64,000 nt of DNA, from the NCBI RefSeq assembly GCF_900102265.1, contig NZ_FNBH01000001.1, positions 682,001 to 746,000 of the forward strand. Reading direction: 5' to 3'. The position numbers were made by a program, and so were the translations under genes. Positions within the stretch are counted from its first letter, which is position 1. Every line of letters starts with the position of its first letter. The notes under the pieces are model-generated. The model ran no database searches. It saw only the letters and a program-made list of their open reading frames with translations, and was not told the DNA's origin. The stretch is from Epilithonimonas hungarica (lineage in GTDB: Bacteria > Bacteroidota > Bacteroidia > Flavobacteriales > Weeksellaceae). Shown here one piece after another: positions 1 to 64,000 of the stretch.

Positions 1-404
1 CCGATTCGGATTATAGTTCGTCCAGTACACTCCCGATCAAAGATGGTAAAGGTTCTTATACAGTATATGTAAAATCTGTGGATAATTGCTATCCGGTAAC
101 GAAGGTATTCTTGGTTGTCGGGATTTCAAATACCATTACGCCAAATGGTGATGGTAAAAACGATACAATAGATATGTCGATGATATCGGACAAAATTAAT
201 CCGAAATTTCAGATTTTTGACAGAAACGGCATAAAGGTATTTGAAGGTTCTACCGCCAATAATTATATATGGACAGGTAAGGAGAACGGAGTGTCTATTT
301 CCACAGGGACTTATTGGTATTTCCTACAATGGCAGGATTTCGAAAACGCAGAGCCGGATATTATAAAAGGCTGGATTCATCTTAAAAATCGAAGTTCAGA
401 GTAA
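1..404 (+). CDS. C-terminal end of a T9SS type B (gliding-motility) surface protein, partial
   Basis: The frame is open from base 3, so the gene begins before the window and only about 133 residues are visible. The end carries the signature of the type B T9SS sorting domain (the gliding-motility-associated C-terminal domain): ITPNGDGKND, then an IFDRNGIKVFEG-like strand, W-G and a TGTYWY-like strand near the end. In Bacteroidetes this domain directs export across the outer membrane and attachment to, or release from, the surface. The preceding residues (KDGKGSYTVYVKSVDNC) resemble the last Ig-like or adhesin repeat. A strong terminator follows. The family call rests on the sorting domain; the passenger cannot be identified. 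Confidence 0.85.
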   Translation, partial: DSDYSSSSTLPIKDGKGSYTVYVKSVDNCYPVTKVFLVVGISNTITPNGDGKNDTIDMSMISDKINPKFQIFDRNGIKVFEGSTANNYIWTGKENGVSISTGTYWYFLQWQDFENAEPDIIKGWIHLKNRSSE

Positions 405-460
405 CTTTTTTAACAGTTATTTTCTTATAAAGTCTTTAATTCTAATTACTTAACAAAAAG

Positions 461-503
461 CTGATAAAGTTTAATAAAATTTTAACCTTATCGGCTTTTT
501 TTT
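461..503 (+). terminator. Rho-independent terminator of the T9SS protein gene
   Basis: GCTGATAAG-type arm at 461-470 pairs with CTTATCGGC at 487-495 (one G-T pair), followed by a run of eight T. It lies about 57 bases after the stop codon. Confidence 0.8.
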
Positions 504-545
504 GTAATGGTTCTGCATGTATTTCTCTATAAATTTGCCGACAAT

Positions 546-1346
546 ATGAAGAAGATATTTACAATTTTAACATTGTTTTGCATGGCCTGTGTTTATGGGC
601 AATTCCTGAATGGAGAAATTTATATCAGGGACAAATCCAGTCTTTACCTCAATCAGGTCTATGTGACCAATGTAAATGAGCATAAAAGTGTCGTTGCAAA
701 TTATAATGGCGAGTTTCACATCAATGCAAAAGAAGGTGATATTATCAGATTTACTTCTATAGCCACGGAAAGAAAAGACCTTGAGGTTACAAAAGAAATG
801 CTGGAAAGGAGCAAAACTTTTGTAGAATTACAGATTGCTTATTACGAGATCCAGGAAGTTATTCTAAGTTCCTTTCGGCCTACAGGTAATCTGAGAAGAG
901 ATGTAGCTATGCTGAAATCTTCTGAGAAAGCATTTGAATTGAAGAAAATGATAGGGCTGCCGGAACCAAAGGGAGATGGGACATCGCCCGATATTCCTGT
1001 ATTGTCATTCAATCAGGGACTGAGTTTCAGTATCAATAGTATCTTCGATTTGATATCGGGAGAGAAGAAGAAGAAGGAACGATATTACCAATACGAAAAG
1101 ATGAGCAAGCATATCAAGGATCTGCAGAATTATTATGGAGATGATTACTTTATCAAAATGAAAATACCTAAGGAATTGATCCCTAATTTTCTGCAGTTCG
1201 TTTATAGCTCGGATAACATTACCGCTTTCCTAGAATCGGATAATTATGAAGCTGCTAAGATATATATAGAGAAGTATCTGCCGATATATCTTAAAAGATT
1301 ACAAAACTCACACCTGATGCAGGTGGTGGGGACTGAAATTAAATAA
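546..1346 (+). CDS. Secreted carboxypeptidase-regulatory-like (beta-sandwich) protein
   Basis: The protein is 266 residues when started at the ATG at 546, which gives a clean signal peptide (MKKIFTILTLFCMACVYGQ) with a cut after about residue 19. An in-frame upstream start at 507 would bury it. Residues 20-95 have the pattern of the CarboxypepD_reg-like domain common in Bacteroidetes envelope proteins: a GEIYIRD opening, then VVANYNGEFHINAKEGD and later IRFTSI. The remainder is mixed helical and unrecognised. An AT-rich TAAATTTG box at 530-537, just before the start, resembles a Bacteroidetes -7 element, although it sits very close to the ATG. Function is unknown; periplasmic or outer-membrane placement is likely. 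Confidence 0.75.
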   Translation: MKKIFTILTLFCMACVYGQFLNGEIYIRDKSSLYLNQVYVTNVNEHKSVVANYNGEFHINAKEGDIIRFTSIATERKDLEVTKEMLERSKTFVELQIAYYEIQEVILSSFRPTGNLRRDVAMLKSSEKAFELKKMIGLPEPKGDGTSPDIPVLSFNQGLSFSINSIFDLISGEKKKKERYYQYEKMSKHIKDLQNYYGDDYFIKMKIPKELIPNFLQFVYSSDNITAFLESDNYEAAKIYIEKYLPIYLKRLQNSHLMQVVGTEIK

Positions 1347-1454
1347 TAAAATATTTTTTATATAAATTATCAAATAATAATGAATTATTTTTCTGTAAAT
1401 CATTAAAATTATTTATTTTTATTGCGTTTTTAAAATTGGAAAGAAGACTTATAA

Positions 1455-2141
1455 ATGGGAAAAGGAAAAAACAAACTTGCTAGATTCGAAGAAAACAGGC
1501 ATTTAACTAATGTAATTCAACCGACAAGGGAACAGGCCATCAATGATTTTGAACACAAAGGAAAGTGGCACGAGTTTTTTGGAAATAGCAATCCTATTGT
1601 TTTAGAACTTGGATGTGGTAAGGGCGAGTATTCTGTTGGGTTGGCCAAATCTTTTCCATACAAGAATTTCATTGGTGTCGATATCAAAGGTGCCCGGTTC
1701 TGGTTCGGTGCAAAAGAAGCGATTGATAAAGGACTTAAGAATGTCGCTTTTCTTAGAACCCAGATAGAGCTCATAGATAATGTCTTTGCCGAAAATGAAG
1801 TCTCGGAGATTTGGATCACGTTTCCCGATCCTCAGATCAAATACAGGAGAACCAAGCACCGGCTTACGAATCCTGAGTTTTTGGATAGATACAGAAGTAT
1901 TTTGAAAAGAGATGGGGTGATTCATCTGAAGACAGATTCAGAGTATCTTCATGGTTATACTTTGGGATTGTTACAGGGTTTAGGCCATGAGGTTCTGACG
2001 GCGCATCACGATATTTACGGCGCACCGGAATATCAGCCAGACACGCCGCTTCTCAGAGATGTGAGAACCTATTATGAGGAACTGTTTTCTTCCAAGGGAA
2101 AAACGATAACTTATATAAAATTTAAATTGAAAGATGAATAA
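1455..2141 (+). CDS. trmB: tRNA (guanine-N7-)-methyltransferase TrmB
   Basis: This enzyme uses S-adenosylmethionine to methylate G46 in the variable loop of tRNA, in the cytoplasm. The 228-residue length is normal. The SAM-binding motif is LELGCGKGEYSVGLA at about 51-65, followed by the acidic strand end FIGVDIKGAR. The family hallmark WITFPDPQIKYRRTKHR lies at about 120-136, and the conserved SEYLHGYT and TYYEE segments follow. The next gene, a lipoprotein, starts 8 bases before the stop, so the two are probably co-transcribed, although their functions are unrelated. Confidence 0.95.
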   Translation: MGKGKNKLARFEENRHLTNVIQPTREQAINDFEHKGKWHEFFGNSNPIVLELGCGKGEYSVGLAKSFPYKNFIGVDIKGARFWFGAKEAIDKGLKNVAFLRTQIELIDNVFAENEVSEIWITFPDPQIKYRRTKHRLTNPEFLDRYRSILKRDGVIHLKTDSEYLHGYTLGLLQGLGHEVLTAHHDIYGAPEYQPDTPLLRDVRTYYEELFSSKGKTITYIKFKLKDE

Positions 2142-2589
2142 ACTGATCTTGCTTATTTTGGGTAGTTGCTTAATGAGTTGTGCAACCAGTTCTGTTTCTC
2201 CTATTTTGAGGAAAAACTCAGAAGTATCATTGAAGATAGACCAATTTAAGCCAAGTCAGGAAAAATTAAGCATAGAGAATAAAGCGATCACTTTGCTCAA
2301 TCAGCTTTTCAATTCTGATGAATCCAATAAAAATATGGTCTTGATCATCAATAATGATTCTGACTGTGATTTTACGATGAATATTGCCGGGGCTAAAAAT
2401 TATAGTTTGCCTGTTGGTTCCAGAAAGGCAGAGAGTATTATTCTGGAGCAAGGTGATTATGAGTTGACATCCGAGGTGTGCAATGGAGCTTACAAGACAA
2501 AAAAGACTTTTGCGGAGAATACGCAATTGAATATAAAATATACTTTCGTGAAAAATGAACCTAAGCCGGTTGAACCGGTGATTCAATAA
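2134..2589 (+). CDS. Small lipoprotein of unknown function
   Basis: This 151-residue protein has a lipoprotein signal peptide (MNKLILLILGSCLMSCATSS) with the lipobox cysteine at residue 16. The mature part has a beta-rich core that looks like a compact sandwich (MVLIINNDSDCDFTMNIAG, then YSLPVGSRK and GDYELTSEVCNGAYKTKK). Two cysteines (in DSDCDF and SEVCNG) could form a disulfide. The gene overlaps the end of trmB by 8 bases and is followed by a strong bidirectional terminator shared with the convergent gene. I do not recognise a functional family with confidence. Confidence 0.75.
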   Translation: MNKLILLILGSCLMSCATSSVSPILRKNSEVSLKIDQFKPSQEKLSIENKAITLLNQLFNSDESNKNMVLIINNDSDCDFTMNIAGAKNYSLPVGSRKAESIILEQGDYELTSEVCNGAYKTKKTFAENTQLNIKYTFVKNEPKPVEPVIQ

Positions 2590-2626
2590 AAAAATACCTT
2601 CCAAAAATCTTGGAAGGTATTTTTTT
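2590..2626. terminator. Bidirectional rho-independent terminator
   Basis: ATACCTTCCAA (2594-2604) pairs perfectly with TTGGAAGGTAT (2610-2620). An A-run on one side and a T-run on the other let it serve both the + strand lipoprotein gene and the convergent cyclase gene. Confidence 0.9.
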
Positions 2627-2640
2627 ATTGAACTTAGAAA

Positions 2641-3657
2641 TTATTTTACGATGATCTCATAGATCTTGCTCCAGTTCTTTCCTGTGATCAGCATATTTCC
2701 ACCCTTGAAAGCAATTCCATTCAAGACATCGTCGTTTCCGGATGTATTCTGTTTGGCGATATTGCTAAGGTCAATTATTCCGGTAACTTCTCCGTTTGCA
2801 GGGTTGATCTGAAGAATGATCGGCTTCTGCCAAACGTTTGCGTAGAGAGAACCATTATGGTATTCGAGTTCATTGATCTGGTCGTAACCTTCTTTATCAC
2901 TTGCAATGGCTATTGTTCTCAATACTTTTGAAGGATTCCCAGGATCAAGGAAATAGACTGTTTTGGTCCCATCGGAAACGATTAGGTTTTTACCGTCATT
3001 CGTCATTCCCCAGCCTTCTGCAATTTCTTCAGGATAATCGAATTCCTTTATGAGTTTCATGTTCATATCATATACCAGTCCTTTTTTTGATCGATAGGTC
3101 AGTTGATAGATCTTGTCTCCAAAAACGGTAATGCCTTCAGAGAAAATGTTACTTGGCTGTGCAACTTCCAGAAGCGGTGTTCTGCTTCCCAAGGTATATT
3201 TCATCAATTTTGATTTCCCTTCTAGACCAACACTTTCATAAACGATATCTCCGTGGATTTCAAAACCTTCTGTGAAATTATCTGCATCATGCGGATATTG
3301 ATTCACAATCTCGTAAGGGATTGCCCGTGCTTTGGCTTTCGCAAAAACATTGATAGTGGCATCTTGTTGTAAAACTTCTCCGCCTTTGGTCTTGAGATTG
3401 AAAGTGACATCATTTTCTCCTAAAGTGAAAAAGTTCGGGGCGATAGCTAGATTACTGGTTTCTTTGTCACCATAACTTATAGTGATAGCCTCGGCGTAAT
3501 CCAAAACATCTTGTGGTAATTGTAATTTGTCTCCAAAATGATAGCCCTTGTTTTGTGAGGCAATATTATGGTCGTTCAAAGAATTCAATATGTCTTTGTC
3601 TTTATTGCAGCTTGCAAGTATCAATAATGCGAAGCAAGTGATGAAGATCTTTTTCAT
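2641..3657 (-). CDS. Glutaminyl-peptide cyclotransferase (glutamine cyclotransferase), lipoprotein
   Basis: Enzymes of this family convert N-terminal glutamine (or glutamate) of proteins to pyroglutamate. Many Bacteroidetes exported proteins start with Gln after signal cleavage, so a periplasmic cyclase fits. The 338 residues begin with a lipoprotein signal (ILASCNKDKD; Cys at about 17). An Ig-like N-terminal part of about 90 residues precedes the five-bladed propeller typical of the plant and bacterial type of enzyme. Recognisable family segments are YPHDADNFTEGFEIHGD, YESVGLEGKS, AEGWGMTNDG, NELEYHNGSLYANVWQ and the terminal NGIAFKGGNMLITGK. It is convergent with the trmB pair and divergent from folA. 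Confidence 0.9.
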   Translation of the reverse strand: MKKIFITCFALLILASCNKDKDILNSLNDHNIASQNKGYHFGDKLQLPQDVLDYAEAITISYGDKETSNLAIAPNFFTLGENDVTFNLKTKGGEVLQQDATINVFAKAKARAIPYEIVNQYPHDADNFTEGFEIHGDIVYESVGLEGKSKLMKYTLGSRTPLLEVAQPSNIFSEGITVFGDKIYQLTYRSKKGLVYDMNMKLIKEFDYPEEIAEGWGMTNDGKNLIVSDGTKTVYFLDPGNPSKVLRTIAIASDKEGYDQINELEYHNGSLYANVWQKPIILQINPANGEVTGIIDLSNIAKQNTSGNDDVLNGIAFKGGNMLITGKNWSKIYEIIVK

Positions 3658-3772
3658 TTAAAAGTTACTATTTTATTTCCAGATTATGATTTTATAATCC
3701 TTTTGGAAAGGTTGATTATTTATGAATAATGCCCAAAAATACGAAATTATGAAAACTAAGGTCTCATAAATT

Positions 3773-3803
3773 TTTCTTAATTAAGCAGAATAATGTAGAT
3801 TTG
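3773..3803 (+). promoter_or_regulatory. Bacteroidetes-type promoter of folA
   Basis: TAGATTTG at 3796-3803 fits the -7 consensus TAnnTTTG exactly. TTTC at 3773-3776, 19 nt upstream, is one base off the -33 consensus TTTG. The box ends 7 bases before the folA ATG, so the leader would be nearly absent. Confidence 0.55.
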
Positions 3804-3810
3804 TAATGTT

Positions 3811-4305
3811 ATGACCACGATAATTGCAGCTATAGGAAAAAATAATACCCTAGGAAAGGACAACCAGTTACTTTGGCATCTTCCAAAAGATCTGAAGCAT
3901 TTTAAAACTTTGACAGAGAATCATCCGGTGATCATGGGAAGGAAGACCTATGAGAGTATCGGCAAACCTCTACCAAATCGTACCAATATTGTGGTAAGCA
4001 GAAAAGAGGATTGGTTTCAGGAAGGTGTTCTGATTGTTTCTACACTAAAAGAAGCTCTTAAGTTTGCTAAAAAGATCAACGAAGATATTTTTATTATCGG
4101 TGGTGGCGAGATTTACAAGCAGACCATGGAGTTTGCCGATAGGTTAGAGATAACACAGGTGGATGCAGAAGTCGAAGCGGATACTTTTTTTCCAACAATA
4201 AGTCCCAGGTTCTGGCGAAAAATAGAAGAGGTATGTCATGCCAAGGATGACAAAAACAATTACGACTTCTGTTTCCAGACCTACGAAAAAATTAATAAAA
4301 ATTAA
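3811..4305 (+). CDS. folA: Dihydrofolate reductase
   Basis: This enzyme reduces dihydrofolate to tetrahydrofolate with NADPH. It is 164 residues, normal for the bacterial enzyme. Signature pieces are the N-terminal IIAAIGKNNTLGKDNQLLWHLPKDLKHFK (residues 4-32, containing the active-site acidic residue after HLP), the NADPH-binding segment MGRKTYESIGKPLPNRTNIVVSR at 42-64, and IIGGGEIYKQ at 95-104. recR follows after 44 bases, and a glycosyltransferase overlaps recR, so a loose three-gene unit is plausible. Confidence 0.97.
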   Translation: MTTIIAAIGKNNTLGKDNQLLWHLPKDLKHFKTLTENHPVIMGRKTYESIGKPLPNRTNIVVSRKEDWFQEGVLIVSTLKEALKFAKKINEDIFIIGGGEIYKQTMEFADRLEITQVDAEVEADTFFPTISPRFWRKIEEVCHAKDDKNNYDFCFQTYEKINKN

Positions 4306-4349
4306 AGATCCTATCTCGGTTCTTATATCTAGAATCTTGTTTCTAAATA

Positions 4350-4964
4350 ATGGATTATCCAAGTAAAGTATTATCAAAAGCAATAGAAGAGATTGCTGGC
4401 TTGCCGGGAATTGGTAGACGTTCAGCACTTAGATTAGCATTACATCTGCTTCGTCAGCCCTCTTCCCAGGGTATTTCTTTGGGCGCAGCTATACAAGGTC
4501 TCGTCACAGATATCAAATATTGCAAAGAATGTCATAATTTTTCTGACCAGGAAATTTGTGATATTTGTAATGATGATAAAAGGAACGCAGAGTTGCTTTG
4601 CGTTGTAGAGGATGTAAGAGACGTGATGGCGATTGAAAATACAGGAAAATATAAAGGGCGATATCTGGTTTTGGGAGGAAAGATCTCTCCAATGGAAGGT
4701 ATCGGTCCAAATCAACTAAGAATTGATAGTTTGGAAAGAAAAATAAAATCACATACAATAAAAGAGGTAATTTTTGCGTTAAGTTCCACAATGGAAGGAG
4801 AAACTACTGCCTATTACATTTATAAAAAATTTAAAGATCAGGACGTCATGTTTTCTAATATTGCCCGCGGAATAGCTGTAGGTGATGAGCTGGAATATGC
4901 CGATGAGATCTCTCTTGGCAGGTCCATTATCAATAGAACATCATATAACGAAGCAGGCCTATGA
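4350..4964 (+). CDS. recR: Recombination mediator RecR
   Basis: RecR acts with RecO and RecF to load RecA on gapped DNA. The 204-residue protein shows all expected parts: an N-terminal helix-hairpin-helix (IAGLPGIGRRSALRLALHLL), a four-cysteine zinc finger (CKECHNFSDQEICDIC) at about 56-71, and a Toprim domain with CVVEDVRDVMAIE and LGGKISPMEGIGP. The C-terminal segment runs ARGIAVGDELEYADE. Its stop overlaps the start of the next gene by 4 bases (ATGA), which implies translational coupling. Confidence 0.97.
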   Translation: MDYPSKVLSKAIEEIAGLPGIGRRSALRLALHLLRQPSSQGISLGAAIQGLVTDIKYCKECHNFSDQEICDICNDDKRNAELLCVVEDVRDVMAIENTGKYKGRYLVLGGKISPMEGIGPNQLRIDSLERKIKSHTIKEVIFALSSTMEGETTAYYIYKKFKDQDVMFSNIARGIAVGDELEYADEISLGRSIINRTSYNEAGL

Positions 4965-5794
4965 AACTGAGTGTTATTATTGTTCATTACCAAGTCAGTG
5001 ATCTTTTAAAAAACTGCATCCTTTCCATTCAAAAATATTTCCAAGGGTTTGAATATGAGATCATTGTTGTCGATAATGCTTCTCCAGATGCTAAATGGAA
5101 AGAGCTCATCACAGAATTTCCCAATGTAAATTTTATCGAATCGAAAGAAAATCTAGGTTTTTCAAAAGCGAATAATATTGGTGTAAAAGCAGCAAAAGGC
5201 GAATATGTCTATATCTTGAATCCTGATACGGAAATAGAAGGTGATTATTTTAAAGAGATACTGGATTTTGCTGACAGTCAAAAAAATATTGGAGCTATTG
5301 GACTTAGGATGCATAATGCCAAAGGAGAGTTCCTGCCGGAAAGTAAAAGGTCGGTTCCTGCATTGATCAATTCTTTTGAAAAATTATTCACAAAACTTCG
5401 GGATGACTCCAAAACTTATTATAGAAACGATGTCGATGAGTTTGGTATTGCGGAAGTTACTGTAATGACAGGAGCTAATCTTCTTATTAAAAAGTCTGTA
5501 TATCAGGAAGTTGGAGGATTCGATGAACGTTATTTTATGTATGGGGAAGATATCGATCTTTGTTATACTATACTTAGAAAAGGTTACAAGAATTTCTATT
5601 ACGGAAAGTATTCTATCCTGCACTACAAAGGCGAAAGTACTGTGAAAAACCAGCTCTATCTCAATAGGTTTTTTGGGGCAATGGATATTTTTATTGGAAA
5701 ATATTATAAGAAACAGAAACCATTTCAGTACTTATTAATGAAAATCGGTTTAAAATTCAAACATTTTATCGAAGCCCGAAAAATCAGGAATTGA
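4961..5794 (+). CDS. Glycosyltransferase family 2 (rhamnosyltransferase-like)
   Basis: The protein is 277 residues with a GT-A fold. The start is KLSVIIVHYQVSDLLKNCI, followed by IIVVDNASPD (nucleotide-sugar binding) and FSKANNIGVKAAKGEYVYILNPDTEIEG, with the metal-binding acidic motif NPDTE around 86-90. GGFDERYFMYGEDIDLCYTI near residue 195 holds the acceptor-side ED motif. This pattern is common in O-antigen or capsule rhamnosyl- and galactosyltransferases, but the sugar cannot be read from sequence. It is coupled to recR by a 4-base overlap and converges with the next gene, the two coding ends overlapping by 11 bases. Confidence 0.88.
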   Translation: MKLSVIIVHYQVSDLLKNCILSIQKYFQGFEYEIIVVDNASPDAKWKELITEFPNVNFIESKENLGFSKANNIGVKAAKGEYVYILNPDTEIEGDYFKEILDFADSQKNIGAIGLRMHNAKGEFLPESKRSVPALINSFEKLFTKLRDDSKTYYRNDVDEFGIAEVTVMTGANLLIKKSVYQEVGGFDERYFMYGEDIDLCYTILRKGYKNFYYGKYSILHYKGESTVKNQLYLNRFFGAMDIFIGKYYKKQKPFQYLLMKIGLKFKHFIEARKIRN

Positions 5795-6305
5795 TTTTTT
5801 TCTCAGTATGAAAAGTGGATTCCTCTGCAAATTTCCTTAATTCTCCCATCTCATCTTTGGCTTTCAACTGTCCAAATCTTGCAGCGAAATAAGTAAGGCC
5901 AATTAATACCAAAACGGCAAAAGAGGCTGGTAATGCCCATGGATAATTATTGGAATTGATCTGTTTTTCCACATAATACAAAGTGAAAAATGTCATCCAC
6001 GCTACTGTGAAAAGAAAATATAAGAACATGAAAAATGTCCATACCGCAGGACTTGGCCCAAAAATCCCTCGTATGACCGTCGTATCATCTTCTTTTTCAA
6101 TCCTTAAGGCCAGATTAGGTTTCCAATAGCTTTCCTCTTTGGTTCTTACGAAGATTGTTGCTACTTCCTTATTAATATTTCCATAGAACCGGTCTTTATT
6201 GTTGTCCAAATAGTTTTTCAAATTAGATTCATATTCTTCCAGGGAAAGATCGGTGTATAGCTTGAACCTCGGCCTGTTTCGTATGCTGTTCAATGTCTCG
6301 CTCAT
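5784..6305 (-). CDS. Inner-membrane protein of unknown function
   Basis: The protein has 173 residues. Residues 1-80 are soluble and charged, with a fold-like segment in which a short alpha/beta stretch (FKLYTDLSLEEYESNLKNYL) is followed by strands. Two membrane helices follow at roughly 88-111 and 121-141, and the C-terminus is charged and helical (LKAKDEMGELRKFAEEST). The coding end overlaps the convergent glycosyltransferase by 11 bases. The next upstream gene on the same strand, the aspartyl protease, ends 35 bases before its start, so they may share a transcript. I do not recognise the family. Confidence 0.7.
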   Translation of the reverse strand: MSETLNSIRNRPRFKLYTDLSLEEYESNLKNYLDNNKDRFYGNINKEVATIFVRTKEESYWKPNLALRIEKEDDTTVIRGIFGPSPAVWTFFMFLYFLFTVAWMTFFTLYYVEKQINSNNYPWALPASFAVLVLIGLTYFAARFGQLKAKDEMGELRKFAEESTFHTEKKINS

Positions 6306-6340
6306 AAATGGGTCATTTATCGATTATATTTTATCAATTC

Positions 6341-7675
6341 TCATTCCTCAATATATGGAATTGGGTCTTCCAGGGTAAAATCAATTTTCATGGGCAATCC
6401 GTTCCTTTTGATTTCCAGTTTTACTTTTTTGCTTACATTGGTTTTTAGTATAGCGTGTATTTTGCTCAATGTCATTTCTTTGGATGATTTATTATCAATG
6501 CTTACCAATTCGTCATTTTTCAAAATTCCGGCTTTTTGTGCAGGTGAGTCTTTTCTTGTTCCGGAAACTATAAAGACCGGTTTTAGTGTGAATTTGTATT
6601 GGAAATTATTACTGTTATCGAGAACATTGACCTCATTGCCAGCGGAATTCTTTTTCGCAGTTTGTACTTGGACCTGTTCTTTTTCCCACACCAGTCCATC
6701 TTGTTTTATTTCCAGTCCGCTTCCGTCTATGAGGAAAGGGTCGTCTAAATGTTGGTTGGCTTTAAAATAAATTTTCCTTCCGGAATAATCGAAGATCACA
6801 GAAAATCGTCTTAGGATTTCCGATCCAATAGAACCTTTTCTGTCTTTTACCAATTTCAAATGCTGGATAGAAAATTCATCTGGCATGGATGCGATCGGTT
6901 TGTTGAGTTTGAAATTCCCAATCGACAAAGAGTTGATCCTGCTCCTTTTCCCGAAAATATCGCCGCTGAAACCTCGACCTAGAAAATCATCGATATTAGG
7001 ACGATTGTAGATGAAATCTTTTATCAGAGCAGGGAAAAGCCAAACAGAATCTGTGTTTCCAAGGTCGAGTAGAAGCTTGGAGTTCTGTTTTTCATGTTTC
7101 ATTTCCACATCGGCGAACATGTAAGGCTTGTTCATTTCCACGCTCATCGGGAATTCCGAATATCTTTTTATTCTTTTCGGGAACTTGGAGCTGTCTTTGT
7201 AGACTGTAATGGTTTTCTTCAGATAATTGATCTCTATAGGATGATTCCTGAAAAAATAATAACCAATGATTCCATTCACAGGGACGCCGATATCTTGGGA
7301 AACATTGAAGTCTTCATCCAAAACGATAAAAACGGTATGTGATCTATCGATAAAATGTTCCCCAATTCTGATGTTGTTTCTTATCGATTTTAAAGCTTCA
7401 ACACTCACGGTTTCCCCCAGGCCTTTGAAGGTGATTTTTTCGATGTTTTTAAAATCCACTTCCTTATTTTCCAGGCTAAAAAGTAAAGTTTCTGCTATTC
7501 CGGAATCTAACATGAAATTAAGTTCCACCCCATTTATGGTCATAGGAATGAAGATGAGGTTGTTGATCAGTTTGAATTTGATGACGGTTTTGTCTGTATT
7601 TTCCAAAACAAAACCTTCCTGAGCGCTGATCCAGAAACTCCAAAGAAGACATAGAAACAATTTAATTTTCATCAC
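6341..7675 (-). CDS. Retropepsin-like aspartyl protease with C-terminal PDZ domain
   Basis: This 444-residue protein has a signal peptide (MMKIKLFLCLLWSFWISAQ). It belongs to the Bacteroidetes family pairing a clan AA aspartyl protease with a PDZ domain. The first catalytic motif is MLDSGIAETL (Asp57). The second half carries LLLDLGNTDSVWL (Asp204), where the usual Thr/Ser after Asp is Leu, so two lobes are present. GSEILRRFSVIFDYSGRKIYF near 285-305 is the typical end of the second lobe. A PDZ domain occupies about 355-435 (DSPAQKAGILKNDELVSID). The likely site is the periplasm; substrates are unknown. The upstream region (7676-7853) separates it from the divergent tonB gene. Confidence 0.85.
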   Translation of the reverse strand: MMKIKLFLCLLWSFWISAQEGFVLENTDKTVIKFKLINNLIFIPMTINGVELNFMLDSGIAETLLFSLENKEVDFKNIEKITFKGLGETVSVEALKSIRNNIRIGEHFIDRSHTVFIVLDEDFNVSQDIGVPVNGIIGYYFFRNHPIEINYLKKTITVYKDSSKFPKRIKRYSEFPMSVEMNKPYMFADVEMKHEKQNSKLLLDLGNTDSVWLFPALIKDFIYNRPNIDDFLGRGFSGDIFGKRSRINSLSIGNFKLNKPIASMPDEFSIQHLKLVKDRKGSIGSEILRRFSVIFDYSGRKIYFKANQHLDDPFLIDGSGLEIKQDGLVWEKEQVQVQTAKKNSAGNEVNVLDNSNNFQYKFTLKPVFIVSGTRKDSPAQKAGILKNDELVSIDNKSSKEMTLSKIHAILKTNVSKKVKLEIKRNGLPMKIDFTLEDPIPYIEE

Positions 7676-7853
7676 ATCAAATTACATATTATTTTCATAC
7701 AAGTTTAATAATTATTATATCAAGATTAGGTAATATTTATGTATTTCATAATTTGTTTGATTTTTAGCTTGTAAAATGGAATGTTATTTGATGGGTTTTC
7801 ATTTAATTATAAAAAATATTAACAATCGTTTAATTTAAATTTATTTATCAGTT

Positions 7854-8678
7854 ATGAAAAATCTATCAGCTATCTTCGGGAAGGACAACTTGGACGAAAT
7901 CGTTTTCTCCAATAGAAATAAAGCTTATGGTGCCTATGTTCTTAGAAATGAGTATTCTAATCAGTTAACAAAGTCTGTATTGATAGGAGTCGCCTTTTTT
8001 GCCTCTTTATCAGTTGTTCCATTGATTATTTCAACATTTAAGAATGAAACTATAATTAGGGATGTACCACCTCCTGTAGTTATTGAATTTAAAGATGTAG
8101 ATAATCCCGACATTAAAAAGCCAACACCTACGGCTTTTGTTCCACCAAATATCAAAACCGTTAATATAACTGTTCCAAATCCTACAAGAAATGTTGTTGA
8201 AGAAAAACCTATTCCTACTACTGAGGAAATGAAGGGTGCAGCGATCGGTCCAGAAACTAAGTCAGGTGAAGAAACAACAATTCCAGTTACTCCTCCAATT
8301 TCAATCCCGGGACCACCCACTACTACGACAATCTCAGTTGCTCCCGTGTTGGAAAATCCTGATATAGTAAGATCCACATCTGAAGTCGATGTTGCAGCGG
8401 ATTTCAAAGGAGGGATAGATGCATTCCGTCAAAAAGTTTCTCAAACTTTTGATACAGAGTCTATTGATCATACGGGTGTCGTTTCTGGAGTAATTACATT
8501 TGTTGTGGAAAGGGATGGCAGTATTTCCAATATAAAAATCAATGGGCAAAATGCTGATTTTAATAAAGAAGCTGAGAGAACTGTGAAATCCATCAAAACA
8601 AAATGGACACCTGCACAACTGAATGGCAAAGCTGTAAGATCTTCATTCAGAATGCCAATTTCTATGAGGATAGAATAG
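7854..8678 (+). CDS. Energy transducer TonB
   Basis: This 274-residue protein couples the proton-motive force (through ExbB/ExbD, not in this window) to TonB-dependent outer-membrane transporters. It has a cytoplasmic N-terminal stretch containing the Bacteroidetes signature VFSNRNKAYGAYVLRNEY, one membrane helix at about 41-60, and a proline-rich periplasmic spacer at 70-170 with many P-T and P-P pairs. The C-terminal TonB domain spans 180-274 (FRQKVSQTFD, GVITFVVERDGSISN, VKSIKTKWTPAQLNGKAVRSSFRMPISM). It is monocistronic, ended by a strong terminator. Confidence 0.92.
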   Translation: MKNLSAIFGKDNLDEIVFSNRNKAYGAYVLRNEYSNQLTKSVLIGVAFFASLSVVPLIISTFKNETIIRDVPPPVVIEFKDVDNPDIKKPTPTAFVPPNIKTVNITVPNPTRNVVEEKPIPTTEEMKGAAIGPETKSGEETTIPVTPPISIPGPPTTTTISVAPVLENPDIVRSTSEVDVAADFKGGIDAFRQKVSQTFDTESIDHTGVVSGVITFVVERDGSISNIKINGQNADFNKEAERTVKSIKTKWTPAQLNGKAVRSSFRMPISMRIE

Positions 8679-8724
8679 ATTGATAGTCAATGTTATATTG
8701 ATTACATATACTTTAAGGTTTTAT

Positions 8725-8765
8725 AATTATCCACATTTTCAAAGGAAATGTGGATAATTTTTTTA
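8725..8765 (+). terminator. Rho-independent terminator after tonB
   Basis: Fourteen bases, AATTATCCACATTT (8725-8738), pair perfectly with AAATGTGGATAATT (8746-8759), followed by a T-run. Confidence 0.9.
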
Positions 8766-8840
8766 TTTAACAACTCGTTAATTAACAATACTTTAACGGC
8801 TGGTTAGGATTTTCAAAACTTTCTAAGTGCTAAAAAATTG

Positions 8841-8848
8841 TATTTTTG
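8841..8848 (+). promoter_or_regulatory. Probable -7 box of the parA promoter
   Basis: TATTTTTG matches the TAnnTTTG consensus and lies 19 bases before the parA ATG. I see no good TTTG 19-21 nt upstream, so only half of the promoter is supported. Confidence 0.4.
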
Positions 8849-8866
8849 AGGATTAAATTAATATTT

Positions 8867-9640
8867 ATGGGAAAAATCATTGGTGTTGCAAATCAGAAAG
8901 GAGGTGTTGGGAAAACAACAACTGCTGTTAATCTGGCATCAGCTCTAGGTGTTTTAGAAAAGAGAATTCTTTTGATAGATGCAGATCCACAGGCTAATGC
9001 AACTTCTGGTTTGGGGGTAGAGGAAGTTAATTTTTCTACATATAATTTGCTGGAACATAGCGTAGAAGTTTCCAAATGCATTTTACCGACCAGTTCGCCA
9101 AACGTAGATATTATCCCTTCGCATATCGATCTGGTAGCAGCTGAGATAGAATTGGTGGACCGCGATAACCGAGAATATATGATGCGGGAGGCGCTGAAGC
9201 CAATCAAAGATCAATACGATTATATCATTATAGATTGTGCGCCAAGTTTAGGATTGATCACCATCAATGCTTTGACGGCTGCTGATTCTGTGATCATTCC
9301 GATCCAGTGCGAATATTTTGCTTTGGAAGGTCTTGGAAAATTACTGAATACAGTGAAAAACGTTCAGAAGATCCACAATCAGGACCTGGATATAGAAGGA
9401 TTGCTTTTGACAATGTATGACAGTCGTTTGAGGTTGTCAAATCAGGTGGTAGAAGAGGTGAATTCACATTTTCCTGAAATGGTCTTCGAAACGATCATTA
9501 GTAGAAATGTTCGTCTTAGCGAAGCACCAAGTTTTGGAGAAAGTATTCTGAAGTATGATGCAGAAAGCAAAGGCGCGATCCAGTATATTCAGCTGGCAGA
9601 AGAGGTCCTTTTGAAGAACGAAAAATTAATTAAGAATTAA
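8867..9640 (+). CDS. parA: Chromosome-partitioning ATPase ParA (Soj)
   Basis: This Walker-type ATPase works with ParB to segregate the replication origin. The ATG at 8867 puts MGKIIGVANQKGGVGKTTT, with the deviant Walker A motif KGGVGKTT, at residues 11-18 as in the family. The upstream in-frame start at 8846 adds seven unsupported residues. It is 257 residues long. Also visible are LLIDADPQANATSGLG (Walker A' aspartate), YDYIIIDCAPSLGLITINAL (Walker B) and IPIQCEYFALEGL. parB follows after 60 bases, the usual order. Such pairs often lie near oriC, but no origin is visible here. Confidence 0.96.
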   Translation: MGKIIGVANQKGGVGKTTTAVNLASALGVLEKRILLIDADPQANATSGLGVEEVNFSTYNLLEHSVEVSKCILPTSSPNVDIIPSHIDLVAAEIELVDRDNREYMMREALKPIKDQYDYIIIDCAPSLGLITINALTAADSVIIPIQCEYFALEGLGKLLNTVKNVQKIHNQDLDIEGLLLTMYDSRLRLSNQVVEEVNSHFPEMVFETIISRNVRLSEAPSFGESILKYDAESKGAIQYIQLAEEVLLKNEKLIKN

Positions 9641-9700
9641 AATGATTTTCTTGGAATAATATTTTATTGATTATCATTTACTAATTATCATTTATACAAA

Positions 9701-10591
9701 ATGAGAGATAAAACAAGAGCAATGGGACGTGGTTTGGGAGCTATCCTGAACGCAGAAAGCAAGACGAATATCAATTCTGCTTCAGACGAAGGCGCAAAAA
9801 CTTTGGTGGGAAACATTGTTGAAGTTCCAATTGAAGATATCTATCCGAACCCCAACCAGCCGAGAACCTTTTTCGATGAAAAAGCACTTAATGATCTAGC
9901 GGAATCAATCAAAAGCTTAGGAATTATACAGCCAGTAACACTTAGAAAAGATGGCGCCAAGTTTGAGATCATTTCTGGGGAAAGACGTTTTCGCGCTTCC
10001 AAAATTGCTGGGTTAACATCTATTCCGGCCTATATCCGTTTGGTCAATGACCAAGAATTGTTGGAAATGGCTTTGGTTGAAAATATCCAGAGAGAAGACC
10101 TTGACCCGATTGAAGTGGCTTTGACTTATCAGAGACTTTTGGATGAGGTTGGAATGACCCAGGAAAACTTAAGTCAGCGTGTTGGTAAAGAAAGAAGTAC
10201 AATTACTAATAGTGTCCGTCTTTTGAAATTATCACCGGATATCCAAAACGGAATCAGAAGTGGGCAGATCTCTGCGGGGCATGGTCGTGCAATCATGGGA
10301 TTGGATTCTGATGAAAAACGCCAGACTTTGTTTGACAAGATCATCAAAGACCAACTTAATGTAAGACAATCCGAGCAGTTGGCTAGTCAGATGAAAAATT
10401 CTCAGGAATTAGAAAAGTCTGTAAAACAGACCATCGTTCCCAATCATGTAAAAAAAGCTCAGAAAAATCTAACCGATATATTAAATGTGAATGTCGAGAT
10501 CAAAACTTCGGCAAATGGGAAAAAAGGAAAGATCGTTCTTGATTTTAAAAATGAAGAAGAGCTGGAAAGCATTCTTGCTCATATTAGATAA
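9701..10591 (+). CDS. parB: Chromosome-partitioning protein ParB (Spo0J)
   Basis: ParB is a CTP-dependent DNA-sliding clamp that loads at parS sites and is moved by ParA. The 296-residue protein starts MRDKTRAMGRGLGAILNAE, the conserved ParA-interacting N-terminus. VPIEDIYPNPNQPRTFFDEKAL is followed by the ParB/Srx core with the CTP-binding motif ISGERRFRASKIAG (about 87-100) and ENIQREDLDPIE. The helix-turn-helix VGKERSTITNSVRLLKL follows, and then a C-terminal dimerisation region. I found no parS-like palindrome near it by eye. The next gene starts directly after its stop. Confidence 0.96.
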   Translation: MRDKTRAMGRGLGAILNAESKTNINSASDEGAKTLVGNIVEVPIEDIYPNPNQPRTFFDEKALNDLAESIKSLGIIQPVTLRKDGAKFEIISGERRFRASKIAGLTSIPAYIRLVNDQELLEMALVENIQREDLDPIEVALTYQRLLDEVGMTQENLSQRVGKERSTITNSVRLLKLSPDIQNGIRSGQISAGHGRAIMGLDSDEKRQTLFDKIIKDQLNVRQSEQLASQMKNSQELEKSVKQTIVPNHVKKAQKNLTDILNVNVEIKTSANGKKGKIVLDFKNEEELESILAHIR

Positions 10592-11221
10592 ATGAAAAAA
10601 ATACTTTCAATTTTCTTATTCTTTTCTTTTTGTTTTGCTCTTTCACAGGTGAATCGTAATGATACGATACGTGTGGAAAATCATCCGAAAGATAGTATTC
10701 CTGCTGCAAAACCATTAGGAGAAGCTCAGATTTTAGGAGATATCAAAGATAAAAATGCACCTGCAAAAATTACAAAATTAAGCCCTACAAAAGCGGGTCT
10801 ATATTCTGCCGTCCTGCCTGGATTGGGACAGTTCTACAATAAAAAATATTGGAAAATTCCTTTGGTTTGGGGAGCCGTTGGGACAGGAGTTGGTATCGCA
10901 CTTTGGAATGATAAACAATACAAACGTTACAGGAATGCTTATGTAGCAGAACTCAATGGTCTTCCGCATGAATTTTCAGATATCAATGGTATTACAAAAA
11001 CTGTTTTGGGAAATGCACAGGATACATCCAAAAGACAGCGTGACTATGCCATAGGAATAACTGCCTTGATCTATATTCTTAATATTGTGGATGCTGTTGT
11101 GGATGCTCACCTTTATGAGGGACGACACGATCCGGACTTGGCAATTGTTCCATCGGTCATCAATGACCAATTCAGTAAAAGTGAAGCAAAAGCAGGTTTA
11201 ACCTTAAGCTTCAGATTCTAA
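10592..11221 (+). CDS. DUF5683 family secreted/membrane protein
   Basis: This 209-residue protein has an N-terminal signal (MKKILSIFLFFSFCFALSQ). Its core, KAGLYSAVLPGLGQFYNKKYWKIPLVWG, is the hallmark of DUF5683, a family almost confined to Bacteroidetes. Two hydrophobic helices lie at roughly 88-106 and 152-172, and the C-terminus is LTLSFRF, a typical outer-membrane beta-strand ending. The gene is abutted to parB (no gap) and is followed by dapB and lepB, a gene order I associate with Flavobacteriia. Function is unknown. Confidence 0.85.
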   Translation: MKKILSIFLFFSFCFALSQVNRNDTIRVENHPKDSIPAAKPLGEAQILGDIKDKNAPAKITKLSPTKAGLYSAVLPGLGQFYNKKYWKIPLVWGAVGTGVGIALWNDKQYKRYRNAYVAELNGLPHEFSDINGITKTVLGNAQDTSKRQRDYAIGITALIYILNIVDAVVDAHLYEGRHDPDLAIVPSVINDQFSKSEAKAGLTLSFRF

Positions 11222-11249
11222 TAAAAATTATCTCAATTATAAATTTAAA

Positions 11250-11948
11250 ATGAAAATAGCATTAGTCGGTTACGGAAAAATGGGGAAGATCATTGATGAG
11301 GTCGCACAAAGCCGGGGTCACGAGATTGTTGCCAGATTAAAAGAAACACCGACCACGGAGTCTTTGAACAATGCAGACGTTGTCATTGAATTCTCGAATC
11401 CCGAAGCTGCTTTTGAAAATATTAAGGTTTGTTTGGAAAACAACATTCCAGTGATTTGCGGAACAACGGGTTGGTTGGATAAAAAGACGGAAATTGAGAA
11501 GGTCACTTTAGAAAATAATAGCGCATTTTTATATGGTTCTAATTTTAGTTTGGGCGTGAATCTGTTTTTTGCACTCAACGAAAAGTTGGCCAAGCTGATG
11601 AGCAATGTCAATGAATATACTTGCCAGTTAGAAGAAATTCATCACATTCATAAATTGGATGCACCAAGTGGAACCGCTATTTCCATTGCAGAAGGAATCA
11701 TAGAAAATTCTAAATATGAGGCATGGAAACTGGATGAGACCAAGGATAAAGAATTGGGGATTTTTGCCATTCGTGAGGATGAAGTTCCTGGTACACACAG
11801 TGTTTTTTACAGATCAGAAGTTGACGAAATAGAAATAAAACATACAGCTTTCAACAGAAACGGATTTGCTTTAGGAGCAGTGATCGCCTCTGAATGGATT
11901 ATTGATAAGAAAGGTATTTTCTCTATGAAGGATGTTCTAGGTCTGTAA
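11250..11948 (+). CDS. dapB: 4-hydroxy-tetrahydrodipicolinate reductase
   Basis: DapB catalyses the NAD(P)H-dependent step to tetrahydrodipicolinate in lysine and meso-diaminopimelate synthesis. It is 232 residues, slightly short for the family, as is usual in Bacteroidetes. MKIALVGYGKMGKIIDE is the dinucleotide-binding loop. VVIEFSNPEA and VICGTTGW are cofactor-contact segments. EIHHIHKLDAPSGTA at about 129-143 carries the catalytic His-His and the substrate-binding Lys (KLDAPSGTA). HTAFNRNGFALGAVIAS closes the domain. It lies 28 bases after DUF5683 and 81 bases before lepB. Confidence 0.96.
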   Translation: MKIALVGYGKMGKIIDEVAQSRGHEIVARLKETPTTESLNNADVVIEFSNPEAAFENIKVCLENNIPVICGTTGWLDKKTEIEKVTLENNSAFLYGSNFSLGVNLFFALNEKLAKLMSNVNEYTCQLEEIHHIHKLDAPSGTAISIAEGIIENSKYEAWKLDETKDKELGIFAIREDEVPGTHSVFYRSEVDEIEIKHTAFNRNGFALGAVIASEWIIDKKGIFSMKDVLGL

Positions 11949-12029
11949 AAAACTGTAACAAAAACAATACATCAAAAACTAATTACCCAAATTGCTGAAG
12001 GCTAATAGCCGAAGCCAAATGAAATATTT

Positions 12030-13664
12030 ATGAATTATATTATTACTTATACCGTTTATGTTCTCATTATCAGTGTTTTGATGGGGCTCACAACTTGGAA
12101 GTTATTCAAGAAAATGGGGTATAGCCCGTTACTTTCTTTCATTCCGTTTTATAATTATCTGATTATTCTCAAAGAAATCAAACATCCGAAATGGTGGGCG
12201 ATCTTATCATATCTGCCAATCGTTGGTCCTATCATGATGTCTGTTTTTCATTTGTTCCTGATGAAAAAATTCGGAAAAAGAGGAGCTTTGAATGGTGTTT
12301 TAACCGTAATTCTACCTTTCATTTTTATGGCAACGGTCAATTACGGGAAAGACCCGGAAATTGAGACCGAAGAAGAGGAAGAAGAAAACAAAAAGAAAGA
12401 AACATTCTTGGGTTCAGTGACTTTTGCGGTAGTTTTCGCAACGATTATTCACGCATTTATTACACAACCATTTGGGATTCCAACTGGTTCAATGGAGAGA
12501 ACTTTGTTAGTGGGAGATTTTCTTTTTGTTAACAAGTGGGCTTATGGTTACAGAATGCCAATGAGACCTGTTGCATTGCCGTTTTTACAAGGAACTATTT
12601 TTGATACAGGACAAAAAGGAAATCCAAAAGACGACCCGAAATCTTACGTTGATGCGGTTAAATTACCATATTTCAGAATTCCTGGTTATGATGAAATCAA
12701 AAGATACGATATCGTAGTTTTCAATTATCCACAAGACTCAGTTCATACAGCAATCGATAGAAAAGACCCATATGTTAAAAGATGTATTGGCATTCCTGGA
12801 GATGTTATCGAGTTCAGAGCCGGAAGATTATTTGTGAATAATGCACCTGAAAAAATTCTTGGAGACGAGTATCAGCAACACGGCTATCTGGTGACAACTA
12901 GTTCTCAGCTTAATATTCCTCAGTTATACAAAGCTTACGGTTTTCTTCCTGTTCAGGAAAATCAGACCAATACAGGGTTTTTATATGCTTTTCAAGGCTT
13001 GACAGATCAGACTGCAAAAGAGATCAAAGCGCTTCCGGAAGTTGTTGAAATGAAGGAAATGATTGAAGAAAAAGGAGAAGGAGGGGTTAGATACAAGCTG
13101 AATGCAGATAAAACAGCATACACCAAAAATGTAGATACAACACAATCGATTTACCCGATCAACAAACCTTGGAATCAGGATTGGTACGGCCCACTTAGAA
13201 TTCCGAAAAAAGGCTACGTTGTAAAGCTAGATCAGGAAACTTTGCCAACCTATCAATGGATCATCTCCGAGTATGAGCACAATAAGCTGGAAAATAAAAA
13301 CGGGAAGATCTATATCAACGGACAAGAAACCAATCAATACACCATCAAACAGAATTATTATATGATGATCGGTGACAACCGAGATGCCTCTTTGGATGCA
13401 AGGTTCTTTGGAGTTGTTCCGGAGGAAAATATCGTGGGAAGACCGATGTTCACTTGGATGAGTGTAGAAGGACTGTTTTCCGACGCTAGTTCCACTTATC
13501 AGGCACCAGGCAAGAAGATCCGTTGGGACAGGATGTTCAAGGCAACCAACACGGGAGAAGCGAACAAAACGTCCTATTGGTGGGTTGCCGTTATTATTTT
13601 GGTATTATTCTTCGGTTGGGATTACTTCGCCAAACTTTTCGGAAAGAAAAAAGAAGAAGATTAA
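12030..13664 (+). CDS. lepB: Signal peptidase I with large Bacteroidetes-type insertion
   Basis: Type I signal peptidase cleaves signal peptides of exported proteins on the outer face of the inner membrane. At 544 residues it is much longer than the E. coli enzyme. Residues 1-110 hold an extra DUF5684-like membrane region with several helices and an acidic linker (EEEEEEN). A further helix is at 128-146. The catalytic Ser154 is in PTGSMERTLLVGD and the general-base Lys250 in YVKRCIGIPGDVIE. Box E, GDNRDASLDARFFG, is at 448-461, and a last helix lies at 517-530. About 190 residues separate the Lys motif from GDNRD, an enlarged non-catalytic domain. Confidence 0.93.
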   Translation: MNYIITYTVYVLIISVLMGLTTWKLFKKMGYSPLLSFIPFYNYLIILKEIKHPKWWAILSYLPIVGPIMMSVFHLFLMKKFGKRGALNGVLTVILPFIFMATVNYGKDPEIETEEEEEENKKKETFLGSVTFAVVFATIIHAFITQPFGIPTGSMERTLLVGDFLFVNKWAYGYRMPMRPVALPFLQGTIFDTGQKGNPKDDPKSYVDAVKLPYFRIPGYDEIKRYDIVVFNYPQDSVHTAIDRKDPYVKRCIGIPGDVIEFRAGRLFVNNAPEKILGDEYQQHGYLVTTSSQLNIPQLYKAYGFLPVQENQTNTGFLYAFQGLTDQTAKEIKALPEVVEMKEMIEEKGEGGVRYKLNADKTAYTKNVDTTQSIYPINKPWNQDWYGPLRIPKKGYVVKLDQETLPTYQWIISEYEHNKLENKNGKIYINGQETNQYTIKQNYYMMIGDNRDASLDARFFGVVPEENIVGRPMFTWMSVEGLFSDASSTYQAPGKKIRWDRMFKATNTGEANKTSYWWVAVIILVLFFGWDYFAKLFGKKKEED

Positions 13665-13678
13665 TTTAAAATAAGTTC

Positions 13679-13744
13679 TTTTTTGTCATTGCGAACAACG
13701 TGAAGCAATCTGTTGAAATTTTTGACAATCGCAATAACAAAAAA
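13679..13744. repeat. Imperfect palindromic intergenic element
   Basis: Arms TTTTTTGTCATTGCGA (13679-13694) and TCGCAATAACAAAAAA (13729-13744) pair with a single mismatch. The inner sequence (AACGTGAAGCAATC) resembles widely dispersed GTCATTGCGA...GAAGCAATC repeats of bacterial intergenic regions. It could act as a lepB terminator or be a copy of a small mobile palindromic repeat. Confidence 0.6.
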
Positions 13745-13798
13745 GGATGCCGTTCCTATCGGGGCTATGGGATTTGTCCTCCGAAATAATGATTCAAC

Positions 13799-13838
13799 AC
13801 TTTGTCAGAGATTACTATCTTTGACAAAGTTTTTTTTA
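13799..13838 (+). terminator. Rho-independent terminator downstream of lepB
   Basis: ACTTTGTCA (13799-13807) pairs with TGACAAAGT (13822-13830) and is followed by a T-run. With the palindrome at 13679 it fills most of the 310-base gap between lepB and the WbqC gene. Confidence 0.8.
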
Positions 13839-13879
13839 ATTAACATTCACAAATAATAATTCAAAGCTTATATAAGCGA

Positions 13880-13943
13880 AGTGCCTTGTGAGCCTAAAAC
13901 ATTTAGTTGTAAAAAACTTAGTGTGCTTTGTGTTAAAATTTTG
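13880..13943. repeat. Possible dispersed intergenic repeat
   Basis: The segment reads like a leader common between flavobacterial genes: CTTGTGAGCCTAAAACAT, then AACTTAGTGTGCTTTGTG with TTAAAAT. I recall similar CTTAGTGTGCTTTGTGGTTAAA strings between genes of this group, but only one copy is visible in this window. Confidence 0.3.
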
Positions 13944-13974
13944 AATAATTAAAGAAGGGTTATCAAAAATAAAT

Positions 13975-14589
13975 ATGAAAAAAGTTCTTTTACCAATATT
14001 CTATTTACCACCTGTTTCATGGTTCTCAGTTTTTCTAGATGAAGAAAACGAAGTTTTATTTGAACAATTCGAAAACTTTCCAAAGCAGACTTACAGAAAT
14101 CGAGCGGCGATCTATGGCGCTAATGGAAAATTACCATTGATCATTCCGATAAAACATACGGGAAAACGAGAAGTTAAAGACATCGAGGTTTCTTTTGCAG
14201 AAGACTGGCGGAAGCTCCATTGGAAGTCTATCAAAACAGCTTATCAAAGCACTCCTTATTTCGAATATTACGAAGATAAACTCAAGAAAATATATGAAGA
14301 GCAGATCATTTCGTTAAAAGATTTTAATCTCAAAGCTTTAGGTATTATTCTTGATATTCTGAAGACCGAAAAAAAATATGAGCTGACCGACGAATATTTC
14401 AAAAATCCGGAAGCAGAAGATTACAGGGAGAAATTCTCCGCAAAATCCGAATCTCCATCCGAGTTTGAAAAATACTATCAGAGCTTTTCGGACAAGAACG
14501 GATTTATAAAAGATCTGTCTATTCTGGATCTGCTTTGTAACATTGGCCCGGAAAGTTTGACTTATATCAAAAATATAAAACTCGATTAA
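13975..14589 (+). CDS. WbqC family protein
   Basis: This 204-residue protein has the WbqC-like core: LLPIFYLPPVSWFSVFLD at the N-terminus, QTYRNRAAIYGANGKLPLIIPIKH at about 40-63, WRKLHWKSIKTAYQSTPYFEYY at about 78-99, and SESPSEFEKYYQSF with a terminal LSILDLLCNIGPE. The family is found in O-antigen clusters and near signal peptidase genes in Bacteroidetes. Its biochemical role is unsettled, although acyl-transfer or sugar-modification roles have been suggested. The context here (after lepB) is the usual one for flavobacteria rather than a polysaccharide cluster. Confidence 0.88.
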   Translation: MKKVLLPIFYLPPVSWFSVFLDEENEVLFEQFENFPKQTYRNRAAIYGANGKLPLIIPIKHTGKREVKDIEVSFAEDWRKLHWKSIKTAYQSTPYFEYYEDKLKKIYEEQIISLKDFNLKALGIILDILKTEKKYELTDEYFKNPEAEDYREKFSAKSESPSEFEKYYQSFSDKNGFIKDLSILDLLCNIGPESLTYIKNIKLD

Positions 14590-14735
14590 TAGCCAAGAAA
14601 CTCTACAAATTAGATTTTCTTTAATTAAAAATAAATAATTATTTACATGAAATCGCTAGTTGTAGAGCAGCTAAATAAGTTTTAATGTAATAAACGATTG
14701 CATATGGCAAGTAAAAAACAATAGATAATATACAT

Positions 14736-16424
14736 ATGAAAAAATTATTGATAGCGGCAGCTTTTTTATATGCGGGATTTGGATTGATTCAGGCGCAGAC
14801 AGCTTCTCCGCAAGATGACAAAGACCAAAAAACTTGGTATCATAAGGATTACGCTACTACAAAAGTTTATGGAGTTAATACACAAAACGCATACAAATTT
14901 TTAGAATCGAAAGGTCTAAAACCAAAAACAGTAGTTGTCGGGGTTTTGGATAGCGGAGTAGAGGTGGACCACCCTGGCTTGATCAAAAATATGTGGACAA
15001 ACCCAAACGAAATTCCTAACAACGGGAAAGATGACGACGGAAACGGATACATCGATGATGTTCACGGATGGAATTTCCTAGGAGGTAAGAACGGCGATAT
15101 CGATGTTGATAATATGGAAGTGACGAGAGTCGTGAAAAAATATCAATCTGTTTTTGAAGGCCCGGACTCTGCTAAAAATAAAGAGAACCAGGCAAAAATG
15201 CCGGACGATTTTGCAATGTATATGAAGTCCAAAGAGATTTTTAACAAGAAAAGTCAAGAAGCAAAACAAAGTGTCCAGATGTACACGATGATCAACAACT
15301 CTATCCCGGATATGGTGAAATTGTTGGGAGATAAAACATTGACGAAAGAGAACTTAGCAACGATAAAGCCATCAACACAGCAGGAGGCAATGGCAATGCA
15401 GGTGCTTTCCCAGGTTGCCAATGATCCTCAGGTTGCAGGAAAACCGGCTTCTGAAGTTAAAACTTATATGGAAGCTCAGATGAAAGAAGCACTGGACTAT
15501 TTCACGCCACAAGCAGAGAAAGGTTATAATCTGGATTTTGATCCTAGAAAAGAGATTGTTGGAGACAATTACGATGATTATTCTGAGAAAAGCTACGGAA
15601 ACAATCACTACGAAGGTCCGGACGCAAAACACGGAACTCACGTTGCGGGAATTATTGCTGGTCTGGCAAACGGTTCCGAACCTCAGTATGGTGTAGCTTC
15701 CAGAGTTGCAAAAATTATGACTGTAAGAGCGGTTCCTGATGGGGATGAAAGAGACAAAGATGTTGCAAATGCTATCCGCTATGCGGTTGACAACGGTGCG
15801 AAAATCCTTAATATGAGTTTTGGAAAGCCTGTTTCTCCGGGTAAAAATGTAGTTTGGGATGCATTCAAATATGCAGAGAGCAAAGGTGTTCTTTTGGTAA
15901 AAGCAGCAGGAAATGAAAACGAAGATATTGCAGAACACCAGTATTTTCCAACTAATTTCAAATCTACATCAGACGAGAAACCTTTCATTAATAATATGAT
16001 CGTTGTTGGTTCAAATACAAATGATTCAAACGCTTTGAAATCAAGTTTCTCTAATTATGATGAAAAAATGGTAGATGTTTTTGCACCAGGCTCGGAAATC
16101 TATTCAACTGTTCCAGAAGGGAAATACGAATATCTTCAGGGAACCTCAATGGCTTCTCCTGTTGTAGCCGGTTCTGCGGCAGTTTTGTTGGCCTATATGC
16201 CAAATCTGAAACCAGAACAGATCATCGAATCTCTTGTTAAAACGACAAATGTAAGCGCAACCAATGGATTTGATAAATTATCAAGATCCAATGGTGTGAT
16301 AGATGTAGCAAAGGCAGCGGAATATGCATACAAGAATTTTTACAAAGCAGAAGCACCTTCCAAATCTGTAAAAAAACCAATTAAGAAAAAAACGCATAAA
16401 GCAATAGATAAGAGTAAGTTATAA
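14736..16424 (+). CDS. S8 family serine peptidase (subtilase), secreted
   Basis: This 562-residue protein carries a signal peptide (MKKLLIAAAFLYAGFGLIQAQ). The catalytic triad is visible: Asp72 in VGVLDSGVEVDHPG, His299 in HGTHVAGIIAG and Ser471 in GTSMASPVVAGS. The oxyanion Asn is in AAGNENEDI (about 391-396). A segment of about 185 residues, rich in K/E/Q helix, is inserted between the Asp and His motifs. NGKDDDGNGYIDDVHGWNF at 96-114 is a probable calcium-binding loop seen in this subgroup. The C-terminus is a basic tail (KKPIKKKTHK) without a T9SS domain, so it is probably periplasmic. Its own terminator follows. Confidence 0.92.
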   Translation: MKKLLIAAAFLYAGFGLIQAQTASPQDDKDQKTWYHKDYATTKVYGVNTQNAYKFLESKGLKPKTVVVGVLDSGVEVDHPGLIKNMWTNPNEIPNNGKDDDGNGYIDDVHGWNFLGGKNGDIDVDNMEVTRVVKKYQSVFEGPDSAKNKENQAKMPDDFAMYMKSKEIFNKKSQEAKQSVQMYTMINNSIPDMVKLLGDKTLTKENLATIKPSTQQEAMAMQVLSQVANDPQVAGKPASEVKTYMEAQMKEALDYFTPQAEKGYNLDFDPRKEIVGDNYDDYSEKSYGNNHYEGPDAKHGTHVAGIIAGLANGSEPQYGVASRVAKIMTVRAVPDGDERDKDVANAIRYAVDNGAKILNMSFGKPVSPGKNVVWDAFKYAESKGVLLVKAAGNENEDIAEHQYFPTNFKSTSDEKPFINNMIVVGSNTNDSNALKSSFSNYDEKMVDVFAPGSEIYSTVPEGKYEYLQGTSMASPVVAGSAAVLLAYMPNLKPEQIIESLVKTTNVSATNGFDKLSRSNGVIDVAKAAEYAYKNFYKAEAPSKSVKKPIKKKTHKAIDKSKL

Positions 16425-16440
16425 AATCAATATTCAAAAT

Positions 16441-16470
16441 AAAAAATCTGAGACTGTCTCAGATTTTTTA
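16441..16470 (+). terminator. Rho-independent terminator after the subtilase gene
   Basis: AAAAAATCTGAGA (16441-16453) pairs perfectly with TCTCAGATTTTTT (16457-16469), with further T residues beyond. Confidence 0.9.
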
Positions 16471-16524
16471 TTTTTTATCATTTGGCATAATTTTTTGTAA
16501 TAACTTAGCAGTAAATATAAAACT

Positions 16525-17037
16525 ATGAGAAAATTAATTTTAGGAATATTAGGTATCGCATTTTTTGCGACCTCTTGTTCATCAACAAAAAATACTTCAT
16601 CTTCTGATGGAAGTGTTAGTGCAGGTCAAGCGCAGACAGTGCGTTCTGAAGTTATGAAACTAAAAGGAGAGTGGACGATTTCTAATGTAGATTACAACAG
16701 ATCCTTTAAAATAAAACCTTTTGATGAAGGTGCTGATATCAATTGTTTCGTTGGTAGTGCATGGAAATTGATCCCGAATAATTATACAGGAACTTATTCT
16801 CTGAACGGAGGAGGAGATTGCCCGATGAGAACTCAAGCTATTACCTTTAGTGTTGATAAGTATAGCAATGTGTCCATCAAAAAAGTTGGTGAAGGAGAAA
16901 AAGCAAAACGAGTTTCTGCCGGATATATGTTAAAACTTGAAAATCCGACTGAAAATAGTTTTACATTGGTTCAGTCTGTAAATGCTGATGGTTCACCGAT
17001 GGATGTACGTTACAATTTTATAAGAACAGCTAAATAA
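16525..17037 (+). CDS. Lipocalin-like lipoprotein
   Basis: This 170-residue protein has a lipoprotein signal, with the lipobox FFATSC ending at Cys18. After a Ser-rich linker comes a lipocalin-like beta barrel of about 120 residues. It opens with LKGEWTISNVDY, and later strands include CFVGSAWKLIPNNYTGTYSL and a segment around CPMRTQAITF. Two cysteines (in NCFVG and GDCPM) could form the single disulfide. It is the Bacteroidetes lipocalin family found with OmpA-type lipoproteins. The next gene, an OmpA lipoprotein, starts 16 bases after its stop, so the two are co-transcribed. Confidence 0.8.
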   Translation: MRKLILGILGIAFFATSCSSTKNTSSSDGSVSAGQAQTVRSEVMKLKGEWTISNVDYNRSFKIKPFDEGADINCFVGSAWKLIPNNYTGTYSLNGGGDCPMRTQAITFSVDKYSNVSIKKVGEGEKAKRVSAGYMLKLENPTENSFTLVQSVNADGSPMDVRYNFIRTAK

Positions 17038-17053
17038 TATTAAAATACATATA

Positions 17054-17740
17054 ATGAAAATAACTAAATTAAACATCGCTGCATTTTTTATCTCAGCTTC
17101 ACTTTTATTAACAAGTTGCGAGGCTGTTCAAAATGCTAATAATACGCAAAAAGGTGCTGCAATTGGTACTGCTGCAGGAGCTGTTCTTGGAGGGATTTTG
17201 GGAAATAACCTTGGAAAAGGTGGTAATGCACCTCTTGGAGCTGTTTTAGGTGGTGTTGTTGGTGGCGTTGCCGGAGGTGTTATCGGTAACAAGATGGACA
17301 AACAAGCGAAAGAGATCAAAGAAGTTTTGCCAGGTGCAGAAGTTGAAAGAGTAGGTGAAGGTATCAAAGTTACACTTCATGAGAATACTGTTAATTTTGA
17401 TTTTAATTCATCTAACTTAACAACTCTTGCAAAAACAAACTTAGATAAATTGGTTACGGTTCTTAAAAATAATCCTGATACCAATATCAATATCTATGGG
17501 CATACTGATAGCATTGGTAGCGATGCTGTCAATTTGAAAATATCTGGACAAAGAGCCGATGCTGTGAAAAATTATTTTGTAGCAAACGGAATTTCTTCTT
17601 CAAGATTATTTACAGAAGGTTTAGGCAAGTCTAGTCCTATAGCTTCTAATGATACTGATGCGGGAAGAGCTCAAAACAGACGTGTGGAGTTTGCAATTAC
17701 TGCGAATGAAAAGATGATCAATGATGCTAAGTCAAATTAA
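17054..17740 (+). CDS. OmpA family lipoprotein with glycine-zipper segment
   Basis: This 228-residue protein has a lipoprotein signal with LLLTSC (Cys22). Residues 34-85 are a Gly/Ala-rich glycine-zipper region (GAAIGTAAGAVLGGILG and GAVLGGVVGGVAGGVIG) that may insert in the membrane. The C-terminal OmpA domain at about 110-220 binds peptidoglycan. Its landmarks are NFDFNSSNLTTLAKTNLDKL, IYGHTDSIGSDAVNLKIS, RADAVKNYF and the terminal DAGRAQNRRVEF. The general plan is that of YiaD-like proteins. It sits in one unit with the lipocalin gene and is followed by a terminator. Confidence 0.92.
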   Translation: MKITKLNIAAFFISASLLLTSCEAVQNANNTQKGAAIGTAAGAVLGGILGNNLGKGGNAPLGAVLGGVVGGVAGGVIGNKMDKQAKEIKEVLPGAEVERVGEGIKVTLHENTVNFDFNSSNLTTLAKTNLDKLVTVLKNNPDTNINIYGHTDSIGSDAVNLKISGQRADAVKNYFVANGISSSRLFTEGLGKSSPIASNDTDAGRAQNRRVEFAITANEKMINDAKSN

Positions 17741-17765
17741 TAATCATTCTTTTAAGATAAATAAT

Positions 17766-17789
17766 AAACCGCAATTTGCGGTTTTTTTA
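17766..17789 (+). terminator. Rho-independent terminator of the lipocalin-OmpA unit
   Basis: AAACCGC (17766-17772) and GCGGTTT (17778-17784) form the stem, with a run of T after it. The second half also carries the TTTG of the next promoter. Confidence 0.85.
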
Positions 17790-17806
17790 TTTTAATGCTA
17801 CTTTTG
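17775..17806 (+). promoter_or_regulatory. Bacteroidetes promoter for the polyprenyl-phosphoribose operon
   Basis: TTTG (17775-17778), a 20-nt spacer and TACTTTTG (17799-17806) fit the TTTG/TAnnTTTG consensus. The -33 box lies inside the upstream terminator hairpin, and the -7 box ends 18 bases before the UbiA ATG. Confidence 0.6.
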
Positions 17807-17824
17807 TAGAATTATAAACATTGG

Positions 17825-18712
17825 ATGAAAAACTATTTAAAATTAATAAGAGTAGAACAGTGGGTCAAGAACTTATTTGTTTTCGCTCCCTTATTTTTTT
17901 CAGGTAAAATTACCAACACACATCTTTTTTATGAGAGTATTTTCGCATTCTTAGTTTTTTCGTTTACAGCGAGTTCTATTTATATTATCAATGATTATTT
18001 TGATATAGAATCGGATAAAAAACATCCGGAGAAAAAACATCGTCCATTAGCAAGTGGAGCAGTTCCCAAGACAAGTGCGAAAATTCTATTTGCCTTCTTG
18101 ATTCTTTTATCAATATCATCAGTTTTTATTGGAAATTATATTTTCCACACCAATTTTTGGAAATTCGGAGTGATTATCGCATTTTATTTTGTGATGAATC
18201 TTTTCTATACATTCAAATTAAAACAAGTAGCGATCGTTGATATCTGCATCATTGCCATTGGTTTTGTTCTAAGAGTTCTAGCTGGTGGTTACGTTACAGG
18301 AGTTATTGTTACCAACTGGGCGATTCTACTGACTTTTGTTTTGGCATTAGTTCTCGCAATAGGAAAGAGACGAGGAGAGTTGATCAATGCGCAGATTTCT
18401 GGAAAGACCAGAAAAGCTTTGGACGGTTATAATGTTCAGTTTGCAGATATTGCTTTGTCGATCAGTTGTACTTTGGCGATTATCTGCTATTTGATGTTTA
18501 CATTATCTCCAGAAGTTCAGGCGAGATTTCATCCGAGAGTTTTCTATACGGTAATTTTTGTGGTGTTTGCATTTCTAAGGTATCTGCAACAGACATTGGT
18601 TTATAATAAAACCGAGTCACCTACAAAAATTGTTTACAAAGACCGATATATACAAGTGACAATTGTCCTTTGGGTAATTGTTTTCCTTTTACAGATCTAT
18701 TTTAAGAAATAA
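17825..18712 (+). CDS. Polyprenyl-phosphate phosphoribosyltransferase (UbiA superfamily, Rv3806c-like)
   Basis: This 295-residue integral membrane protein has about eight to nine helices. It carries the UbiA motif NDYFDIESD (residues 56-64) and continues KKHPEKKHRPLASG, as in mycobacterial decaprenyl-phosphate phosphoribose synthase. The second loop reads YTFKLKQVAIVDICIIAIG and then RVLAGG, again matching that subfamily rather than ubiquinone or menaquinone prenyltransferases. The expected reaction joins PRPP to polyprenyl phosphate. The two epimerase-like genes and a phosphatase that follow strengthen the call. The physiological polyprenol and final glycan are not known from sequence. Confidence 0.88.
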   Translation: MKNYLKLIRVEQWVKNLFVFAPLFFSGKITNTHLFYESIFAFLVFSFTASSIYIINDYFDIESDKKHPEKKHRPLASGAVPKTSAKILFAFLILLSISSVFIGNYIFHTNFWKFGVIIAFYFVMNLFYTFKLKQVAIVDICIIAIGFVLRVLAGGYVTGVIVTNWAILLTFVLALVLAIGKRRGELINAQISGKTRKALDGYNVQFADIALSISCTLAIICYLMFTLSPEVQARFHPRVFYTVIFVVFAFLRYLQQTLVYNKTESPTKIVYKDRYIQVTIVLWVIVFLLQIYFKK

Positions 18713-18770
18713 AATCAAAATATTAAAGTTGAATTAATGCGTTCAATTTTAAATAACTAAAAACCTAAAG

Positions 18771-20087
18771 ATGAAGCCGAATTTTGTACAGAAAGTAACT
18801 AACTGGGGAAATTTCCCAATTGTAGAAAAGGAAATGAGGTCGGATGATTCTGTTTCGAAGATCAAACAATTTGTTAGAGAAAATAATGAAGTGATTGCTC
18901 GCGGAAACGGACGCTGCTATGGCGATGCTTCTCTGGGTGAACATATTTTCTCTACAAAAAGGCTCAATAAATTTATTTCTTTTGATAGACTCAACGGAAT
19001 TATCGAGTGCGAGTCCGGAGTTCTTCTTTCAGAAGTTTTAGAAGTTTCTGTTCCACAGGGCTATTTTCTTTACGTGACACCCGGGACCAAATTTGTTTCG
19101 GTTGGAGGCGCAATTGCTTCCGATGTTCACGGTAAAAATCATCATGCTGAGGGTTGTTTTTCAGAATATGTAACTGAGTTCAAATTATTGGATGAAAACT
19201 CAGAGATCATTACTTGTTCCCGCGAAGAAAACTCAGATAAGTTCTGGGCAACAATCGGTGGAATGGGTTTGACGGGAATTATCTTGTCAGCGAAATTCAA
19301 ACTGAAAAATATAGAATCGGCATACATTCGTCAAGAAAGCATCAAAGCTGAAAATCTGGATGAGGTTTTCCGTTTGTTTGATGAAAGCGAAGATTGGACC
19401 TATAATGTTGCCTGGATTGATTGTTTTCAAAAAGGAAAAAATCTGGGACGCTCGATTTTGATGAGAGGTGAACATGCGTTGAAAGCAGAATTACCATCTA
19501 ATCTTCAGAAAAAATCATTGAAACTAAAGGAAAGATTCAAACCGACAGTTCCTTTTTATTTTCCCGGATTTGTTCTGAATGCCTTAACTATTAAGATCTT
19601 CAATTTCCTATATTATAATAAACAGACAAAGAAACAGCTTAATAATTTCATCGATTACGAAACATTTTTCTACCCTTTGGATGTCATTAATCATTGGAAC
19701 AAGATCTACGGTAAAAGTGGATTTATCCAGTATCAAATGGTAATCCCGAAAGAAAACGGAAAGGAAGGAATGAAACAGATCTTGGAAACTATCGCGAATA
19801 GCGGAAACGGCTCTTTCTTGGCGGTCCTGAAATTATTTGGGAAAGATAATCCATTAGCTTATAATTCATTTCCAAAAGAAGGTTACACATTGGCTTTAGA
19901 TTTTAAAGTTAACAAAGGATTGAAAAAATTGGTTGACCAATTGGATGCAATTGTTGAAAATTTCGGAGGCAGAATTTACTTGACGAAAGATAGTATGAGT
20001 AAGTCTTCTCTGACTAATTATCTTCAAAACGTTGATTCTTCTAAATTCGTTTCATTACAGCATAAAAGAATTGTTAGTAATAACTAA
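18771..20087 (+). CDS. DprE1-like FAD-dependent polyprenylphosphoryl-ribose oxidase
   Basis: This 438-residue protein belongs to the VAO/PCMH FAD family and aligns well by eye with mycobacterial DprE1. GNGRCYGDASL (45-55), LYVTPGTKFVSVGGAIASDV and HGKNHHAEGCF (120-130) are FAD-binding segments; FWATIGGMGLTGI (158-170) follows. Near the C-terminus, YTLALDF leads to NFGGRIYLTKDSM, in which Lys406 corresponds to the catalytic-site Lys418 of the mycobacterial enzyme. The residue in the position of the inhibitor-reactive Cys387 is Ala375. The enzyme should oxidise the 2'-OH of polyprenylphosphoryl ribose to a ketone, which the next gene product reduces. Confidence 0.88.
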   Translation: MKPNFVQKVTNWGNFPIVEKEMRSDDSVSKIKQFVRENNEVIARGNGRCYGDASLGEHIFSTKRLNKFISFDRLNGIIECESGVLLSEVLEVSVPQGYFLYVTPGTKFVSVGGAIASDVHGKNHHAEGCFSEYVTEFKLLDENSEIITCSREENSDKFWATIGGMGLTGIILSAKFKLKNIESAYIRQESIKAENLDEVFRLFDESEDWTYNVAWIDCFQKGKNLGRSILMRGEHALKAELPSNLQKKSLKLKERFKPTVPFYFPGFVLNALTIKIFNFLYYNKQTKKQLNNFIDYETFFYPLDVINHWNKIYGKSGFIQYQMVIPKENGKEGMKQILETIANSGNGSFLAVLKLFGKDNPLAYNSFPKEGYTLALDFKVNKGLKKLVDQLDAIVENFGGRIYLTKDSMSKSSLTNYLQNVDSSKFVSLQHKRIVSNN

Positions 20088-20122
20088 TTCTAATAATAAC
20101 TAATAATTCATCACTCATAATT

Positions 20123-20848
20123 ATGATTGTTCTTGGTTCCAATTCCGAAGTTGCACAAGCATTTGTAGAAGAATGTTTGGCAAAAGGGGAAAAATTCCCT
20201 GTAATTTATCTGTTGAGTTCTAACCCAGAAACGACAGAGAAATTTGCAGGTCATATCAATGTGAAATTTCTCCAACATTCCGAAATTATTCCTTTGGATC
20301 TGATGAAAGATATCGATTATAAAACTTTGGAAAACATCAACTCCGATTTATTGTTTTGTGCTTCGGGTTATCTCGGTTTAGGAACGGAAGAGGGGCTTTA
20401 TGACAACGAAAATACAGCCCGAATCATTGATATTAATTACGCAAAATTAGTTCCCGTACTTAATTTCTTTGCCAAAAAAATGGAATCCAAAAGAACAGGA
20501 ACTATGATCGTCTTATCATCAGTCGCTGGCGAAAGAGGAAGACAGAGCAATTTCATCTATGGAAGCGCAAAAGCAGGATTAACAGCTTATTTGAGTGGGC
20601 TGAGGAATTATTTGTTCGATAAAAAGATCCAGGTTTTGACTGTGAAACCAGGCTTTATGAATACCAAAATGACGGAAGGTTTACCTCTAAATCCTGTTTT
20701 GACTGCAACTCCGAAAAAAGCGGCTGAAGGAATTTATAAAGCTTATAAAAATAAAAAAGACGTGGCTTACGTTTTACCAATCTGGGCAATTATTATGCTG
20801 ATCATCAGAAATATCCCTGAGTTTATTTTTAAGAAACTCAAACTATAG
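20123..20848 (+). CDS. DprE2-like short-chain dehydrogenase
   Basis: This 241-residue SDR is preceded by the DprE1 homologue (35-base gap), as in mycobacteria, where the two proteins together epimerise C2 of decaprenylphosphoryl ribose to arabinose. The cofactor loop is compressed to VLGSNSEVAQAF. LLFCASGYLG replaces the usual NNAG. The catalytic serine is in VLSSVAGERGR and the Tyr-Lys pair in FIYGSAKAGL. VLTVKPGFMNTKMTEGLPLNP is the substrate-side segment. The C-terminus ends in a hydrophobic stretch (about 217-229) and basic residues, consistent with membrane association. The start is the first ATG in frame. Confidence 0.87.
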   Translation: MIVLGSNSEVAQAFVEECLAKGEKFPVIYLLSSNPETTEKFAGHINVKFLQHSEIIPLDLMKDIDYKTLENINSDLLFCASGYLGLGTEEGLYDNENTARIIDINYAKLVPVLNFFAKKMESKRTGTMIVLSSVAGERGRQSNFIYGSAKAGLTAYLSGLRNYLFDKKIQVLTVKPGFMNTKMTEGLPLNPVLTATPKKAAEGIYKAYKNKKDVAYVLPIWAIIMLIIRNIPEFIFKKLKL

Positions 20849-20924
20849 TTGATGATTGATAAATGATAATCGATTTAGTTGAAAACGATGCATATAATCA
20901 TTTATCATTTATACTTTATCACTT

Positions 20925-21512
20925 ATGAAAAAATTATATCTATTCGACTTTGACGGAACTTTAACTTACAAAGACACAATGTTTTTGTTTTTGAAGTTTT
21001 ATGACCCTGCAAAATTCTCGGTTCAATTCCTGAAACATATTCCGCTTTTTGCATTGTTGAAACTAAAATTGGCTGATGCCGAAGCGGTAAAGAAAAGTTT
21101 TATTTCATCAATTCTTAAAGGCAAATCGAGACATCAGATCGAAAAAAAAGCACAACAATTTTTTGAAGAAAATTATCCAAGCTTATTCAGGGAAAATGCT
21201 TTGGATTTCATTAATAATATAGATAGACAAAACACAGAATCGTATATTATTACGGCATCTTTGGATCTTTGGGTAAAACCATTTGCTGACAAATTCAATA
21301 TGAAGTTACTTTCTACACAGGCAGAATTCAAAGATGATATTTTCACAGGGAAATTTATAGGGAAAAACTGTAACAAAGAAGAGAAAGTCAACCGAATTAA
21401 ACTTGAAATTGGAGACAAGAAATTCGATAAAACAATAGCATTTGGAGACACTTCCGGGGACAAAGCAATGTTCAAATTCGCAAATGAATCTCATTATCGA
21501 TTTTTTCACTAA
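20925..21512 (+). CDS. HAD-IB family phosphatase
   Basis: This 195-residue HAD hydrolase shows LFDFDGTLTYKDT (nucleophile Asp8, acid/base Asp10), IITASLDLW (motif II Thr/Ser), K in the C-terminal half (NCNKEEKVNRIK) and AFGDTSGDKAMF (motif III/IV acidic residues). The HAD-IB subclass includes phosphoserine phosphatase-like enzymes. Placement 77 bases after the DprE2 homologue suggests it removes the 5-phosphate from polyprenylphosphoryl-5-phosphoribose, completing the ribose-to-arabinose lipid route. That assignment is an inference from context; a housekeeping sugar-phosphatase role is also possible. Confidence 0.82.
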   Translation: MKKLYLFDFDGTLTYKDTMFLFLKFYDPAKFSVQFLKHIPLFALLKLKLADAEAVKKSFISSILKGKSRHQIEKKAQQFFEENYPSLFRENALDFINNIDRQNTESYIITASLDLWVKPFADKFNMKLLSTQAEFKDDIFTGKFIGKNCNKEEKVNRIKLEIGDKKFDKTIAFGDTSGDKAMFKFANESHYRFFH

Positions 21513-21562
21513 TTTAGTGCTTTAATTTTTCAGCCTTTTTTCTGGCTTCTAATCGTATAAAA

Positions 21563-22735
21563 ATGGAAAGAATTTATCTGGATAACGCAGCAACTACACC
21601 TCTCGATGATGAGGTGATAGACTGTATGGTGAATGTTTTAAAATTCAATTATGGCAATCCGTCATCAACGCACAGCTTGGGACAGGAGGCCAAGACCATT
21701 TTGGAGGAAGTAAGGCGAAAGATCGCAGATTCTTTGAAAGTGACTCCGGGAGAAATCGTTTTCACATCTTGTGGGACTGAATCCAATAATATGATCATCA
21801 AATCCGCTGTGAATTATCTCGGTGTTGAAAGGATCATCACTTCAGCTCTGGAACACAAATGTGTTGCCGAGACCTGCCTCGAAATGAAGAAATTGAAAGG
21901 TGTAGAATTGGTTTACTTAAGACCAGATTCCAACGGCGATTTTGATTTGAACAAATTAGAAGAAGCATTAAAATCATCTGATAAAAAGACTTTGGTAACT
22001 CTAATGCACGCCAACAACGAAATCGGAAATATTCTTGATATTGAAAAAGTAGCCTACCTTTGTAAAGAAAATAATGCGCTTTTTCATTCTGATACCGTTC
22101 AGACAATGTCACATCTGGATTTAGATTTTTCTAAAATTCCTTTAGACTTTGCTTCTTGCAGTGCTCATAAATTCCACGGACCAAAAGGTGCTGGTTTTGC
22201 ATTTGTAAGAAAATCATCAGGTTTGAAGGGGATTATCACAGGTGGACCTCAAGAAAGAAGTTTGAGAGCAGGAACAGAAAATGTAACAGGAATTGCAGGT
22301 TTAGGAAAAGCTTGGGAAATTTCTCAAGAAAAAATGGAAGATTACAAAAACCATATTATTGACATCAAGCATTACGCAATTCAGCAATTGAAAGAAAAAA
22401 TATCAGGAATTAAATTTAATGGAAGAAGTGCAGAAGACAGCAGTTTATATACTGTTCTGAATCTTTTGCTTCCATATAAAAACCCTTTGATCGGGTTACA
22501 GTTGGATATGAAAGGGATTGCCATTTCCCAAGGAAGTGCTTGCAGTTCCGGAGCTTCGAAACCCTCTATGGTTTTGATGTCGGTTTTGTCAGAAGATGAT
22601 TTGGATAATTGCACACCGGTGCGGGTATCGTTCAGTCACTTTACGAAAAAGTCTGATATCGATGCACTTGTGAGCGCGTTAGAAGAAATAGGGAAACAAT
22701 TCGTCATAGAAAAAGCTGATAGTTTACATAGATAA
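21563..22735 (+). CDS. Cysteine desulfurase (class V aminotransferase fold)
   Basis: This 390-residue PLP enzyme removes sulfur from cysteine as an enzyme-bound persulfide. MERIYLDNAATTPLDDEV is the family start. SCGTESNNMIIK at 69-80 and HANNEIGNI bind PLP. The PLP-lysine is Lys203 in CSAHKFHGPKGAGF, and the active-site Cys327 lies in the loop GSACSSGASKPS. This is the IscS/NifS group, probably serving Fe-S cluster or thio-nucleoside synthesis. No scaffold or other isc genes are adjacent. Thioredoxin follows 66 bases downstream, which may or may not be functional linkage. Confidence 0.93.
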   Translation: MERIYLDNAATTPLDDEVIDCMVNVLKFNYGNPSSTHSLGQEAKTILEEVRRKIADSLKVTPGEIVFTSCGTESNNMIIKSAVNYLGVERIITSALEHKCVAETCLEMKKLKGVELVYLRPDSNGDFDLNKLEEALKSSDKKTLVTLMHANNEIGNILDIEKVAYLCKENNALFHSDTVQTMSHLDLDFSKIPLDFASCSAHKFHGPKGAGFAFVRKSSGLKGIITGGPQERSLRAGTENVTGIAGLGKAWEISQEKMEDYKNHIIDIKHYAIQQLKEKISGIKFNGRSAEDSSLYTVLNLLLPYKNPLIGLQLDMKGIAISQGSACSSGASKPSMVLMSVLSEDDLDNCTPVRVSFSHFTKKSDIDALVSALEEIGKQFVIEKADSLHR

Positions 22736-22801
22736 TCCACAGAAGAAACAAAAATTAAATTTTGTAATTTTGTTTAATAAAACAATTAAGAATAAGAAAT
22801 C

Positions 22802-23119
22802 ATGGCAGTAGAAATTACAGATCAATCCTTTCAGGAAACAGTATTAAATTCAGATAAACCGGTTTTAGTTGACTTTTGGGCAGCTTGGTGTGGGCCTTGT
22901 AGAATGCTAGGGCCAATCATCGAAGAAGTAGCAACTGACTTTGAGGGTAAAGCTTTGGTAGGTAAAGTGGATGTTGATAACAATCAGCAGATCTCTGTGG
23001 ATTACGGAATCAGAAATATTCCTACCGTTTTAATTTTCAAAAATGGAGAAGTTGTAGATAAAATTGTAGGTGTAGCACCAAAAGAAGTAATCGCTGAGAA
23101 GCTTAATGCTTACCTATAA
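22802..23119 (+). CDS. trxA: Thioredoxin
   Basis: This 105-residue thioredoxin has the redox site WCGPC at about 29-33 (WAAWCGPCRMLGP), the buried Asp in VDFWAAW, the cis-Pro in RNIPTVLIFKNGEVV and a normal overall length. It has no signal peptide and is therefore cytoplasmic. The leader contains TAATTTTG at 22765-22772, which fits the -7 consensus, although no TTTG is seen at the right distance. A weak terminator follows. Confidence 0.97.
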   Translation: MAVEITDQSFQETVLNSDKPVLVDFWAAWCGPCRMLGPIIEEVATDFEGKALVGKVDVDNNQQISVDYGIRNIPTVLIFKNGEVVDKIVGVAPKEVIAEKLNAYL

Positions 23120-23141
23120 GAAATTAATATAATTGAAAATG

Positions 23142-23174
23142 AACGCTTTTCTGCTTGAAGGGCGTTTTTTTTTA
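23142..23174 (+). terminator. Probable terminator after trxA
   Basis: AACGC (23142-23146) pairs with GCGTT (23162-23166), with partial pairing inside, followed by at least seven T. The stem is short, so confidence is moderate. Confidence 0.6.
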
Positions 23175-23181
23175 TTTAAAA

Positions 23182-23212
23182 TTTGGAGATGTAAATTATT
23201 GTTGTATTTTTG
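23182..23212 (+). promoter_or_regulatory. Promoter of tRNA-Asp
   Basis: TTTG at 23182-23185, a 19-nt spacer and TATTTTTG at 23205-23212 match the Bacteroidetes consensus exactly, about 43 bases before the mature tRNA 5' end. Confidence 0.75.
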
Positions 23213-23254
23213 CAACCACAATAACGAAGGGTAATCATCTTAGTTATGGCAAAA

Positions 23255-23328
23255 GATCCGGTAGTTCAGCTGGTTAGAATGCCGCCCTGTCACGGCGGAG
23301 GTCGCGGGTTCGAGTCCCGTCCGGATCG
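23255..23328 (+). tRNA. tRNA-Asp (GUC)
   Basis: The 74-base cloverleaf has acceptor arm GATCCGG (23255-23261) pairing with CCGGATC (23321-23327) and G73 at 23328, followed by CA rather than an encoded CCA. The D arm is AGTTCAGCTGGTTAGAAT. Anticodon stem CCGCC/GGCGG flanks the loop CTGTCAC with anticodon GTC at 23289-23291. The T arm is GCGGGTTCGAGTCCCGT. GUC and discriminator G identify aspartate. Confidence 0.97.
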
Positions 23329-23351
23329 CAACTATTATATTATAATAGTAC

Positions 23352-23386
23352 AAAATGCTTTAAGACATATGTCTTAAAGCATTTTT
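23352..23386 (+). terminator. Terminator of tRNA-Asp
   Basis: AAAATGCTTTAAGACAT pairs perfectly with ATGTCTTAAAGCATTTT. A second palindrome, ACTATTATA/TATAATAGT at 23331-23349, lies between the tRNA and this hairpin. Confidence 0.9.
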
Positions 23387-23430
23387 CGTTTTATGTCTGT
23401 TCAAAAAGAGATAAAAAAGCACAATCTGAA

Positions 23431-23640
23431 AGTGACCTATTCGGTGACCAAAGAAATTTGTGTAAAAGATGTCACTGAGAAATTTGAATATTCAATTCGA
23501 TACTTTTTAAAATTAACAATCGAAAAAATGACCTAGGTCAGTGACCTGTATATTTAGATGAAATAAGTCACTAAAAAATTAGAATATTTGATGAAATGCC
23601 TTATCGGTTTACCAATCTAAAGCGACCTATCACAGTGACC
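23431..23640. repeat. Degenerate 96-bp tandem repeat in a gene-free stretch
   Basis: TGACCTA...GTGACC pairs occur at 23433, 23529 and (as CGACCTA...GTGACC) 23623. GTCACT recurs at 23471 and 23567, and GAATATT at 23486 and 23582, so the first two units match with an exact 96-base offset; the third is partial. TGACCTAGGTCA at 23529-23540 is a perfect palindrome. The region (23387-23770) holds no convincing gene; a 47-codon frame (23393-23536) covers the first unit. Confidence 0.55.
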
Positions 23641-23770
23641 TTATTTAATTGGTCTGTACCTTCTGCTAAGCCATTTAAGAAAATGAATATCCTGTTAATA
23701 TGTTTTATTGAAGTTAATTTTTAAACTCTTAAAAGACCAATAAATGAAGACATTCAACTTACTTATAAGA

Positions 23771-24598
23771 CTACGATTTTATTTCACTTGCTAATGCAAT
23801 CTCTTTTTGTGCATCAAGAGCTTCTAATCTGGAAACTAAAGAAGCTCTTATATCACGATAAGCATCTCCTCCCAGAGTAAGCCTTAATGATTGCTGGTCT
23901 GTATCAATGTAATGTATAATTGCTTGAATACTTATATCAACATCATTATTAATAGGGAATGTATTTGATTCAATAGCCCTTCTCACGTCCCCGGCAGGCG
24001 TTTTATCATAGTCCTCTATGATCGGGGCTGTTTGCAGGTTAGACCCAAAAGAAGTAGAATGCGCACCTGGCTCTACAATTGTAACATCAATATTGAATGG
24101 CGAAAGTTCCTGTGCGATAGTTTCGCAAAATCCTTCAACGGCCCATTTGGTTAAGTGGTAGTAACTAAAGTTGGGATATGTAGTTTGACCTCCTGCCGAG
24201 GAAAGCTGTAAGATCTTTCCTTGGCCTTGTGTTCTTAGATGTGGTAAGGCTGCTCTGATCACTTGCACCGAGCCTATAATATTCGTTCGGATCTGATGAT
24301 CGATCTGTTCATCAGTAGCCTCCTCAACCGAGCAGAACAATCCATATCCCGCATTATTGACAATAACATCAATAGTCCCCGCATCGCTAAATGCCTTATC
24401 TACAACTTTTTTTATCTGATCGACATTCGTCACGTCGAGTATTGAGACCAATAAAGTATCGGGATACATTGTTCTTAAATCTTCGAGAGCATTTTTAGTG
24501 CGTACCGTAGCAATGACTTTATCACCTTTCGCCAGAAGCTTTTCAGTTAGAACTTTACCAAGTCCGGTCGAAGTGCCGGTTATAAACCAAGTTTTCAT
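23771..24598 (-). CDS. Short-chain dehydrogenase/reductase
   Basis: This 275-residue classical SDR carries the NAD(P) loop FITGTSTGLGKVL (TGTSTGLG), then VIATVRT, VSILDVTNVDQI and VIVNNAGYGLF. Its catalytic Ser is in LQLSSAGGQTTYP and its Tyr-Lys in YYHLTKWAVEG. PGAHSTSFGSN follows the active site. The basic VRT segment after strand 2 favours NADP. It lies 69 bases downstream of an AraC regulator on the same strand, which probably controls it. The substrate is unknown; related Bacteroidetes genes are often annotated simply as oxidoreductases. Confidence 0.9.
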   Translation of the reverse strand: MKTWFITGTSTGLGKVLTEKLLAKGDKVIATVRTKNALEDLRTMYPDTLLVSILDVTNVDQIKKVVDKAFSDAGTIDVIVNNAGYGLFCSVEEATDEQIDHQIRTNIIGSVQVIRAALPHLRTQGQGKILQLSSAGGQTTYPNFSYYHLTKWAVEGFCETIAQELSPFNIDVTIVEPGAHSTSFGSNLQTAPIIEDYDKTPAGDVRRAIESNTFPINNDVDISIQAIIHYIDTDQQSLRLTLGGDAYRDIRASLVSRLEALDAQKEIALASEIKS

Positions 24599-24667
24599 AT
24601 GTATTATATTTAAAATTTACAATACAAATTTAGCAGCTGATCACAAGGAATACAGACCTATTTCAAA

Positions 24668-25582
24668 CTAAAAATGACCATTATCAATCAATGAACGGAA
24701 GAGTGTAGGCGTTTGCCCGGTAAGTGTTCGAAATGTTCTTGTAAAATGGGTAGGTTCCTCAAATCCAAGGCTAAGACTTATCTCCGAAATGCTCAAATTT
24801 GAGTGTGCTAATAAAGCTCTTGCTTCCTGAATGATTCTTTCGTTGATTAACTGTGTTGTAGTTTTTCCGGTGACTTCTTTCAGTGCTCTGTTAAGAGAAT
24901 TGGTGTGTATGGCTAGTTTGTCGGAAAATTGTTTGGGAGTGCATAATGTCATGATGTTATTGGGATAAACAATAGGAAACTGGCTTGCCAATAATCTTTT
25001 AAATGACTGAGCCAATTGTGAAGCCGCCGATTGACTTCGGTTCCGGATATTGGGTTGCAATTTTAGTGCGGCATGGATACACTCCAAGACATAGAGGAAT
25101 AACAAATCATACTTGTTAACATAGCTGGAAGATTGCTCTTCAAACATTTTTTCAAAAATGACTTTGAAGTGTGCAACCTCTTCATCATTCAATTTGAATA
25201 CAGATTGGCCCTCATTCTTAAATACGATTAGATCTGCAGGACGTAAAAAAGTATGTAATGGCAGAAAGTCTTCAGTAAACATGCAGGCATAGCCGTTACA
25301 GACTCCATCGTGAACTTCCCATCGGTAAGGGACTTCACAATTAGTAAATACTAAGGACCATTCATCTTTTTTATTTTTATATTCCATCCCTTGGTAAAAA
25401 TACGAGGCATCACCGGTGATCAGCGATATTTTATAAAAATCCCTCCTGCTATATTTGCTAGTTGCATCAAGACTCTCTTTAGAAAATTCTCCTAAATGGG
25501 CAACTGTAAAAAATCCTCCTGAAGGATCTTTCACCTCCGCAATTTGCGGAGCATAAACATCAATGGAATGTGTATCGATCAT
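24668..25582 (-). CDS. AraC family transcriptional regulator
   Basis: The 304 residues fall into an N-terminal cupin-like effector domain (about 20-150) and a C-terminal AraC DNA-binding domain with two helix-turn-helix units (about 205-300). The first is FSDKLAIHTNSLNRALKEVTG and the second is SISEISLSLGFEEPTHFTRTF, followed by the family ending TGQTPTLFR. It precedes the SDR gene on the same strand and faces the NAD-dependent epimerase gene across 171 bases, so it is a candidate regulator of both. Confidence 0.9.
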   Translation of the reverse strand: MIDTHSIDVYAPQIAEVKDPSGGFFTVAHLGEFSKESLDATSKYSRRDFYKISLITGDASYFYQGMEYKNKKDEWSLVFTNCEVPYRWEVHDGVCNGYACMFTEDFLPLHTFLRPADLIVFKNEGQSVFKLNDEEVAHFKVIFEKMFEEQSSSYVNKYDLLFLYVLECIHAALKLQPNIRNRSQSAASQLAQSFKRLLASQFPIVYPNNIMTLCTPKQFSDKLAIHTNSLNRALKEVTGKTTTQLINERIIQEARALLAHSNLSISEISLSLGFEEPTHFTRTFRTLTGQTPTLFRSLIDNGHF

Positions 25583-25753
25583 ATAGCAAAAATGGCAATA
25601 ATACTTTAGTGTACCAAAATATATTATTGCCTAATTCTTTTAAGATTAAGTAGATATATGGACTTTTGAATAAAGTGAAATTGGACTTTTAGATAAATCA
25701 ACTTCCTAGAGTATTTCAGAAATTTGCAATATGATTTAATATAAACATAAAAA

Positions 25754-26788
25754 ATGACAAATAAAGAAACTGTACTGGTAACAGGCGGAAGCGGGTTTTT
25801 AGGCATGCGGATTATTGCCCAGTTACTTCAGAAAGGATATAATGTGCATACTACTGTAAGAAGTTTGGAAAGTGTTGAAAGAATAGGAAATGCTTTAAAA
25901 TCAAATAGAATTCCTTCTGAAAATCTATCTTTTTTCGAAGCGGAACTCACCAACGATACTAATTGGGAAGATGCGATGAAAGAATGCAAGTACGTATTAA
26001 GTGTTGCCTCACCCGTTTTTTTTGACAAACCAAAAAATGAGGAAGAAGCTTTTCGCCCTGCCAGAGAAGGTATTTTGCGTATTTTAAGATTAGCTAGGAA
26101 AGCAGATGTGAAAAGAGTCGTGATGACCTCTAACTTTGGTGCGGTAGGTTTTACCCAGACCGACAAAAGCCGGACAACTACAGAGGAGGATTGGACGAAT
26201 ACCGACAATACGGCGGTATCTGTTTACGAAAGGTCAAAAACTCTGGCAGAGATGGCAGCATGGGAATTTATAAAAAGAGAGGGTGAAAATCTTGAGTTTA
26301 CGACAGTAAACCCTGTTGCAATTTTAGGTCCGTCATTGGATGAACACGTTTCCGGCAGTTTTCATTTGCTCCAAAATCTCATAAATGGTACCATGAAAGC
26401 CGTACCCAATATTCCGCTAAACATTGTGGACGTCAGAGATGTTGCCGACCTACACATTCGGGCAATGGAAATCAAGGAGGCCAACGGACATCGTTTTATT
26501 GCCACATCCGACGGGCAAATCTCTTTACAAGAGATTGTACAGCTAATAAAAACCAAACGCCCTGAAATTGCACAAAAAATCACTTCCAGAAAAGTCCCAG
26601 CCTTAGTTTTGCGGATTGTTGCCCTATTTAACGAAAAGGCAAAAGAAGGTGTTCTGCTTAGCAGATTGAACCGGAATGTGAGCAATCGAAAGGCAAAAAC
26701 AATATTAAACTGGAAACCTGTTGCATCGAAAGAAGACAGTGTCCTGGCAGCGGTGGATACCTTGATAAGATATAATTTGATAAAATAA
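25754..26788 (+). CDS. NAD(P)-dependent epimerase/aldehyde reductase (extended SDR)
   Basis: This 344-residue protein is of the dihydroflavonol-4-reductase/aldehyde-reductase type. VLVTGGSGFLGMRII is the GxxGxxG dinucleotide loop. VHTTVRSLESVERIG carries the basic residue favouring NADP. VLSVASPVFFDKPKNEEE, VVMTSNFGAVG and YERSKTLAEMAAWEF hold the catalytic Ser and Tyr-Lys pair. VNPVAILGPSLDEHVSGSF is the substrate loop. It may reduce an aldehyde or ketone. It is followed at 9 bases by the broken DoxX-like gene. Confidence 0.88.
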   Translation: MTNKETVLVTGGSGFLGMRIIAQLLQKGYNVHTTVRSLESVERIGNALKSNRIPSENLSFFEAELTNDTNWEDAMKECKYVLSVASPVFFDKPKNEEEAFRPAREGILRILRLARKADVKRVVMTSNFGAVGFTQTDKSRTTTEEDWTNTDNTAVSVYERSKTLAEMAAWEFIKREGENLEFTTVNPVAILGPSLDEHVSGSFHLLQNLINGTMKAVPNIPLNIVDVRDVADLHIRAMEIKEANGHRFIATSDGQISLQEIVQLIKTKRPEIAQKITSRKVPALVLRIVALFNEKAKEGVLLSRLNRNVSNRKAKTILNWKPVASKEDSVLAAVDTLIRYNLIK

Positions 26789-26796
26789 TAAAACAA

Positions 26797-27103
26797 ATGA
26801 TGGAACAAACACTTACAATAAAGATAATCAGCGGAATGCTGCTTTTGCTTACCACTTATAATGATGAACTCTTTAGGGATAACCAATGCATTAAGGATCC
26901 TGATCGGGATTTTATCGATAAGCTTTGCCATACTGATACTTTTTCCAAATACATTTTTTATTGGTAATACGCTTAGAGCGGTGATGTTGATAGTGTTGGT
27001 AGCTCTGAAATCAGGGAACTACAAATTTGCTTTGGCCGAGATCCCATTTATTATAATGCCCCTAATTTTAATATATTTAGGATACCCCTTAAAAAGTGTA
27101 TAA
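26797..27103 (+). pseudogene. DoxX-like membrane protein, internally deleted and frameshifted
   Basis: The 5' part (ATG at 26797; MMEQTLTIKIISGMLLLLTT) and the 3' part (from about 26861; NSLGITNALRILIG through LILIYLGYPLKSV) look like the two ends of one DoxX-like protein but lie in different frames. Compared with the intact 119-residue relative at 39763-40122, about 20-25 residues around the first loop and second helix are missing at the junction (about 26855-26865). The likely event is a small deletion that is not a multiple of three. The remaining 3' frame could still make an 80-residue three-helix protein from the ATG at 26861. Confidence 0.6.
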
Positions 27104-27118
27104 CCTGAATAGAAATAA

Positions 27119-27904
27119 TTGAAAGTGGTACAAGAAGGCATGGCAACATTTATTTTAAAAGAACAATTTATTCCCGACCATATTTTCATTTATTTGGTAA
27201 AAGGGTCATTGAGGATTTTTGATGGCAACAAGCATTATGTGTTTAAATCGGGTGATGCTTTTTTCCTGCGTAAAAATACCCTGGCCAAATTCGAACTTTT
27301 GGAAGATGTTTTCGAGCCTGTTGCTTTTTGCTTTGAAGAATCATTTCTAAAAGAATTCCAACAGAAGCATTCACTTATCCTTACTCCAAATTATAGGATA
27401 ACGGATGCACTTATAGAAATTAAGGCAAATAAAATGATACACAGTTTTATGGAATCTATAAAGCCTTACCACAAAGGCTTCATGGAATTACGGGAGGATT
27501 TTGAAGATTTGAAACACGAGGAATTGATACTCATCCTATTGTTGGAACGATCTGAGCTTTCAGATACCTTGTTTGACTTTTCTGCCCCTGAAAAAATAGA
27601 TTTAAGGGCGTTTATGAATAAAAACTATAAGTTTAATATAAGCGCTCAGGATTTTGCCAAATTAACGGGAAGAAGCTTGTCATCGTTCAAGCGTGATTTT
27701 AAACATCTGTTTAATGTTACACCAGGCCGATGGCTCACAAAGAAAAGACTGCAGGAAGCGTATTTTCTTATAAATACAAAAAATCAAAAACCGGTAGATA
27801 TTTATCTTGACCTGGGCTTTGAAAGTTTGTCGCACTTTTCGGTTGCTTTTAAAAAGGAATTCAATTTAACACCAACACAACTTATGAGTGAAACAAAAGG
27901 TTAA
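27119..27904 (+). CDS. AraC family transcriptional regulator
   Basis: The protein has a cupin-type sensor at about 8-110 (VKGSLRIFDGNKHYVFKSGDAFFLRKN) and an AraC DNA-binding domain at about 160-261. The first helix-turn-helix is FAKLTGRSLSSFKRDFKHLFN, followed by TPGRWLTKKRLQEAYFL and the second unit PVDIYLDLGFESLSHFSVAFKKEFN. The frame opens with TTG at 27119 directly after a stop; the first ATG is at 27140, leaving 254 residues. The N-terminus is a little short for the family, so either start, or a small truncation, is possible. Confidence 0.85.
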   Translation: MKVVQEGMATFILKEQFIPDHIFIYLVKGSLRIFDGNKHYVFKSGDAFFLRKNTLAKFELLEDVFEPVAFCFEESFLKEFQQKHSLILTPNYRITDALIEIKANKMIHSFMESIKPYHKGFMELREDFEDLKHEELILILLLERSELSDTLFDFSAPEKIDLRAFMNKNYKFNISAQDFAKLTGRSLSSFKRDFKHLFNVTPGRWLTKKRLQEAYFLINTKNQKPVDIYLDLGFESLSHFSVAFKKEFNLTPTQLMSETKG

Positions 27905-28313
27905 TGTCTAATTTCGAGCATTCAATTATATTATTACTTAAACTTAAGTTATGCTTTAGTATAAAAACTGAAAAAACCCTATTATGTATAAAGGGCATAT
28001 GATTGTGTCTTTTTCTCATGGAAAGTTCATTAAAATTAAATTGGCATATCCAAATATATAGTTGCCATAATTATTCACATTTTTTAAGATTATCTATCAT
28101 TTAAAGTTCTTTTTAGCTTCTATGCTTTGGTTTTTTCTGAAAACATTTGTTATTTATTTTCTTTAAATAGATTAATAAATTTGATCTATTATCTACTATT
28201 TTACAAATTATTTGATTTTTTTTGAAATTTTATATAATAAACGTATATCTTAGTAGATATGTTAAAAATAATGTTAATTTTAAACATTATTAACCAAAAA
28301 AAACTCTTATTCA
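27905..28313. other. AT-rich 409-base intergenic region upstream of the SprB-repeat gene
   Basis: No gene is seen. Close to the start codon are two inverted repeats: ATATCT/AGATAT around 28244-28261, and AATAATGTT (28267-28275) with AACATTATT (28283-28291). They could shape the 5' leader of the large adhesin gene. Confidence 0.4.
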
Positions 28314-31300
28314 ATGAGAAAGCTCTATTTGATGTTGGTGTTGCTTCTAATAGCAATGACCAATACGGTCTATGCACAGACCAGTACTGAACAGTTTGAG
28401 ACCGAGTCCAACGGAAGCTCAAGTTTCACGGACAATGGTGTTATCTTTAACATTATATCACACGTAAATACTTATGACATTCAGGCAGCTTATCCTGGAA
28501 CCGGCTGGAACGGTACCGCAGCAGATAACCGATATATTGATAATTCAGGGAGCGGCAATCAGTCTGCCGGCACATCGTTCAGCATAAAGACAACTTCTAA
28601 CCTCTTTAAGGTAAACAGGTTCTGGGTTTATGCTGCAGCAGCAAACACAACACTTGGAGTTGCCGGAACACTGACGATAACCGGTAAACTATCAGGAGTA
28701 ACAAAGTTTACACAGACCAAGACAACTGGCTTTACTGCAGCCATCGGAACAACCAATGGTTACACTTTGATTGATATGACCAACCTTAATGGACAAAATT
28801 ACAGTAATATTATTATCGATCAGCTACAGATCACTGCAGGTGGGAATTTTCAATATCTGGGATTAGATGCCTTTACCTGGGTCAAAGATTCCGGAGTTGT
28901 TGCAGGTACATTAGCGTTGGCATCTAGCCAGACCAATGTTTCCTGCAACGGAGGCTCTAATGGAACAGCAACAGTAACCGCTTCAGGTGGAACAGCTCCC
29001 TATACTTACAGCTGGACACCAAGTGGTGGTACGGCGGCCACTGCAACAGGTCTTGCAGCCGGAACTTATACGGTTACTGTAAAAGATGCTACTAATACTA
29101 CAAAAACACAAAGTTTTACCATTACGGAGCCAACAGCTTTAGTAGCTGCTGCTGTTTCGCAGACCAATGTGGCCTGTAATGGCGGTGCTACAGGAGCTGC
29201 AACAGTTAGTGCTTCAGGTGGAACACCAGGCTATACCTACAGCTGGTCACCTAGCGGTGGTACGGCAGCGAGTGCAACAGGGCTTACGGCAGGTACATAT
29301 ACTGTGACCATCACAGATGCGAATGCCTGCCAGACGACTCAATCATTTACCATTACGCAACCAACAGCTTTATCAGTAACAACATCGCAGACCAACGTGG
29401 CCTGCAACGGCGGTTCTACCGGATCGGCCTCAGTGAGTGTCTCAGGTGGAACACCGGGCTATACCTACAGCTGGTCGCCAAGTGGCGGTACGGCAGCGAG
29501 TGCAACAGGGCTTACGGCAGGTACATATACTGTGACCATCAAAGATGCGAACAACTGCCAGACAACCAGATCGTTTACCATTACGCAGCCAACAGCTTTA
29601 TCAGTAACAACATCGCAGACCAACGTGGCCTGCAACGGCGGTTCTACCGGATCGGCCTCAGTGAGTGTCTCAGGTGGAACACCGGGCTATACCTACAGCT
29701 GGTCGCCAAGTGGCGGTACGGCAGCGAGTGCAACAGGGCTTACGGCAGGTACATATACTGTGACCATCAAAGATGCGAACAACTGCCAGACAACCAGATC
29801 GTTTACCATTACGCAGCCAACAGCTTTATCAGTAACAACATCGCAGACCAACGTGGCCTGTAATGGCGGTTCTACCGGATCGGCCTCAGTGGGTGTCTCA
29901 GGTGGAACGCCGGGCTATACCTACAGCTGGTCACCTAGCGGTGGTACGGCAGCGAGTGCAACAGGGCTTGCGGCAGGTACATATACTGTGACCATCACAG
30001 ATGGGAACAACTGCCAGACAACCAGGTCGTTTACCATCACACAGCCAACAGCATTATCGGCAACAACATCGCAGACCAACGTGGCCTGCAACGGCGGTTC
30101 TACCGGATCGGCCTCAGTGAGTGTCTCAGGTGGAACACCGGGCTATACCTACAGCTGGTCGCCAAGTGGCGGTACGGCAGCGAGTGCAACAGGACTTACG
30201 GCAGGTACATATACTGTGACCATCACAGATGGGAACAACTGCCAGACAACCAGGTCGTTTACCATCACTCAGCCAACAGCATTATCAGCAACAACATCGC
30301 AGACCAACGTGGCCTGCAACGGCGGTTCTACCGGATCGGCCTCAGTAAGTGTCTCAGGTGGAACGCCGGGCTATACCTACAGCTGGTCACCTAGCGGCGG
30401 TACGGCAGCGAGTGCAACAGGACTTACGGCAGGTACATATACTGTGACCATCACAGATGCGAATGCCTGCCAGACGACTCAATCATTTACCATTACGCAA
30501 CCAACAGCTTTATCAGCAACAACATCGCAGACCAACGTGGCCTGCAACGGCGGTTCTACCGGATCGGCCTCAGTAAGTGTCTCAGGTGGAACACCGGGCT
30601 ATACCTACAGCTGGGCACCGAGCGGTGGTACGGCAGCGAGTGCAACAGGGCTTGCGGCAGGTACATATACTGTGACCATAAAAGATGCGAACAACTGCCA
30701 GACAACCAGATCGTTTACCATTACCCAACCAACGGCTTTAGTAGCGACTGCTGTTTCGCAGACTAATGTGGCGTGCAATGGAGACGCTACAGGGGCTGCA
30801 ACGGTAAGCGTGTCGGGTGGAACACCGGGCTATACCTACAGCTGGTCACCTAGCGGCGGTACGGCAGCGAGTGCAACAGGGCTTGCGGCAGGCACATATA
30901 CTGTGACCATCAAAGATGCGAACAATTGTCAAACTACTCAATCATTTACCATTACACAGACAGCTGCAATCAGCGCACCATCAGGTGCTACTGATCAAAC
31001 CTTTGATTCTGGAGATGATCTAAGTGCATTAGTAGTGAATGGACAGAATATAAAATGGTATGCTTCAGCTTCAGACGCAACTAGTCATATTAATGTATTG
31101 CCTATGAGTACTTTACTGGTGACAAATACGATCTATTATGCGACCCAAACAATAGGAGGGTGTGAATCAAAGGCATCACTTGCAGTTAAGGCTACCGATA
31201 TTACATTAGGTGTTGTAAATGGGGATAAGCTTGCTAAAATGCTGATTTATCCAAACCCTGTAAATGATATCTTGAGATTTTCAGGTAATGAAAAGATCAG

Positions 31301-31457
31301 TAAAATCGTCATTTTGTCATTAGACGGTAAAAAAATAATGGAAAAGATGATGAATGATGATAAAGCGGTGAATGTTCATAATTTGGTTCAAGGAAATTAC
31401 ATTATCAATATATTCACTGAAAAAGGCATCCAGACCATTAAATTTATTAAGAAATAA
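28314..31457 (+). CDS. SprB-repeat surface protein with T9SS type A sorting domain
   Basis: This 1047-residue protein has a signal peptide (1-22, ending VYAQ). An N-terminal beta-rich domain (about 25-200) has the look of a concanavalin or PEP-type module. Nine SprB repeats of 76-77 residues follow, each built SQTNVACNGGSTG, then GYTYSWSPSGGTA, GTYTVTIKDANNC and SFTITQP, with one Cys pair per repeat. After an Ig-like segment comes the type A T9SS domain (LIYPNPVNDILRFS ... GNYIINIFTEKG, terminal IKFIKK). Proteins with such repeats include SprB, the gliding adhesin of Flavobacterium; this one is shorter and is probably another cell-surface adhesin. It is monocistronic. Confidence 0.92.
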   Translation: MRKLYLMLVLLLIAMTNTVYAQTSTEQFETESNGSSSFTDNGVIFNIISHVNTYDIQAAYPGTGWNGTAADNRYIDNSGSGNQSAGTSFSIKTTSNLFKVNRFWVYAAAANTTLGVAGTLTITGKLSGVTKFTQTKTTGFTAAIGTTNGYTLIDMTNLNGQNYSNIIIDQLQITAGGNFQYLGLDAFTWVKDSGVVAGTLALASSQTNVSCNGGSNGTATVTASGGTAPYTYSWTPSGGTAATATGLAAGTYTVTVKDATNTTKTQSFTITEPTALVAAAVSQTNVACNGGATGAATVSASGGTPGYTYSWSPSGGTAASATGLTAGTYTVTITDANACQTTQSFTITQPTALSVTTSQTNVACNGGSTGSASVSVSGGTPGYTYSWSPSGGTAASATGLTAGTYTVTIKDANNCQTTRSFTITQPTALSVTTSQTNVACNGGSTGSASVSVSGGTPGYTYSWSPSGGTAASATGLTAGTYTVTIKDANNCQTTRSFTITQPTALSVTTSQTNVACNGGSTGSASVGVSGGTPGYTYSWSPSGGTAASATGLAAGTYTVTITDGNNCQTTRSFTITQPTALSATTSQTNVACNGGSTGSASVSVSGGTPGYTYSWSPSGGTAASATGLTAGTYTVTITDGNNCQTTRSFTITQPTALSATTSQTNVACNGGSTGSASVSVSGGTPGYTYSWSPSGGTAASATGLTAGTYTVTITDANACQTTQSFTITQPTALSATTSQTNVACNGGSTGSASVSVSGGTPGYTYSWAPSGGTAASATGLAAGTYTVTIKDANNCQTTRSFTITQPTALVATAVSQTNVACNGDATGAATVSVSGGTPGYTYSWSPSGGTAASATGLAAGTYTVTIKDANNCQTTQSFTITQTAAISAPSGATDQTFDSGDDLSALVVNGQNIKWYASASDATSHINVLPMSTLLVTNTIYYATQTIGGCESKASLAVKATDITLGVVNGDKLAKMLIYPNPVNDILRFSGNEKISKIVILSLDGKKIMEKMMNDDKAVNVHNLVQGNYIINIFTEKGIQTIKFIKK
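28926..30983 (+). repeat. Nine tandem 228-bp (76-codon) SprB repeats
   Basis: Unit starts read by hand: 28926, 29157, 29385, 29613, 29841, 30069, 30297, 30525 and 30756. The spacing is 228 except for two steps of 231. Units 3 and 4 (29385-29840) appear identical base for base; units 1 and 9 are the most divergent. Confidence 0.93.
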
Positions 31458-31489
31458 TTATAGCTGAAATAATCAATAACATTAAAGAA

Positions 31490-31517
31490 AAGGCCGTTGC
31501 ATTGCAACGGCTTTTTT
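31490..31517 (+). terminator. Terminator of the SprB-repeat gene
   Basis: GCCGTTGC (31493-31500) pairs with GCAACGGC (31504-31511) followed by six T. Confidence 0.9.
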
Positions 31518-31624
31518 ATTACGGGGATTAATTAAGACAATTCTGCTTATTTTATTATCCAGTTTGTCGATACATAGAAGATTAGTTTATGTGAAATTCA
31601 ATTTAGTACATGCTAATATATTTT

Positions 31625-31767
31625 GCCTAAAACGACTACAACATCGTTTGGCAAAAGCAGGGCTGAAGTACAAACTTCAGCTTTTGTGCTTCTATTTAAC
31701 TTTTGTACATTAGTCGAACGGAAGTGCTTTGATTGCCCACCTTCGTCAAGTCCCAGAACGTTTGCCA
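31625..31767. repeat. Palindromic element upstream of the SMI1/KNR4 gene
   Basis: It opens with GCCTAAAACGACTACAAC. TGGCAAA at 31649-31655 and TTTGCCA at 31761-31767 form outer arms, with further matches GGG...GAAG against CTTC...CCC inside. A perfect inner hairpin GCTGAAGT/ACTTCAGC lies at 31662-31681. Much of it is shared with the element at 32503-32629, notably the order GAAGT, GCTTCTATT, CTTGAT/CTTTGAT, CCTTCG. Confidence 0.6.
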
Positions 31768-31787
31768 TATTACAAAACCTACACAGA

Positions 31788-32483
31788 ATGACAAATACAG
31801 AAAAAATCAGAAAACTTTATGACTTACCCCAAAACGAAAATTTTGGGTTTGCCGATACTGAAATTATTGAACTTGAAAAAAAACTAAATATCAAATTTCC
31901 TTTAGAACTTAAAAACTATTATTTGACTTTAGGAAAAGTCGAAACATTAAACTATTCACACAACAGACTTTTAAATCCAAGAAATGAAATCGGATTTTCA
32001 AATGACAGATATTTGGTGTTTTATGAGGAAAATCAAGTGGTTGTTTATTGGGGAATTAAAGAGGAAGATTTAAAGTTAGACAATCCAAAAGTTTGGGGGA
32101 ATTATGGGACAGAAGAAAATCCAGATTGGCATGTTGAAGCAAATTCAACAGATGATTTCTTGTTGCTTATGGCTGTTTATAACGGAACTTTTGGTGGATT
32201 AAAATACAATGCTAATTATTTTGGACAGGTTCAACCAGAAACAATTAAACTTATAGAAAGGAATTGGACAATAGTAACAGAAATTTCCTGGGACAAACAA
32301 AAAATTTATACAGACAATTTCCACGAAGTTTTAAGCCTCTCATTTGACGAACAGAATAATTGTAACGGAATTTTTCTTGGCACAAGTAATCAAGAAAGGT
32401 TTGATAAAATTTTAGACAGTTTTGAAATTGATTGGTCTTACACTTCATACGAAGATTGCGAAGAAGATTATGAGGACGAATAA
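31788..32483 (+). CDS. SMI1/KNR4 family protein (immunity-type)
   Basis: The protein has 231 residues from the ATG at 31788; upstream in-frame codons lie inside the palindromic element and are not believable as protein. The SMI1/KNR4 (SUKH) fold is seen in FADTEIIELEKKLNIKFPLELKNYYLTLGK, RYLVFYEENQVVVYWGIKEEDLKLDNPKVW and the aromatic/acidic middle (NSTDDFLLLMAVYNGTFGG). The C-terminus is acidic (EDCEEDYEDE). SUKH proteins commonly neutralise contact-dependent or polymorphic toxins. No toxin gene is next to it, so it would be an orphan immunity gene, set between two related non-coding elements. Confidence 0.82.
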   Translation: MTNTEKIRKLYDLPQNENFGFADTEIIELEKKLNIKFPLELKNYYLTLGKVETLNYSHNRLLNPRNEIGFSNDRYLVFYEENQVVVYWGIKEEDLKLDNPKVWGNYGTEENPDWHVEANSTDDFLLLMAVYNGTFGGLKYNANYFGQVQPETIKLIERNWTIVTEISWDKQKIYTDNFHEVLSLSFDEQNNCNGIFLGTSNQERFDKILDSFEIDWSYTSYEDCEEDYEDE

Positions 32484-32502
32484 AAATACGGCAGTAAAAG
32501 GT

Positions 32503-32629
32503 ATTGCCAAAAGCGGGGTGAAGTGCTTCTATTGAATTTTTTGCTATATTTAAATACTTGATCCCGCCTTCGATAATTCCATAAATCGAAAAGCCTATCT
32601 TACTACATACAGTTCCTATAACGACAACG
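32503..32629. repeat. Second palindromic element, downstream of the SMI1/KNR4 gene
   Basis: TTGCCAAAAGCGGGGTGAAG (from 32504), GCTTCTATTGAA, CTTGATCCCGCCTTCG (32557-32572) and CCTATAACGACAACG (32615-32629) repeat the order of blocks seen in 31625-31767. The GCGGG and CCCGC blocks can pair. Compared with the first copy it lacks the inner hairpin insertion. Confidence 0.55.
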
Positions 32630-32696
32630 AAAAAGTTGATAATCAAAAAATTAAAGAGTTCTTTTGTTATCTTTTGTTCAGAGATCATAAAATAAA

Positions 32697-32720
32697 AAAC
32701 TCCGCTGTTGTGCGGAGTTT
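32697..32720. terminator. Terminator for the large T9SS gene on the minus strand
   Basis: AAACTCCGC (32697-32705) pairs with GCGGAGTTT (32712-32720). It lies just beyond the stop codon of the minus-strand gene. Confidence 0.85.
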
Positions 32721-32727
32721 CTAAAAT

Positions 32728-35700
32728 TTATTGTTTTATAATTTTTATAACACTTTCAGAATTGTTTATTCTTAAGAGATATATCCCTGTAGATAAACTG
32801 CTCACATCTGTCTGCTTATTATTAAATCTACCTTCCTTCACTAGTTGACCTGACATATTATAAATCTGGAAATAATACTCTTTGTCATCGTTTATATCAA
32901 TATTCAATTTATCTTTTACAGGATTAGGGAATACTTTAAGCTTTTTCGCCATTTGTACCACTTCAGTCTTTGCAAAAACGGTTGTTGCTTTTTGAACAGC
33001 GTCTGGCGGAACAGGGACTGCGTCCGGTTCGTATCTTCCTATTTCTTTACCATTAGCATCATATTCTATTTTTGCACAGCGACATGACATTGCCTGATGT
33101 GGGTTAAATGCTGCACCTGTTGCCATTTTTGAATATCTTATACTTAGACCCATTGCATTTCCTACATTCGAATCTCCTAAAGAAGCTGTCCAAACACCAA
33201 CTCTTGGGAAATCTTTGGCTAATGAAATGCCATTTTCTCCTCGTATGCCTGTGATAGGATAATTACCTATATTATAATTAGCATTGTCAAAAATCCAACC
33301 TGTGGAAACGGTTGTTCCTGAAGAAATCGTTCTGCCCGCATATATCTCACTTGCCGAATTGGTAATAATGGTGTTCGTTGATGAATCCCATGTCTGTTGG
33401 ATTCCTTTAACATTGTCAGTTCTTAATGGATCTAGAATATTTCCATAATACCATGGAGAATTCCCTTTGATCCCGTCACCACTTCTGACATAAGGATTGG
33501 AAGGAGAGCTGTTAAGGAAAGCAAAAGAAGCATCAGGAATTCTCCATCCATCTGGACAAGGGTCATATGGAGATTTTTCAGTAGCATGTCCCCAACGGTT
33601 TGCTGCCAAGTTCGGGTTATTGCTTAACCAGTCTTTACTTGCGCCTGTTGGAGCATCTTGATATAGATACATTAATGGGTTTTCAACCGAATATTTAATG
33701 ATTTTTTGAATCTGATCTATTCTTTTAGCGGCAGTATTGACTATTGCAGAATATTGAGAATAATTTCTAACATATCCTGTCATCGTATTATTGTATATAT
33801 TTTCATTAATGATCTCAGTTCCCTTGAAAATATTCTCTTGATCCAAGAAAGTTGGTATAGGATCTTTTCTTCCCCATTGATATTGTAGCCCAATAGATTT
33901 TTTATAAGTAACATCATCTATCAATACTCCTTGTGCTAAAGAAGGGAAAGCTATTAATGCGCCTAAATTTCTGTCCATAAACTTTGTTTTTAATGGTGCG
34001 GTAACGAGACTTTCTGTAGGATTTACAACTATGCCATTATTGGGACTAGGAATATAAATTCCTTCGGTAATATATTCCGCTATAGGTTGTGGCTCGGTTT
34101 CCGGCGCCCATATTTGCCAGCTCCATATGATAGGGTCAGATGAATTTCCATTATTTCCCGAATGTAAGGCTATAACAGCATTTCCATAGACACCAGCGTT
34201 TCTTTCAACTGTGATAACAGTGTTTTCCAGTCCGTTATCTGTTAAAGAGATATTAGAAATAAGATTCTGATTAGTGGTCCAATTTATACTTGCGGATTTT
34301 ATTCCAGCAGGAAATTCTTGATTGTCTGATAAATGCAATTTCTGCATTGCAAAAGCTTTTCTTACATTGAAAGTTTTATTATTTTCAGTTGGTAATATAA
34401 TGTAAGTATTGGCGTCCTTTGTCCATGTTTTAAGAGTTTCTGAAGAAAGGCCAGTATTAATGGAAGGAATAAATTCGGTGGTAAAATTATCCAAGTGCTT
34501 TTCGTTCGGGTCTTTAATACATCTCACAGGCCCCGCACCTTTTTGTGGACTGATTTGCCCCACATTCATTCTGTATTTTGAATCTTTGGCATATTTATAG
34601 AAATCTTCTACAATACCAAAGGTTCTTGCAGAGGCGTTATCATAGATAGATAATGTTGCCAACGCAACACCTCCTGTACTTAACCAATTCATATATCCAA
34701 TTTTTGAGGTTGAGTTCATGTAATCTCCTTGTTCATTAGGCCCAATAAATACATATGCTCCGGAAATTGGAATGATGCCCAAGTTTCTACCAGGCTCGTT
34801 TCTAAAATCAAATCCTAGACTTGGATATATTCTCAAGTTATTCGCAAATGGGTTAGTAGCAGTATAGGTGAACTCTCCTGCCGGTTTTCCGCCATTAACT
34901 GCTGGATTTAAAGAACCGGTAGCATTATGTCTGTCATCATCAGTTCCCCAGGTTCTACCTAACGGATTGAATGTATTAGCATTTCCTGCGCCCACAATAC
35001 TGCCTGTATGAGAAGGGATTCTCCATCCGCAAGGGCATGGGTCATAGGATGATTTCAATTCATAGGATTTTGAATCGGCTGCTACTGCGGCATTACTTGT
35101 TGTATGATTGGACCATGCCCCTTTTCTATTGTCACCCCATAAGTCCCAGTTTATTTTAGCATAGATATCTGAGGAATCTAATCTAAAGTAGTCATCCGAA
35201 AACCAATGGCCAAAACGTTCTATGAAAGATATCATTGTTAAAGGATTTTTAATAGAATATTTTATGTTTTCCTTTATCTCTGTATGAATATTAGGAGTAT
35301 TATAGGGTCTAGTGATCCACCCATACGAACGACCAGTATCTTTGTTGAAATTTGAATATACATATCTGCCGGCTTCCCCATTGATCTCATATGCAGAGCC
35401 ATCCTTGTAAACTAATGGAGGAAAAGGATCTTTTCGTCCCCACTGGTACATTAGTCCGGCAGATTTATTCCAATCGTTACCTAAAAACTCTGCGTTGGTC
35501 GCTCCTAGATTTCTGTTCATCCATTGAAATGTATAAGGCGAGCCATCTCTGTTTGTTAAATTATTAAACAAATATGGATTGAGAGTTGCAGTGGTAAAAG
35601 TTGTTAAATTGGCAGGAAGTAATCCTAATTCATATCCTTGTCTGTAAGTTGAACCTCCGGCTTCAACATCATCGGTTACCCAAATGTGCCAACTCCAATA

Positions 35701-37365
35701 TATAGGGTCAGTAGAGTTTCCGTTGTTTCCTATGTGAAAAGTAACTACGGCATTTCCTTTTCCTTTTGCTTTATCTATTAAAATCTTAATTTTGGACAGG
35801 TCTGGTGTTGCTCCTGAGACGATGTCCAGTTTATAAGAATTTGGCTGAGGGGTTTTGATCAAGCCGGAATTATCCTCCCAATATACATATGCAGATGCTT
35901 GCCCTCCTGAAATGGGAGTCCCTAGTGATAAGATATTATCAGTGGTGTTTGCCCACATGGCATAAGCTTTTCCTACGGGAATGTATAACCCGTCATTGTT
36001 TTTTGAGGGGTCAAAAATATAACTATTTGGAGCTTTGGTCCAATCTTTTACAGTATTGTCCGGTTGCGCCCCGGTATTGATCACAATACAATTGCTTGCA
36101 CAATCGGTGGAATCATATGCTGTAGAGTTTCCAAAAACCCCAACATATTTGATGAATTTCTTAACCTGAGCTTCTATCTCAGGCAGAGGTCTGGGAGTGC
36201 CATTCCAACTTGCTGTTACCTGTCTGTTTCTGATAGCACCAACTCCATATAATGAAGCTTTGGAAGTGTTACTTAAAAAGAAATTTTCGGAACCAGGTCC
36301 TCTGTCTTTTCCATAGAGAGGAGGGTAACCGTAATCATTCACTGTATTGTAATTACTTAAAGCATCAATTATTACATAACTTCCATTAGCCTTATAAACC
36401 CTCAATCCTGTTACCTTACTGATAACTATTACAACAGGCTCCTGATCTGTTATAACATCGGTCAGTTTATTGCTGATATAGTTATAAAGGTTGTAATATC
36501 TGTTAACTAATGCATTGGGGTTTTTAAAATCCAAATATCCTCTTCCCCAACCTTCTCCTCCTTCTTCAGGAGGTAAAAACCAGTTGCTGAAATTAATGAA
36601 GAAACCTGCGCTGGAGAATTTGCCGGCAAACATATAAACAGGATCATGATAAGAGTATTCAAAAGGACTGGTATCACTTCCTTGATATATGTATTTTTGA
36701 GAACTTGCGATCGTTTCAAGATTATTAGGATTCTCGATTTTGATTGCAGGTGAATTTATATCAGTATTATCAATTGTGCCGTTTCCTTGGATTGATAGAA
36801 CGATATTGTCCAGTTTTTTGTTTAAATGTTGGGATGTGACTCTATCCTTTACTCCAGAGACTGTTCCATTAGGATTTAATAAAATTGTTCCATTTTTCTT
36901 GGGAGTGAATAGTATTGTATATTCATTTTCATCCAATTCACAATTATTCGAGCTATAGTCCGATTGTTTGTAATGACTTACTTGTTTATCCCAAGAGATG
37001 GATTGCCAGTTTGTAAGATTGGTATTAGAACTTAATTCTATCTTCAAATGTCGTAAGCTCACGGTAGATGCTGGTAATTCAAAAGTAGCCGTAAGGTCTT
37101 GATTATATTGGATATTTGCAGTGAATGACTTGCACCAGATGCCTATCCAATTTCCTTGCACATTTTTGTATTTGATGGTAACTTTTACATCATCCGTAGT
37201 AATTGGTTTGGTAAACTTTCCTTTAATTACGACTGCTCCGTTCTGGTTGATGACTTGATTGACTTCAATGTTTGAATCTAGATCTACTGTGCTTTGGGCA
37301 TAAATAGGTACTTGTATTAGACTCAAACATAAAAATAAGAATTTTAAAAAAGATTTTTTTTCCAT
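32728..37365 (-). CDS. Large secreted protein with two FISUMP-like domains and T9SS type A sorting domain
   Basis: This 1545-residue protein has a signal peptide ending at about residue 24 (YAQ). After an N-terminal beta region come two similar halves of about 430 residues. Each has WTKAPNSYI or WTKDANTYI, an IALHSGNNGNS-type strand, FMDRNLGA or MNRNLGA, LMYQWGRKDP or LQYQWGRKDP, YDPCPCGWRIPS or YDPCPDGWRIPD, and a final GPVRCIKD or SCRCAK segment. The RNLGA, QWGRKDP and CPxGWR motifs are those of the Fibrobacter succinogenes major paralogous (FISUMP) domain. The C-terminus is a type A T9SS domain (VFPNPVKDKLNID ... GIYLLRINNSES). It is an exported surface protein of unknown ligand. Confidence 0.88.
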   Translation of the reverse strand: MEKKSFLKFLFLCLSLIQVPIYAQSTVDLDSNIEVNQVINQNGAVVIKGKFTKPITTDDVKVTIKYKNVQGNWIGIWCKSFTANIQYNQDLTATFELPASTVSLRHLKIELSSNTNLTNWQSISWDKQVSHYKQSDYSSNNCELDENEYTILFTPKKNGTILLNPNGTVSGVKDRVTSQHLNKKLDNIVLSIQGNGTIDNTDINSPAIKIENPNNLETIASSQKYIYQGSDTSPFEYSYHDPVYMFAGKFSSAGFFINFSNWFLPPEEGGEGWGRGYLDFKNPNALVNRYYNLYNYISNKLTDVITDQEPVVIVISKVTGLRVYKANGSYVIIDALSNYNTVNDYGYPPLYGKDRGPGSENFFLSNTSKASLYGVGAIRNRQVTASWNGTPRPLPEIEAQVKKFIKYVGVFGNSTAYDSTDCASNCIVINTGAQPDNTVKDWTKAPNSYIFDPSKNNDGLYIPVGKAYAMWANTTDNILSLGTPISGGQASAYVYWEDNSGLIKTPQPNSYKLDIVSGATPDLSKIKILIDKAKGKGNAVVTFHIGNNGNSTDPIYWSWHIWVTDDVEAGGSTYRQGYELGLLPANLTTFTTATLNPYLFNNLTNRDGSPYTFQWMNRNLGATNAEFLGNDWNKSAGLMYQWGRKDPFPPLVYKDGSAYEINGEAGRYVYSNFNKDTGRSYGWITRPYNTPNIHTEIKENIKYSIKNPLTMISFIERFGHWFSDDYFRLDSSDIYAKINWDLWGDNRKGAWSNHTTSNAAVAADSKSYELKSSYDPCPCGWRIPSHTGSIVGAGNANTFNPLGRTWGTDDDRHNATGSLNPAVNGGKPAGEFTYTATNPFANNLRIYPSLGFDFRNEPGRNLGIIPISGAYVFIGPNEQGDYMNSTSKIGYMNWLSTGGVALATLSIYDNASARTFGIVEDFYKYAKDSKYRMNVGQISPQKGAGPVRCIKDPNEKHLDNFTTEFIPSINTGLSSETLKTWTKDANTYIILPTENNKTFNVRKAFAMQKLHLSDNQEFPAGIKSASINWTTNQNLISNISLTDNGLENTVITVERNAGVYGNAVIALHSGNNGNSSDPIIWSWQIWAPETEPQPIAEYITEGIYIPSPNNGIVVNPTESLVTAPLKTKFMDRNLGALIAFPSLAQGVLIDDVTYKKSIGLQYQWGRKDPIPTFLDQENIFKGTEIINENIYNNTMTGYVRNYSQYSAIVNTAAKRIDQIQKIIKYSVENPLMYLYQDAPTGASKDWLSNNPNLAANRWGHATEKSPYDPCPDGWRIPDASFAFLNSSPSNPYVRSGDGIKGNSPWYYGNILDPLRTDNVKGIQQTWDSSTNTIITNSASEIYAGRTISSGTTVSTGWIFDNANYNIGNYPITGIRGENGISLAKDFPRVGVWTASLGDSNVGNAMGLSIRYSKMATGAAFNPHQAMSCRCAKIEYDANGKEIGRYEPDAVPVPPDAVQKATTVFAKTEVVQMAKKLKVFPNPVKDKLNIDINDDKEYYFQIYNMSGQLVKEGRFNNKQTDVSSLSTGIYLLRINNSESVIKIIKQ

Positions 37366-37543
37366 TTTTTCATGTTTTTGTTGATTGTGTTTACTGTTTT
37401 GTTCTTTTTTTAATGATTTTTCAGATTTTTTTCTTAATTATTTGTTTGCTAATTAATATGTTTGGTATTACTTTGCAATTATGTTATTATATTTTATGCA
37501 AATATTAATATTATAGAATAATTTCACAATAAGTAAATAAAAT

Positions 37544-37855
37544 ATGACTACCAAAAACACACCTGATGATTTAGAAATTTGCCCTATGCAGAAACTTTTG
37601 AAACTATTTTCCGGTAAGCTAAAGCCTGAGATATTTCTTCTGGCAACAAAATCTACTTTAAGATTTAATAGTCTGTTACGCGAACTGGAAGGTTCAAACA
37701 AACAATCATTATCAATTGCTTTGAGGGATTTGACAGAAGCAGAATTACTTAAGAAAATTATTATTAGTAAAAAACCTTTACACATAGAATATCATCTTAC
37801 AGAAAAAGGTAGGTCTTTAATTCCTGTCTTTAATCAGTTGGAAGGATTATTTTAA
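37544..37855 (+). CDS. HxlR family winged-helix transcriptional regulator
   Basis: This 103-residue protein starts with the HxlR signature cysteine (EICPMQKLLKLFSGKLKPEI, Cys11). The winged helix-turn-helix follows: RFNSLLRELEGSNKQSLSIALRDLTEAELLKKI, then the wing HIEYHLTEKGRSLIPVF. It is divergent from the large T9SS gene across 178 bases, so that gene is a candidate target. Proteins of this family often sense aldehydes, quinones or oxidants through the N-terminal Cys. Confidence 0.88.
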   Translation: MTTKNTPDDLEICPMQKLLKLFSGKLKPEIFLLATKSTLRFNSLLRELEGSNKQSLSIALRDLTEAELLKKIIISKKPLHIEYHLTEKGRSLIPVFNQLEGLF

Positions 37856-38119
37856 ATTAACTTCTTTTAGAATCCGTTATACCCACTTTTTTTCCGGAAT
37901 GGGTATGTCGATCTTGGGTGCAGGTAAAAAAACAGATCGTTAAATGATTTTTTACCAACTTATTCAAAAATTAAAAAAACAGACCAAAGAATTGATTTTT
38001 TGAAGAACAATCAAATGTTGAGACAAGATCTCAAAAAATATATTCTCTGTGATAGATATGAAAACATTATAAAACAATTATATTTGCACTCATTTTTAAC
38101 AAAAAATATTTATAGACAA

Positions 38120-38296
38120 ATGAAAGAGCTAATCGAAAAGATCAACACAGAATTTGAAGCATTCTCAAAAGAAGCAGAACAACAATCAGAAAAAGGAAAC
38201 AAAGCAGCTGGAACAAGAGCTAGAAAGTCAGCTTTGGAACTTACAAAGCTTTTTAAAGAATTCAGAAAAGTTTCTGTGGAAGAATCTAAAAAATAA
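38120..38296 (+). CDS. Histone H1-like nucleoid protein
   Basis: The 58 residues start at the ATG at 38120 (MKELIEKINTEFEAF). An upstream in-frame extension to 38000 is not credible, because a TATATTTG promoter box sits inside it at 38079-38086. The sequence is Lys/Glu/Ala-rich and helical, with the KGNKAAGTRARKSALELTKL core and the ending KEFRKVSVEESKK. It matches the short histone H1-like proteins of Bacteroidetes, related to chlamydial Hc1. It likely binds and compacts DNA. Two hairpin terminators follow. Confidence 0.88.
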   Translation: MKELIEKINTEFEAFSKEAEQQSEKGNKAAGTRARKSALELTKLFKEFRKVSVEESKK

Positions 38297-38298
38297 TT

Positions 38299-38323
38299 CT
38301 TATTCTCTCAGAATAAGTTTTTT
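38299..38323 (+). terminator. First terminator after the H1-like gene
   Basis: CTTATTCT (38299-38306) pairs with AGAATAAG (38310-38317), followed by T residues. Confidence 0.75.
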
Positions 38324-38337
38324 ATTTGTAGACAATA

Positions 38338-38372
38338 AAAGCTCTTTAATTTTTTATTAAAGGGCTTTTTTT
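38338..38372 (+). terminator. Second terminator after the H1-like gene
   Basis: AAAGCTCTTTAA pairs with TTAAAGGGCTTT (one G-T pair), followed by a T-run. Confidence 0.8.
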
Positions 38373-38449
38373 GTTTGAAATAATGGAGCTGATTTAAAAA
38401 TGTATATATAATTTAGATGTATATTTAAATCATCAAATACACAGATTGA

Positions 38450-38818
38450 ATGAAAAATAATTCTCAACCCAATTCTAGAAGTAAAGAAATTACATCCAAA
38501 TATTTCCAATTTTTAGATCAGCATATCGATGATGTTGTTAATGGAAGAGTTTTAGAGTTTATGGAGCTTAATCAAATTGCATCCAAGTTGGCGATTTCCC
38601 ATCAACATTTGACAGATACCGTACGAAAAGAAACAGGAGAACATCCATGCCATTTTTATGATGAAAAAATAATTCTTATGGCGAAAGAGCTTTTGAAAAA
38701 CAAAGAAGTTTCCATTGCAAATATCTCTTTGTCATTGACTTATGATCCATCTAACTTTTCCAAATTCTTCAAGAAATGGACCGGAATAACACCAGGTGAA
38801 TTTCGGAAAAAGGTGTAA
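38450..38818 (+). CDS. Stand-alone AraC-type DNA-binding protein
   Basis: This 122-residue protein contains little more than the AraC DNA-binding domain. The first helix-turn-helix is LNQIASKLAISHQHLTDTVRK (about 40-60) and the second is VSIANISLSLTYDPSNFSKFF, followed by the family end TGITPGEFRKKV. The sensor domain of full AraC proteins is absent, with only about 35 residues in front. It lies 97 bases upstream of the SDR-DoxX-aldehyde dehydrogenase series on the same strand and probably regulates it. Confidence 0.85.
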   Translation: MKNNSQPNSRSKEITSKYFQFLDQHIDDVVNGRVLEFMELNQIASKLAISHQHLTDTVRKETGEHPCHFYDEKIILMAKELLKNKEVSIANISLSLTYDPSNFSKFFKKWTGITPGEFRKKV

Positions 38819-38915
38819 TAATTTCCGAAATTCTTCTATATTCCGAAAAGTTCACCATGTAATTGTAGTTTTCATTGTTGATTTTTGTATGATTAACATT
38901 TAAAAAAATTATAGA

Positions 38916-39671
38916 ATGTCAACACAAGATGTAAAAGGCAAAGTTGTTTTAATCGCCGGAGGTGGGAAAAACCTTGGTGGATTATTAAGTAAAGATTTTG
39001 CCGCAAAAGGAGCAAAATTGGCGATACATTACAATAGCGAAAGTTCTAAAGCAGAAAGTGAAAAAACCTTGGCAGAAGTTCAGGCTTTGGGAGCAGAAGC
39101 ATTTTTGTTTCAAGGAGATCTGACCAAAGTGGAAAATATCACCAAATTTTTTGATGAGACTATTGCTAAGTTCGGAGGTATAGATATCGCTATCAACACT
39201 GTTGGGATGGTGCTTAAGAAACCATTTACAGAGACGACTGAAGCGGAATATGATACCATGTTCGGGGTTAACTCCAAGTCAGCCTATTTCTTTTTGCAAG
39301 AAGCCGGGAAAAAATTGAACGATAATGGCAAGATCTGTACGATCGTAACTTCATTATTGGCAGCTTATACAGGACTTTATTCTACCTATGCTGGTGCAAA
39401 AGCCCCTGTAGAGCATTTCACGAGAGCGGCTTCTAAAGAATTTGGAAGCAGAGGGATTTCCGTAACAGCGGTTGCGCCTGGTCCTATGGACACACCTTTT
39501 TTCTATGGTCAGGAAAGCGACGATGCTGTAGCTTATCATAAATCTGCAGCCGCTTTAGGAGGTTTGACAAACATTAGGGATATTGCTCCATTGGTAGAAT
39601 TCTTGGTAACAGAAGGTTGGTGGATCACTGGTCAAACGATCTTTGCTAATGGTGGTTACACTACCAGGTAA
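38916..39671 (+). CDS. Short-chain dehydrogenase/reductase
   Basis: This 251-residue classical SDR has the cofactor loop VLIAGGGKNLGGLL, with GGxxxxG slightly altered from TGxxxGxG. AIHYNSESSKAESE, FLFQGDLTKVENI, IAINTVGMVL (replacing NNAG), IVTSLLAAYTG with catalytic Ser, YSTYAGAKAPVEH with Tyr-Lys, and VTAVAPGPMDTPFF follow. It leads the stress-type operon with DoxX, SnoaL-like and aldehyde dehydrogenase genes after a gap of 91 bases. The substrate is unknown; reduction of a carbonyl compound is likely. Confidence 0.9.
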   Translation: MSTQDVKGKVVLIAGGGKNLGGLLSKDFAAKGAKLAIHYNSESSKAESEKTLAEVQALGAEAFLFQGDLTKVENITKFFDETIAKFGGIDIAINTVGMVLKKPFTETTEAEYDTMFGVNSKSAYFFLQEAGKKLNDNGKICTIVTSLLAAYTGLYSTYAGAKAPVEHFTRAASKEFGSRGISVTAVAPGPMDTPFFYGQESDDAVAYHKSAAALGGLTNIRDIAPLVEFLVTEGWWITGQTIFANGGYTTR

Positions 39672-39762
39672 CAATTGATTTTCAAAATTAATGTAGAATG
39701 GATAATTGTGATTTAATATTAAATTCGGTTATCCATTCTTTTTACTATAAAGAAACTATTAT

Positions 39763-40122
39763 ATGATACTGAAAATCATTAACTCTATATTGATTCTTAT
39801 CGCATTATTCATGGGGCTTAAACAAGGGTTCGCCATGTTCTCTGGTAAAACGGAGATGATGGAAATGTTCAGCAAATGGGGATTTTCCAGGACGGGATTG
39901 GCTGTAAACGGGGTCATTACTATGATTGCTGCTATTATGCTGATCTTCCCAAAGACATTTGTCTGGGGTAATTTTATCATGGCTGCCGGGATTCTGTTGA
40001 TCATTTGTTTCCACTTGATAGATAAAGATCTGAAAGGAGTAATGATCGAGTTACCATTTTTGCTACTGAATCTGATTATCATCTATTTGCAACATCCTTT
40101 CAAAGATGGCTTTTTATTATGA
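39763..40122 (+). CDS. DoxX-like integral membrane protein
   Basis: This 119-residue protein has four hydrophobic helices (about 3-20, 48-66, 70-86 and 95-110). Between the first two lies GLKQGFAMFSGKTEMMEMFSK, typical of the DoxX/DUF4267 group, which is linked with oxidative-stress and quinone-related modules. It is the intact relative of the broken copy at 26797-27103. Its stop overlaps the next gene's start by 4 bases (ATGA), which supports an operon with the lipoprotein and aldehyde dehydrogenase. Confidence 0.8.
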   Translation: MILKIINSILILIALFMGLKQGFAMFSGKTEMMEMFSKWGFSRTGLAVNGVITMIAAIMLIFPKTFVWGNFIMAAGILLIICFHLIDKDLKGVMIELPFLLLNLIIIYLQHPFKDGFLL

Positions 40123-40532
40123 GACTTTTATCTTTTATGCTGATAATAGGTTTTACCATTTCGGCATGTGCACAAAAAACTGAAAAAACAATTACAAATC
40201 AAAAACAACAAATAATGGAGTACGACAAAATAACAAATGAGACGGTAAAAAAAGCCATCGAAGCTCTAGAGAACGGAGATAAAAGCTGGTATTCTTACTT
40301 TACAGATGATCCTGTAATGACCGATGATGGCAATAAGGTCGATTTCAAATCATTCTTTGCAAAAGCTTTGGGAGAGGAAAAATTTCTAAGCATTGATAAA
40401 GTTGAGAATGATGGTAAAGATGTCTATGGAAATTTCAAAGCTGGGAAATGGGGCACATTCAGGGTTTTCTTTAAGTTTCATCAAAATACTGAGGGAAAAT
40501 TCGATCGTTTAGATATTGGTCAAGCTAATTAA
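40119..40532 (+). CDS. SnoaL/NTF2-like lipoprotein
   Basis: The 137 residues begin with a lipoprotein signal (FTISACAQKTEK; Cys17). The mature part resembles an NTF2/SnoaL cone fold: a helix (TNETVKKAIEALENGDKSW), YFTDDPVMTDDG, then strands GNFKAGKWGTFRVFFKFHQ. The cavity of this fold typically binds small molecules. It overlaps the DoxX-like gene by 4 bases and lies 15 bases before aldehyde dehydrogenase. A downstream ATG (MEYDKIT, 40215) would give a cytosolic form, but the lipobox makes the full start likelier. Confidence 0.75.
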   Translation: MRLLSFMLIIGFTISACAQKTEKTITNQKQQIMEYDKITNETVKKAIEALENGDKSWYSYFTDDPVMTDDGNKVDFKSFFAKALGEEKFLSIDKVENDGKDVYGNFKAGKWGTFRVFFKFHQNTEGKFDRLDIGQAN

Positions 40533-40547
40533 TCTTTAAAAATACAG

Positions 40548-41924
40548 ATGATGAATAATTATCAATCCATATTCGACCAACAAAAAGAGTTTTTTTATAC
40601 AGATGTTTCCAAAACTTACGATTGGAGGATCGATCAGCTTGACAGGTTGGAAAAAATGCTTACGGATAATCAGGAGGTTTTTTGCCAAGCACTGAAGGCA
40701 GATTTTAACAAGCCTCCGTTTGAACAACTCTTCGAGATCACTGTGCCGTTAGGTAATATAAAATATTATAGGGAAAATTTAAAGAGCCTGATGTCCCCTG
40801 AACAAGTAACAATACCTAAAGGGTTGGAAGAAACAGGTAACAAAGGGATTATCTATAAAGAGCCTTACGGCGTTACATTGGTCATTGGGCCATTCAATGC
40901 CCCCATACTGTTGTTATTAGATCCTGCCATTGCAGCCTTGGCGGCAGGGAATCCGGTCATTCTCAAACCTGCAAATACGACGCCTACTGTTGCTGCTCTT
41001 TTTCAGGAGTTAATTCCTAAATACTTTGAACCGGAAGCTGTTAATATAGTTACTGGCGGAAGAGAGGAAATTACAGAGTTGTTGCAGCTTCCTTTTGATT
41101 TTATTTTCTTCACCGGAAGTTCCGCGGTGGGTAAAGTTGTCATGCGTGCAGCCGCCGAAAATCTTACACCTGTCATTCTGGAACTAGGGGGACAGAATCC
41201 AACAGTGGTAGATGAGACAGCCAATCTGGATATTGCTGCAGACCGTATTGCTTGGGGACATATGGCTATTTCAGGACAATGGTGTATTGCTCCGGGCTAT
41301 GTTTACGTTCATGAGAATATTGCCGATCAGTTTCTTGATAGGCTGAAAGCTGCCATTATAAAAATGTATGGTACAGATCCACAACAAAGTCCCGATTTTG
41401 CAAGGATGATCAGCGAGCATGATACAGAAAGAGTCGCTTCATATATCATTCCTGAAAAAGTTGTTCTGGGAGGACGATATGATATAAAGGACAGATATGT
41501 GGAGCCTACTATCTTATATCCTAGTACGTGGGATGATCCAGCAATGCAGCAAGAGATCTTTGGTCCTGTATTTCCTGTTTTGGTTTATAATGATTTGAAA
41601 GAAATAGTCGAGATAATTAAACGTAAGCCGAAGTCTTTGGCTGCATATTTCTTTAGTAAAGATCAATCCAATATAGATTATTTTCTGAATTCGGTGTCTT
41701 TTGGAGGAGGCTGTATCAATCAAACCAATCTGCATTGCTGGATAGATAGCCTGCCATTTGGAGGTGTGGGCTATGCTGGAATGGGAAAATACTATGGTAA
41801 GACAGGGTTTGATGCTTTAAGCAATACCAAAGCGATGCTGATAGGTAACCCCGACCTGGAGCTGGATGTTTTCCCTCCTTATGCAGGAAAAGATATTGCC
41901 AAGAACCTGAGTGTTTTTGGATGA
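40548..41924 (+). CDS. Aldehyde dehydrogenase family protein
   Basis: This 458-residue enzyme belongs to the class 3 (short) ALDH group, which oxidises aldehydes to acids with NAD(P). GPFNAP at 114-119 carries the conserved Asn117. FFTGSSAVGKVVM binds cofactor. The catalytic Glu212 is in LELGGQNPTVV and the nucleophile Cys246 in SGQWCIAPGY. QEIFGPVFPVL and the terminal SLPFGGVGYAGMGKYYGKTGFD are family landmarks. The ATG of the ion-channel gene overlaps its stop by 4 bases, joining the redox and ion-channel halves of the operon. Confidence 0.94.
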   Translation: MMNNYQSIFDQQKEFFYTDVSKTYDWRIDQLDRLEKMLTDNQEVFCQALKADFNKPPFEQLFEITVPLGNIKYYRENLKSLMSPEQVTIPKGLEETGNKGIIYKEPYGVTLVIGPFNAPILLLLDPAIAALAAGNPVILKPANTTPTVAALFQELIPKYFEPEAVNIVTGGREEITELLQLPFDFIFFTGSSAVGKVVMRAAAENLTPVILELGGQNPTVVDETANLDIAADRIAWGHMAISGQWCIAPGYVYVHENIADQFLDRLKAAIIKMYGTDPQQSPDFARMISEHDTERVASYIIPEKVVLGGRYDIKDRYVEPTILYPSTWDDPAMQQEIFGPVFPVLVYNDLKEIVEIIKRKPKSLAAYFFSKDQSNIDYFLNSVSFGGGCINQTNLHCWIDSLPFGGVGYAGMGKYYGKTGFDALSNTKAMLIGNPDLELDVFPPYAGKDIAKNLSVFG

Positions 41925-42604
41925 TCATAGATTGTATGAACAAAATGATATTAGATTGTCTAAGTAAAAGAAAGTACGAGCTATTGCTTTTAGCATTGAT
42001 ACAACATCTATTTGTAGGAATTTTCCTTACTGACCTTGATTTTTATACAAGGGTCATATGGCCGATCAATATGTTATTATTGGGGTTGGGAAGTGTTTTT
42101 ATATTTACAGGGAAGATGGGATGGCGCCATTGGTTTCGCAATATCCATTTTATAATTGTATTGTTGCTACCTATAGGAATTCCTTTTTTCAAAGATGTAC
42201 CTTGGTATTTTACTTTTCTTAATATTAACTATGTCATATTTTTTGTATTTCTGTTTGTAGAGCTACTCCGTTTCTTGTTAAAGCCTGGATACATTAACAG
42301 CGATATTATTTCTGCATCGGTATGTGGTTATTTTTTGTTAATAGAAATTTCAACATTCTTGTTACAAACCTTTGAGTATCATGATCCTCATTCTTTTAAA
42401 GGAATTGACACTTCATCATCTGCCAGCATTTTCATTGATTTGGTATATTTTTGTTCTATAACCTTTACCAGTATCGGTTTTGGAGATATTACTCCGAATA
42501 TGCATATTACTAAATTAATAACAGCTTTTATCGGCATAGGTGGACAATTTTATACAGTTGTGCTGGTTGGGATTTTAATTAGTAAATTTTCATCCAAAAA
42601 TTAA
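41921..42604 (+). CDS. Potassium-channel-like membrane protein
   Basis: This 227-residue protein has six hydrophobic segments (about 20-36, 47-63, 74-90, 99-118, 130-150 and 197-221). A pore loop and the filter-like sequence TSIGFGD (183-189) come before the last one. Canonical K+ channels have TxGYGD, so Tyr is Phe here, as in some two-pore and bacterial channels. The pore part is like the two-helix Ion_trans_2 domain, preceded by extra helices. It is coupled to ALDH by overlap, and bestrophin starts 6 bases later. K+ or a mixed cation is the probable ion; none can be proven. Confidence 0.82.
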   Translation: MIIDCMNKMILDCLSKRKYELLLLALIQHLFVGIFLTDLDFYTRVIWPINMLLLGLGSVFIFTGKMGWRHWFRNIHFIIVLLLPIGIPFFKDVPWYFTFLNINYVIFFVFLFVELLRFLLKPGYINSDIISASVCGYFLLIEISTFLLQTFEYHDPHSFKGIDTSSSASIFIDLVYFCSITFTSIGFGDITPNMHITKLITAFIGIGGQFYTVVLVGILISKFSSKN

Positions 42605-42610
42605 TTTTAT

Positions 42611-43624
42611 ATGAATATAAGTTCTCACTATAAACTTCAGCATTTTATTCCGTGGACAAGGGTTAAGATATATAAAATGCTTATTCTTAGTGTCATCCCA
42701 ACCCTTTTATTTTATTTCCTTGATTGGAAATGGCTTGCCATCCCTTGGGTGCCTGTTGCGTTGTTGGGAACTGCTACAGCTTTCATTTCAGGATTTAAAA
42801 ATACACAGACCTATAACCGGACTTGGGAAGCAAGACAGATCTATGGAGCTATCATCAATAATAGCCGTGCTTTTGGCATTATGGTCAAGGATTTTGTGAG
42901 AGAGGATGATGAACAGTCGACTAAGATTCATCAAGAGATTATTTATCGTCATTTTGCTTGGCTTACAGCATTAAGATTTCAATTGAGAGAAATCAAGAGC
43001 TGGGAAAATGTAAAAACGAAAAGCTATAATCTGGAATATCTCAAATACTACAAAGTTCCTGAATGGGAAAGTATTTTGGATCAAGAGCTGAAGAGCTTTC
43101 TCAGTGAGGAAGAAAGACAATATGTCCTGTCAACAAAAAATAGGGCTACACAGATCATAGCTATGCAATCTTCACAGCTCAAGAAACTGAATGAAGAAGG
43201 TAAGATATCAGATTATAGTTATGTGGCTCTGGAAAATCAGTTGAAAGAACTGTATGATCAGCAAGGGAAATGTGAGCGTATCAAAAACTTTCCTTATCCA
43301 AGACAATTCTCAAGCATCAATCTCTATTTTACCAATGCACTTTGTTTATTGCTGCCTCTCGGTTTTATAGGAGAGATATCAAAAATGATAGAAAAGTTTG
43401 GTGAGAATATCATTTGGCTTGTAGTTCCTTTCAGTGTATTGCTGGGTTGGGTATTTCTTGTATTGGAACAGATAGGTGAGAGTACAGAAAATCCGTTTGA
43501 AGGAAGTGCCAACGATATTCCGATCACGCAGATCAGTCGCAATATAGAAATAGACCTGCGCGAAATGCTCGGGGAGAAAGAGTTACCTCCGGCAATACAA
43601 CCGAATAATAATATTTTAATGTAA
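42611..43624 (+). CDS. Bestrophin family ion channel
   Basis: This 337-residue protein follows the bacterial bestrophin (UPF0187) plan. N-terminal helices lie at 23-37 and 41-60, followed by GFKNTQTYNRTWEARQIYGA at 61-80. The mid-domain has the QGKCERIKNFPYPRQFS signature at 218-234, helices follow at about 238-255 and 266-287, and the family loop ESTENPFEGSANDIP is at 290-304 before NIEIDLREML. Bestrophins form pentameric anion (including bicarbonate) or, in some bacteria, cation channels. Its immediate neighbour is a carbonic-anhydrase-like protein, which makes bicarbonate an attractive substrate, but this is inference. Confidence 0.92.
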   Translation: MNISSHYKLQHFIPWTRVKIYKMLILSVIPTLLFYFLDWKWLAIPWVPVALLGTATAFISGFKNTQTYNRTWEARQIYGAIINNSRAFGIMVKDFVREDDEQSTKIHQEIIYRHFAWLTALRFQLREIKSWENVKTKSYNLEYLKYYKVPEWESILDQELKSFLSEEERQYVLSTKNRATQIIAMQSSQLKKLNEEGKISDYSYVALENQLKELYDQQGKCERIKNFPYPRQFSSINLYFTNALCLLLPLGFIGEISKMIEKFGENIIWLVVPFSVLLGWVFLVLEQIGESTENPFEGSANDIPITQISRNIEIDLREMLGEKELPPAIQPNNNILM

Positions 43625-43643
43625 ATAAAACACAAACAAAATT

Positions 43644-44378
43644 ATGAGTATAGAAGCTGTTAGAAAATGGTATCCAAAGGCATTAACGTCTATTGATACC
43701 GTAAATCGTCTTTTAGATACAATCGAAAAACATTTAAGCCTTGAACCACATCAGCTCATGCATGCAGATAGTATGTGTTGCGATGATGTGAATGCCATAC
43801 AATATCCGCCAAGGGCATATGAAATGTTAGGACCATTCCATTTGGGAGGTTTGGATGGATACCCATTTGCCGGCATTACCGGGATGAATGCCTTTGCTCA
43901 TCATGTTCCGGAGGACGGAGCGGTGATCATATTTTATGCACCACATATCGGAATTACCAAAGATGGGACTATTGGAGAGATAAGCAGAATAGGTCAATCT
44001 GATAATTCTGCATGTTGTGGCGCTGCAAAAGGTGCATTGGGAAAACTGGCAAATGATAAAATTATCGAAGGTAATATAACCTCTCTTGATTTCCAGATGA
44101 ATACTATAGAGCAGATTTTCCTTCATCAGAAAAATCGCATCATGACTGCTGAAAACCAAATATTTGAAGCTACAGAGGTAATGTATGAAGCTATAGATGA
44201 TAGGATAGAGGTTCTGGTACAGGAAACAAATTACCCCTGTAAATATGTGATTCTGGTAGGGGCTATTTTTATCAATGGTGATAAAGATATGGGATCTTTC
44301 TGCCAGTATAAGAAATTCGAATATATAGATCTGGAGACAAAGGAGAGGAGAAGTCTTATGGATGAATATTATCAGTAA
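43644..44378 (+). CDS. LCIB/LCIC-like (theta-type) carbonic anhydrase domain protein
   Basis: The 244-residue protein resembles the limiting-CO2-inducible LCIB/LCIC family. Residues read: MHADSMCCDDVN at 39-50 (Cys46, Asp48), FHLGGLDGYPFAGITG at 65-80, AFAHHVPEDGAVIIFYAPHIGI at 83-104 (His101) and SACCGAAKGAL at 122-132 (Cys125). The spacing Cys46-His101-Cys125 (55 and 24 residues) agrees with the zinc ligands of algal LCIC as I remember them (Cys162, His217, Cys241). Such enzymes interconvert CO2 and bicarbonate in algae and some bacteria. The gene lies 19 bases after bestrophin and is followed by a strong terminator. No signal peptide is present, so it is cytosolic. Activity is not proven. 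Confidence 0.7.
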   Translation: MSIEAVRKWYPKALTSIDTVNRLLDTIEKHLSLEPHQLMHADSMCCDDVNAIQYPPRAYEMLGPFHLGGLDGYPFAGITGMNAFAHHVPEDGAVIIFYAPHIGITKDGTIGEISRIGQSDNSACCGAAKGALGKLANDKIIEGNITSLDFQMNTIEQIFLHQKNRIMTAENQIFEATEVMYEAIDDRIEVLVQETNYPCKYVILVGAIFINGDKDMGSFCQYKKFEYIDLETKERRSLMDEYYQ

Positions 44379-44380
44379 AG

Positions 44381-44417
44381 AAAAATGGTTCAAATTATTG
44401 TTTGAACCATTTTTTTT
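44381..44417. terminator. Terminator ending the SDR-to-LCIB operon
   Basis: AAAAATGGTTCAAA (44381-44394) pairs with TTTGAACCATTTTT (44401-44414) and a T-run. It also serves the small minus-strand gene ending at 44416. Confidence 0.9.
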
Positions 44418-44634
44418 ATATTAATACGTTTTCATAGATTGGTATTTTTAAAAAGCATTCATAAAATGTTACCATCAAGGTGATATTGTTTTCAGAATAG
44501 ATCTCTAGCTTAGTAGTAGAAAGTAAGCTTGTTTTTCTGACATACATGTCTTCTTCATTCTTTCTAAAACCCTTGTTGTACAAAATCAGATCGGTTTCTT
44601 CTTTTGTTTTGCCAATAAGTTCTTTCAAGGTCAT
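44416..44634 (-). CDS. Small protein of unknown function
   Basis: From MTLKELIGKTKEETD (ATG complement at 44632-44634) the protein has 72 residues; an alternative start at 44670 adds 12. A longer frame reaching into the T9SS gene at 44759 is not credible, because a hairpin lies between (44690-44727). The sequence reads as helix (TLKELIGKTKEETDLILYNKG), turn and beta strands (LEIYSENNITLMVTFYECFLKIPIYENVLI). No family recognised. Start choice is uncertain. Confidence 0.5.
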   Translation of the reverse strand: MTLKELIGKTKEETDLILYNKGFRKNEEDMYVRKTSLLSTTKLEIYSENNITLMVTFYECFLKIPIYENVLI

Positions 44635-44689
44635 TTTGATATTGGATCTGTGTCTTTTTGATGTGTACATGTGGGATAGTTTTTTTAGT

Positions 44690-44727
44690 GAATAAAGACT
44701 GTCTATGAAACCATAAACAGCCTTTAT
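44690..44727 (-). terminator. Probable terminator of the HAF-repeat T9SS gene
   Basis: On the minus strand AATAAAGGCTGT pairs with ACAGTCTTTATT (one G-T pair, loop of about 14), and a short A/T tract follows. It lies after the stop at 44759 and before the small gene. Confidence 0.6.
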
Positions 44728-44758
44728 TCGAATTAAATAAAAATGAAGAAGGTTTTTT

Positions 44759-46726
44759 TTAGTCTTTGATAACCTTAAAGGATTGAACACTTTCATCAGA
44801 AAAGACAACTGAAATAATATAATTACCAGTTTTAAGTGTAGAAAGGTCTATATCTCCAGATCTATTATTCTTAAATGATATGTTATTCATGACTAGTTTA
44901 CCGTCCAAAGAATATATTGCTAATGATCTGATGTTTTTCTCGGATGAGATTTTCAATATATCTTTGGTAGGATTTGGATAATATCTAAGAGTAGATTTGT
45001 TGGATTCATCAGTAACCGCCATGGTGGCACAATTGAGATCGGAATAAGTGGCTTCCAGAACACCTAGGTCTTGCGGCAATGATCCGGATACTACTTCTGT
45101 GGTTCCGTTAGAAACGGTGTAAACAGGCGTGTTATCCCCAAATGTTCCCATAGATTCTATATAAAATGTGAGTGGGCCTTCTGCCAATGCAGTTTGTGTG
45201 TCATCGTATCCTGCGCCATATCCTCCTCCGGAAAGTACAACATCTCCAGCACTGTCTTTCAAGGACCAGCTCACTTCGTCCCCCATTCCTAAGAAGTCAA
45301 AAACGTGTACTGTCCATTGGCAACCAGGAATATCAGAACAACTAACGTATTTTGCTCTTGTATCAGAAGAGTAGGTGCAGTTGTCCGCAAGATTAAGCTG
45401 GAATCTAATAATTTGGTCAGTTGTGGCAGATATGGTCACAGAACCTGTACCATACTTAAGAACCTCTGTTCCGGTTTCATTGGCAATTGTTATAAAATCG
45501 GTATTTACAGAGCTTGTAAAAGTGTATTTTTTGCCTGCCGTCAACTGTACCAAAGAATATTCTCCGGTAAGTGCAGAAGAAGTAATGGTTTCTGTTGTTC
45601 CATTGCAGGATGGTGTATATAGAACCGAAGGATTGATTCCATTAGGACTGCTGAGACAACCTGGTGCATAAGGAAGTTCATCAAGATGTACGACCCAGCC
45701 TGCCGCAAACAATGTGGGAGCGGTATTGTCAAATCCACAAATGTATTTGCCATCAGGAGAGACGCCCATTCCTGTTCCTAATCTCCCATCGAATGTAGTG
45801 ATATTGACACCTTTTAGAGCTAAATAATCTTTTAGAAGTATCGGTTCGGTCATTCCTTCATGATATACGATAACATTACGGCTTCCAAGGCTTCCTTCGT
45901 AACCTATGGCTAGACCATTTTCTGAAATACTTGTAAAAATAGGGTTGCTTATAGTAGCCGTAGACCCGAAAGTTTTATAGGTATTTGTATTAATATTATA
46001 TATAAATGCCTTACCACCTATATATCCCACAATTTGCCCTGCATTGTTTATATCTGCTGCTTCGCCTTGGCCATATTCAGATGCGGATGTATCTATATCA
46101 ATATAATGCAATGTGCCGCTTGGATCAAAATAAGCAGGAACCCAATACGTACCCGCGTTAAAAAGATCTTCTCTGTCTACAAATCCGGAAACGTATCCTG
46201 CATCATTGATGCCCTGGCCTCTTCCATATTCCCAAAGATTATCCCCATCAGTAAGTTTTGTAAGCGTATTGGTTTCTGTATTATATATAAAAGGATAAGA
46301 TCCGGAAGCTCCTACAGAGATCTGGCCGGTTACATATTTGCTGTTTTCTGAAATGGCGGTTGCATTTCCAAACCAACTGTTTCCTGGTACATCTCCAGGA
46401 AAGTAACCGATGGCCGTCCATATGCCATTTTTCCTATAGGCAGCCTGGTCCAGGTTAGATCCGTCTGTAGCAGAATAGGGCATTTTACCAGCTACATCTC
46501 CCGTATTGTTCAGTCGATTGGTAGCAGAAGCACCAGTTTCTATTGAATTGCTGGTATTGGTTGCATAATCATAATAACCACCGGGATGAACGCCGATACC
46601 GTTATTATTGATATCGTACAAACGGGTTCCCCAACCATCAAGAACCCTCAGGCTAGTTTGAGCATTTGCACCACTTAGAAATAGGCAGGCAAAAAGCAAG
46701 TAAATTTTTTTCATAATATTTTTCAT
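44759..46726 (-). CDS. Secreted HAF-repeat protein with T9SS type A sorting domain
   Basis: This 655-residue protein has a signal peptide (cut after about residue 22, GANAQ). Residues 45-350 contain repeats of the HAF type: INDAGYVSGFV, INNAGQIVGYIGG and ISENGLAIGYEGS. These often form propeller-like extracellular domains. A Cys-rich beta segment follows (CNGTTETITSSALTG, CSDIPGCQWTVHVFDFLG), ending in a type A T9SS domain (YYPNPTKDILKIS ... GNYIISVVFSDE, terminal VIKD). The ATG at 46726 has a second possible start four codons in (MKKIYLLF). Surface or secreted; ligand unknown. Confidence 0.88.
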   Translation of the reverse strand: MKNIMKKIYLLFACLFLSGANAQTSLRVLDGWGTRLYDINNNGIGVHPGGYYDYATNTSNSIETGASATNRLNNTGDVAGKMPYSATDGSNLDQAAYRKNGIWTAIGYFPGDVPGNSWFGNATAISENSKYVTGQISVGASGSYPFIYNTETNTLTKLTDGDNLWEYGRGQGINDAGYVSGFVDREDLFNAGTYWVPAYFDPSGTLHYIDIDTSASEYGQGEAADINNAGQIVGYIGGKAFIYNINTNTYKTFGSTATISNPIFTSISENGLAIGYEGSLGSRNVIVYHEGMTEPILLKDYLALKGVNITTFDGRLGTGMGVSPDGKYICGFDNTAPTLFAAGWVVHLDELPYAPGCLSSPNGINPSVLYTPSCNGTTETITSSALTGEYSLVQLTAGKKYTFTSSVNTDFITIANETGTEVLKYGTGSVTISATTDQIIRFQLNLADNCTYSSDTRAKYVSCSDIPGCQWTVHVFDFLGMGDEVSWSLKDSAGDVVLSGGGYGAGYDDTQTALAEGPLTFYIESMGTFGDNTPVYTVSNGTTEVVSGSLPQDLGVLEATYSDLNCATMAVTDESNKSTLRYYPNPTKDILKISSEKNIRSLAIYSLDGKLVMNNISFKNNRSGDIDLSTLKTGNYIISVVFSDESVQSFKVIKD

Positions 46727-46826
46727 AATAAAAGTTTAATACTCTATCAAAATTGCGGTATTTGGACTGTTTACAAAATCATATCATGCAAGGAATTCCG
46801 AAATTATCTTTCAAGAATAATGAAAC

Positions 46827-48437
46827 TTATAACTCTGTTTCTTCGGAGTCATTTTTTAATTGAGAGATGAAATAAGATGGGGTTACGCCTGTCTCTTTTT
46901 TAAACACTACGGCAAAAACCTCTCTTGAGGCGAATCCACAGTCTTCTGCCAAAAAGCTGATCTTATATTCCCTATACACAGGATTATTGTAAAGCATTTC
47001 TGTGATGTACTGGATCCTTAGTCCGTTGATGTAATTGTTAAAATTCTTTCCCCTGTATTCTTTTATGATATCAGAAAGATATCGTGTGTTGGTATTGAGG
47101 TAATTAGCCACATAAACACGACTGACTTCTTTTTTGAGAAATTTTTTAGAGCTTTCAAATTTTGCTAATTTTTCCAACAGATTTTTTGTCGTGGCATCTG
47201 TGATTGCAATTCCCTTATCGTGGATAGGATCTTGGGGCTTTGATTTGTTTGTTCCTTCTACCTTGATCTCATTTATGATCGCCCTATATTTTTTATGAAG
47301 AATACTTTTATTCTTTTTCCATAAAAATAATCCTCCCAATATCGTAATAAGAGCCATTGCACATGAGAATAGAATGATTTTTTGAATGTCACTATTGTAA
47401 TCTTTCTCTCTTTTTATATTCGTTTTTTTGATGAGATTGTTGCTCCCCTGACTTTTGAAATGAGTAATACTGTCACTGATGTTAGTGTATAGGGCCATAT
47501 ACTTTATTAAAGAATCTTTACGATTTAAGCCCTCATAAGAATTAGTTAGCACCATGTAGGCTATCATTCTATCATTTGGGGACCTTTGTTTTTTTTCTAG
47601 TTTTAGAACTTCATAGGCGTAATCTGTAGCGTTACTGTATTTTTCTTGTTCTACATAAAATCTACCCAATGCATTTAGAATTGGTATTTTATTGATTTTG
47701 ATTTTTGTGAATTTTCTATTATTGATAATACTTAGAGATTTTTTGAGATACTGCTCTGCAAGGTCTAACCGTTGTGGTTTATGGACACCGGCATAGAACA
47801 TTCCTATATCCATGTTGAGATAGGATATCATATCGTATTTTTTATCTGGATGTATATTGTTCATTCTTTCGTCTATTTGTTCAGCTTCCCACAAACTTTT
47901 TTTAAGGTACGTCAAGATGGTATCCTGGGGTGCTTTGACTGGAGCATAATAACAACTTACCAGACTTTCATATACAGATGACATGTGATAATGCTGCTTG
48001 TCTTTTTCAGGATATTTTTTTATTGTTTCTATGGCTTTCTGAAACTCTTTATAGCTCTCATCAAAATGGTTTAGATAGGAAAATGATATACCTCTTTGTA
48101 TGTAAGCGCCTGCAAGATATTCTTTGTCAGTAGGTTCTGTTGCTATTTTTTCTGTCTCGTAGCTGTACTCTATGGTTTTTTCGTCTTCTCCTTTTTCATG
48201 GAAAATACGCATCAGAAATCCATTGCTTCGTAAGATGCCCTTTTTATAATCTATTGTTTGAGAGGCGTTACGTGCTTTTAAGAAAAGTTTTAATGATTTA
48301 TCGGAGTTTTCCAAATAGATTTTTTCAGCGGACTCCAAGGTGGCATCTATCGTTTTTTGTGATGTCAGTTTTTCATTGTTTTGGGTGTGATAAAATCCGA
48401 AAATCAAACAAGAAAATATAAGAATAATTTTTTTCAT
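46827..48437 (-). CDS. Membrane-anchored TPR and AraC-type DNA-binding regulator
   Basis: This 536-residue protein has a signal-like start (MKKIILIFSCLIFGFYHTQ). Tetratricopeptide repeats occupy about 40-330, with patterns such as AYIQRGISFSYLNHFDESYKEF. A transmembrane helix at about 350-370 follows, then a linker and a C-terminal AraC DNA-binding domain at about 425-525 (VSRVYVANYLNTNTRYLSDIIKEYRG and LAEDCGFASREVFAVVFKKETG). This layout is a Bacteroidetes one-component receptor in which extracytoplasmic TPRs sense a signal and the cytoplasmic helix-turn-helix acts on DNA. Its target is not identified; the T9SS gene at 44759 is downstream on the same strand after 100 bases. Confidence 0.88.
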   Translation of the reverse strand: MKKIILIFSCLIFGFYHTQNNEKLTSQKTIDATLESAEKIYLENSDKSLKLFLKARNASQTIDYKKGILRSNGFLMRIFHEKGEDEKTIEYSYETEKIATEPTDKEYLAGAYIQRGISFSYLNHFDESYKEFQKAIETIKKYPEKDKQHYHMSSVYESLVSCYYAPVKAPQDTILTYLKKSLWEAEQIDERMNNIHPDKKYDMISYLNMDIGMFYAGVHKPQRLDLAEQYLKKSLSIINNRKFTKIKINKIPILNALGRFYVEQEKYSNATDYAYEVLKLEKKQRSPNDRMIAYMVLTNSYEGLNRKDSLIKYMALYTNISDSITHFKSQGSNNLIKKTNIKREKDYNSDIQKIILFSCAMALITILGGLFLWKKNKSILHKKYRAIINEIKVEGTNKSKPQDPIHDKGIAITDATTKNLLEKLAKFESSKKFLKKEVSRVYVANYLNTNTRYLSDIIKEYRGKNFNNYINGLRIQYITEMLYNNPVYREYKISFLAEDCGFASREVFAVVFKKETGVTPSYFISQLKNDSEETEL

Positions 48438-49161
48438 AATTGCACGGTATTTAAGGGCGCAAATAAACTGCTAAATTTAAAAACTGGTATATGACTTGTT
48501 GTAAGGTTTTCCTAATTTATCTTGTGTTTATTGTTGTATAATTGCCTGGTTTTTAATTAGATTTGATTCTTTTTTATATAATTGTGCTTTTTTAAGAAAA
48601 TCACAATTATTGATATATTTTGTAACTTCTTTTTGCTGAAATAAAAACAATTTAAAAATATAAATTTATATATCCTGTTTGATTTTATATGTGATTCTAA
48701 TAATATAAAATTTTATGATTGAAATTTTGATATTTATATAGCAAATGTATTTCGAATATATTATTTAAATGTTTTTTTTATCCATTTTTTTGTTAAAAAA
48801 GAGCAAGGTATTACTTATAGTTGTCTTACAATGTTTTTAGAGTCAATAATAGATTATATTTTTCCTTCGCCGACTCTTATAAATATGTATATGTTTTAAC
48901 AGATATTTAGACTGGATTAGATAATATTTTTGTTAGTAAAAAAGATTTGGCTCTACTTTTTTTTGGCAGCATGCTAAAGACAAATACTTAAATCTTAAAA
49001 ATGAATCAATTGCCATTATTAATAGTGTTTTCCAACTGTTTTTTTAGAAGATATATTCCGAATATCTAACTCCAAATTCTTTTTATATATCATAGTATCA
49101 TGTAATTTTGCTGAAAATTATTAAGTCCAATTATAATAGGTCTTTAAAATTTTTCACACAA
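48438..49161. other. AT-rich gene-free region of about 720 bases
   Basis: No gene was recognised. A TAATTTTG box at 49103-49110 fits the -7 consensus, 52 bases before the next ATG, without a TTTG at the right distance upstream. A 22-codon frame from 49001 is not credible as a gene. The stretch is strikingly A/T-rich, with many short T-runs. Confidence 0.5.
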
Positions 49162-49770
49162 ATGATGGATATAAAAGCAATCACTGAGGTATTATATGTC
49201 TTCCAGAAGAAGATAACCTTTGTGATTGTTTTTTTTGTATCGGCAACATTGCTATTCGCCGCTGATCCGGAGAGATATGTACAGGATGGTGAGGTCTCAC
49301 AAGGCTCTGAAAAAGATACGATTGATGATCTTAATGTTTCCAAGGTAAAAATATTTGTAGCCAAAGGAGCAACTATTATCAATGTCGACAGCATTAAAGG
49401 TAATTTGAGCATTACCTACGAAAAGACGCTTGAAAGTAAAACGAAAAATAAGATTGCTAAAAAAAGTTTTCGGCTAGAAGCTAAAAAAATAACCCAGGAA
49501 TATGTAAAGGTTCCAGCTAAGCAAGTTAAAGTAAAAATATCCGCAAGTATTCCCCATTCTTTGTTGGCTCTTTCTCTTTACATTGGAAATAATTTTGTGA
49601 TTCCATCTTCACAAACACAAATAAAAGCTGTTTGTTATGACGGGAATTATAAAAATACATTTTTTACAATACCAAAAGCGATTACAATAAACTTTGATTT
49701 TGTAAATGCTTTTGTGATAGAATACCATTCTGGTTATTTCTTTTCAAGACCTCCTCCGTCAATATCCTGA
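49162..49770 (+). CDS. Exported protein of unknown function heading the surface-protein block
   Basis: From the tandem ATG at 49162 the protein has 202 residues. A basic stretch is followed by a hydrophobic segment and a probable signal-peptidase site (VSATLLFAADPE). The mature part has a beta-strand pattern (KIFVAKGATIINVDS, LSITYEKTLESKTKNK) with many Lys residues (KVPAKQVKVKISASI) and ends RPPPSIS. The annotated-looking TTG start at 49108 would place the hydrophobic segment too far in. A 7-bp hairpin (TTGGTCT/AGACCAA, 49797-49817) lies between it and the next gene. No family recognised. Confidence 0.6.
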   Translation: MMDIKAITEVLYVFQKKITFVIVFFVSATLLFAADPERYVQDGEVSQGSEKDTIDDLNVSKVKIFVAKGATIINVDSIKGNLSITYEKTLESKTKNKIAKKSFRLEAKKITQEYVKVPAKQVKVKISASIPHSLLALSLYIGNNFVIPSSQTQIKAVCYDGNYKNTFFTIPKAITINFDFVNAFVIEYHSGYFFSRPPPSIS

Positions 49771-49884
49771 ATTTTTTAACGAACATTTTCTTCTAGTTGG
49801 TCTTAAGTCCAGACCAATCAGGGATTCTTATACCCATTAATTCAGATATTCTGCAAAGTCGGAATACATAAAAATAAATTCACA

Positions 49885-51444
49885 ATGAAAAAAAATATAA
49901 TTCTTTTAGGAGCTATCGCTATTAGTTCCCTTGCATTTTCACAGGTAGGAATCAATACAGAGACTCCTCAAGCTACACTTGATGTTGCCATAAAAACAAC
50001 AGGGGTCAGCCTTCCGGAAGGTATCATTGCTCCAAGATTGACCGGAGACGAGATCAAATCAAGAGATACATTATACGATACCCCACAAAAAGGAGCTATT
50101 GTGTACGCAACAGCACCCGTAGGAACAGCATCTACAAAAACGGCTAATATAACAGCAGAGGGCTATTATTATTTTGATGGGAGTGTTTGGACAAAGTTTG
50201 GTAGTGGAACCGGTGCTTCTACACCAGAACCTTGGAATGTACAAGGTACAACAATCCAAGCCACCGGTAACAGCCAAAACATCTATCAGCAAGGGAAAGT
50301 AGCTGTAGGTTTTACAGATGCTGATGGTGTTTCAACAAAACAACTGGAAGTAAAAGGAGATTTTAAATCAGAATACAGTAATGGAGGTCTTTTCAGTGGT
50401 ATAGAGACCAATTCTGATGGGTCAACAGGTGGACAACCTGGAAGTAACATATATATGAGGAACGCTGAAAACGTTGCCGATGCTACAACAACCGGCTCAG
50501 TTGGGGTATATGGTTCAGGACAACCTTATATGTTCAGTTCTGCCAAATTCTCTGATAATACCATCTCAAATGGTCAATTACAGTCTGTTTCTTTTCCCAA
50601 TCTTGGGAGTGCTGTATTAATGAATGTAACAAACGGACAAGCCAATACAGAGACAAAAATAGAAGTAAACGGTATGGGAGCTGCAGGAAGAGTTCTTCTT
50701 TCAGATGCTGTAAACAGTAGCTTCAAATCTGAAGTATCTATATTCAGAACAGGAGGTGTACAATTTAGTTTTAATGATGCGAGCAATACTTATGAGGGAA
50801 GTTATAGATTTCCAAGAAACTCACCAAATACCAATCAAGTATTGGCACGTGTAGGCACTGCACCAGGTGGTACTCCTCAACTAGGTTGGGCAGATGCTTC
50901 AACACTTGCGCCGGAACCATGGAGAATTCAGGGAACAACCAATGCTGCAACAGCCAATACTCAAAATATCTACCAGGCTGGTAATGTTTCCATAGGTTCG
51001 CAAACGCCTATTGCACCCTTTACTTCTAATTCAGTTACGGTCACTCCAAAATTATCAGTAACAGGTGATGTGGCTTCTACAGGAGCTTTCTATACCACAA
51101 CAGGTAAATATGCCGATTATGTTTTTGAAGATTACTTTGATGGAGCATCTAAAATTGATGAGACATACAAATTCAAATCATTAGAGGAAACAGCAGCATA
51201 TATCAAAGCAAACAAACACTTGCCGGGAGTAACTTCTATCAGAGATATTCTGAAAACAGACAATGGCTACACAGTTAACTTGTCCGAGCTGTCCATCCAG
51301 CAATTGGAAAAGATAGAAGAATTATATCTGCATACCATAGAGCAGCAGCAGGAGATCACTAAGCAAAAAACTGAGATCAATGACCTGATATCCCGTCTCG
51401 AAAAGCTGGAGCAGCTTCTTATAAAAGAAAAAAATAACAAGTAA
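49885..51444 (+). CDS. Secreted fibre-like protein with C-terminal coiled coil
   Basis: This 519-residue protein has a signal peptide (ISSLAFSQ) followed by VGINTETPQATLDV, the start typical of many Bacteroidetes fibre and tail-spike-like proteins. The middle has two related segments (EPWNVQGTTIQATGNSQNIYQQGKVAVG and EPWRIQGTTNAATANTQNIYQAGNVSIG). The end (VFEDYFDG, YKFKSLEETAAYIKANKHLPGV, LSELSIQQLEKIEELYLHTI) is the pattern often seen next to intramolecular-chaperone-type tails. The last 50 residues are a heptad-like coiled coil, suggesting trimerisation. No T9SS domain is visible. The next three genes follow at gaps of 11-18 bases. Confidence 0.8.
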   Translation: MKKNIILLGAIAISSLAFSQVGINTETPQATLDVAIKTTGVSLPEGIIAPRLTGDEIKSRDTLYDTPQKGAIVYATAPVGTASTKTANITAEGYYYFDGSVWTKFGSGTGASTPEPWNVQGTTIQATGNSQNIYQQGKVAVGFTDADGVSTKQLEVKGDFKSEYSNGGLFSGIETNSDGSTGGQPGSNIYMRNAENVADATTTGSVGVYGSGQPYMFSSAKFSDNTISNGQLQSVSFPNLGSAVLMNVTNGQANTETKIEVNGMGAAGRVLLSDAVNSSFKSEVSIFRTGGVQFSFNDASNTYEGSYRFPRNSPNTNQVLARVGTAPGGTPQLGWADASTLAPEPWRIQGTTNAATANTQNIYQAGNVSIGSQTPIAPFTSNSVTVTPKLSVTGDVASTGAFYTTTGKYADYVFEDYFDGASKIDETYKFKSLEETAAYIKANKHLPGVTSIRDILKTDNGYTVNLSELSIQQLEKIEELYLHTIEQQQEITKQKTEINDLISRLEKLEQLLIKEKNNK

Positions 51445-51462
51445 TCCAAATTCCTTTAAAAA

Positions 51463-52398
51463 ATGAAAAATAGACATAAAGGAATCAACATAATATTGGC
51501 AATGTCAATATGGTGTTGCTCAATCGGTTTGATCTCTGCTCAGGCGGGGCAAACCGGTGTTGGCACCAGAAACCCAAAAGGGGCTCTGCACATAGACGGA
51601 GCAAAGGATAATGATACTACTGCACCCACTGCGCCTACAACAACACAGGCCGCGAATGATGTGATTGTAGATAAAACAACTGGCTTTGTCGGCGTGGGCG
51701 TCTTAACCCCTGCAGTACCCCTCGATATGAGGTCTACTGTAAATACTGATAATGCTTTGGGCCTTGGGACTACCACAATGACAGCCGCAGCCGCAGGCGC
51801 AGGTGCGGTGCGATATGATGAAGTAAATGCACCTGTAGGAGCAAAAATTGAGTACTCAGATGGTTCGGTATGGAACAAATTGTATGTGGCCCCCAAAAAA
51901 GTGGTTGTAGTAGCCCGTCAGGTTTCAGGACAAAATATAGGAAATACTGCCGCTGATATCGTTAATTGGACCTTAGATTCTCAGGCAAATAATATTGGCT
52001 TTGCTCCTGCAACGGGTGTGTTTACAGCTCCACGTGATGGAAAGTACACTTTCTTGTTCACTTTTAACCTTGCAGCCACTATGATTGATGATGGTACTCG
52101 GGTTGAATCTCAGTTTTATAGAACTTCAGGAACACCTGCCGTTTTGGCGAGAGTATATAAAACTTTTGGTCACTCAATGAATAATGAAACTGAGGATGGT
52201 CCTTCAGGTTTTAGAATGAAGGATACACAGGCGGGTGGTTCAAGTGTAGCGACATTTACTCTAGCTCAGGGTGCTACAGTTACAGTAAGGATGCTTCATA
52301 ATCTTACAGGGGGAAATATACCGCTAAGAGTGCCAAATAATTCCCTTCCCGATAATCCGGATGCAGGATTTAATAGTTTAACAATTATAGAACATTAA
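51463..52398 (+). CDS. Secreted C1q-like domain protein, copy 1
   Basis: This 311-residue protein has a signal peptide (GLISAQ). It repeats the N-terminal pattern GVGTRNPKGALHIDGAKDND, QAANDVIVDKTTGFVGVGVLTPAVPLDMRS and YSDGSVWNKLY seen in the next two genes. Residues 145-310 read as a jelly-roll of the C1q/TNF type: FAPATGVFTAPRDGKYTFLF, a middle strand with VESQFYRTSG and a hydrophobic last strand SLTIIEH. Three adjacent copies suggest subunits of one structure. Function unknown. Confidence 0.75.
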   Translation: MKNRHKGINIILAMSIWCCSIGLISAQAGQTGVGTRNPKGALHIDGAKDNDTTAPTAPTTTQAANDVIVDKTTGFVGVGVLTPAVPLDMRSTVNTDNALGLGTTTMTAAAAGAGAVRYDEVNAPVGAKIEYSDGSVWNKLYVAPKKVVVVARQVSGQNIGNTAADIVNWTLDSQANNIGFAPATGVFTAPRDGKYTFLFTFNLAATMIDDGTRVESQFYRTSGTPAVLARVYKTFGHSMNNETEDGPSGFRMKDTQAGGSSVATFTLAQGATVTVRMLHNLTGGNIPLRVPNNSLPDNPDAGFNSLTIIEH

Positions 52399-52410
52399 AT
52401 AATACAGATT

Positions 52411-53268
52411 ATGAAAAAGAAAGTGAGTATTATATATCAACTGCTGGCTTGTACTCTGATTTTTTCTACCAGTACTATTGCGGCTCAGACAGGAGTGCTT
52501 ACCCAGAACCCATCTACTACTCTGCATATAGATGCGGCAGATGATAATACAGCTACCATCAGCACTGCTCAGGCAGCAAATGATGTGGTGGTAACTACAG
52601 CAGGTAATTTGGGAGTAGGAGTTTTAGCTCCTGTAACCAAGGTCGATCTTCGTTCTGCAGATCAGAAAGGGATTATAGGTTTAGGTACCAATACGCAAAC
52701 TGCTGCTGCTGCCGGTGCCGGTGCCATACGTTATAATAGCGGTAATTTTTTAGAATATTCTGATGGGGCGAATTGGATTCCTATGGCAACGACAGCACCT
52801 CCCAAAGTGAGCATAAGTGGTACTACTTCAGATGCAACTTATAATATTTCGAATAATACCAGCACTCGTATCAGAACTTGGAGTGTAACAGGAGATACAA
52901 CAGGTGCTTTTAGCAGTACAAATAATGAGTTTACGGCCCCTCGCAACGGGTTCTATCTGGTTTCTTTCAGTATTACTTTGGGACCCAATTCTGGTGCCGG
53001 TGGTGTTATAAACAATAGTACCTTCATAGAAACGGCCATAGAGACCAGTGGGGTAACCACTACCACTATTCCGAAATTCATCACGGTAAATTCTTATCCT
53101 GCATTTCAGGCCAGTACTATCAGAAATTACATAAGTGGTAACTGCAATGGTATTTTTTATCTCAATCAAGGGTCAAAGATTTTTTTTACTGTTAAGCATA
53201 CCACAGGCGGAACAAGAACAGTTTTGAATGATGCCACATTAAACAACTTCAGCATCCAAGAATTATAA
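52411..53268 (+). CDS. Secreted C1q-like domain protein, copy 2
   Basis: This 285-residue protein has a signal ending STIAAQ. Shared blocks with copies 1 and 3: TGVLTQNPSTTLHIDAADDN, AQAANDVVVTTAGNLGVGVL, TQTAAAAGAGAIRYNS, LEYSDGANWIPM. The C1q-like half shows NEFTAPRNGFYLVSFSITLG and the last strand NFSIQEL. It is 12 bases downstream of copy 1 and 11 bases upstream of copy 3, so the three form one transcript. The copies have diverged considerably, which argues for specialised subunits rather than recent duplication. Confidence 0.75.
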   Translation: MKKKVSIIYQLLACTLIFSTSTIAAQTGVLTQNPSTTLHIDAADDNTATISTAQAANDVVVTTAGNLGVGVLAPVTKVDLRSADQKGIIGLGTNTQTAAAAGAGAIRYNSGNFLEYSDGANWIPMATTAPPKVSISGTTSDATYNISNNTSTRIRTWSVTGDTTGAFSSTNNEFTAPRNGFYLVSFSITLGPNSGAGGVINNSTFIETAIETSGVTTTTIPKFITVNSYPAFQASTIRNYISGNCNGIFYLNQGSKIFFTVKHTTGGTRTVLNDATLNNFSIQEL

Positions 53269-53279
53269 AAAGCATTACA

Positions 53280-54179
53280 ATGAGAATATTACAACATAAA
53301 ATAAAAGGTTTTGGAAGTGCTTGTTTACTGGTATTGTTTGGAACACAAGTATATGCCCAGATGGGAGTAGGTGAACTTTCACCAGGAAATCCTACCGAAA
53401 TTGTGACCACTGCAGGTAAAGTAATTGTAGATAATACAGGAAAAATAGGGGTGATGGTCGCCAGTCCTAAAGTAGCTATAGATTTGCGTAGCAGCGGTAC
53501 CAATCGTTCAGTAGCCATAGGAAATACTACCCAGACAGCTGCAGCTGCCGGTAAAGGCGCATTGCGATATGTAAACAGCCCGGCTATCGGGGTTTTGGGT
53601 TATCTGGAATATTCAGATGGTACCAATTGGGTAAGCTTTTTTCCTTATGGCAAACCGCGTATTGTGGTAATGGCAAATAAAACGACGCAGAACACGGAAG
53701 TATTTGAAGGAGCTGATTCAGGTCCTAAAACGGGTTTAATGCAGCGCCGTTCTTCTTATCTTACGAACTGGTCAGAGATATCAGACACCGATTCTGGTGT
53801 AGCAACTGGGATTAATAATTTCAATCCTACTACAGGAGAGTTTGTTGCGCCGAGAGCAGGGGTATATTTTGCCACTTTTACCTATGCGCTTGCAAATCAG
53901 GTGGTAGAGGCAGGTGCTAATGTTCAGACAGAAGCGATTTGGGAGGTGAGAAATTCATCTGGGACGATTACCCAAAGGGTAAAAACCAACAATGGTTATG
54001 CTTCCAATTCGGGAAGCAACCAACAACCAGTCGGTTCTGCCTGTACGGTAAGTGTTTATTTAAATCAAGGGGATAAGCTAAGACCTTTTTCCTGGATCTC
54101 TACCAGATTTAGCGATACTGACCTTAGTCAGTTTGAATCCTCGGGAGTATACAATGCTCTTACGATTGTAGAGCAGTAG
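53280..54179 (+). CDS. Secreted C1q-like domain protein, copy 3
   Basis: This 299-residue protein has a signal ending QVYAQ. It carries MGVGELSPGNPTEIVTTAG, TGKIGVMVASPKVAIDLRSS, TQTAAAAGKGALRY and LEYSDGTNWVSF. The C1q-like part has GEFVAPRAGVYFATFTYALA, VSVYLNQGDKLRPFSW and the final NALTIVEQ. After it come 117 bases carrying an 11-bp inverted repeat before the next gene. Confidence 0.75.
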   Translation: MRILQHKIKGFGSACLLVLFGTQVYAQMGVGELSPGNPTEIVTTAGKVIVDNTGKIGVMVASPKVAIDLRSSGTNRSVAIGNTTQTAAAAGKGALRYVNSPAIGVLGYLEYSDGTNWVSFFPYGKPRIVVMANKTTQNTEVFEGADSGPKTGLMQRRSSYLTNWSEISDTDSGVATGINNFNPTTGEFVAPRAGVYFATFTYALANQVVEAGANVQTEAIWEVRNSSGTITQRVKTNNGYASNSGSNQQPVGSACTVSVYLNQGDKLRPFSWISTRFSDTDLSQFESSGVYNALTIVEQ

Positions 54180-54202
54180 ATAGAATAATGATCAATGGTT
54201 AG

Positions 54203-54260
54203 TGGTTAGTGATGAATTATTCATGGTCAATGAAAATTCTGTAATTGATATCACTAACCA
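54203..54260. repeat. 11-bp perfect inverted repeat
   Basis: TGGTTAGTGAT (54203-54213) and ATCACTAACCA (54250-54260) are separated by 36 bases. GGTTAGTGGTTAGTGA in front is itself a short direct repeat. Such GGTTAGTG strings occur between genes in flavobacterial genomes; here it splits the secreted-protein block. Confidence 0.55.
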
Positions 54261-54296
54261 CAGATCACTGACCAATAATCATTAAAAATTAATACT

Positions 54297-54671
54297 ATGC
54301 CTTTTTTGAATTTTGAAAACCGGTATTTTTCCGAAGCAGAGAAAACGGTAATAAGCACAGTATTGCAGGAAATGCAAACAGCTTTATCAGGAAAGTTGGC
54401 AACGCTCACACCAGAAGAGCGCCAACAGTATGGTAGTATCAACGAGCAGAATAAACTGTTGGTAAATAAAGTAGATGATTACAGGACTACCAGCCCTCAG
54501 CTCTCCAGTCCGGGAGTGGATTGGGAAGAGTTTGGGAAAGATTATGACAGCCATAGCTTTTTGCAATCGGTTACCAAAAGTTTGTCAGAACTCGGCAAGG
54601 GTTTGGAAAATGCCAAAATCCTGCACGATTGGGATAGCTATCAGGCATCCCTCATTGATTATCAGCAATGA
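54297..54671 (+). CDS. Helical protein of unknown function inside the surface-protein block
   Basis: This 124-residue protein has no signal peptide, unlike its neighbours. It is mainly helical: FSEAEKTVISTVLQEMQTALS, LTPEERQQYGSINEQNKLLVNK, then a loop with Tyr-Arg-Thr-Thr-Ser-Pro and a final helical half (FLQSVTKSLSELGKGLENAKI). A cytosolic assembly or chaperone role for the secreted proteins is a guess from context only. The region between it and the next gene holds the 21-22 nt repeat array. Confidence 0.65.
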   Translation: MPFLNFENRYFSEAEKTVISTVLQEMQTALSGKLATLTPEERQQYGSINEQNKLLVNKVDDYRTTSPQLSSPGVDWEEFGKDYDSHSFLQSVTKSLSELGKGLENAKILHDWDSYQASLIDYQQ

Positions 54672-54785
54672 TTCTGACCATACCAAAGTAGAAGAAATTA
54701 AGCAATTTTTAACCGTGATGGTAATGGCAATGGAAACACCATATCTCTGAACCTAAGGAATAATCAGTAGCCTCTTCACTTTTGA

Positions 54786-54955
54786 GGTCCCAAAGTGCGG
54801 CGATGAGGTTATACAACCTCAAATTTGGGGTTCAGGACGCCAAAAACTAGGTCTAAGACCAGAAAAATGAGGTTCGAGACCTAAAACTTAGGGTCAGATA
54901 ACCCCAAATTTTAGGTACAAAACCTAAAAATAGACGTATAAACTTCAAATCTAAT
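54786..54955. repeat. Array of about eight 21-22 nt palindrome-containing units
   Basis: GGT-type unit starts lie at 54786, 54807, 54829, 54850, 54871, 54892, 54914 and (degenerate) about 54935, so steps are 21 or 22. Most units read GGT, a 4-7 base loop, then ACC, followed by an A/T-rich tract, for example GGTCTAAGACC, GGTTCGAGACC and GGTCAGATAACC. All frames through it have stops. It ends about 20 bases before the 1276-residue gene. Confidence 0.75.
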
Positions 54956-54974
54956 TTATAAAAATGAAAACATT

Positions 54975-57900
54975 ATGATGAATCTCAACAATTTACAGCA
55001 GAAAGGAAACTCCTTTCTCAGAAATGCCGCCTTGGTTTTGGCTTTGGCAGGAAGCATTACCGCTTTCTCTCAAGATACCAAAGTATATCCTACCAATAAG
55101 GATATTACCGATGCTACCGGAAAAATAGCTTGGGTAAACGGCGGACCGACTGGTTTTACCGGAGTAACAGCTGGCCAAACTGGAACCGGAAATGGTTCAT
55201 GGGGAGCAACCCTTCCTCAGTTGGTTGACAATAATGCAGCAACTTATGCAACAAACACAGTGGCTGTTCCTACAACAATTGGTACACTATTTACCACTAG
55301 TCCCGTCAGCGTAAGTGATGGCAATATCTACAATACTACACCATTTACAGGGTATTATGTAGGGGTAAATGTCAGCAGAAGCACTACAGGTATTGCCGTT
55401 GCCAGCCTCGGAGGTATCGTTATAAAGACCTATTTGGGAGCCGATCCTGCTCCGGTAGAAACAAGCACTTCTTTAGGGTGGGCTCTTACAGGAATTACAG
55501 ATGTTGGTTTCTTCGTTCACAAACCATTTGATAGGGTGGAGGTTCAGCTCGTTTCAACAGCTTCAAATGCAAATCCTGTTGGTACTGCTACACTAAACCA
55601 AAGGATACACAATGTCTATCTGCAGCGCTACACCCGTACCGGTGGCGGTTATGATACCGTCGGCGACAAAGTTTCCACCTGCAACGCTCAGATACCGCTT
55701 ACAGGTAGGGGAGTAACAGCAGGAGGATATGCAGCAGTCGCAATACCGGTACCACCGTTCATTGTTCTAATTCCTGCAGCTTCGTGGCCTGATTTGGTAC
55801 CTAATCTTGAAGACGAAGATCCAGGTCCTACAAGCCATGGTACAATTCCTTTTATCAGTCTCGGTTTGGCAACTTATAGGGGTACCTTAAAAGACGAAGG
55901 CGTGGTCTATCCTGCCGGTACTTTTGGAGGCGGTGTTTACCAGCTGAATGCCGTATCCGGAGGGGTAAATGTGACAAAAAGGCTCAGATTCTATTTAAAT
56001 GGTAGTCAGCAAGGTTCAGATGTCGTGAATGAGGAATTTCTAAGTGCTTCTGCCAGCGGCGGCCTCCTAACAGTAGGTGCAGTTTCAGACCTTCCGTTTG
56101 ATACCGTTGAATTTGAAATTCAGATGAATGTAACTGCTGCTGTCGGCACACTAGAAATTTATTACCCTATTGTTCAGCGTTTTTGTGATGCTGCCATTAC
56201 GTGTGGTGCACCGGTAAGTCTTATTGCCGGAGAGATTCCCCCGAATGGTGTACAAAACCACCCGGTCTATACGAGAGCCCTTGGTACCAGTATACTTACT
56301 GCTTCTCTTGGAAACCCGGGTATTACCAACGTACAAAATGTGATAGACACAAATTTGAACAATTATGCGGAAATAGGTGCTGCCACAGGTGCATCGCTAT
56401 TTTCTAACTATGGCATCTCGGTTATTTCGCGACAAAAGTCGAATCCTGGTGATCCGGATAATACTCCTAATCGTGGTTACCCAGATGGTACTTTTGCCGG
56501 TTTCGAAATTCAGGACGACAGTTTTGCAACAGCAAGTGCAGGTAAGAATTTCATCATCAGTACTTATAAAAACGGAACTGAAGTTGATAGATATAGCACC
56601 ACCAATGTATTAGCAGCTAACCTCTTTACGCCCAATAATGGAAAGTATATTATAGGTTTTAAAAGCCCTGCTTTTGATGAGGTAAGAATTACTGTAGAAC
56701 TGATAGCGGGTGCGTCTGCAGGCTCCAGTACAAAAGTTTACCGTGCTGTGATAGAAACGTTTTGCGTAGCACCTGCTCAGGCTTGTAACACCGTTACAAA
56801 TCTTAAAAGACCTGTTTACCCTGTGTTTATAGATGCTGCAAACACTGGCGTATCGGGTGTAGCGACAGGGAATACTTATTTTGAGGATTTGAACAATCTT
56901 GTAGCAAATACCAACCAACCAGCTAAATTGTACACTGTAGTAGGAGGTGTAACCAATGCTTCGGTAGCAGTACAAGACGGTAGTAAGGCAATTGGTAACC
57001 CGGGAGACCTTACTTATGAGTTGTATCCTGCCGGTACTTTTGCCGGTTTTGATGTAGCATTTCCTACGCTTGTTGCAGCAGAATTATTTGGTAGTACAAT
57101 TACGGTTTCTACACTAAAAGCAGACGGAACTGTTGCAGACTCTGCGGTAATGAATTCTAGTTTCTTCGGTGTACACACCTCTATTGTTAATGGAACTGAT
57201 AGACGTCAGATATTAGGTTTTGCTTCTGATGCTCCATTTAGCGGGGTGAAATTTACCATAAACAAAGTTGCAAATGCAAATGCGGGTACTATAGAAATTT
57301 ATTCAGCAGTTATTCAGAGGTTCTGTGCAACTCCTGTTATTAAATGTGATGAAATAGAAAATATAAGCGTTCCTAAATATCCTTTATATGTGAATGGAGA
57401 AAGAACAGGGGTTACTGCTTTTATAGATGGTAATAGTTCTGTGAGTGAATCTCAGAAAGCCATAGATAATGACCCAAACAGTTATGCAGCAATGCAGCTT
57501 GGGGCTAGTGTAGGTTCAGGATTAGCTTTCAGTGTGGCTAATGGCTTTGGTGATTTTCCCAAAGATACTTATATCGGTTTCGATATTAGCACATTAGATA
57601 TAGCGCAGGCAAGCGCTTTTGAAAGTAATAAAATAGAACTATACAAAGGCGGTGGTCTGGTACAGACCAGTACAGGTACCCAACTTGCCGGCGGATTAAG
57701 TACAGCTGCAGTTTCAGGAGGCTTCCAGCGTTTGGTAATAGGAACAGTGGCTCACGTACCATTTGATGAGGTACGTTATGTGATAACCCGTGCTGCGGGT
57801 GCTTCTGCCGGTGAGATTAGAATCCACAATGTAGTAGCAAGAGATTTCAGTCCTACTTCTACCACTACGTGCCCTTTAGTCTTGCAATGCGATGGTACTT

Positions 57901-58805
57901 ATGTACTTACCGATGGTTCCACGACTACGACTTCTCCTACAATCCCGGCAGTAATAGAATATGCCAATACAGGATATGAAGGTTTAGCATCAGCAGGATA
58001 TGGTATTGATAAAGTTTGGAATGCGGTAAGCCCAAGCAAAACAGATTTTGCAACAATACATTTGCCTGCAACAGCCGGTGTTACAGGGTCTATCTCTATA
58101 GCTGTTCCCAAAGTAACTTTACCGATAGGTACATTTGCGGGATTTATGGTAGATAAACTGAATTTCCCTTTTTCCGGTGCTTTTTTGCCCAATGTTAAGG
58201 TAACTACATATTTAGATGGTAATTATCAGGAAGAAAGAAGTGGTAATGCTTTGATAGATTTTTCTTTCTTTACACAATGGTTTGGTACACCTGCAGATAT
58301 CTATACACCGGGTTTCCAGGCAACAAAACCTTTTGATGAGGTAAAAATTTCTATTGGAAGTCTTGCTTCTTTAGGAGATCAATCATTGAAAGTGTATTCT
58401 GCTTATATAGATACAAGAACATCTGTAATAACCGTGCCTGGTGATGGTAACACGCCTATTATTTGTGTCAATAACATTTGTTACAAACCCGGGGCTACCA
58501 CTGGCGGGCTTGTTTTGGACAGCAAATTGGGTATCAGTTCGTTAGATAGAGCAGGGTCTGATGATCCAGATAACTGGCCAATGGTAAGAAAAGGAGCATG
58601 GTTGGTTTTGGAAGCAAAAACCAAAGGTTTTGTACCAAACAGAGTGGCGTTTGATGCTTCAGGTAATCCTGTAGGAATAGAACAAACCAATTTTGTAGAA
58701 GGTATGATGGTCTATGATACGACGAACAAATGCCTGAAAATTTATACCAATAATGGTACTGCCTGGGGATGGTATTGTATCAGTACGCAAACTTGTCCCG
58801 AATAA
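54975..58805 (+). CDS. Large six-module secreted protein of unknown function
   Basis: This 1276-residue protein has a signal peptide ending at SITAFSQ (after a basic N-terminus). Six related modules of about 170-210 residues follow, roughly 35-215, 230-415, 415-600, 605-785, 790-960 and 965-1150. Each carries a YPDGTFAGF- or YPAGTFAGF-like strand (most clearly in modules 2-4), a PFDEV or PFDTV strand, and AGxxxIYxAVIQRFC near the end, with Cys pairs between modules (RFC...C). The tail holds GMMVYDTTNKCLKIYTNNG and a terminal CPE. No T9SS sorting domain is visible. The 172-residue protein downstream shares the MMVYDTT-type tail. Confidence 0.75.
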   Translation: MMNLNNLQQKGNSFLRNAALVLALAGSITAFSQDTKVYPTNKDITDATGKIAWVNGGPTGFTGVTAGQTGTGNGSWGATLPQLVDNNAATYATNTVAVPTTIGTLFTTSPVSVSDGNIYNTTPFTGYYVGVNVSRSTTGIAVASLGGIVIKTYLGADPAPVETSTSLGWALTGITDVGFFVHKPFDRVEVQLVSTASNANPVGTATLNQRIHNVYLQRYTRTGGGYDTVGDKVSTCNAQIPLTGRGVTAGGYAAVAIPVPPFIVLIPAASWPDLVPNLEDEDPGPTSHGTIPFISLGLATYRGTLKDEGVVYPAGTFGGGVYQLNAVSGGVNVTKRLRFYLNGSQQGSDVVNEEFLSASASGGLLTVGAVSDLPFDTVEFEIQMNVTAAVGTLEIYYPIVQRFCDAAITCGAPVSLIAGEIPPNGVQNHPVYTRALGTSILTASLGNPGITNVQNVIDTNLNNYAEIGAATGASLFSNYGISVISRQKSNPGDPDNTPNRGYPDGTFAGFEIQDDSFATASAGKNFIISTYKNGTEVDRYSTTNVLAANLFTPNNGKYIIGFKSPAFDEVRITVELIAGASAGSSTKVYRAVIETFCVAPAQACNTVTNLKRPVYPVFIDAANTGVSGVATGNTYFEDLNNLVANTNQPAKLYTVVGGVTNASVAVQDGSKAIGNPGDLTYELYPAGTFAGFDVAFPTLVAAELFGSTITVSTLKADGTVADSAVMNSSFFGVHTSIVNGTDRRQILGFASDAPFSGVKFTINKVANANAGTIEIYSAVIQRFCATPVIKCDEIENISVPKYPLYVNGERTGVTAFIDGNSSVSESQKAIDNDPNSYAAMQLGASVGSGLAFSVANGFGDFPKDTYIGFDISTLDIAQASAFESNKIELYKGGGLVQTSTGTQLAGGLSTAAVSGGFQRLVIGTVAHVPFDEVRYVITRAAGASAGEIRIHNVVARDFSPTSTTTCPLVLQCDGTYVLTDGSTTTTSPTIPAVIEYANTGYEGLASAGYGIDKVWNAVSPSKTDFATIHLPATAGVTGSISIAVPKVTLPIGTFAGFMVDKLNFPFSGAFLPNVKVTTYLDGNYQEERSGNALIDFSFFTQWFGTPADIYTPGFQATKPFDEVKISIGSLASLGDQSLKVYSAYIDTRTSVITVPGDGNTPIICVNNICYKPGATTGGLVLDSKLGISSLDRAGSDDPDNWPMVRKGAWLVLEAKTKGFVPNRVAFDASGNPVGIEQTNFVEGMMVYDTTNKCLKIYTNNGTAWGWYCISTQTCPE

Positions 58806-58890
58806 ACAATTTAATGATATGACCCAAAAATGAAAATTGTAATGAATCAATTGAAAGCATTTTCGATTTTCATCATATAAATAATACAGA

Positions 58891-59409
58891 ATGAAAAATA
58901 TAATAGTAACAATAATGATTTTCTCTGCCATTGTTATAAAATCTCAAGTAGCAATAGGGAAAGATATTTTAACTAACAACTCTGTTTCTCTGGAATTTTC
59001 AGATACGGAGAATAGGGGAATGATCCTTCCCTATGTCGAGGATAAAAGTGGTATAGTAGAAGACGGTACGGTGATCTATGATATGACAGATAAGAAAGTA
59101 AAATATCTGAAAGACGGGAATTGGTTTGACCTTAGCGTAGATGCCAATGGTCAGGCAGATGCTATAATCCAAGGACCTGACAAAATAGAAAAGACCACAG
59201 CTAAAACGGCCATTGGAGTTAATGGTGCTACAGACACTACGCAAGGTATCTTGGTGCTGACCGATACGAACAAGGCCATGATCCTCCCCAAAGTTGCCAG
59301 TCCACATCTCAATATTATCAATCCAAGTACCGGAATGATGGTGTATGACACAACCAAAAAACAATTGGCTGTTTACAACGGAACTGTCTGGAGCTTTTGG
59401 AAACCGTGA
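58891..59409 (+). CDS. Small secreted protein sharing the fibre-block tail motif
   Basis: This 172-residue protein has a hydrophobic start (MKNIIVTIMIFSAIVIKSQ) and then VAIGKDILTNNSVSLEFSD, the opening pattern shared with the other members of the block. Two copies of a short motif are visible: GTVIYDMTDKKVKYLKDGNWFDLS at 59-82 and TGMMVYDTTKKQLAVYNGTVWSFW at the C-terminus. Compare the tail of the 1276-residue protein upstream. It lies 85 bases after that gene and is followed by a long-loop terminator, so it is probably the last gene of the block. Confidence 0.75.
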   Translation: MKNIIVTIMIFSAIVIKSQVAIGKDILTNNSVSLEFSDTENRGMILPYVEDKSGIVEDGTVIYDMTDKKVKYLKDGNWFDLSVDANGQADAIIQGPDKIEKTTAKTAIGVNGATDTTQGILVLTDTNKAMILPKVASPHLNIINPSTGMMVYDTTKKQLAVYNGTVWSFWKP

Positions 59410-59474
59410 ATTTAATTTTCAAAAAAGCAATGGTTAAGATTATTTAGAAAGATCATAATGATCAATTAAACTTT

Positions 59475-59546
59475 AAGCCCTCTATTATTTATAAAAATCA
59501 GATATACAAATGATGAGAGAGATATTTCTGAAGAGGGCTTAATTTT
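59475..59546 (+). terminator. Long-loop terminator closing the surface-protein block
   Basis: AAGCCCTCT (59475-59483) pairs perfectly with AGAGGGCTT (59532-59540), with a loop of 48 bases, then AATTTTTT. Confidence 0.6.
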
Positions 59547-59555
59547 TTAACTCGA

Positions 59556-60020
59556 GTGATGAAAAAGATAAACAACAAGAAGATCATCGATTTTTATTTC
59601 AAAATATTGATTGTCATACTGGTAGTTCTAACTTTCCTTGGAATTATCATATATATGTTGAAACCAGCATCATTTTACCACTTATTTTTAATGATCTGTA
59701 TAACAGGATCTGTTGTGACCTTTTATACACTTTTAAAACTTAGATTCTTTGAATATGAAAATTCTCAACAGTTTATATCCATAAAGCAACCTTATTTCTG
59801 GAAATTAAATCCAGGTGTGACATCTATAGAGTTCCCAATCGATATGTTGGTCGGTTTTAGCATCCGTAATGGATTATTCACCACATCTCTTGTGTTAATT
59901 ATAAGATCCAAAGAGCAGAAACCAAAAAAACTGTACTGTAAAATAATAGGGCTGAACAAAGGGCAGATATCTGAATTGAAACAGTCACTCCAAAATGCAA
60001 AAGAATATTTTGAAGATTAA
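59556..60020 (+). CDS. Two-helix membrane protein of unknown function
   Basis: This 154-residue protein has two membrane helices at about 15-33 and 42-61. A beta-rich soluble part follows at about 65-150 (FFEYENSQQFISIKQPYFWK, FPIDMLVGFSIRNGLF, LVLIIRSKEQKPKKLYCKIIGLNKGQ). The layout, two helices followed by a PH-like strand pattern, resembles small membrane-anchored proteins of Bacteroidetes. No family recognised. The next small gene starts about 100 bases later. Confidence 0.65.
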   Translation: MMKKINNKKIIDFYFKILIVILVVLTFLGIIIYMLKPASFYHLFLMICITGSVVTFYTLLKLRFFEYENSQQFISIKQPYFWKLNPGVTSIEFPIDMLVGFSIRNGLFTTSLVLIIRSKEQKPKKLYCKIIGLNKGQISELKQSLQNAKEYFED

Positions 60021-60121
60021 TATTACCCATTTTTTCCGATTTACATAATTTATCCTGTAAAAGGGAAATTGCAAAACTAATATAATGAGTGAATATAAAT
60101 TCCTTAAACAGCTTTATAAAA

Positions 60122-60364
60122 ATGGATGAAAAAATATACGATAGCAATGAATTTGATTATTTAGAGGATTTTATTTCATTATTGGAGGATGAGTTATCAG
60201 CCTCTGGGATGTTTATCTCTAAGGAGAAAATTCTGGAAATCAGAAAGCACATTGAGACCAGTGATTATTGTGCTCTGCAGTCAGTAATAGATATATTATT
60301 TTCAAATTCTGATGCCAAAGAAAATGAAAAAATAATAAAGGTCAGGAATATGATGCTTTTCTGA
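60122..60364 (+). CDS. Small acidic protein of unknown function
   Basis: From the ATG at 60122 the 80 residues read as two to three helices (DYLEDFISLLEDELSASG, KEKILEIRKHIETSDYCALQSVIDILFSN). A GTG at 60089 would add 11 residues of low-complexity sequence. The compact, all-helical, acidic profile could fit an immunity or adaptor protein, but nothing identifies it. Confidence 0.5.
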   Translation: MDEKIYDSNEFDYLEDFISLLEDELSASGMFISKEKILEIRKHIETSDYCALQSVIDILFSNSDAKENEKIIKVRNMMLF

Positions 60365-60443
60365 TAGACCATTAATATAAAGATAGATATGTTAAGCTAT
60401 TCTTTTAGAAATTCAAGAGATGAAACACAATACCGGTTTATTG

Positions 60444-60476
60444 AAAAGAGCTTCCAGATTTGGAAGCTCTTTTTAT
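60444..60476. terminator. Bidirectional terminator
   Basis: AAAAGAGCTTCCA (60444-60456) pairs perfectly with TGGAAGCTCTTTT (60461-60473). It separates the + strand small genes from the convergent antiporter gene. Confidence 0.9.
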
Positions 60477-62083
60477 TAATGGAAGTTAGGATTTATTTTC
60501 AGATCGTTCAGGTCAAGCTGTAATTCTGCTTTTCGGATTTCCTCATCGTCATAGTACTTTTCGCGTCTCATTTGGAAGATCTCGAGTCTTTGCTTGTCGT
60601 AGATTTCCTTAAGGATCTCTGAGAATTTATCAATCTCCTGTGTCGTACAATTATTACATTCCAAAAGGTCGAGCTGATTTTCTGTGTTCTCGGTTTCAAT
60701 AGAGATCTGAGTTTGATAATTTTTCAAAAGATTGCTTTTTTGAATGACCTCAGAATAATTTTTGTTGATATGATTAAGAGCAAGACGGTTCAATCTGATC
60801 TGTATCTGAGCTTCCTGTTGTTCCTGTGGCAGAACAACATCCATCGATGGCATTTTGAGTTTTTTTACAATAAAAGGTAAAGTAAGTCCTTGGATCACTA
60901 ATGTTATAAAAATTACGATGAAGGTAATGAAAAGAATCAGATTTCTATGAGGAAAAGCTGTTCCGTCTGGTAATGTAAACGGGATGGAGAGTGCAGTTGC
61001 AAGCGAAACGACCCCTCTCATTCCTGCCCAACCGATAACAATTGGTCCTTTCCAGCCCGGAGATTGTTCTCTTCTCACCGATTTGAAAAGCCATCTTGGG
61101 ACAAATGCTGCTGGATAGATCCATAAAAACCGGATAGCAATAGCAACAATACTGATGATAACGCCATATTTAATACCTTCTATTAACGATGCTTCTTCCA
61201 GGCCATGAATGATCGAGGGAAGGGATAATCCAATGAGAATGAAAACCATCGCATTCATTACAAAAATAACGGTTGTCCAAACACCTAGCATATTGAGGCG
61301 GGTATTTCCATTTTTGAAGATCTCATGAGATCTGTAGGAGATGAAAAGTCCGCCCGTAACCACGGCCATCACTCCGGAGAAATGGAATTGCTCCGCGCCT
61401 AGATACAGCATGTAGGGTGTCATTATTGTAAGTGCGGCATCAATAGCAGATGTGGTGGGTAAAAATCTATGGATGAGATACATGATACCTGCGCCGATTA
61501 GCCCAACCACGATTCCCATTCCTGCTACAAGAAAGAATTGTCCAACAGCCTCATGCATTGAAAAGCTGCCTGTCAATATAGCCGCCAGAGCAAACCGGAA
61601 AACTATCAGTGATGATGCATCATTGACCAAGCTTTCACCTTCTAGAATACTTACAATTCTTTTTGGAACAGGCAATCCTTTAAGGACAGATGTTGCAGCA
61701 ACTGCATCCGGTGGAGAAATAATTCCCCCTAATAAAAAACCAAGCGCTAATGTAAACCCCGGAATCATTGCTTTAGAAAGATAAGCGACGATCAATGAGG
61801 TTGCAAATACCAATCCGAATGCCAACAAGGAAATTGGCCTTTTCCATTTCCAGAAGTCGTTCCAAGAGGTGTACCACGCTGCTTCGTAAAGTAATGGAGG
61901 GAGAAAGATCAGGAAAACCAATTCCGGATCCAGCTCTATCTCTGGAATTCCGGGTAAAAAACTGATGATTAATCCTGCCAGCACCAGAAAAATTGGATAG
62001 GCGATCTTCATTTTTTTTGCTACCATTACCATCATGAAAACAGAAAAAAGTAATGCGAGTATCAACAATAAATTATGATGCAT
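60476..62083 (-). CDS. Na+/H+ antiporter, CPA1 family
   Basis: This 535-residue transporter is predicted to exchange Na+ for H+ across the inner membrane. It has about 12 hydrophobic segments over residues 1-420, then a cytosolic helical tail of about 110 residues (LNRLALNHINKNYSEVIQ and following). Family motifs: FLPPLLYEAAW (about 58-68), GGIISPPDAVAA (about 118-129) carrying the ion-binding Asp, EGESLVNDASSLIVF (about 146-160, with the ND pair) and GWAGMRGVVSLATAL (about 352-366). The gene is monocistronic and convergent with the small genes at 60 kb. Confidence 0.93.
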   Translation of the reverse strand: MHHNLLLILALLFSVFMMVMVAKKMKIAYPIFLVLAGLIISFLPGIPEIELDPELVFLIFLPPLLYEAAWYTSWNDFWKWKRPISLLAFGLVFATSLIVAYLSKAMIPGFTLALGFLLGGIISPPDAVAATSVLKGLPVPKRIVSILEGESLVNDASSLIVFRFALAAILTGSFSMHEAVGQFFLVAGMGIVVGLIGAGIMYLIHRFLPTTSAIDAALTIMTPYMLYLGAEQFHFSGVMAVVTGGLFISYRSHEIFKNGNTRLNMLGVWTTVIFVMNAMVFILIGLSLPSIIHGLEEASLIEGIKYGVIISIVAIAIRFLWIYPAAFVPRWLFKSVRREQSPGWKGPIVIGWAGMRGVVSLATALSIPFTLPDGTAFPHRNLILFITFIVIFITLVIQGLTLPFIVKKLKMPSMDVVLPQEQQEAQIQIRLNRLALNHINKNYSEVIQKSNLLKNYQTQISIETENTENQLDLLECNNCTTQEIDKFSEILKEIYDKQRLEIFQMRREKYYDDEEIRKAELQLDLNDLKINPNFH

Positions 62084-62334
62084 TGACGAAAGAATTTAAT
62101 TATGTTTTTACCGTAAAAATAGGGTTCTGATAATTAAAATCCTATACATTCTATAAATTAATTGAATAAATAGATTTTCTGATTGGAGATTTTATGTAAA
62201 GATTTAGTTGTAAGTGGTTTATATTCCTTGCATTAATTTAAAGATTGTTATTTTTACATCTCATAATGTTGATTCCTATTGTAACAAATCGTGATCATAA
62301 AAGACATATAACCCTAAATATTATTATCTATAAA

Positions 62335-64000
62335 ATGAAAAAGATCTCATTAAGTGTATTGATGCTGGCTTCTGTTTCCAGCCTTACTTTTGCACAGACC
62401 AAACAACCGGCTTTGGAACTTAATTATATGGATACTTCCATTCGTCCGCAAGATGATTTTTATAATTATGTGAACGGAACCTGGATGAAAACAGCTAAGA
62501 TTCCGGCAGATAAACCAAGTTGGGGTTCTTTCACACAGCTTAGAGAAACTACAGACAACAATTCTCTGGGGCTTTTGGATAACATCTTGAAAGAAAAATT
62601 CGCAACAGGATCGGAAGGGCAGAAGATACAAGCACTTTATGAGACTTATATGGATATGGCCAAACGTAATGCGGATGGGATCAACCCGGTAAAAGGCGAT
62701 CTTGCAAAAATAGATGCGATAAAAAGCGTGGCTGACCTTCAGAAATATCTTATAGAAGCTACCAGGAGAGGAGAGAACGCTTTCTACGGTTGGGGTGTAG
62801 ATGGTGATCTGAAGGATTCTAAGATGAATGCTGTTTATCTGGGTGATGCTTCTTTCGGTCTTGGAAGAGATTATTATCAAAAAGATTCTCCAAAGAATAC
62901 CGAGACGATTGAAGAATATAAAAAATATGTTGCAAAGGTATTGACTGTAGCAGGATATAAAAATTCTACAGCAGTTGCTGCGCAGATCGTTAATTTTGAA
63001 AAGACAATGGCTAAGACATTGCTTACGAATGAGCAGATCCGTGATGCAACCTTACAATACAACCCGAAAACATTGCCTGAGCTAAAAGCTCTGGTGAAAA
63101 ATATCGATCTGCCAAAATATCTTGCAGAAGCAGGAGTGAAGACGGATAAAGTGATCATTGGTGAGCTTGGTTATTATAAAAAGCTCGATACGTTCCTTAC
63201 GGAGAAAAACATCCCTTTGATCAAGGATTATCTTAAGTTCCATTTGCTTTCAGGTAGTGCGAGTTATTTGGACCAGAAGATGGATGACATGAAATTTGAT
63301 TTCTATAGCAAGTATCTGCAAGGGCAACAAGAGCAAAGAGCACTTAATAAAAGAGCATTGTCTTTGATCAATGGTGTTCTTGGGGAAGCTTTTGGTAAAG
63401 TCTATGTGGACAAATTCTTTACGCCAGAAGCTAAAGCCCAAATGTTGACCTACATAGATTATCTTAAGAAAAGCTTCGGGGTTCACATCGATGGTCTTTC
63501 CTGGATGTCCTCTACTACAAAGCAGAAAGCACTTGATAAGCTGAACAAATTCACTGTGAAGATTGCTTATCCTGATACATGGAAAGACTATTCCAAATTG
63601 ACGATCAAGTCTGATAAAGACGGAGGTACTCTTTATTCTAACTTGCAGAATGTAGAAAGCTGGCATTACAGCAAAGAGCTGGAAAAATTAGGGAAGCCTG
63701 TAGATAAAACAGAGTGGGGTATGTCTCCACAAACTGTGAATGCTTATTATAACCCTGTTAACAACGAGATCGTTTTCCCAGCTGCGATCCTTCAGCCTCC
63801 TTTCTTCAATCCAAATGCCGATGCGGCGGTTAACTTCGGAGGAATTGGTGCTGTGATCGGTCATGAGATGACGCACGGTTTCGATGACAGCGGTGCTCAG
63901 TTTGATGGAGACGGTAACCTGACAGACTGGTGGACGGCCGAAGATAAGGCTAACTTTGAAAAGGCCACAAAAAGTCTAGCTGCACAATATGACAAATATG
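62335..64000 (+). CDS. M13 family zinc metallopeptidase (neprilysin-like), 3' end outside the window
   Basis: The ATG at 62335 starts a signal peptide (MKKISLSVLMLASVSSLTFAQ). The frame is open to the end of the window (555 codons). Family markers are MDTSIRPQDDFYNYVNGTWMK near the N-terminus, the substrate-binding motif NAYYNPVNNEIVFPAAIL at about 469-486, and the zinc site HEMTHGFDDSGAQFD with HEMTH at 510-514. The third ligand (an Exx D motif) should lie in the missing part. M13 enzymes such as PepO cut oligopeptides; the signal peptide places this one in the periplasm or outside. Confidence 0.94.
   Translation, partial: MKKISLSVLMLASVSSLTFAQTKQPALELNYMDTSIRPQDDFYNYVNGTWMKTAKIPADKPSWGSFTQLRETTDNNSLGLLDNILKEKFATGSEGQKIQALYETYMDMAKRNADGINPVKGDLAKIDAIKSVADLQKYLIEATRRGENAFYGWGVDGDLKDSKMNAVYLGDASFGLGRDYYQKDSPKNTETIEEYKKYVAKVLTVAGYKNSTAVAAQIVNFEKTMAKTLLTNEQIRDATLQYNPKTLPELKALVKNIDLPKYLAEAGVKTDKVIIGELGYYKKLDTFLTEKNIPLIKDYLKFHLLSGSASYLDQKMDDMKFDFYSKYLQGQQEQRALNKRALSLINGVLGEAFGKVYVDKFFTPEAKAQMLTYIDYLKKSFGVHIDGLSWMSSTTKQKALDKLNKFTVKIAYPDTWKDYSKLTIKSDKDGGTLYSNLQNVESWHYSKELEKLGKPVDKTEWGMSPQTVNAYYNPVNNEIVFPAAILQPPFFNPNADAAVNFGGIGAVIGHEMTHGFDDSGAQFDGDGNLTDWWTAEDKANFEKATKSLAAQYDKY

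Follow-up and report, generated by a model that had tools for sequence, protein, structure and literature searches.

Genetic linkage between a bestrophin gene and the gene for an LCIB/LCIC-type carbonic anhydrase (CA) is well supported in Bacteroidota: of the 44 named loci with LCIB, 39 have a bestrophin gene upstream on the same strand, at a distance of at most 137 bases in 34 of these 39, and the pairing is therefore beyond chance. Together with KCH, a K+-channel-like protein, the two products are tentatively read as a single functional unit that would let potassium bicarbonate out of the cell under regulation, a reading that we hold with somewhat less than even confidence. The locus under study is contained within a window of 64,000 nucleotides from Epilithonimonas hungarica (contig NZ_FNBH01000001.1, positions 682,001 to 746,000), where the following features, given in window coordinates, were recognized.

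38450..38818, + strand: AraC-type HTH regulator, 122 aa (Pfam HTH_18, 6.6e-17)
38916..39671, + strand: SDR family oxidoreductase, 251 aa (NCBIfam NF009385, 2.3e-132, above cut-off)
39763..40122, + strand: DoxX-like membrane protein, 119 aa (Pfam DoxX_2, 1.4e-07)
40119..40532, + strand: presumed SnoaL/NTF2-like protein, 137 aa (cluster in 23/45 sources)
40548..41924, + strand: aldehyde dehydrogenase (ALDH), 458 aa (Pfam Aldedh, 2.5e-85)
41921..42604, + strand: KCH, K+-channel-like protein, 227 aa, filter TSIGFGD (Pfam Ion_trans_2, 5.8e-10)
42611..43624, + strand: bestrophin, 337 aa, neck T/F/F (Pfam Bestrophin_2, 1.9e-45)
43644..44378, + strand: LCIB/LCIC-type CA, 244 aa (Pfam LCIB_C_CA, PF18599, 1.2e-66)
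44378..44417, + strand: intrinsic terminator-like hairpin and T run (fold of 44375-44425)

The ALDH and KCH reading frames share 4 bases, and gaps of 6 and 19 bases separate KCH from the bestrophin and the bestrophin from LCIB. A sequence-only reading had described these four genes as overlapping or at most 19 bases apart, and all the ORFs were found where it had placed them; the KCH filter and the bestrophin loop ESTENPFEGSANDIP were likewise read as claimed. Its four-gene operon stands, while a wider unit, with the DoxX-like and SnoaL-like genes and, upstream of them, SDR and AraC, had been missed. The DoxX-like and SnoaL-like genes overlap by 4 bases, and the latter ends 15 bases 5' of ALDH. 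The SnoaL/NTF2-like label is our assumption: Pfam gave no match over cut-off for this product, and L017:5416-5862, a protein in a similar position but from a different cluster, matches SnoaL_2 at 0.001, under cut-off. Past the LCIB stop, the hairpin folds at -19.5 kcal/mol, against -4.9 for shuffled sequences (z -6.4). When seven short stretches were searched with a Bacteroidota promoter consensus, the nearest and only hit was a -7-like element lying within the Hc1 gene. The accessory genes around the core vary between loci: with the window counted, the AraC cluster is present in 15 of 45 sources, the SDR cluster in 20, the DoxX-like cluster in 29 and ALDH in 12.

The assignment of the 43644 product to the LCIB/LCIC family, proposed in the sequence-only reading, holds by both profile and structure model. 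The product scores 224.6 bits against PF18599, for a cut-off of 25, and matches PDB 6kfs at 2.7e-26; its model (pLDDT 93.8) is aligned by Foldseek to 5b5y_A with E 1.6e-18 and TM 0.81/0.83, and to PtLCIB4 with TM of about 0.8 and 24-25% identity in the structural alignment. Residues C45, D47, H87, R115 and C125 are kept, by alignment, in 39/39 linked LCIB copies, H87 corresponding to H88 of PtLCIB4; the Cys-His-Cys set (C45, H87, C125) would supply the zinc ligands of the family, alongside its Asp/Arg pair (D47, R115). At the site of PtLCIB4 S47 the same 39 copies carry C or S, never R. Zinc binding and CO2 hydration are predicted from these residues. According to a review, in vitro activity has not been quantified for the Chlamydomonas LCIB (PMC9614477).

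The bestrophin scores 156 bits against Bestrophin_2 (cut-off 27) and matches PDB bestrophin chains at values down to 3.2e-27; PDB entry 4wd7 is presumably KpBest. The neck reads T/F/F in 39/39 linked bestrophins, from the window and 38 named loci, the broken frame of L039 being outside this set, and in 39/39 readable further bestrophins; the I/I/F neck of the KpBest type is absent from the linked ones. Control necks were read for the two paralogs of the window genome, and are L/I/F and F/L/F. To our knowledge, bacterial bestrophins have no settled physiological role. The model member, KpBest, is described in one study as a channel for Na+ whose selectivity is shifted to Cl- by I66F (PMC8496536). 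Judging from its neck residues, the linked bestrophin is a putative anion-type channel, which probably conducts HCO3- outward.

For KCH, the filter [FL]TSIGFGD was found in 25/25 copies, the window included, and it fits the general K+ channel form T/S-x-G-Y/F-G; SK2 reads LSIGYGD at the aligned filter. K+ conduction is predicted from this motif. Pfam detects in KCH only Ion_trans_2, with no KTN domain, and a structure model built from 23 sequences is poor (single chain, mean pLDDT 53.5).

The recurrence of the neighborhood in many genomes bears out the bestrophin-LCIB link that had been inferred from the window, for which a survey beyond this genome had been suggested. In Epilithonimonas caeni DSM 17710 the bestrophin is 96% and LCIB 97% identical. 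No bestrophin was seen at the remaining 5 of the 44 loci. Where sampling was by LCIB only, 16 LCIB loci were at least 50% identical to that of the window, and 7 of them lack a bestrophin within 1.5 kb; 24 LCIB loci belonging to a different class of the phylum all lack one.

The comparison was also made starting from the bestrophin. Window-like bestrophins were defined as the 108 best matches down to E 1.5e-67, with at most five candidates per genome in the first scoring; weaker or shorter matches fall outside this set, including G378, where a partial bestrophin match adjoins LCIB. A CA gene is located within 1 kb of 18 of the 108 (the window's included), on the same strand in 17 cases; these neighbors comprise 13 beta-CAs and 5 LCIBs. 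None was found beside 61 other bestrophins, taken from the matches listed for those genomes and not comprising all paralogs (Fisher 1.8e-4). G445 was excluded as outside the set, and G333:C2, whose genome has its only beta-CA on another contig, was included among the controls; using 60 or 61 controls barely alters the p-values. Pfam confirmed six of the beta-CA neighbors of same-family bestrophins without LCIB, and recognized no channel or CA in ten further bestrophin neighbors. For 90 of the 108, no CA gene lies within 1 kb, and these too show T/F/F where read, so HCO3- is not the dedicated substrate of the family.

Two candidates were rejected. A 215-aa gene 3' of the bestrophin in L159, considered as a CA by its size, has no Pfam match; an apparent bestrophin-LCIB fusion in L107 and L108 (ORFs of 573 and 338 aa) has an N-terminal part which is out-of-frame, GC-rich DNA, and profiles match LCIB alone.

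Of the 39 linked bestrophins, 24 are preceded by KCH, 11 by a CPA1 Na+/H+ antiporter and 4 by neither, the two never occurring together (the count leaves out L021, L022, L041 and L046). The hypergeometric probability of this mutual exclusion is 8e-7, kinship being ignored. A single origin of CPA1 is rejected by the tree (10 rows, p-AU 1e-8), and only Na_H_Exchanger is detected by Pfam in the swapped-in antiporter. Other cation pathways are found nearby: TMEM175 adjoins KCH in L013 and L033; among bestrophins without LCIB, home-made profiles show that of L154 overlapping a TMEM175-like gene and those of L157 and L167 placed after CPA1; in L161, also devoid of LCIB, a Castor/Pollux-type channel, a bestrophin and a beta-CA are consecutive. 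The sequence-only reading had named the families of the four-gene set correctly, missing the exchanges of KCH for an antiporter and of LCIB for a beta-CA.

The gene set is transferred horizontally between species, as judged from the tree, which indicates strong transfer (L039 is absent also from one of these comparisons). Of 72,556 plasmid records, none matched LCIB; window-like bestrophins were found, below 60% identity, on 119 plasmid records. Five plasmid loci were opened, two of them unannotated. In the three annotated ones, neither a CA nor a cation channel was found: one has genes for Ohr and a FAD oxidoreductase near the bestrophin, another has it amid aldo/keto reductase and NTF2-family genes, and the third has none of these. 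A phage search returned 4 weak matches (27%).

In the proposed outlet, LCIB would hydrate intracellular CO2 to HCO3- and H+; the bestrophin would pass HCO3- outward, driven by the inside-negative potential, and K+ would exit as counter-ion through KCH, or elsewhere through TMEM175 or the Castor/Pollux-type channel. The cytosol would be acidified because H+ stays inside. At CPA1 loci the cation step would differ, the antiporter trading a cation for H+. The gene set may in this way act as a switch lowering the inside pH under stress; both the outward direction and the stress trigger are putative. The most likely use would be either to correct alkaline stress or to protect the cell for a short time from reactive aldehydes and other electrophiles, ALDH and SDR assisting by detoxification; the link to electrophiles is weak, because ALDH is found in so few sources. 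Against the outlet, a K+ channel under a strongly negative potential would admit K+ for as long as the membrane had not been depolarised by HCO3- efflux. A broader and more doubtful proposal is that a T/F/F bestrophin may combine with cation conduits and CAs of any kind into a modular, horizontally moving KHCO3 exporter, in which metabolic CO2 would be the acid source for a fast drop in cytosolic pH, a Kef analogue made of unrelated parts.

Both protein families serve bicarbonate or CO2 acquisition in Chlamydomonas, according to a review (PMC9614477), and the linkage of CA and bestrophin genes would suit the same purpose here, with LCIB trapping CO2 as HCO3- for carboxylases or, in a second form, the bestrophin admitting HCO3- and LCIB equilibrating it. 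Taken jointly, these two forms are rather improbable. The window genome gave no match to the RuBisCO large subunit (PF00016), and therefore the locus is not a CO2-concentrating mechanism: the algal parallel drawn in the sequence-only reading survives as to the shared families and fails as to the mechanism. Bicarbonate supply, suggested there as a role, is also unlikely, because RuBisCO is unmatched and the genome has two other beta-CA genes; of the alternatives offered with it, pH control and ion balance are the better match. Moreover, with the membrane negative inside, passive flow through an anion channel should be outward, a cation conduit completes the set, and the patchy presence of LCIB, in 7 of 148 relatives, is ill-suited to a housekeeping need.

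A cation conduit encoded next to an anion-type channel, along with the CA neighbors, would suit release of KHCO3 at hypo-osmotic shock, the CA replenishing the anion, as in the regulatory volume decrease of animal cells. This is unlikely, since CPA1 in place of KCH at 11 loci fits pH or Na+ control better and mechanosensitive channels already handle hypo-osmotic release. The same antiporter loci favor the opposite direction, in which antiporter or channel, bestrophin and CA would remove acid; little probability is given to this either, since the window version has a channel, which should be unable to expel H+, and internal accumulation of HCO3- should be beyond a bestrophin that acts as a channel. 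Finally, the strong horizontal transfer, the variable accessory genes and the many window-like bestrophins without a CA neighbor could reflect a mobile island joining genes with unrelated roles. This is very unlikely: the core order is kept while CA and cation partner are swapped for families of like function, and the other bestrophins have no CA neighbor at all.

The potassium bicarbonate outlet resembles several known systems in part. Chlamydomonas LCIB and BST1-3 belong to the same two families, and would share both substrates if the reading is right; the locus differs in having a cation conduit as third partner and in lying in a genome without a RuBisCO match. Theta class LCIB/LCIC CAs, with PtLCIB4 among the nearest solved, have in common the fold, the Cys-His-Cys and Asp/Arg residues and the small residue at the S47 site, whereas the bacterial copy, 24-25% identical to PtLCIB4, is encoded in an operon with channels and in a genome without a match to RuBisCO. 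With KpBest and eukaryotic BEST/BST proteins the bestrophin shares the Bestrophin_2 profile and an alignable pore helix; it differs in its genetic link to CA and in its neck, which is I/I/F in KpBest and I/F/F in animals. KefB and KefC are alike in the proposed K+ exit with cytosolic acidification and in neighbors resembling electrophile or redox enzymes, and K+ efflux through Kef with acidification is described as protective against electrophiles (PMC10224563). Kef is a CPA2 antiporter with KTN, whereas the locus has a channel, and its H+ would come from CO2 hydration. In the animal bicarbonate transport metabolon, CA operates with HCO3- transporters and NHE to remove acid; the locus similarly would couple CA to an HCO3- pathway, with a cation/H+ exchanger in CPA1 loci, but with a bestrophin as that pathway, in a single mobile operon and probably in the opposite direction.

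No such bacterial gene set was found in the literature as covered by titles and abstract openings, a coverage outside which most subscription papers and all bioRxiv preprints fall. A large bestrophin subfamily with an anion-favoring neck, some members of which lie beside two CA families, thereby receives a testable role, HCO3- conduction, and bacterial LCIB proteins gain a context outside photosynthesis. If the reading as KHCO3 export is true, the T/F/F bestrophins would include bacterial bicarbonate channels.

All four genes of the run proposed by the sequence-only reading were found to be real and at the positions given there, and its family calls were confirmed by Pfam, each match scoring over the cut-off:

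40548-41924, aldehyde dehydrogenase (ALDH; Aldedh)
41921-42604, K+-channel-like protein (KCH; Ion_trans_2)
42611-43624, bestrophin (Bestrophin_2)
43644-44378, LCIB/LCIC-type carbonic anhydrase (CA), here LCIB (LCIB_C_CA)

KCH shares its first 4 bases with the end of ALDH, and gaps of 6 and 19 bases separate KCH from bestrophin and bestrophin from LCIB. On the same strand, 5' of ALDH, DoxX-like and SnoaL-like genes overlap by 4 bases, and 15 bases separate the latter from ALDH; further 5' lie a short AraC-type regulator and an SDR gene. A hairpin with a T run is found directly 3' of the LCIB stop codon (-19.5 kcal/mol, vs -4.9 for shuffles, z -6.4). AraC, SDR, DoxX, SnoaL, ALDH, KCH, bestrophin and LCIB, the last six tightly packed, likely form one transcription unit. 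Other features of the window are:

37544-37855 (+), HxlR-type regulator (Pfam, 4.2e-13), upstream of the island, of whose control it may be part
38000-38296 (+), histone H1-like Hc1 protein (Pfam, 2.8e-21)
51463-54179 (+), three adjoining ORFs of about 285-311 aa forming one similarity cluster, with relatives in two loci of other genomes (L008, L038)
60476-62083 (-), CPA1-type Na+/H+ antiporter, 535 aa, 16 kb from the operon

Compared with the PDB, the LCIB product matched 6kfs (2.7e-26) and PtLCIB4 (4.4e-21). An AlphaFold2 model, built from 27 sequences (pLDDT 93.8), resembles PtLCIB4 (TM 0.81/0.83) and, more weakly, Chlamydomonas LCIB (0.73/0.79, better chain). Residues C45, D47, H87, R115 and C125 are conserved in all 39 linked copies, i.e. 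those paired with bestrophin in the window and in 38 named loci of other genomes; the site of PtLCIB4 S47 is C in 38 of them and S in one. According to a review, PtLCIB3 and PtLCIB4 appear constitutively active, and the in vitro activity of Chlamydomonas LCIB is not quantified (PMC9614477). The KCH filter, [FL]TSIGFGD, is conserved in 25/25 copies.

A contig scan of genomes for close LCIB relatives yielded 44 named loci, a set which, being collected by LCIB identity, is biased to near kin. By title or lineage these are Bacteroidota (Chryseobacterium, Epilithonimonas, Sphingobacterium, Chitinophaga, Dyadobacter, Runella, Siphonobacter and others), a placement that we presume for some of them. 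The gene pair does recur, the neighbourhood being widespread and modular: LCIB is preceded by a same-strand bestrophin gene in 39 of the 44 loci, at a distance of no more than 137 bases in 34 of the 39. In L039 the bestrophin reading frame is broken; in five loci (L026, L044, L045, L051 and L048, whose contig starts inside LCIB) bestrophin was not found. A small ORF separates the two genes in L017, L033 and L034; a 23S rRNA-intervening-type protein gene is inserted after bestrophin in L017, and in L033 and L034 the intervening ORFs encode PDDEXK_3 proteins. Among 45 sources, window included, the accompanying clusters are DoxX (29), SnoaL (23), SDR (20), AraC (15) and ALDH (12).

In samples drawn irrespective of bestrophin, LCIB is rare, occurring in 7/148 relatives (one below cut-off), 18/395 genomes of the class and 35/395 of the phylum, the window genome counted each time. 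Flanks of 1.5 kb were checked at 52 loci from these samples, some being the same places as named loci, and a bestrophin match was found at nine, the window's own included. All nine belong to the 16 loci that share 50% or more LCIB identity with the window; bestrophin was absent within 1.5 kb at the other seven, and at every locus with a more distant LCIB. One locus, L103 (genome G029), carries at 6579-7943 KCH and a 149-aa LCIB ORF with no bestrophin between; the ORF's match to the window protein is confined to residues 96-243, and the locus looks like a decayed operon copy. In L113 (genome G365; 5133-6699) a beta-CA gene lies directly 5' of LCIB, without bestrophin.

The gene before bestrophin is KCH in 24 of 39 loci (with a TMEM175-family gene in between in L033); 11 others have a CPA1 Na+/H+ antiporter in this position (Na_H_Exchanger, 6.3e-56, for the L034 copy). 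The two were never found together there, and neither is present in four loci. Small ORFs lie between CPA1 and bestrophin in three of these loci (L017, L039, L043), those of L017 and L043 resembling, by look alone, the 23S rRNA-intervening-type gene that follows bestrophin in L017; CPA1 is in more than one piece in L017 and L027. Pfam assigns the additional gene in L013 and L033 to TMEM175. The antiporter at 60476-62083 of the window falls in the same cluster as those standing in for KCH elsewhere. On a tree built from concatenated LCIB and bestrophin alignments (39 rows), the KCH/CPA1 label requires at least three changes, and a single origin of the CPA1 type (10 rows) is rejected (p-AU 1e-8), a few rows being long-branched. 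The cation partner is exchangeable. On the same tree families are intermixed, 8 families needing 14 changes over 35 family-labelled rows, and a single clade of 14 Weeksellaceae rows, the window row being so labelled from its nearest row, is rejected (p-AU 5e-96); the bestrophin-LCIB pair has spread horizontally.

Genes 5' of KCH also vary. In L009, L014 and L016 the place of the SDR-to-ALDH part is taken by genes for an amino acid kinase and an acyltransferase/GNAT protein, as called by Pfam on the L014 copies only. In L018 SBF-family transporter, DUF6428 and low-molecular-weight phosphatase genes (6113-8176) lie directly 5' of KCH, in what looks like an arsenic resistance operon.

The CA partner is exchangeable too. 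Twenty LCIB-less loci with a window-like bestrophin, i.e. of the same subfamily (48-61% identical), were examined, one yielding no bestrophin ORF; in several, a gene of about 210 aa adjoins bestrophin. Six of ten neighbour proteins run on Pfam are canonical beta-CAs (Pro_CA, 4.3e-49 or better), and a seventh beta-CA, in L156, lies on the strand opposite to bestrophin. In L161 a Castor/Pollux-type ion channel, bestrophin and beta-CA follow each other, separated by 12 and 14 bases, the same three functions without the KCH or LCIB family. A Pro_CA search of 80 genomes picked for window-like bestrophins, with comparison of positions, placed a CA within 1 kb of 18 of 108 such bestrophins (13 beta-CA and 5 LCIB; same strand in 17), against 0/61 other bestrophins among the matches listed for these genomes (Fisher 1.8e-4; beta-CA alone, 0.0022). 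Of the 13 beta-CA cases, six come from outside the 20 loci that prompted the idea. Against such a link count the 90 of 108 window-like bestrophins that lack a CA within 1 kb, as well as ten more bestrophin neighbours, among which neither channel nor CA was found. At CA-less loci, home-made profiles place a window-like bestrophin overlapping a TMEM175-like gene (L154) or after CPA1 (L157, L167). On balance, bestrophin, CA and cation conduit are likely to be functionally linked.

KpBest is described as a Na+ channel with neck I62/I66/F70, in which I66 to F favours Cl- (PMC8496536). The aligned residues are T/F/F in 39/39 linked bestrophins; the two other bestrophins of the window genome have L/I/F and F/L/F. 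Since T/F/F was also found, by pattern, in 39/39 readable relatives outside the linked set, anion preference is a fair prediction for the whole T/F/F subfamily, beyond its CA-linked members. The polar first residue is unlike both KpBest and animal necks, and anion preference is therefore kept as a prediction.

A CA next to a channel of anion type suggests that HCO3- is the ion conducted. Inorganic carbon supply, offered by the sequence-only reading as bicarbonate supply, is an unlikely purpose, because the window genome holds two other beta-CA genes and gave no match to the RuBisCO large subunit. A passive channel in an inside-negative membrane would export HCO3-; when this is made from CO2, H+ would stay behind, charge being balanced by K+ exit through KCH. 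A CPA1 antiporter, moving H+ inward against a cation, would push pH in the same direction. In the Kef system, according to PMC10224563, K+ efflux with acidification guards cells against electrophiles, a drop from about pH 7.8 to 7.4 being enough. Neighbours fitting electrophile protection are ALDH and SDR (window), a DJ-1/PfpI cluster (three loci, one member analysed), a glyoxalase-family protein (L046), OsmC (L171), a pyridine-nucleotide-disulphide oxidoreductase (L163) and ALDH (L173); they are no more than suggestive of an electrophile setting. Acidification is the best single reading of function and direction, which we infer tentatively and at somewhat less than even confidence: the operon would lower internal pH by letting HCO3- out.
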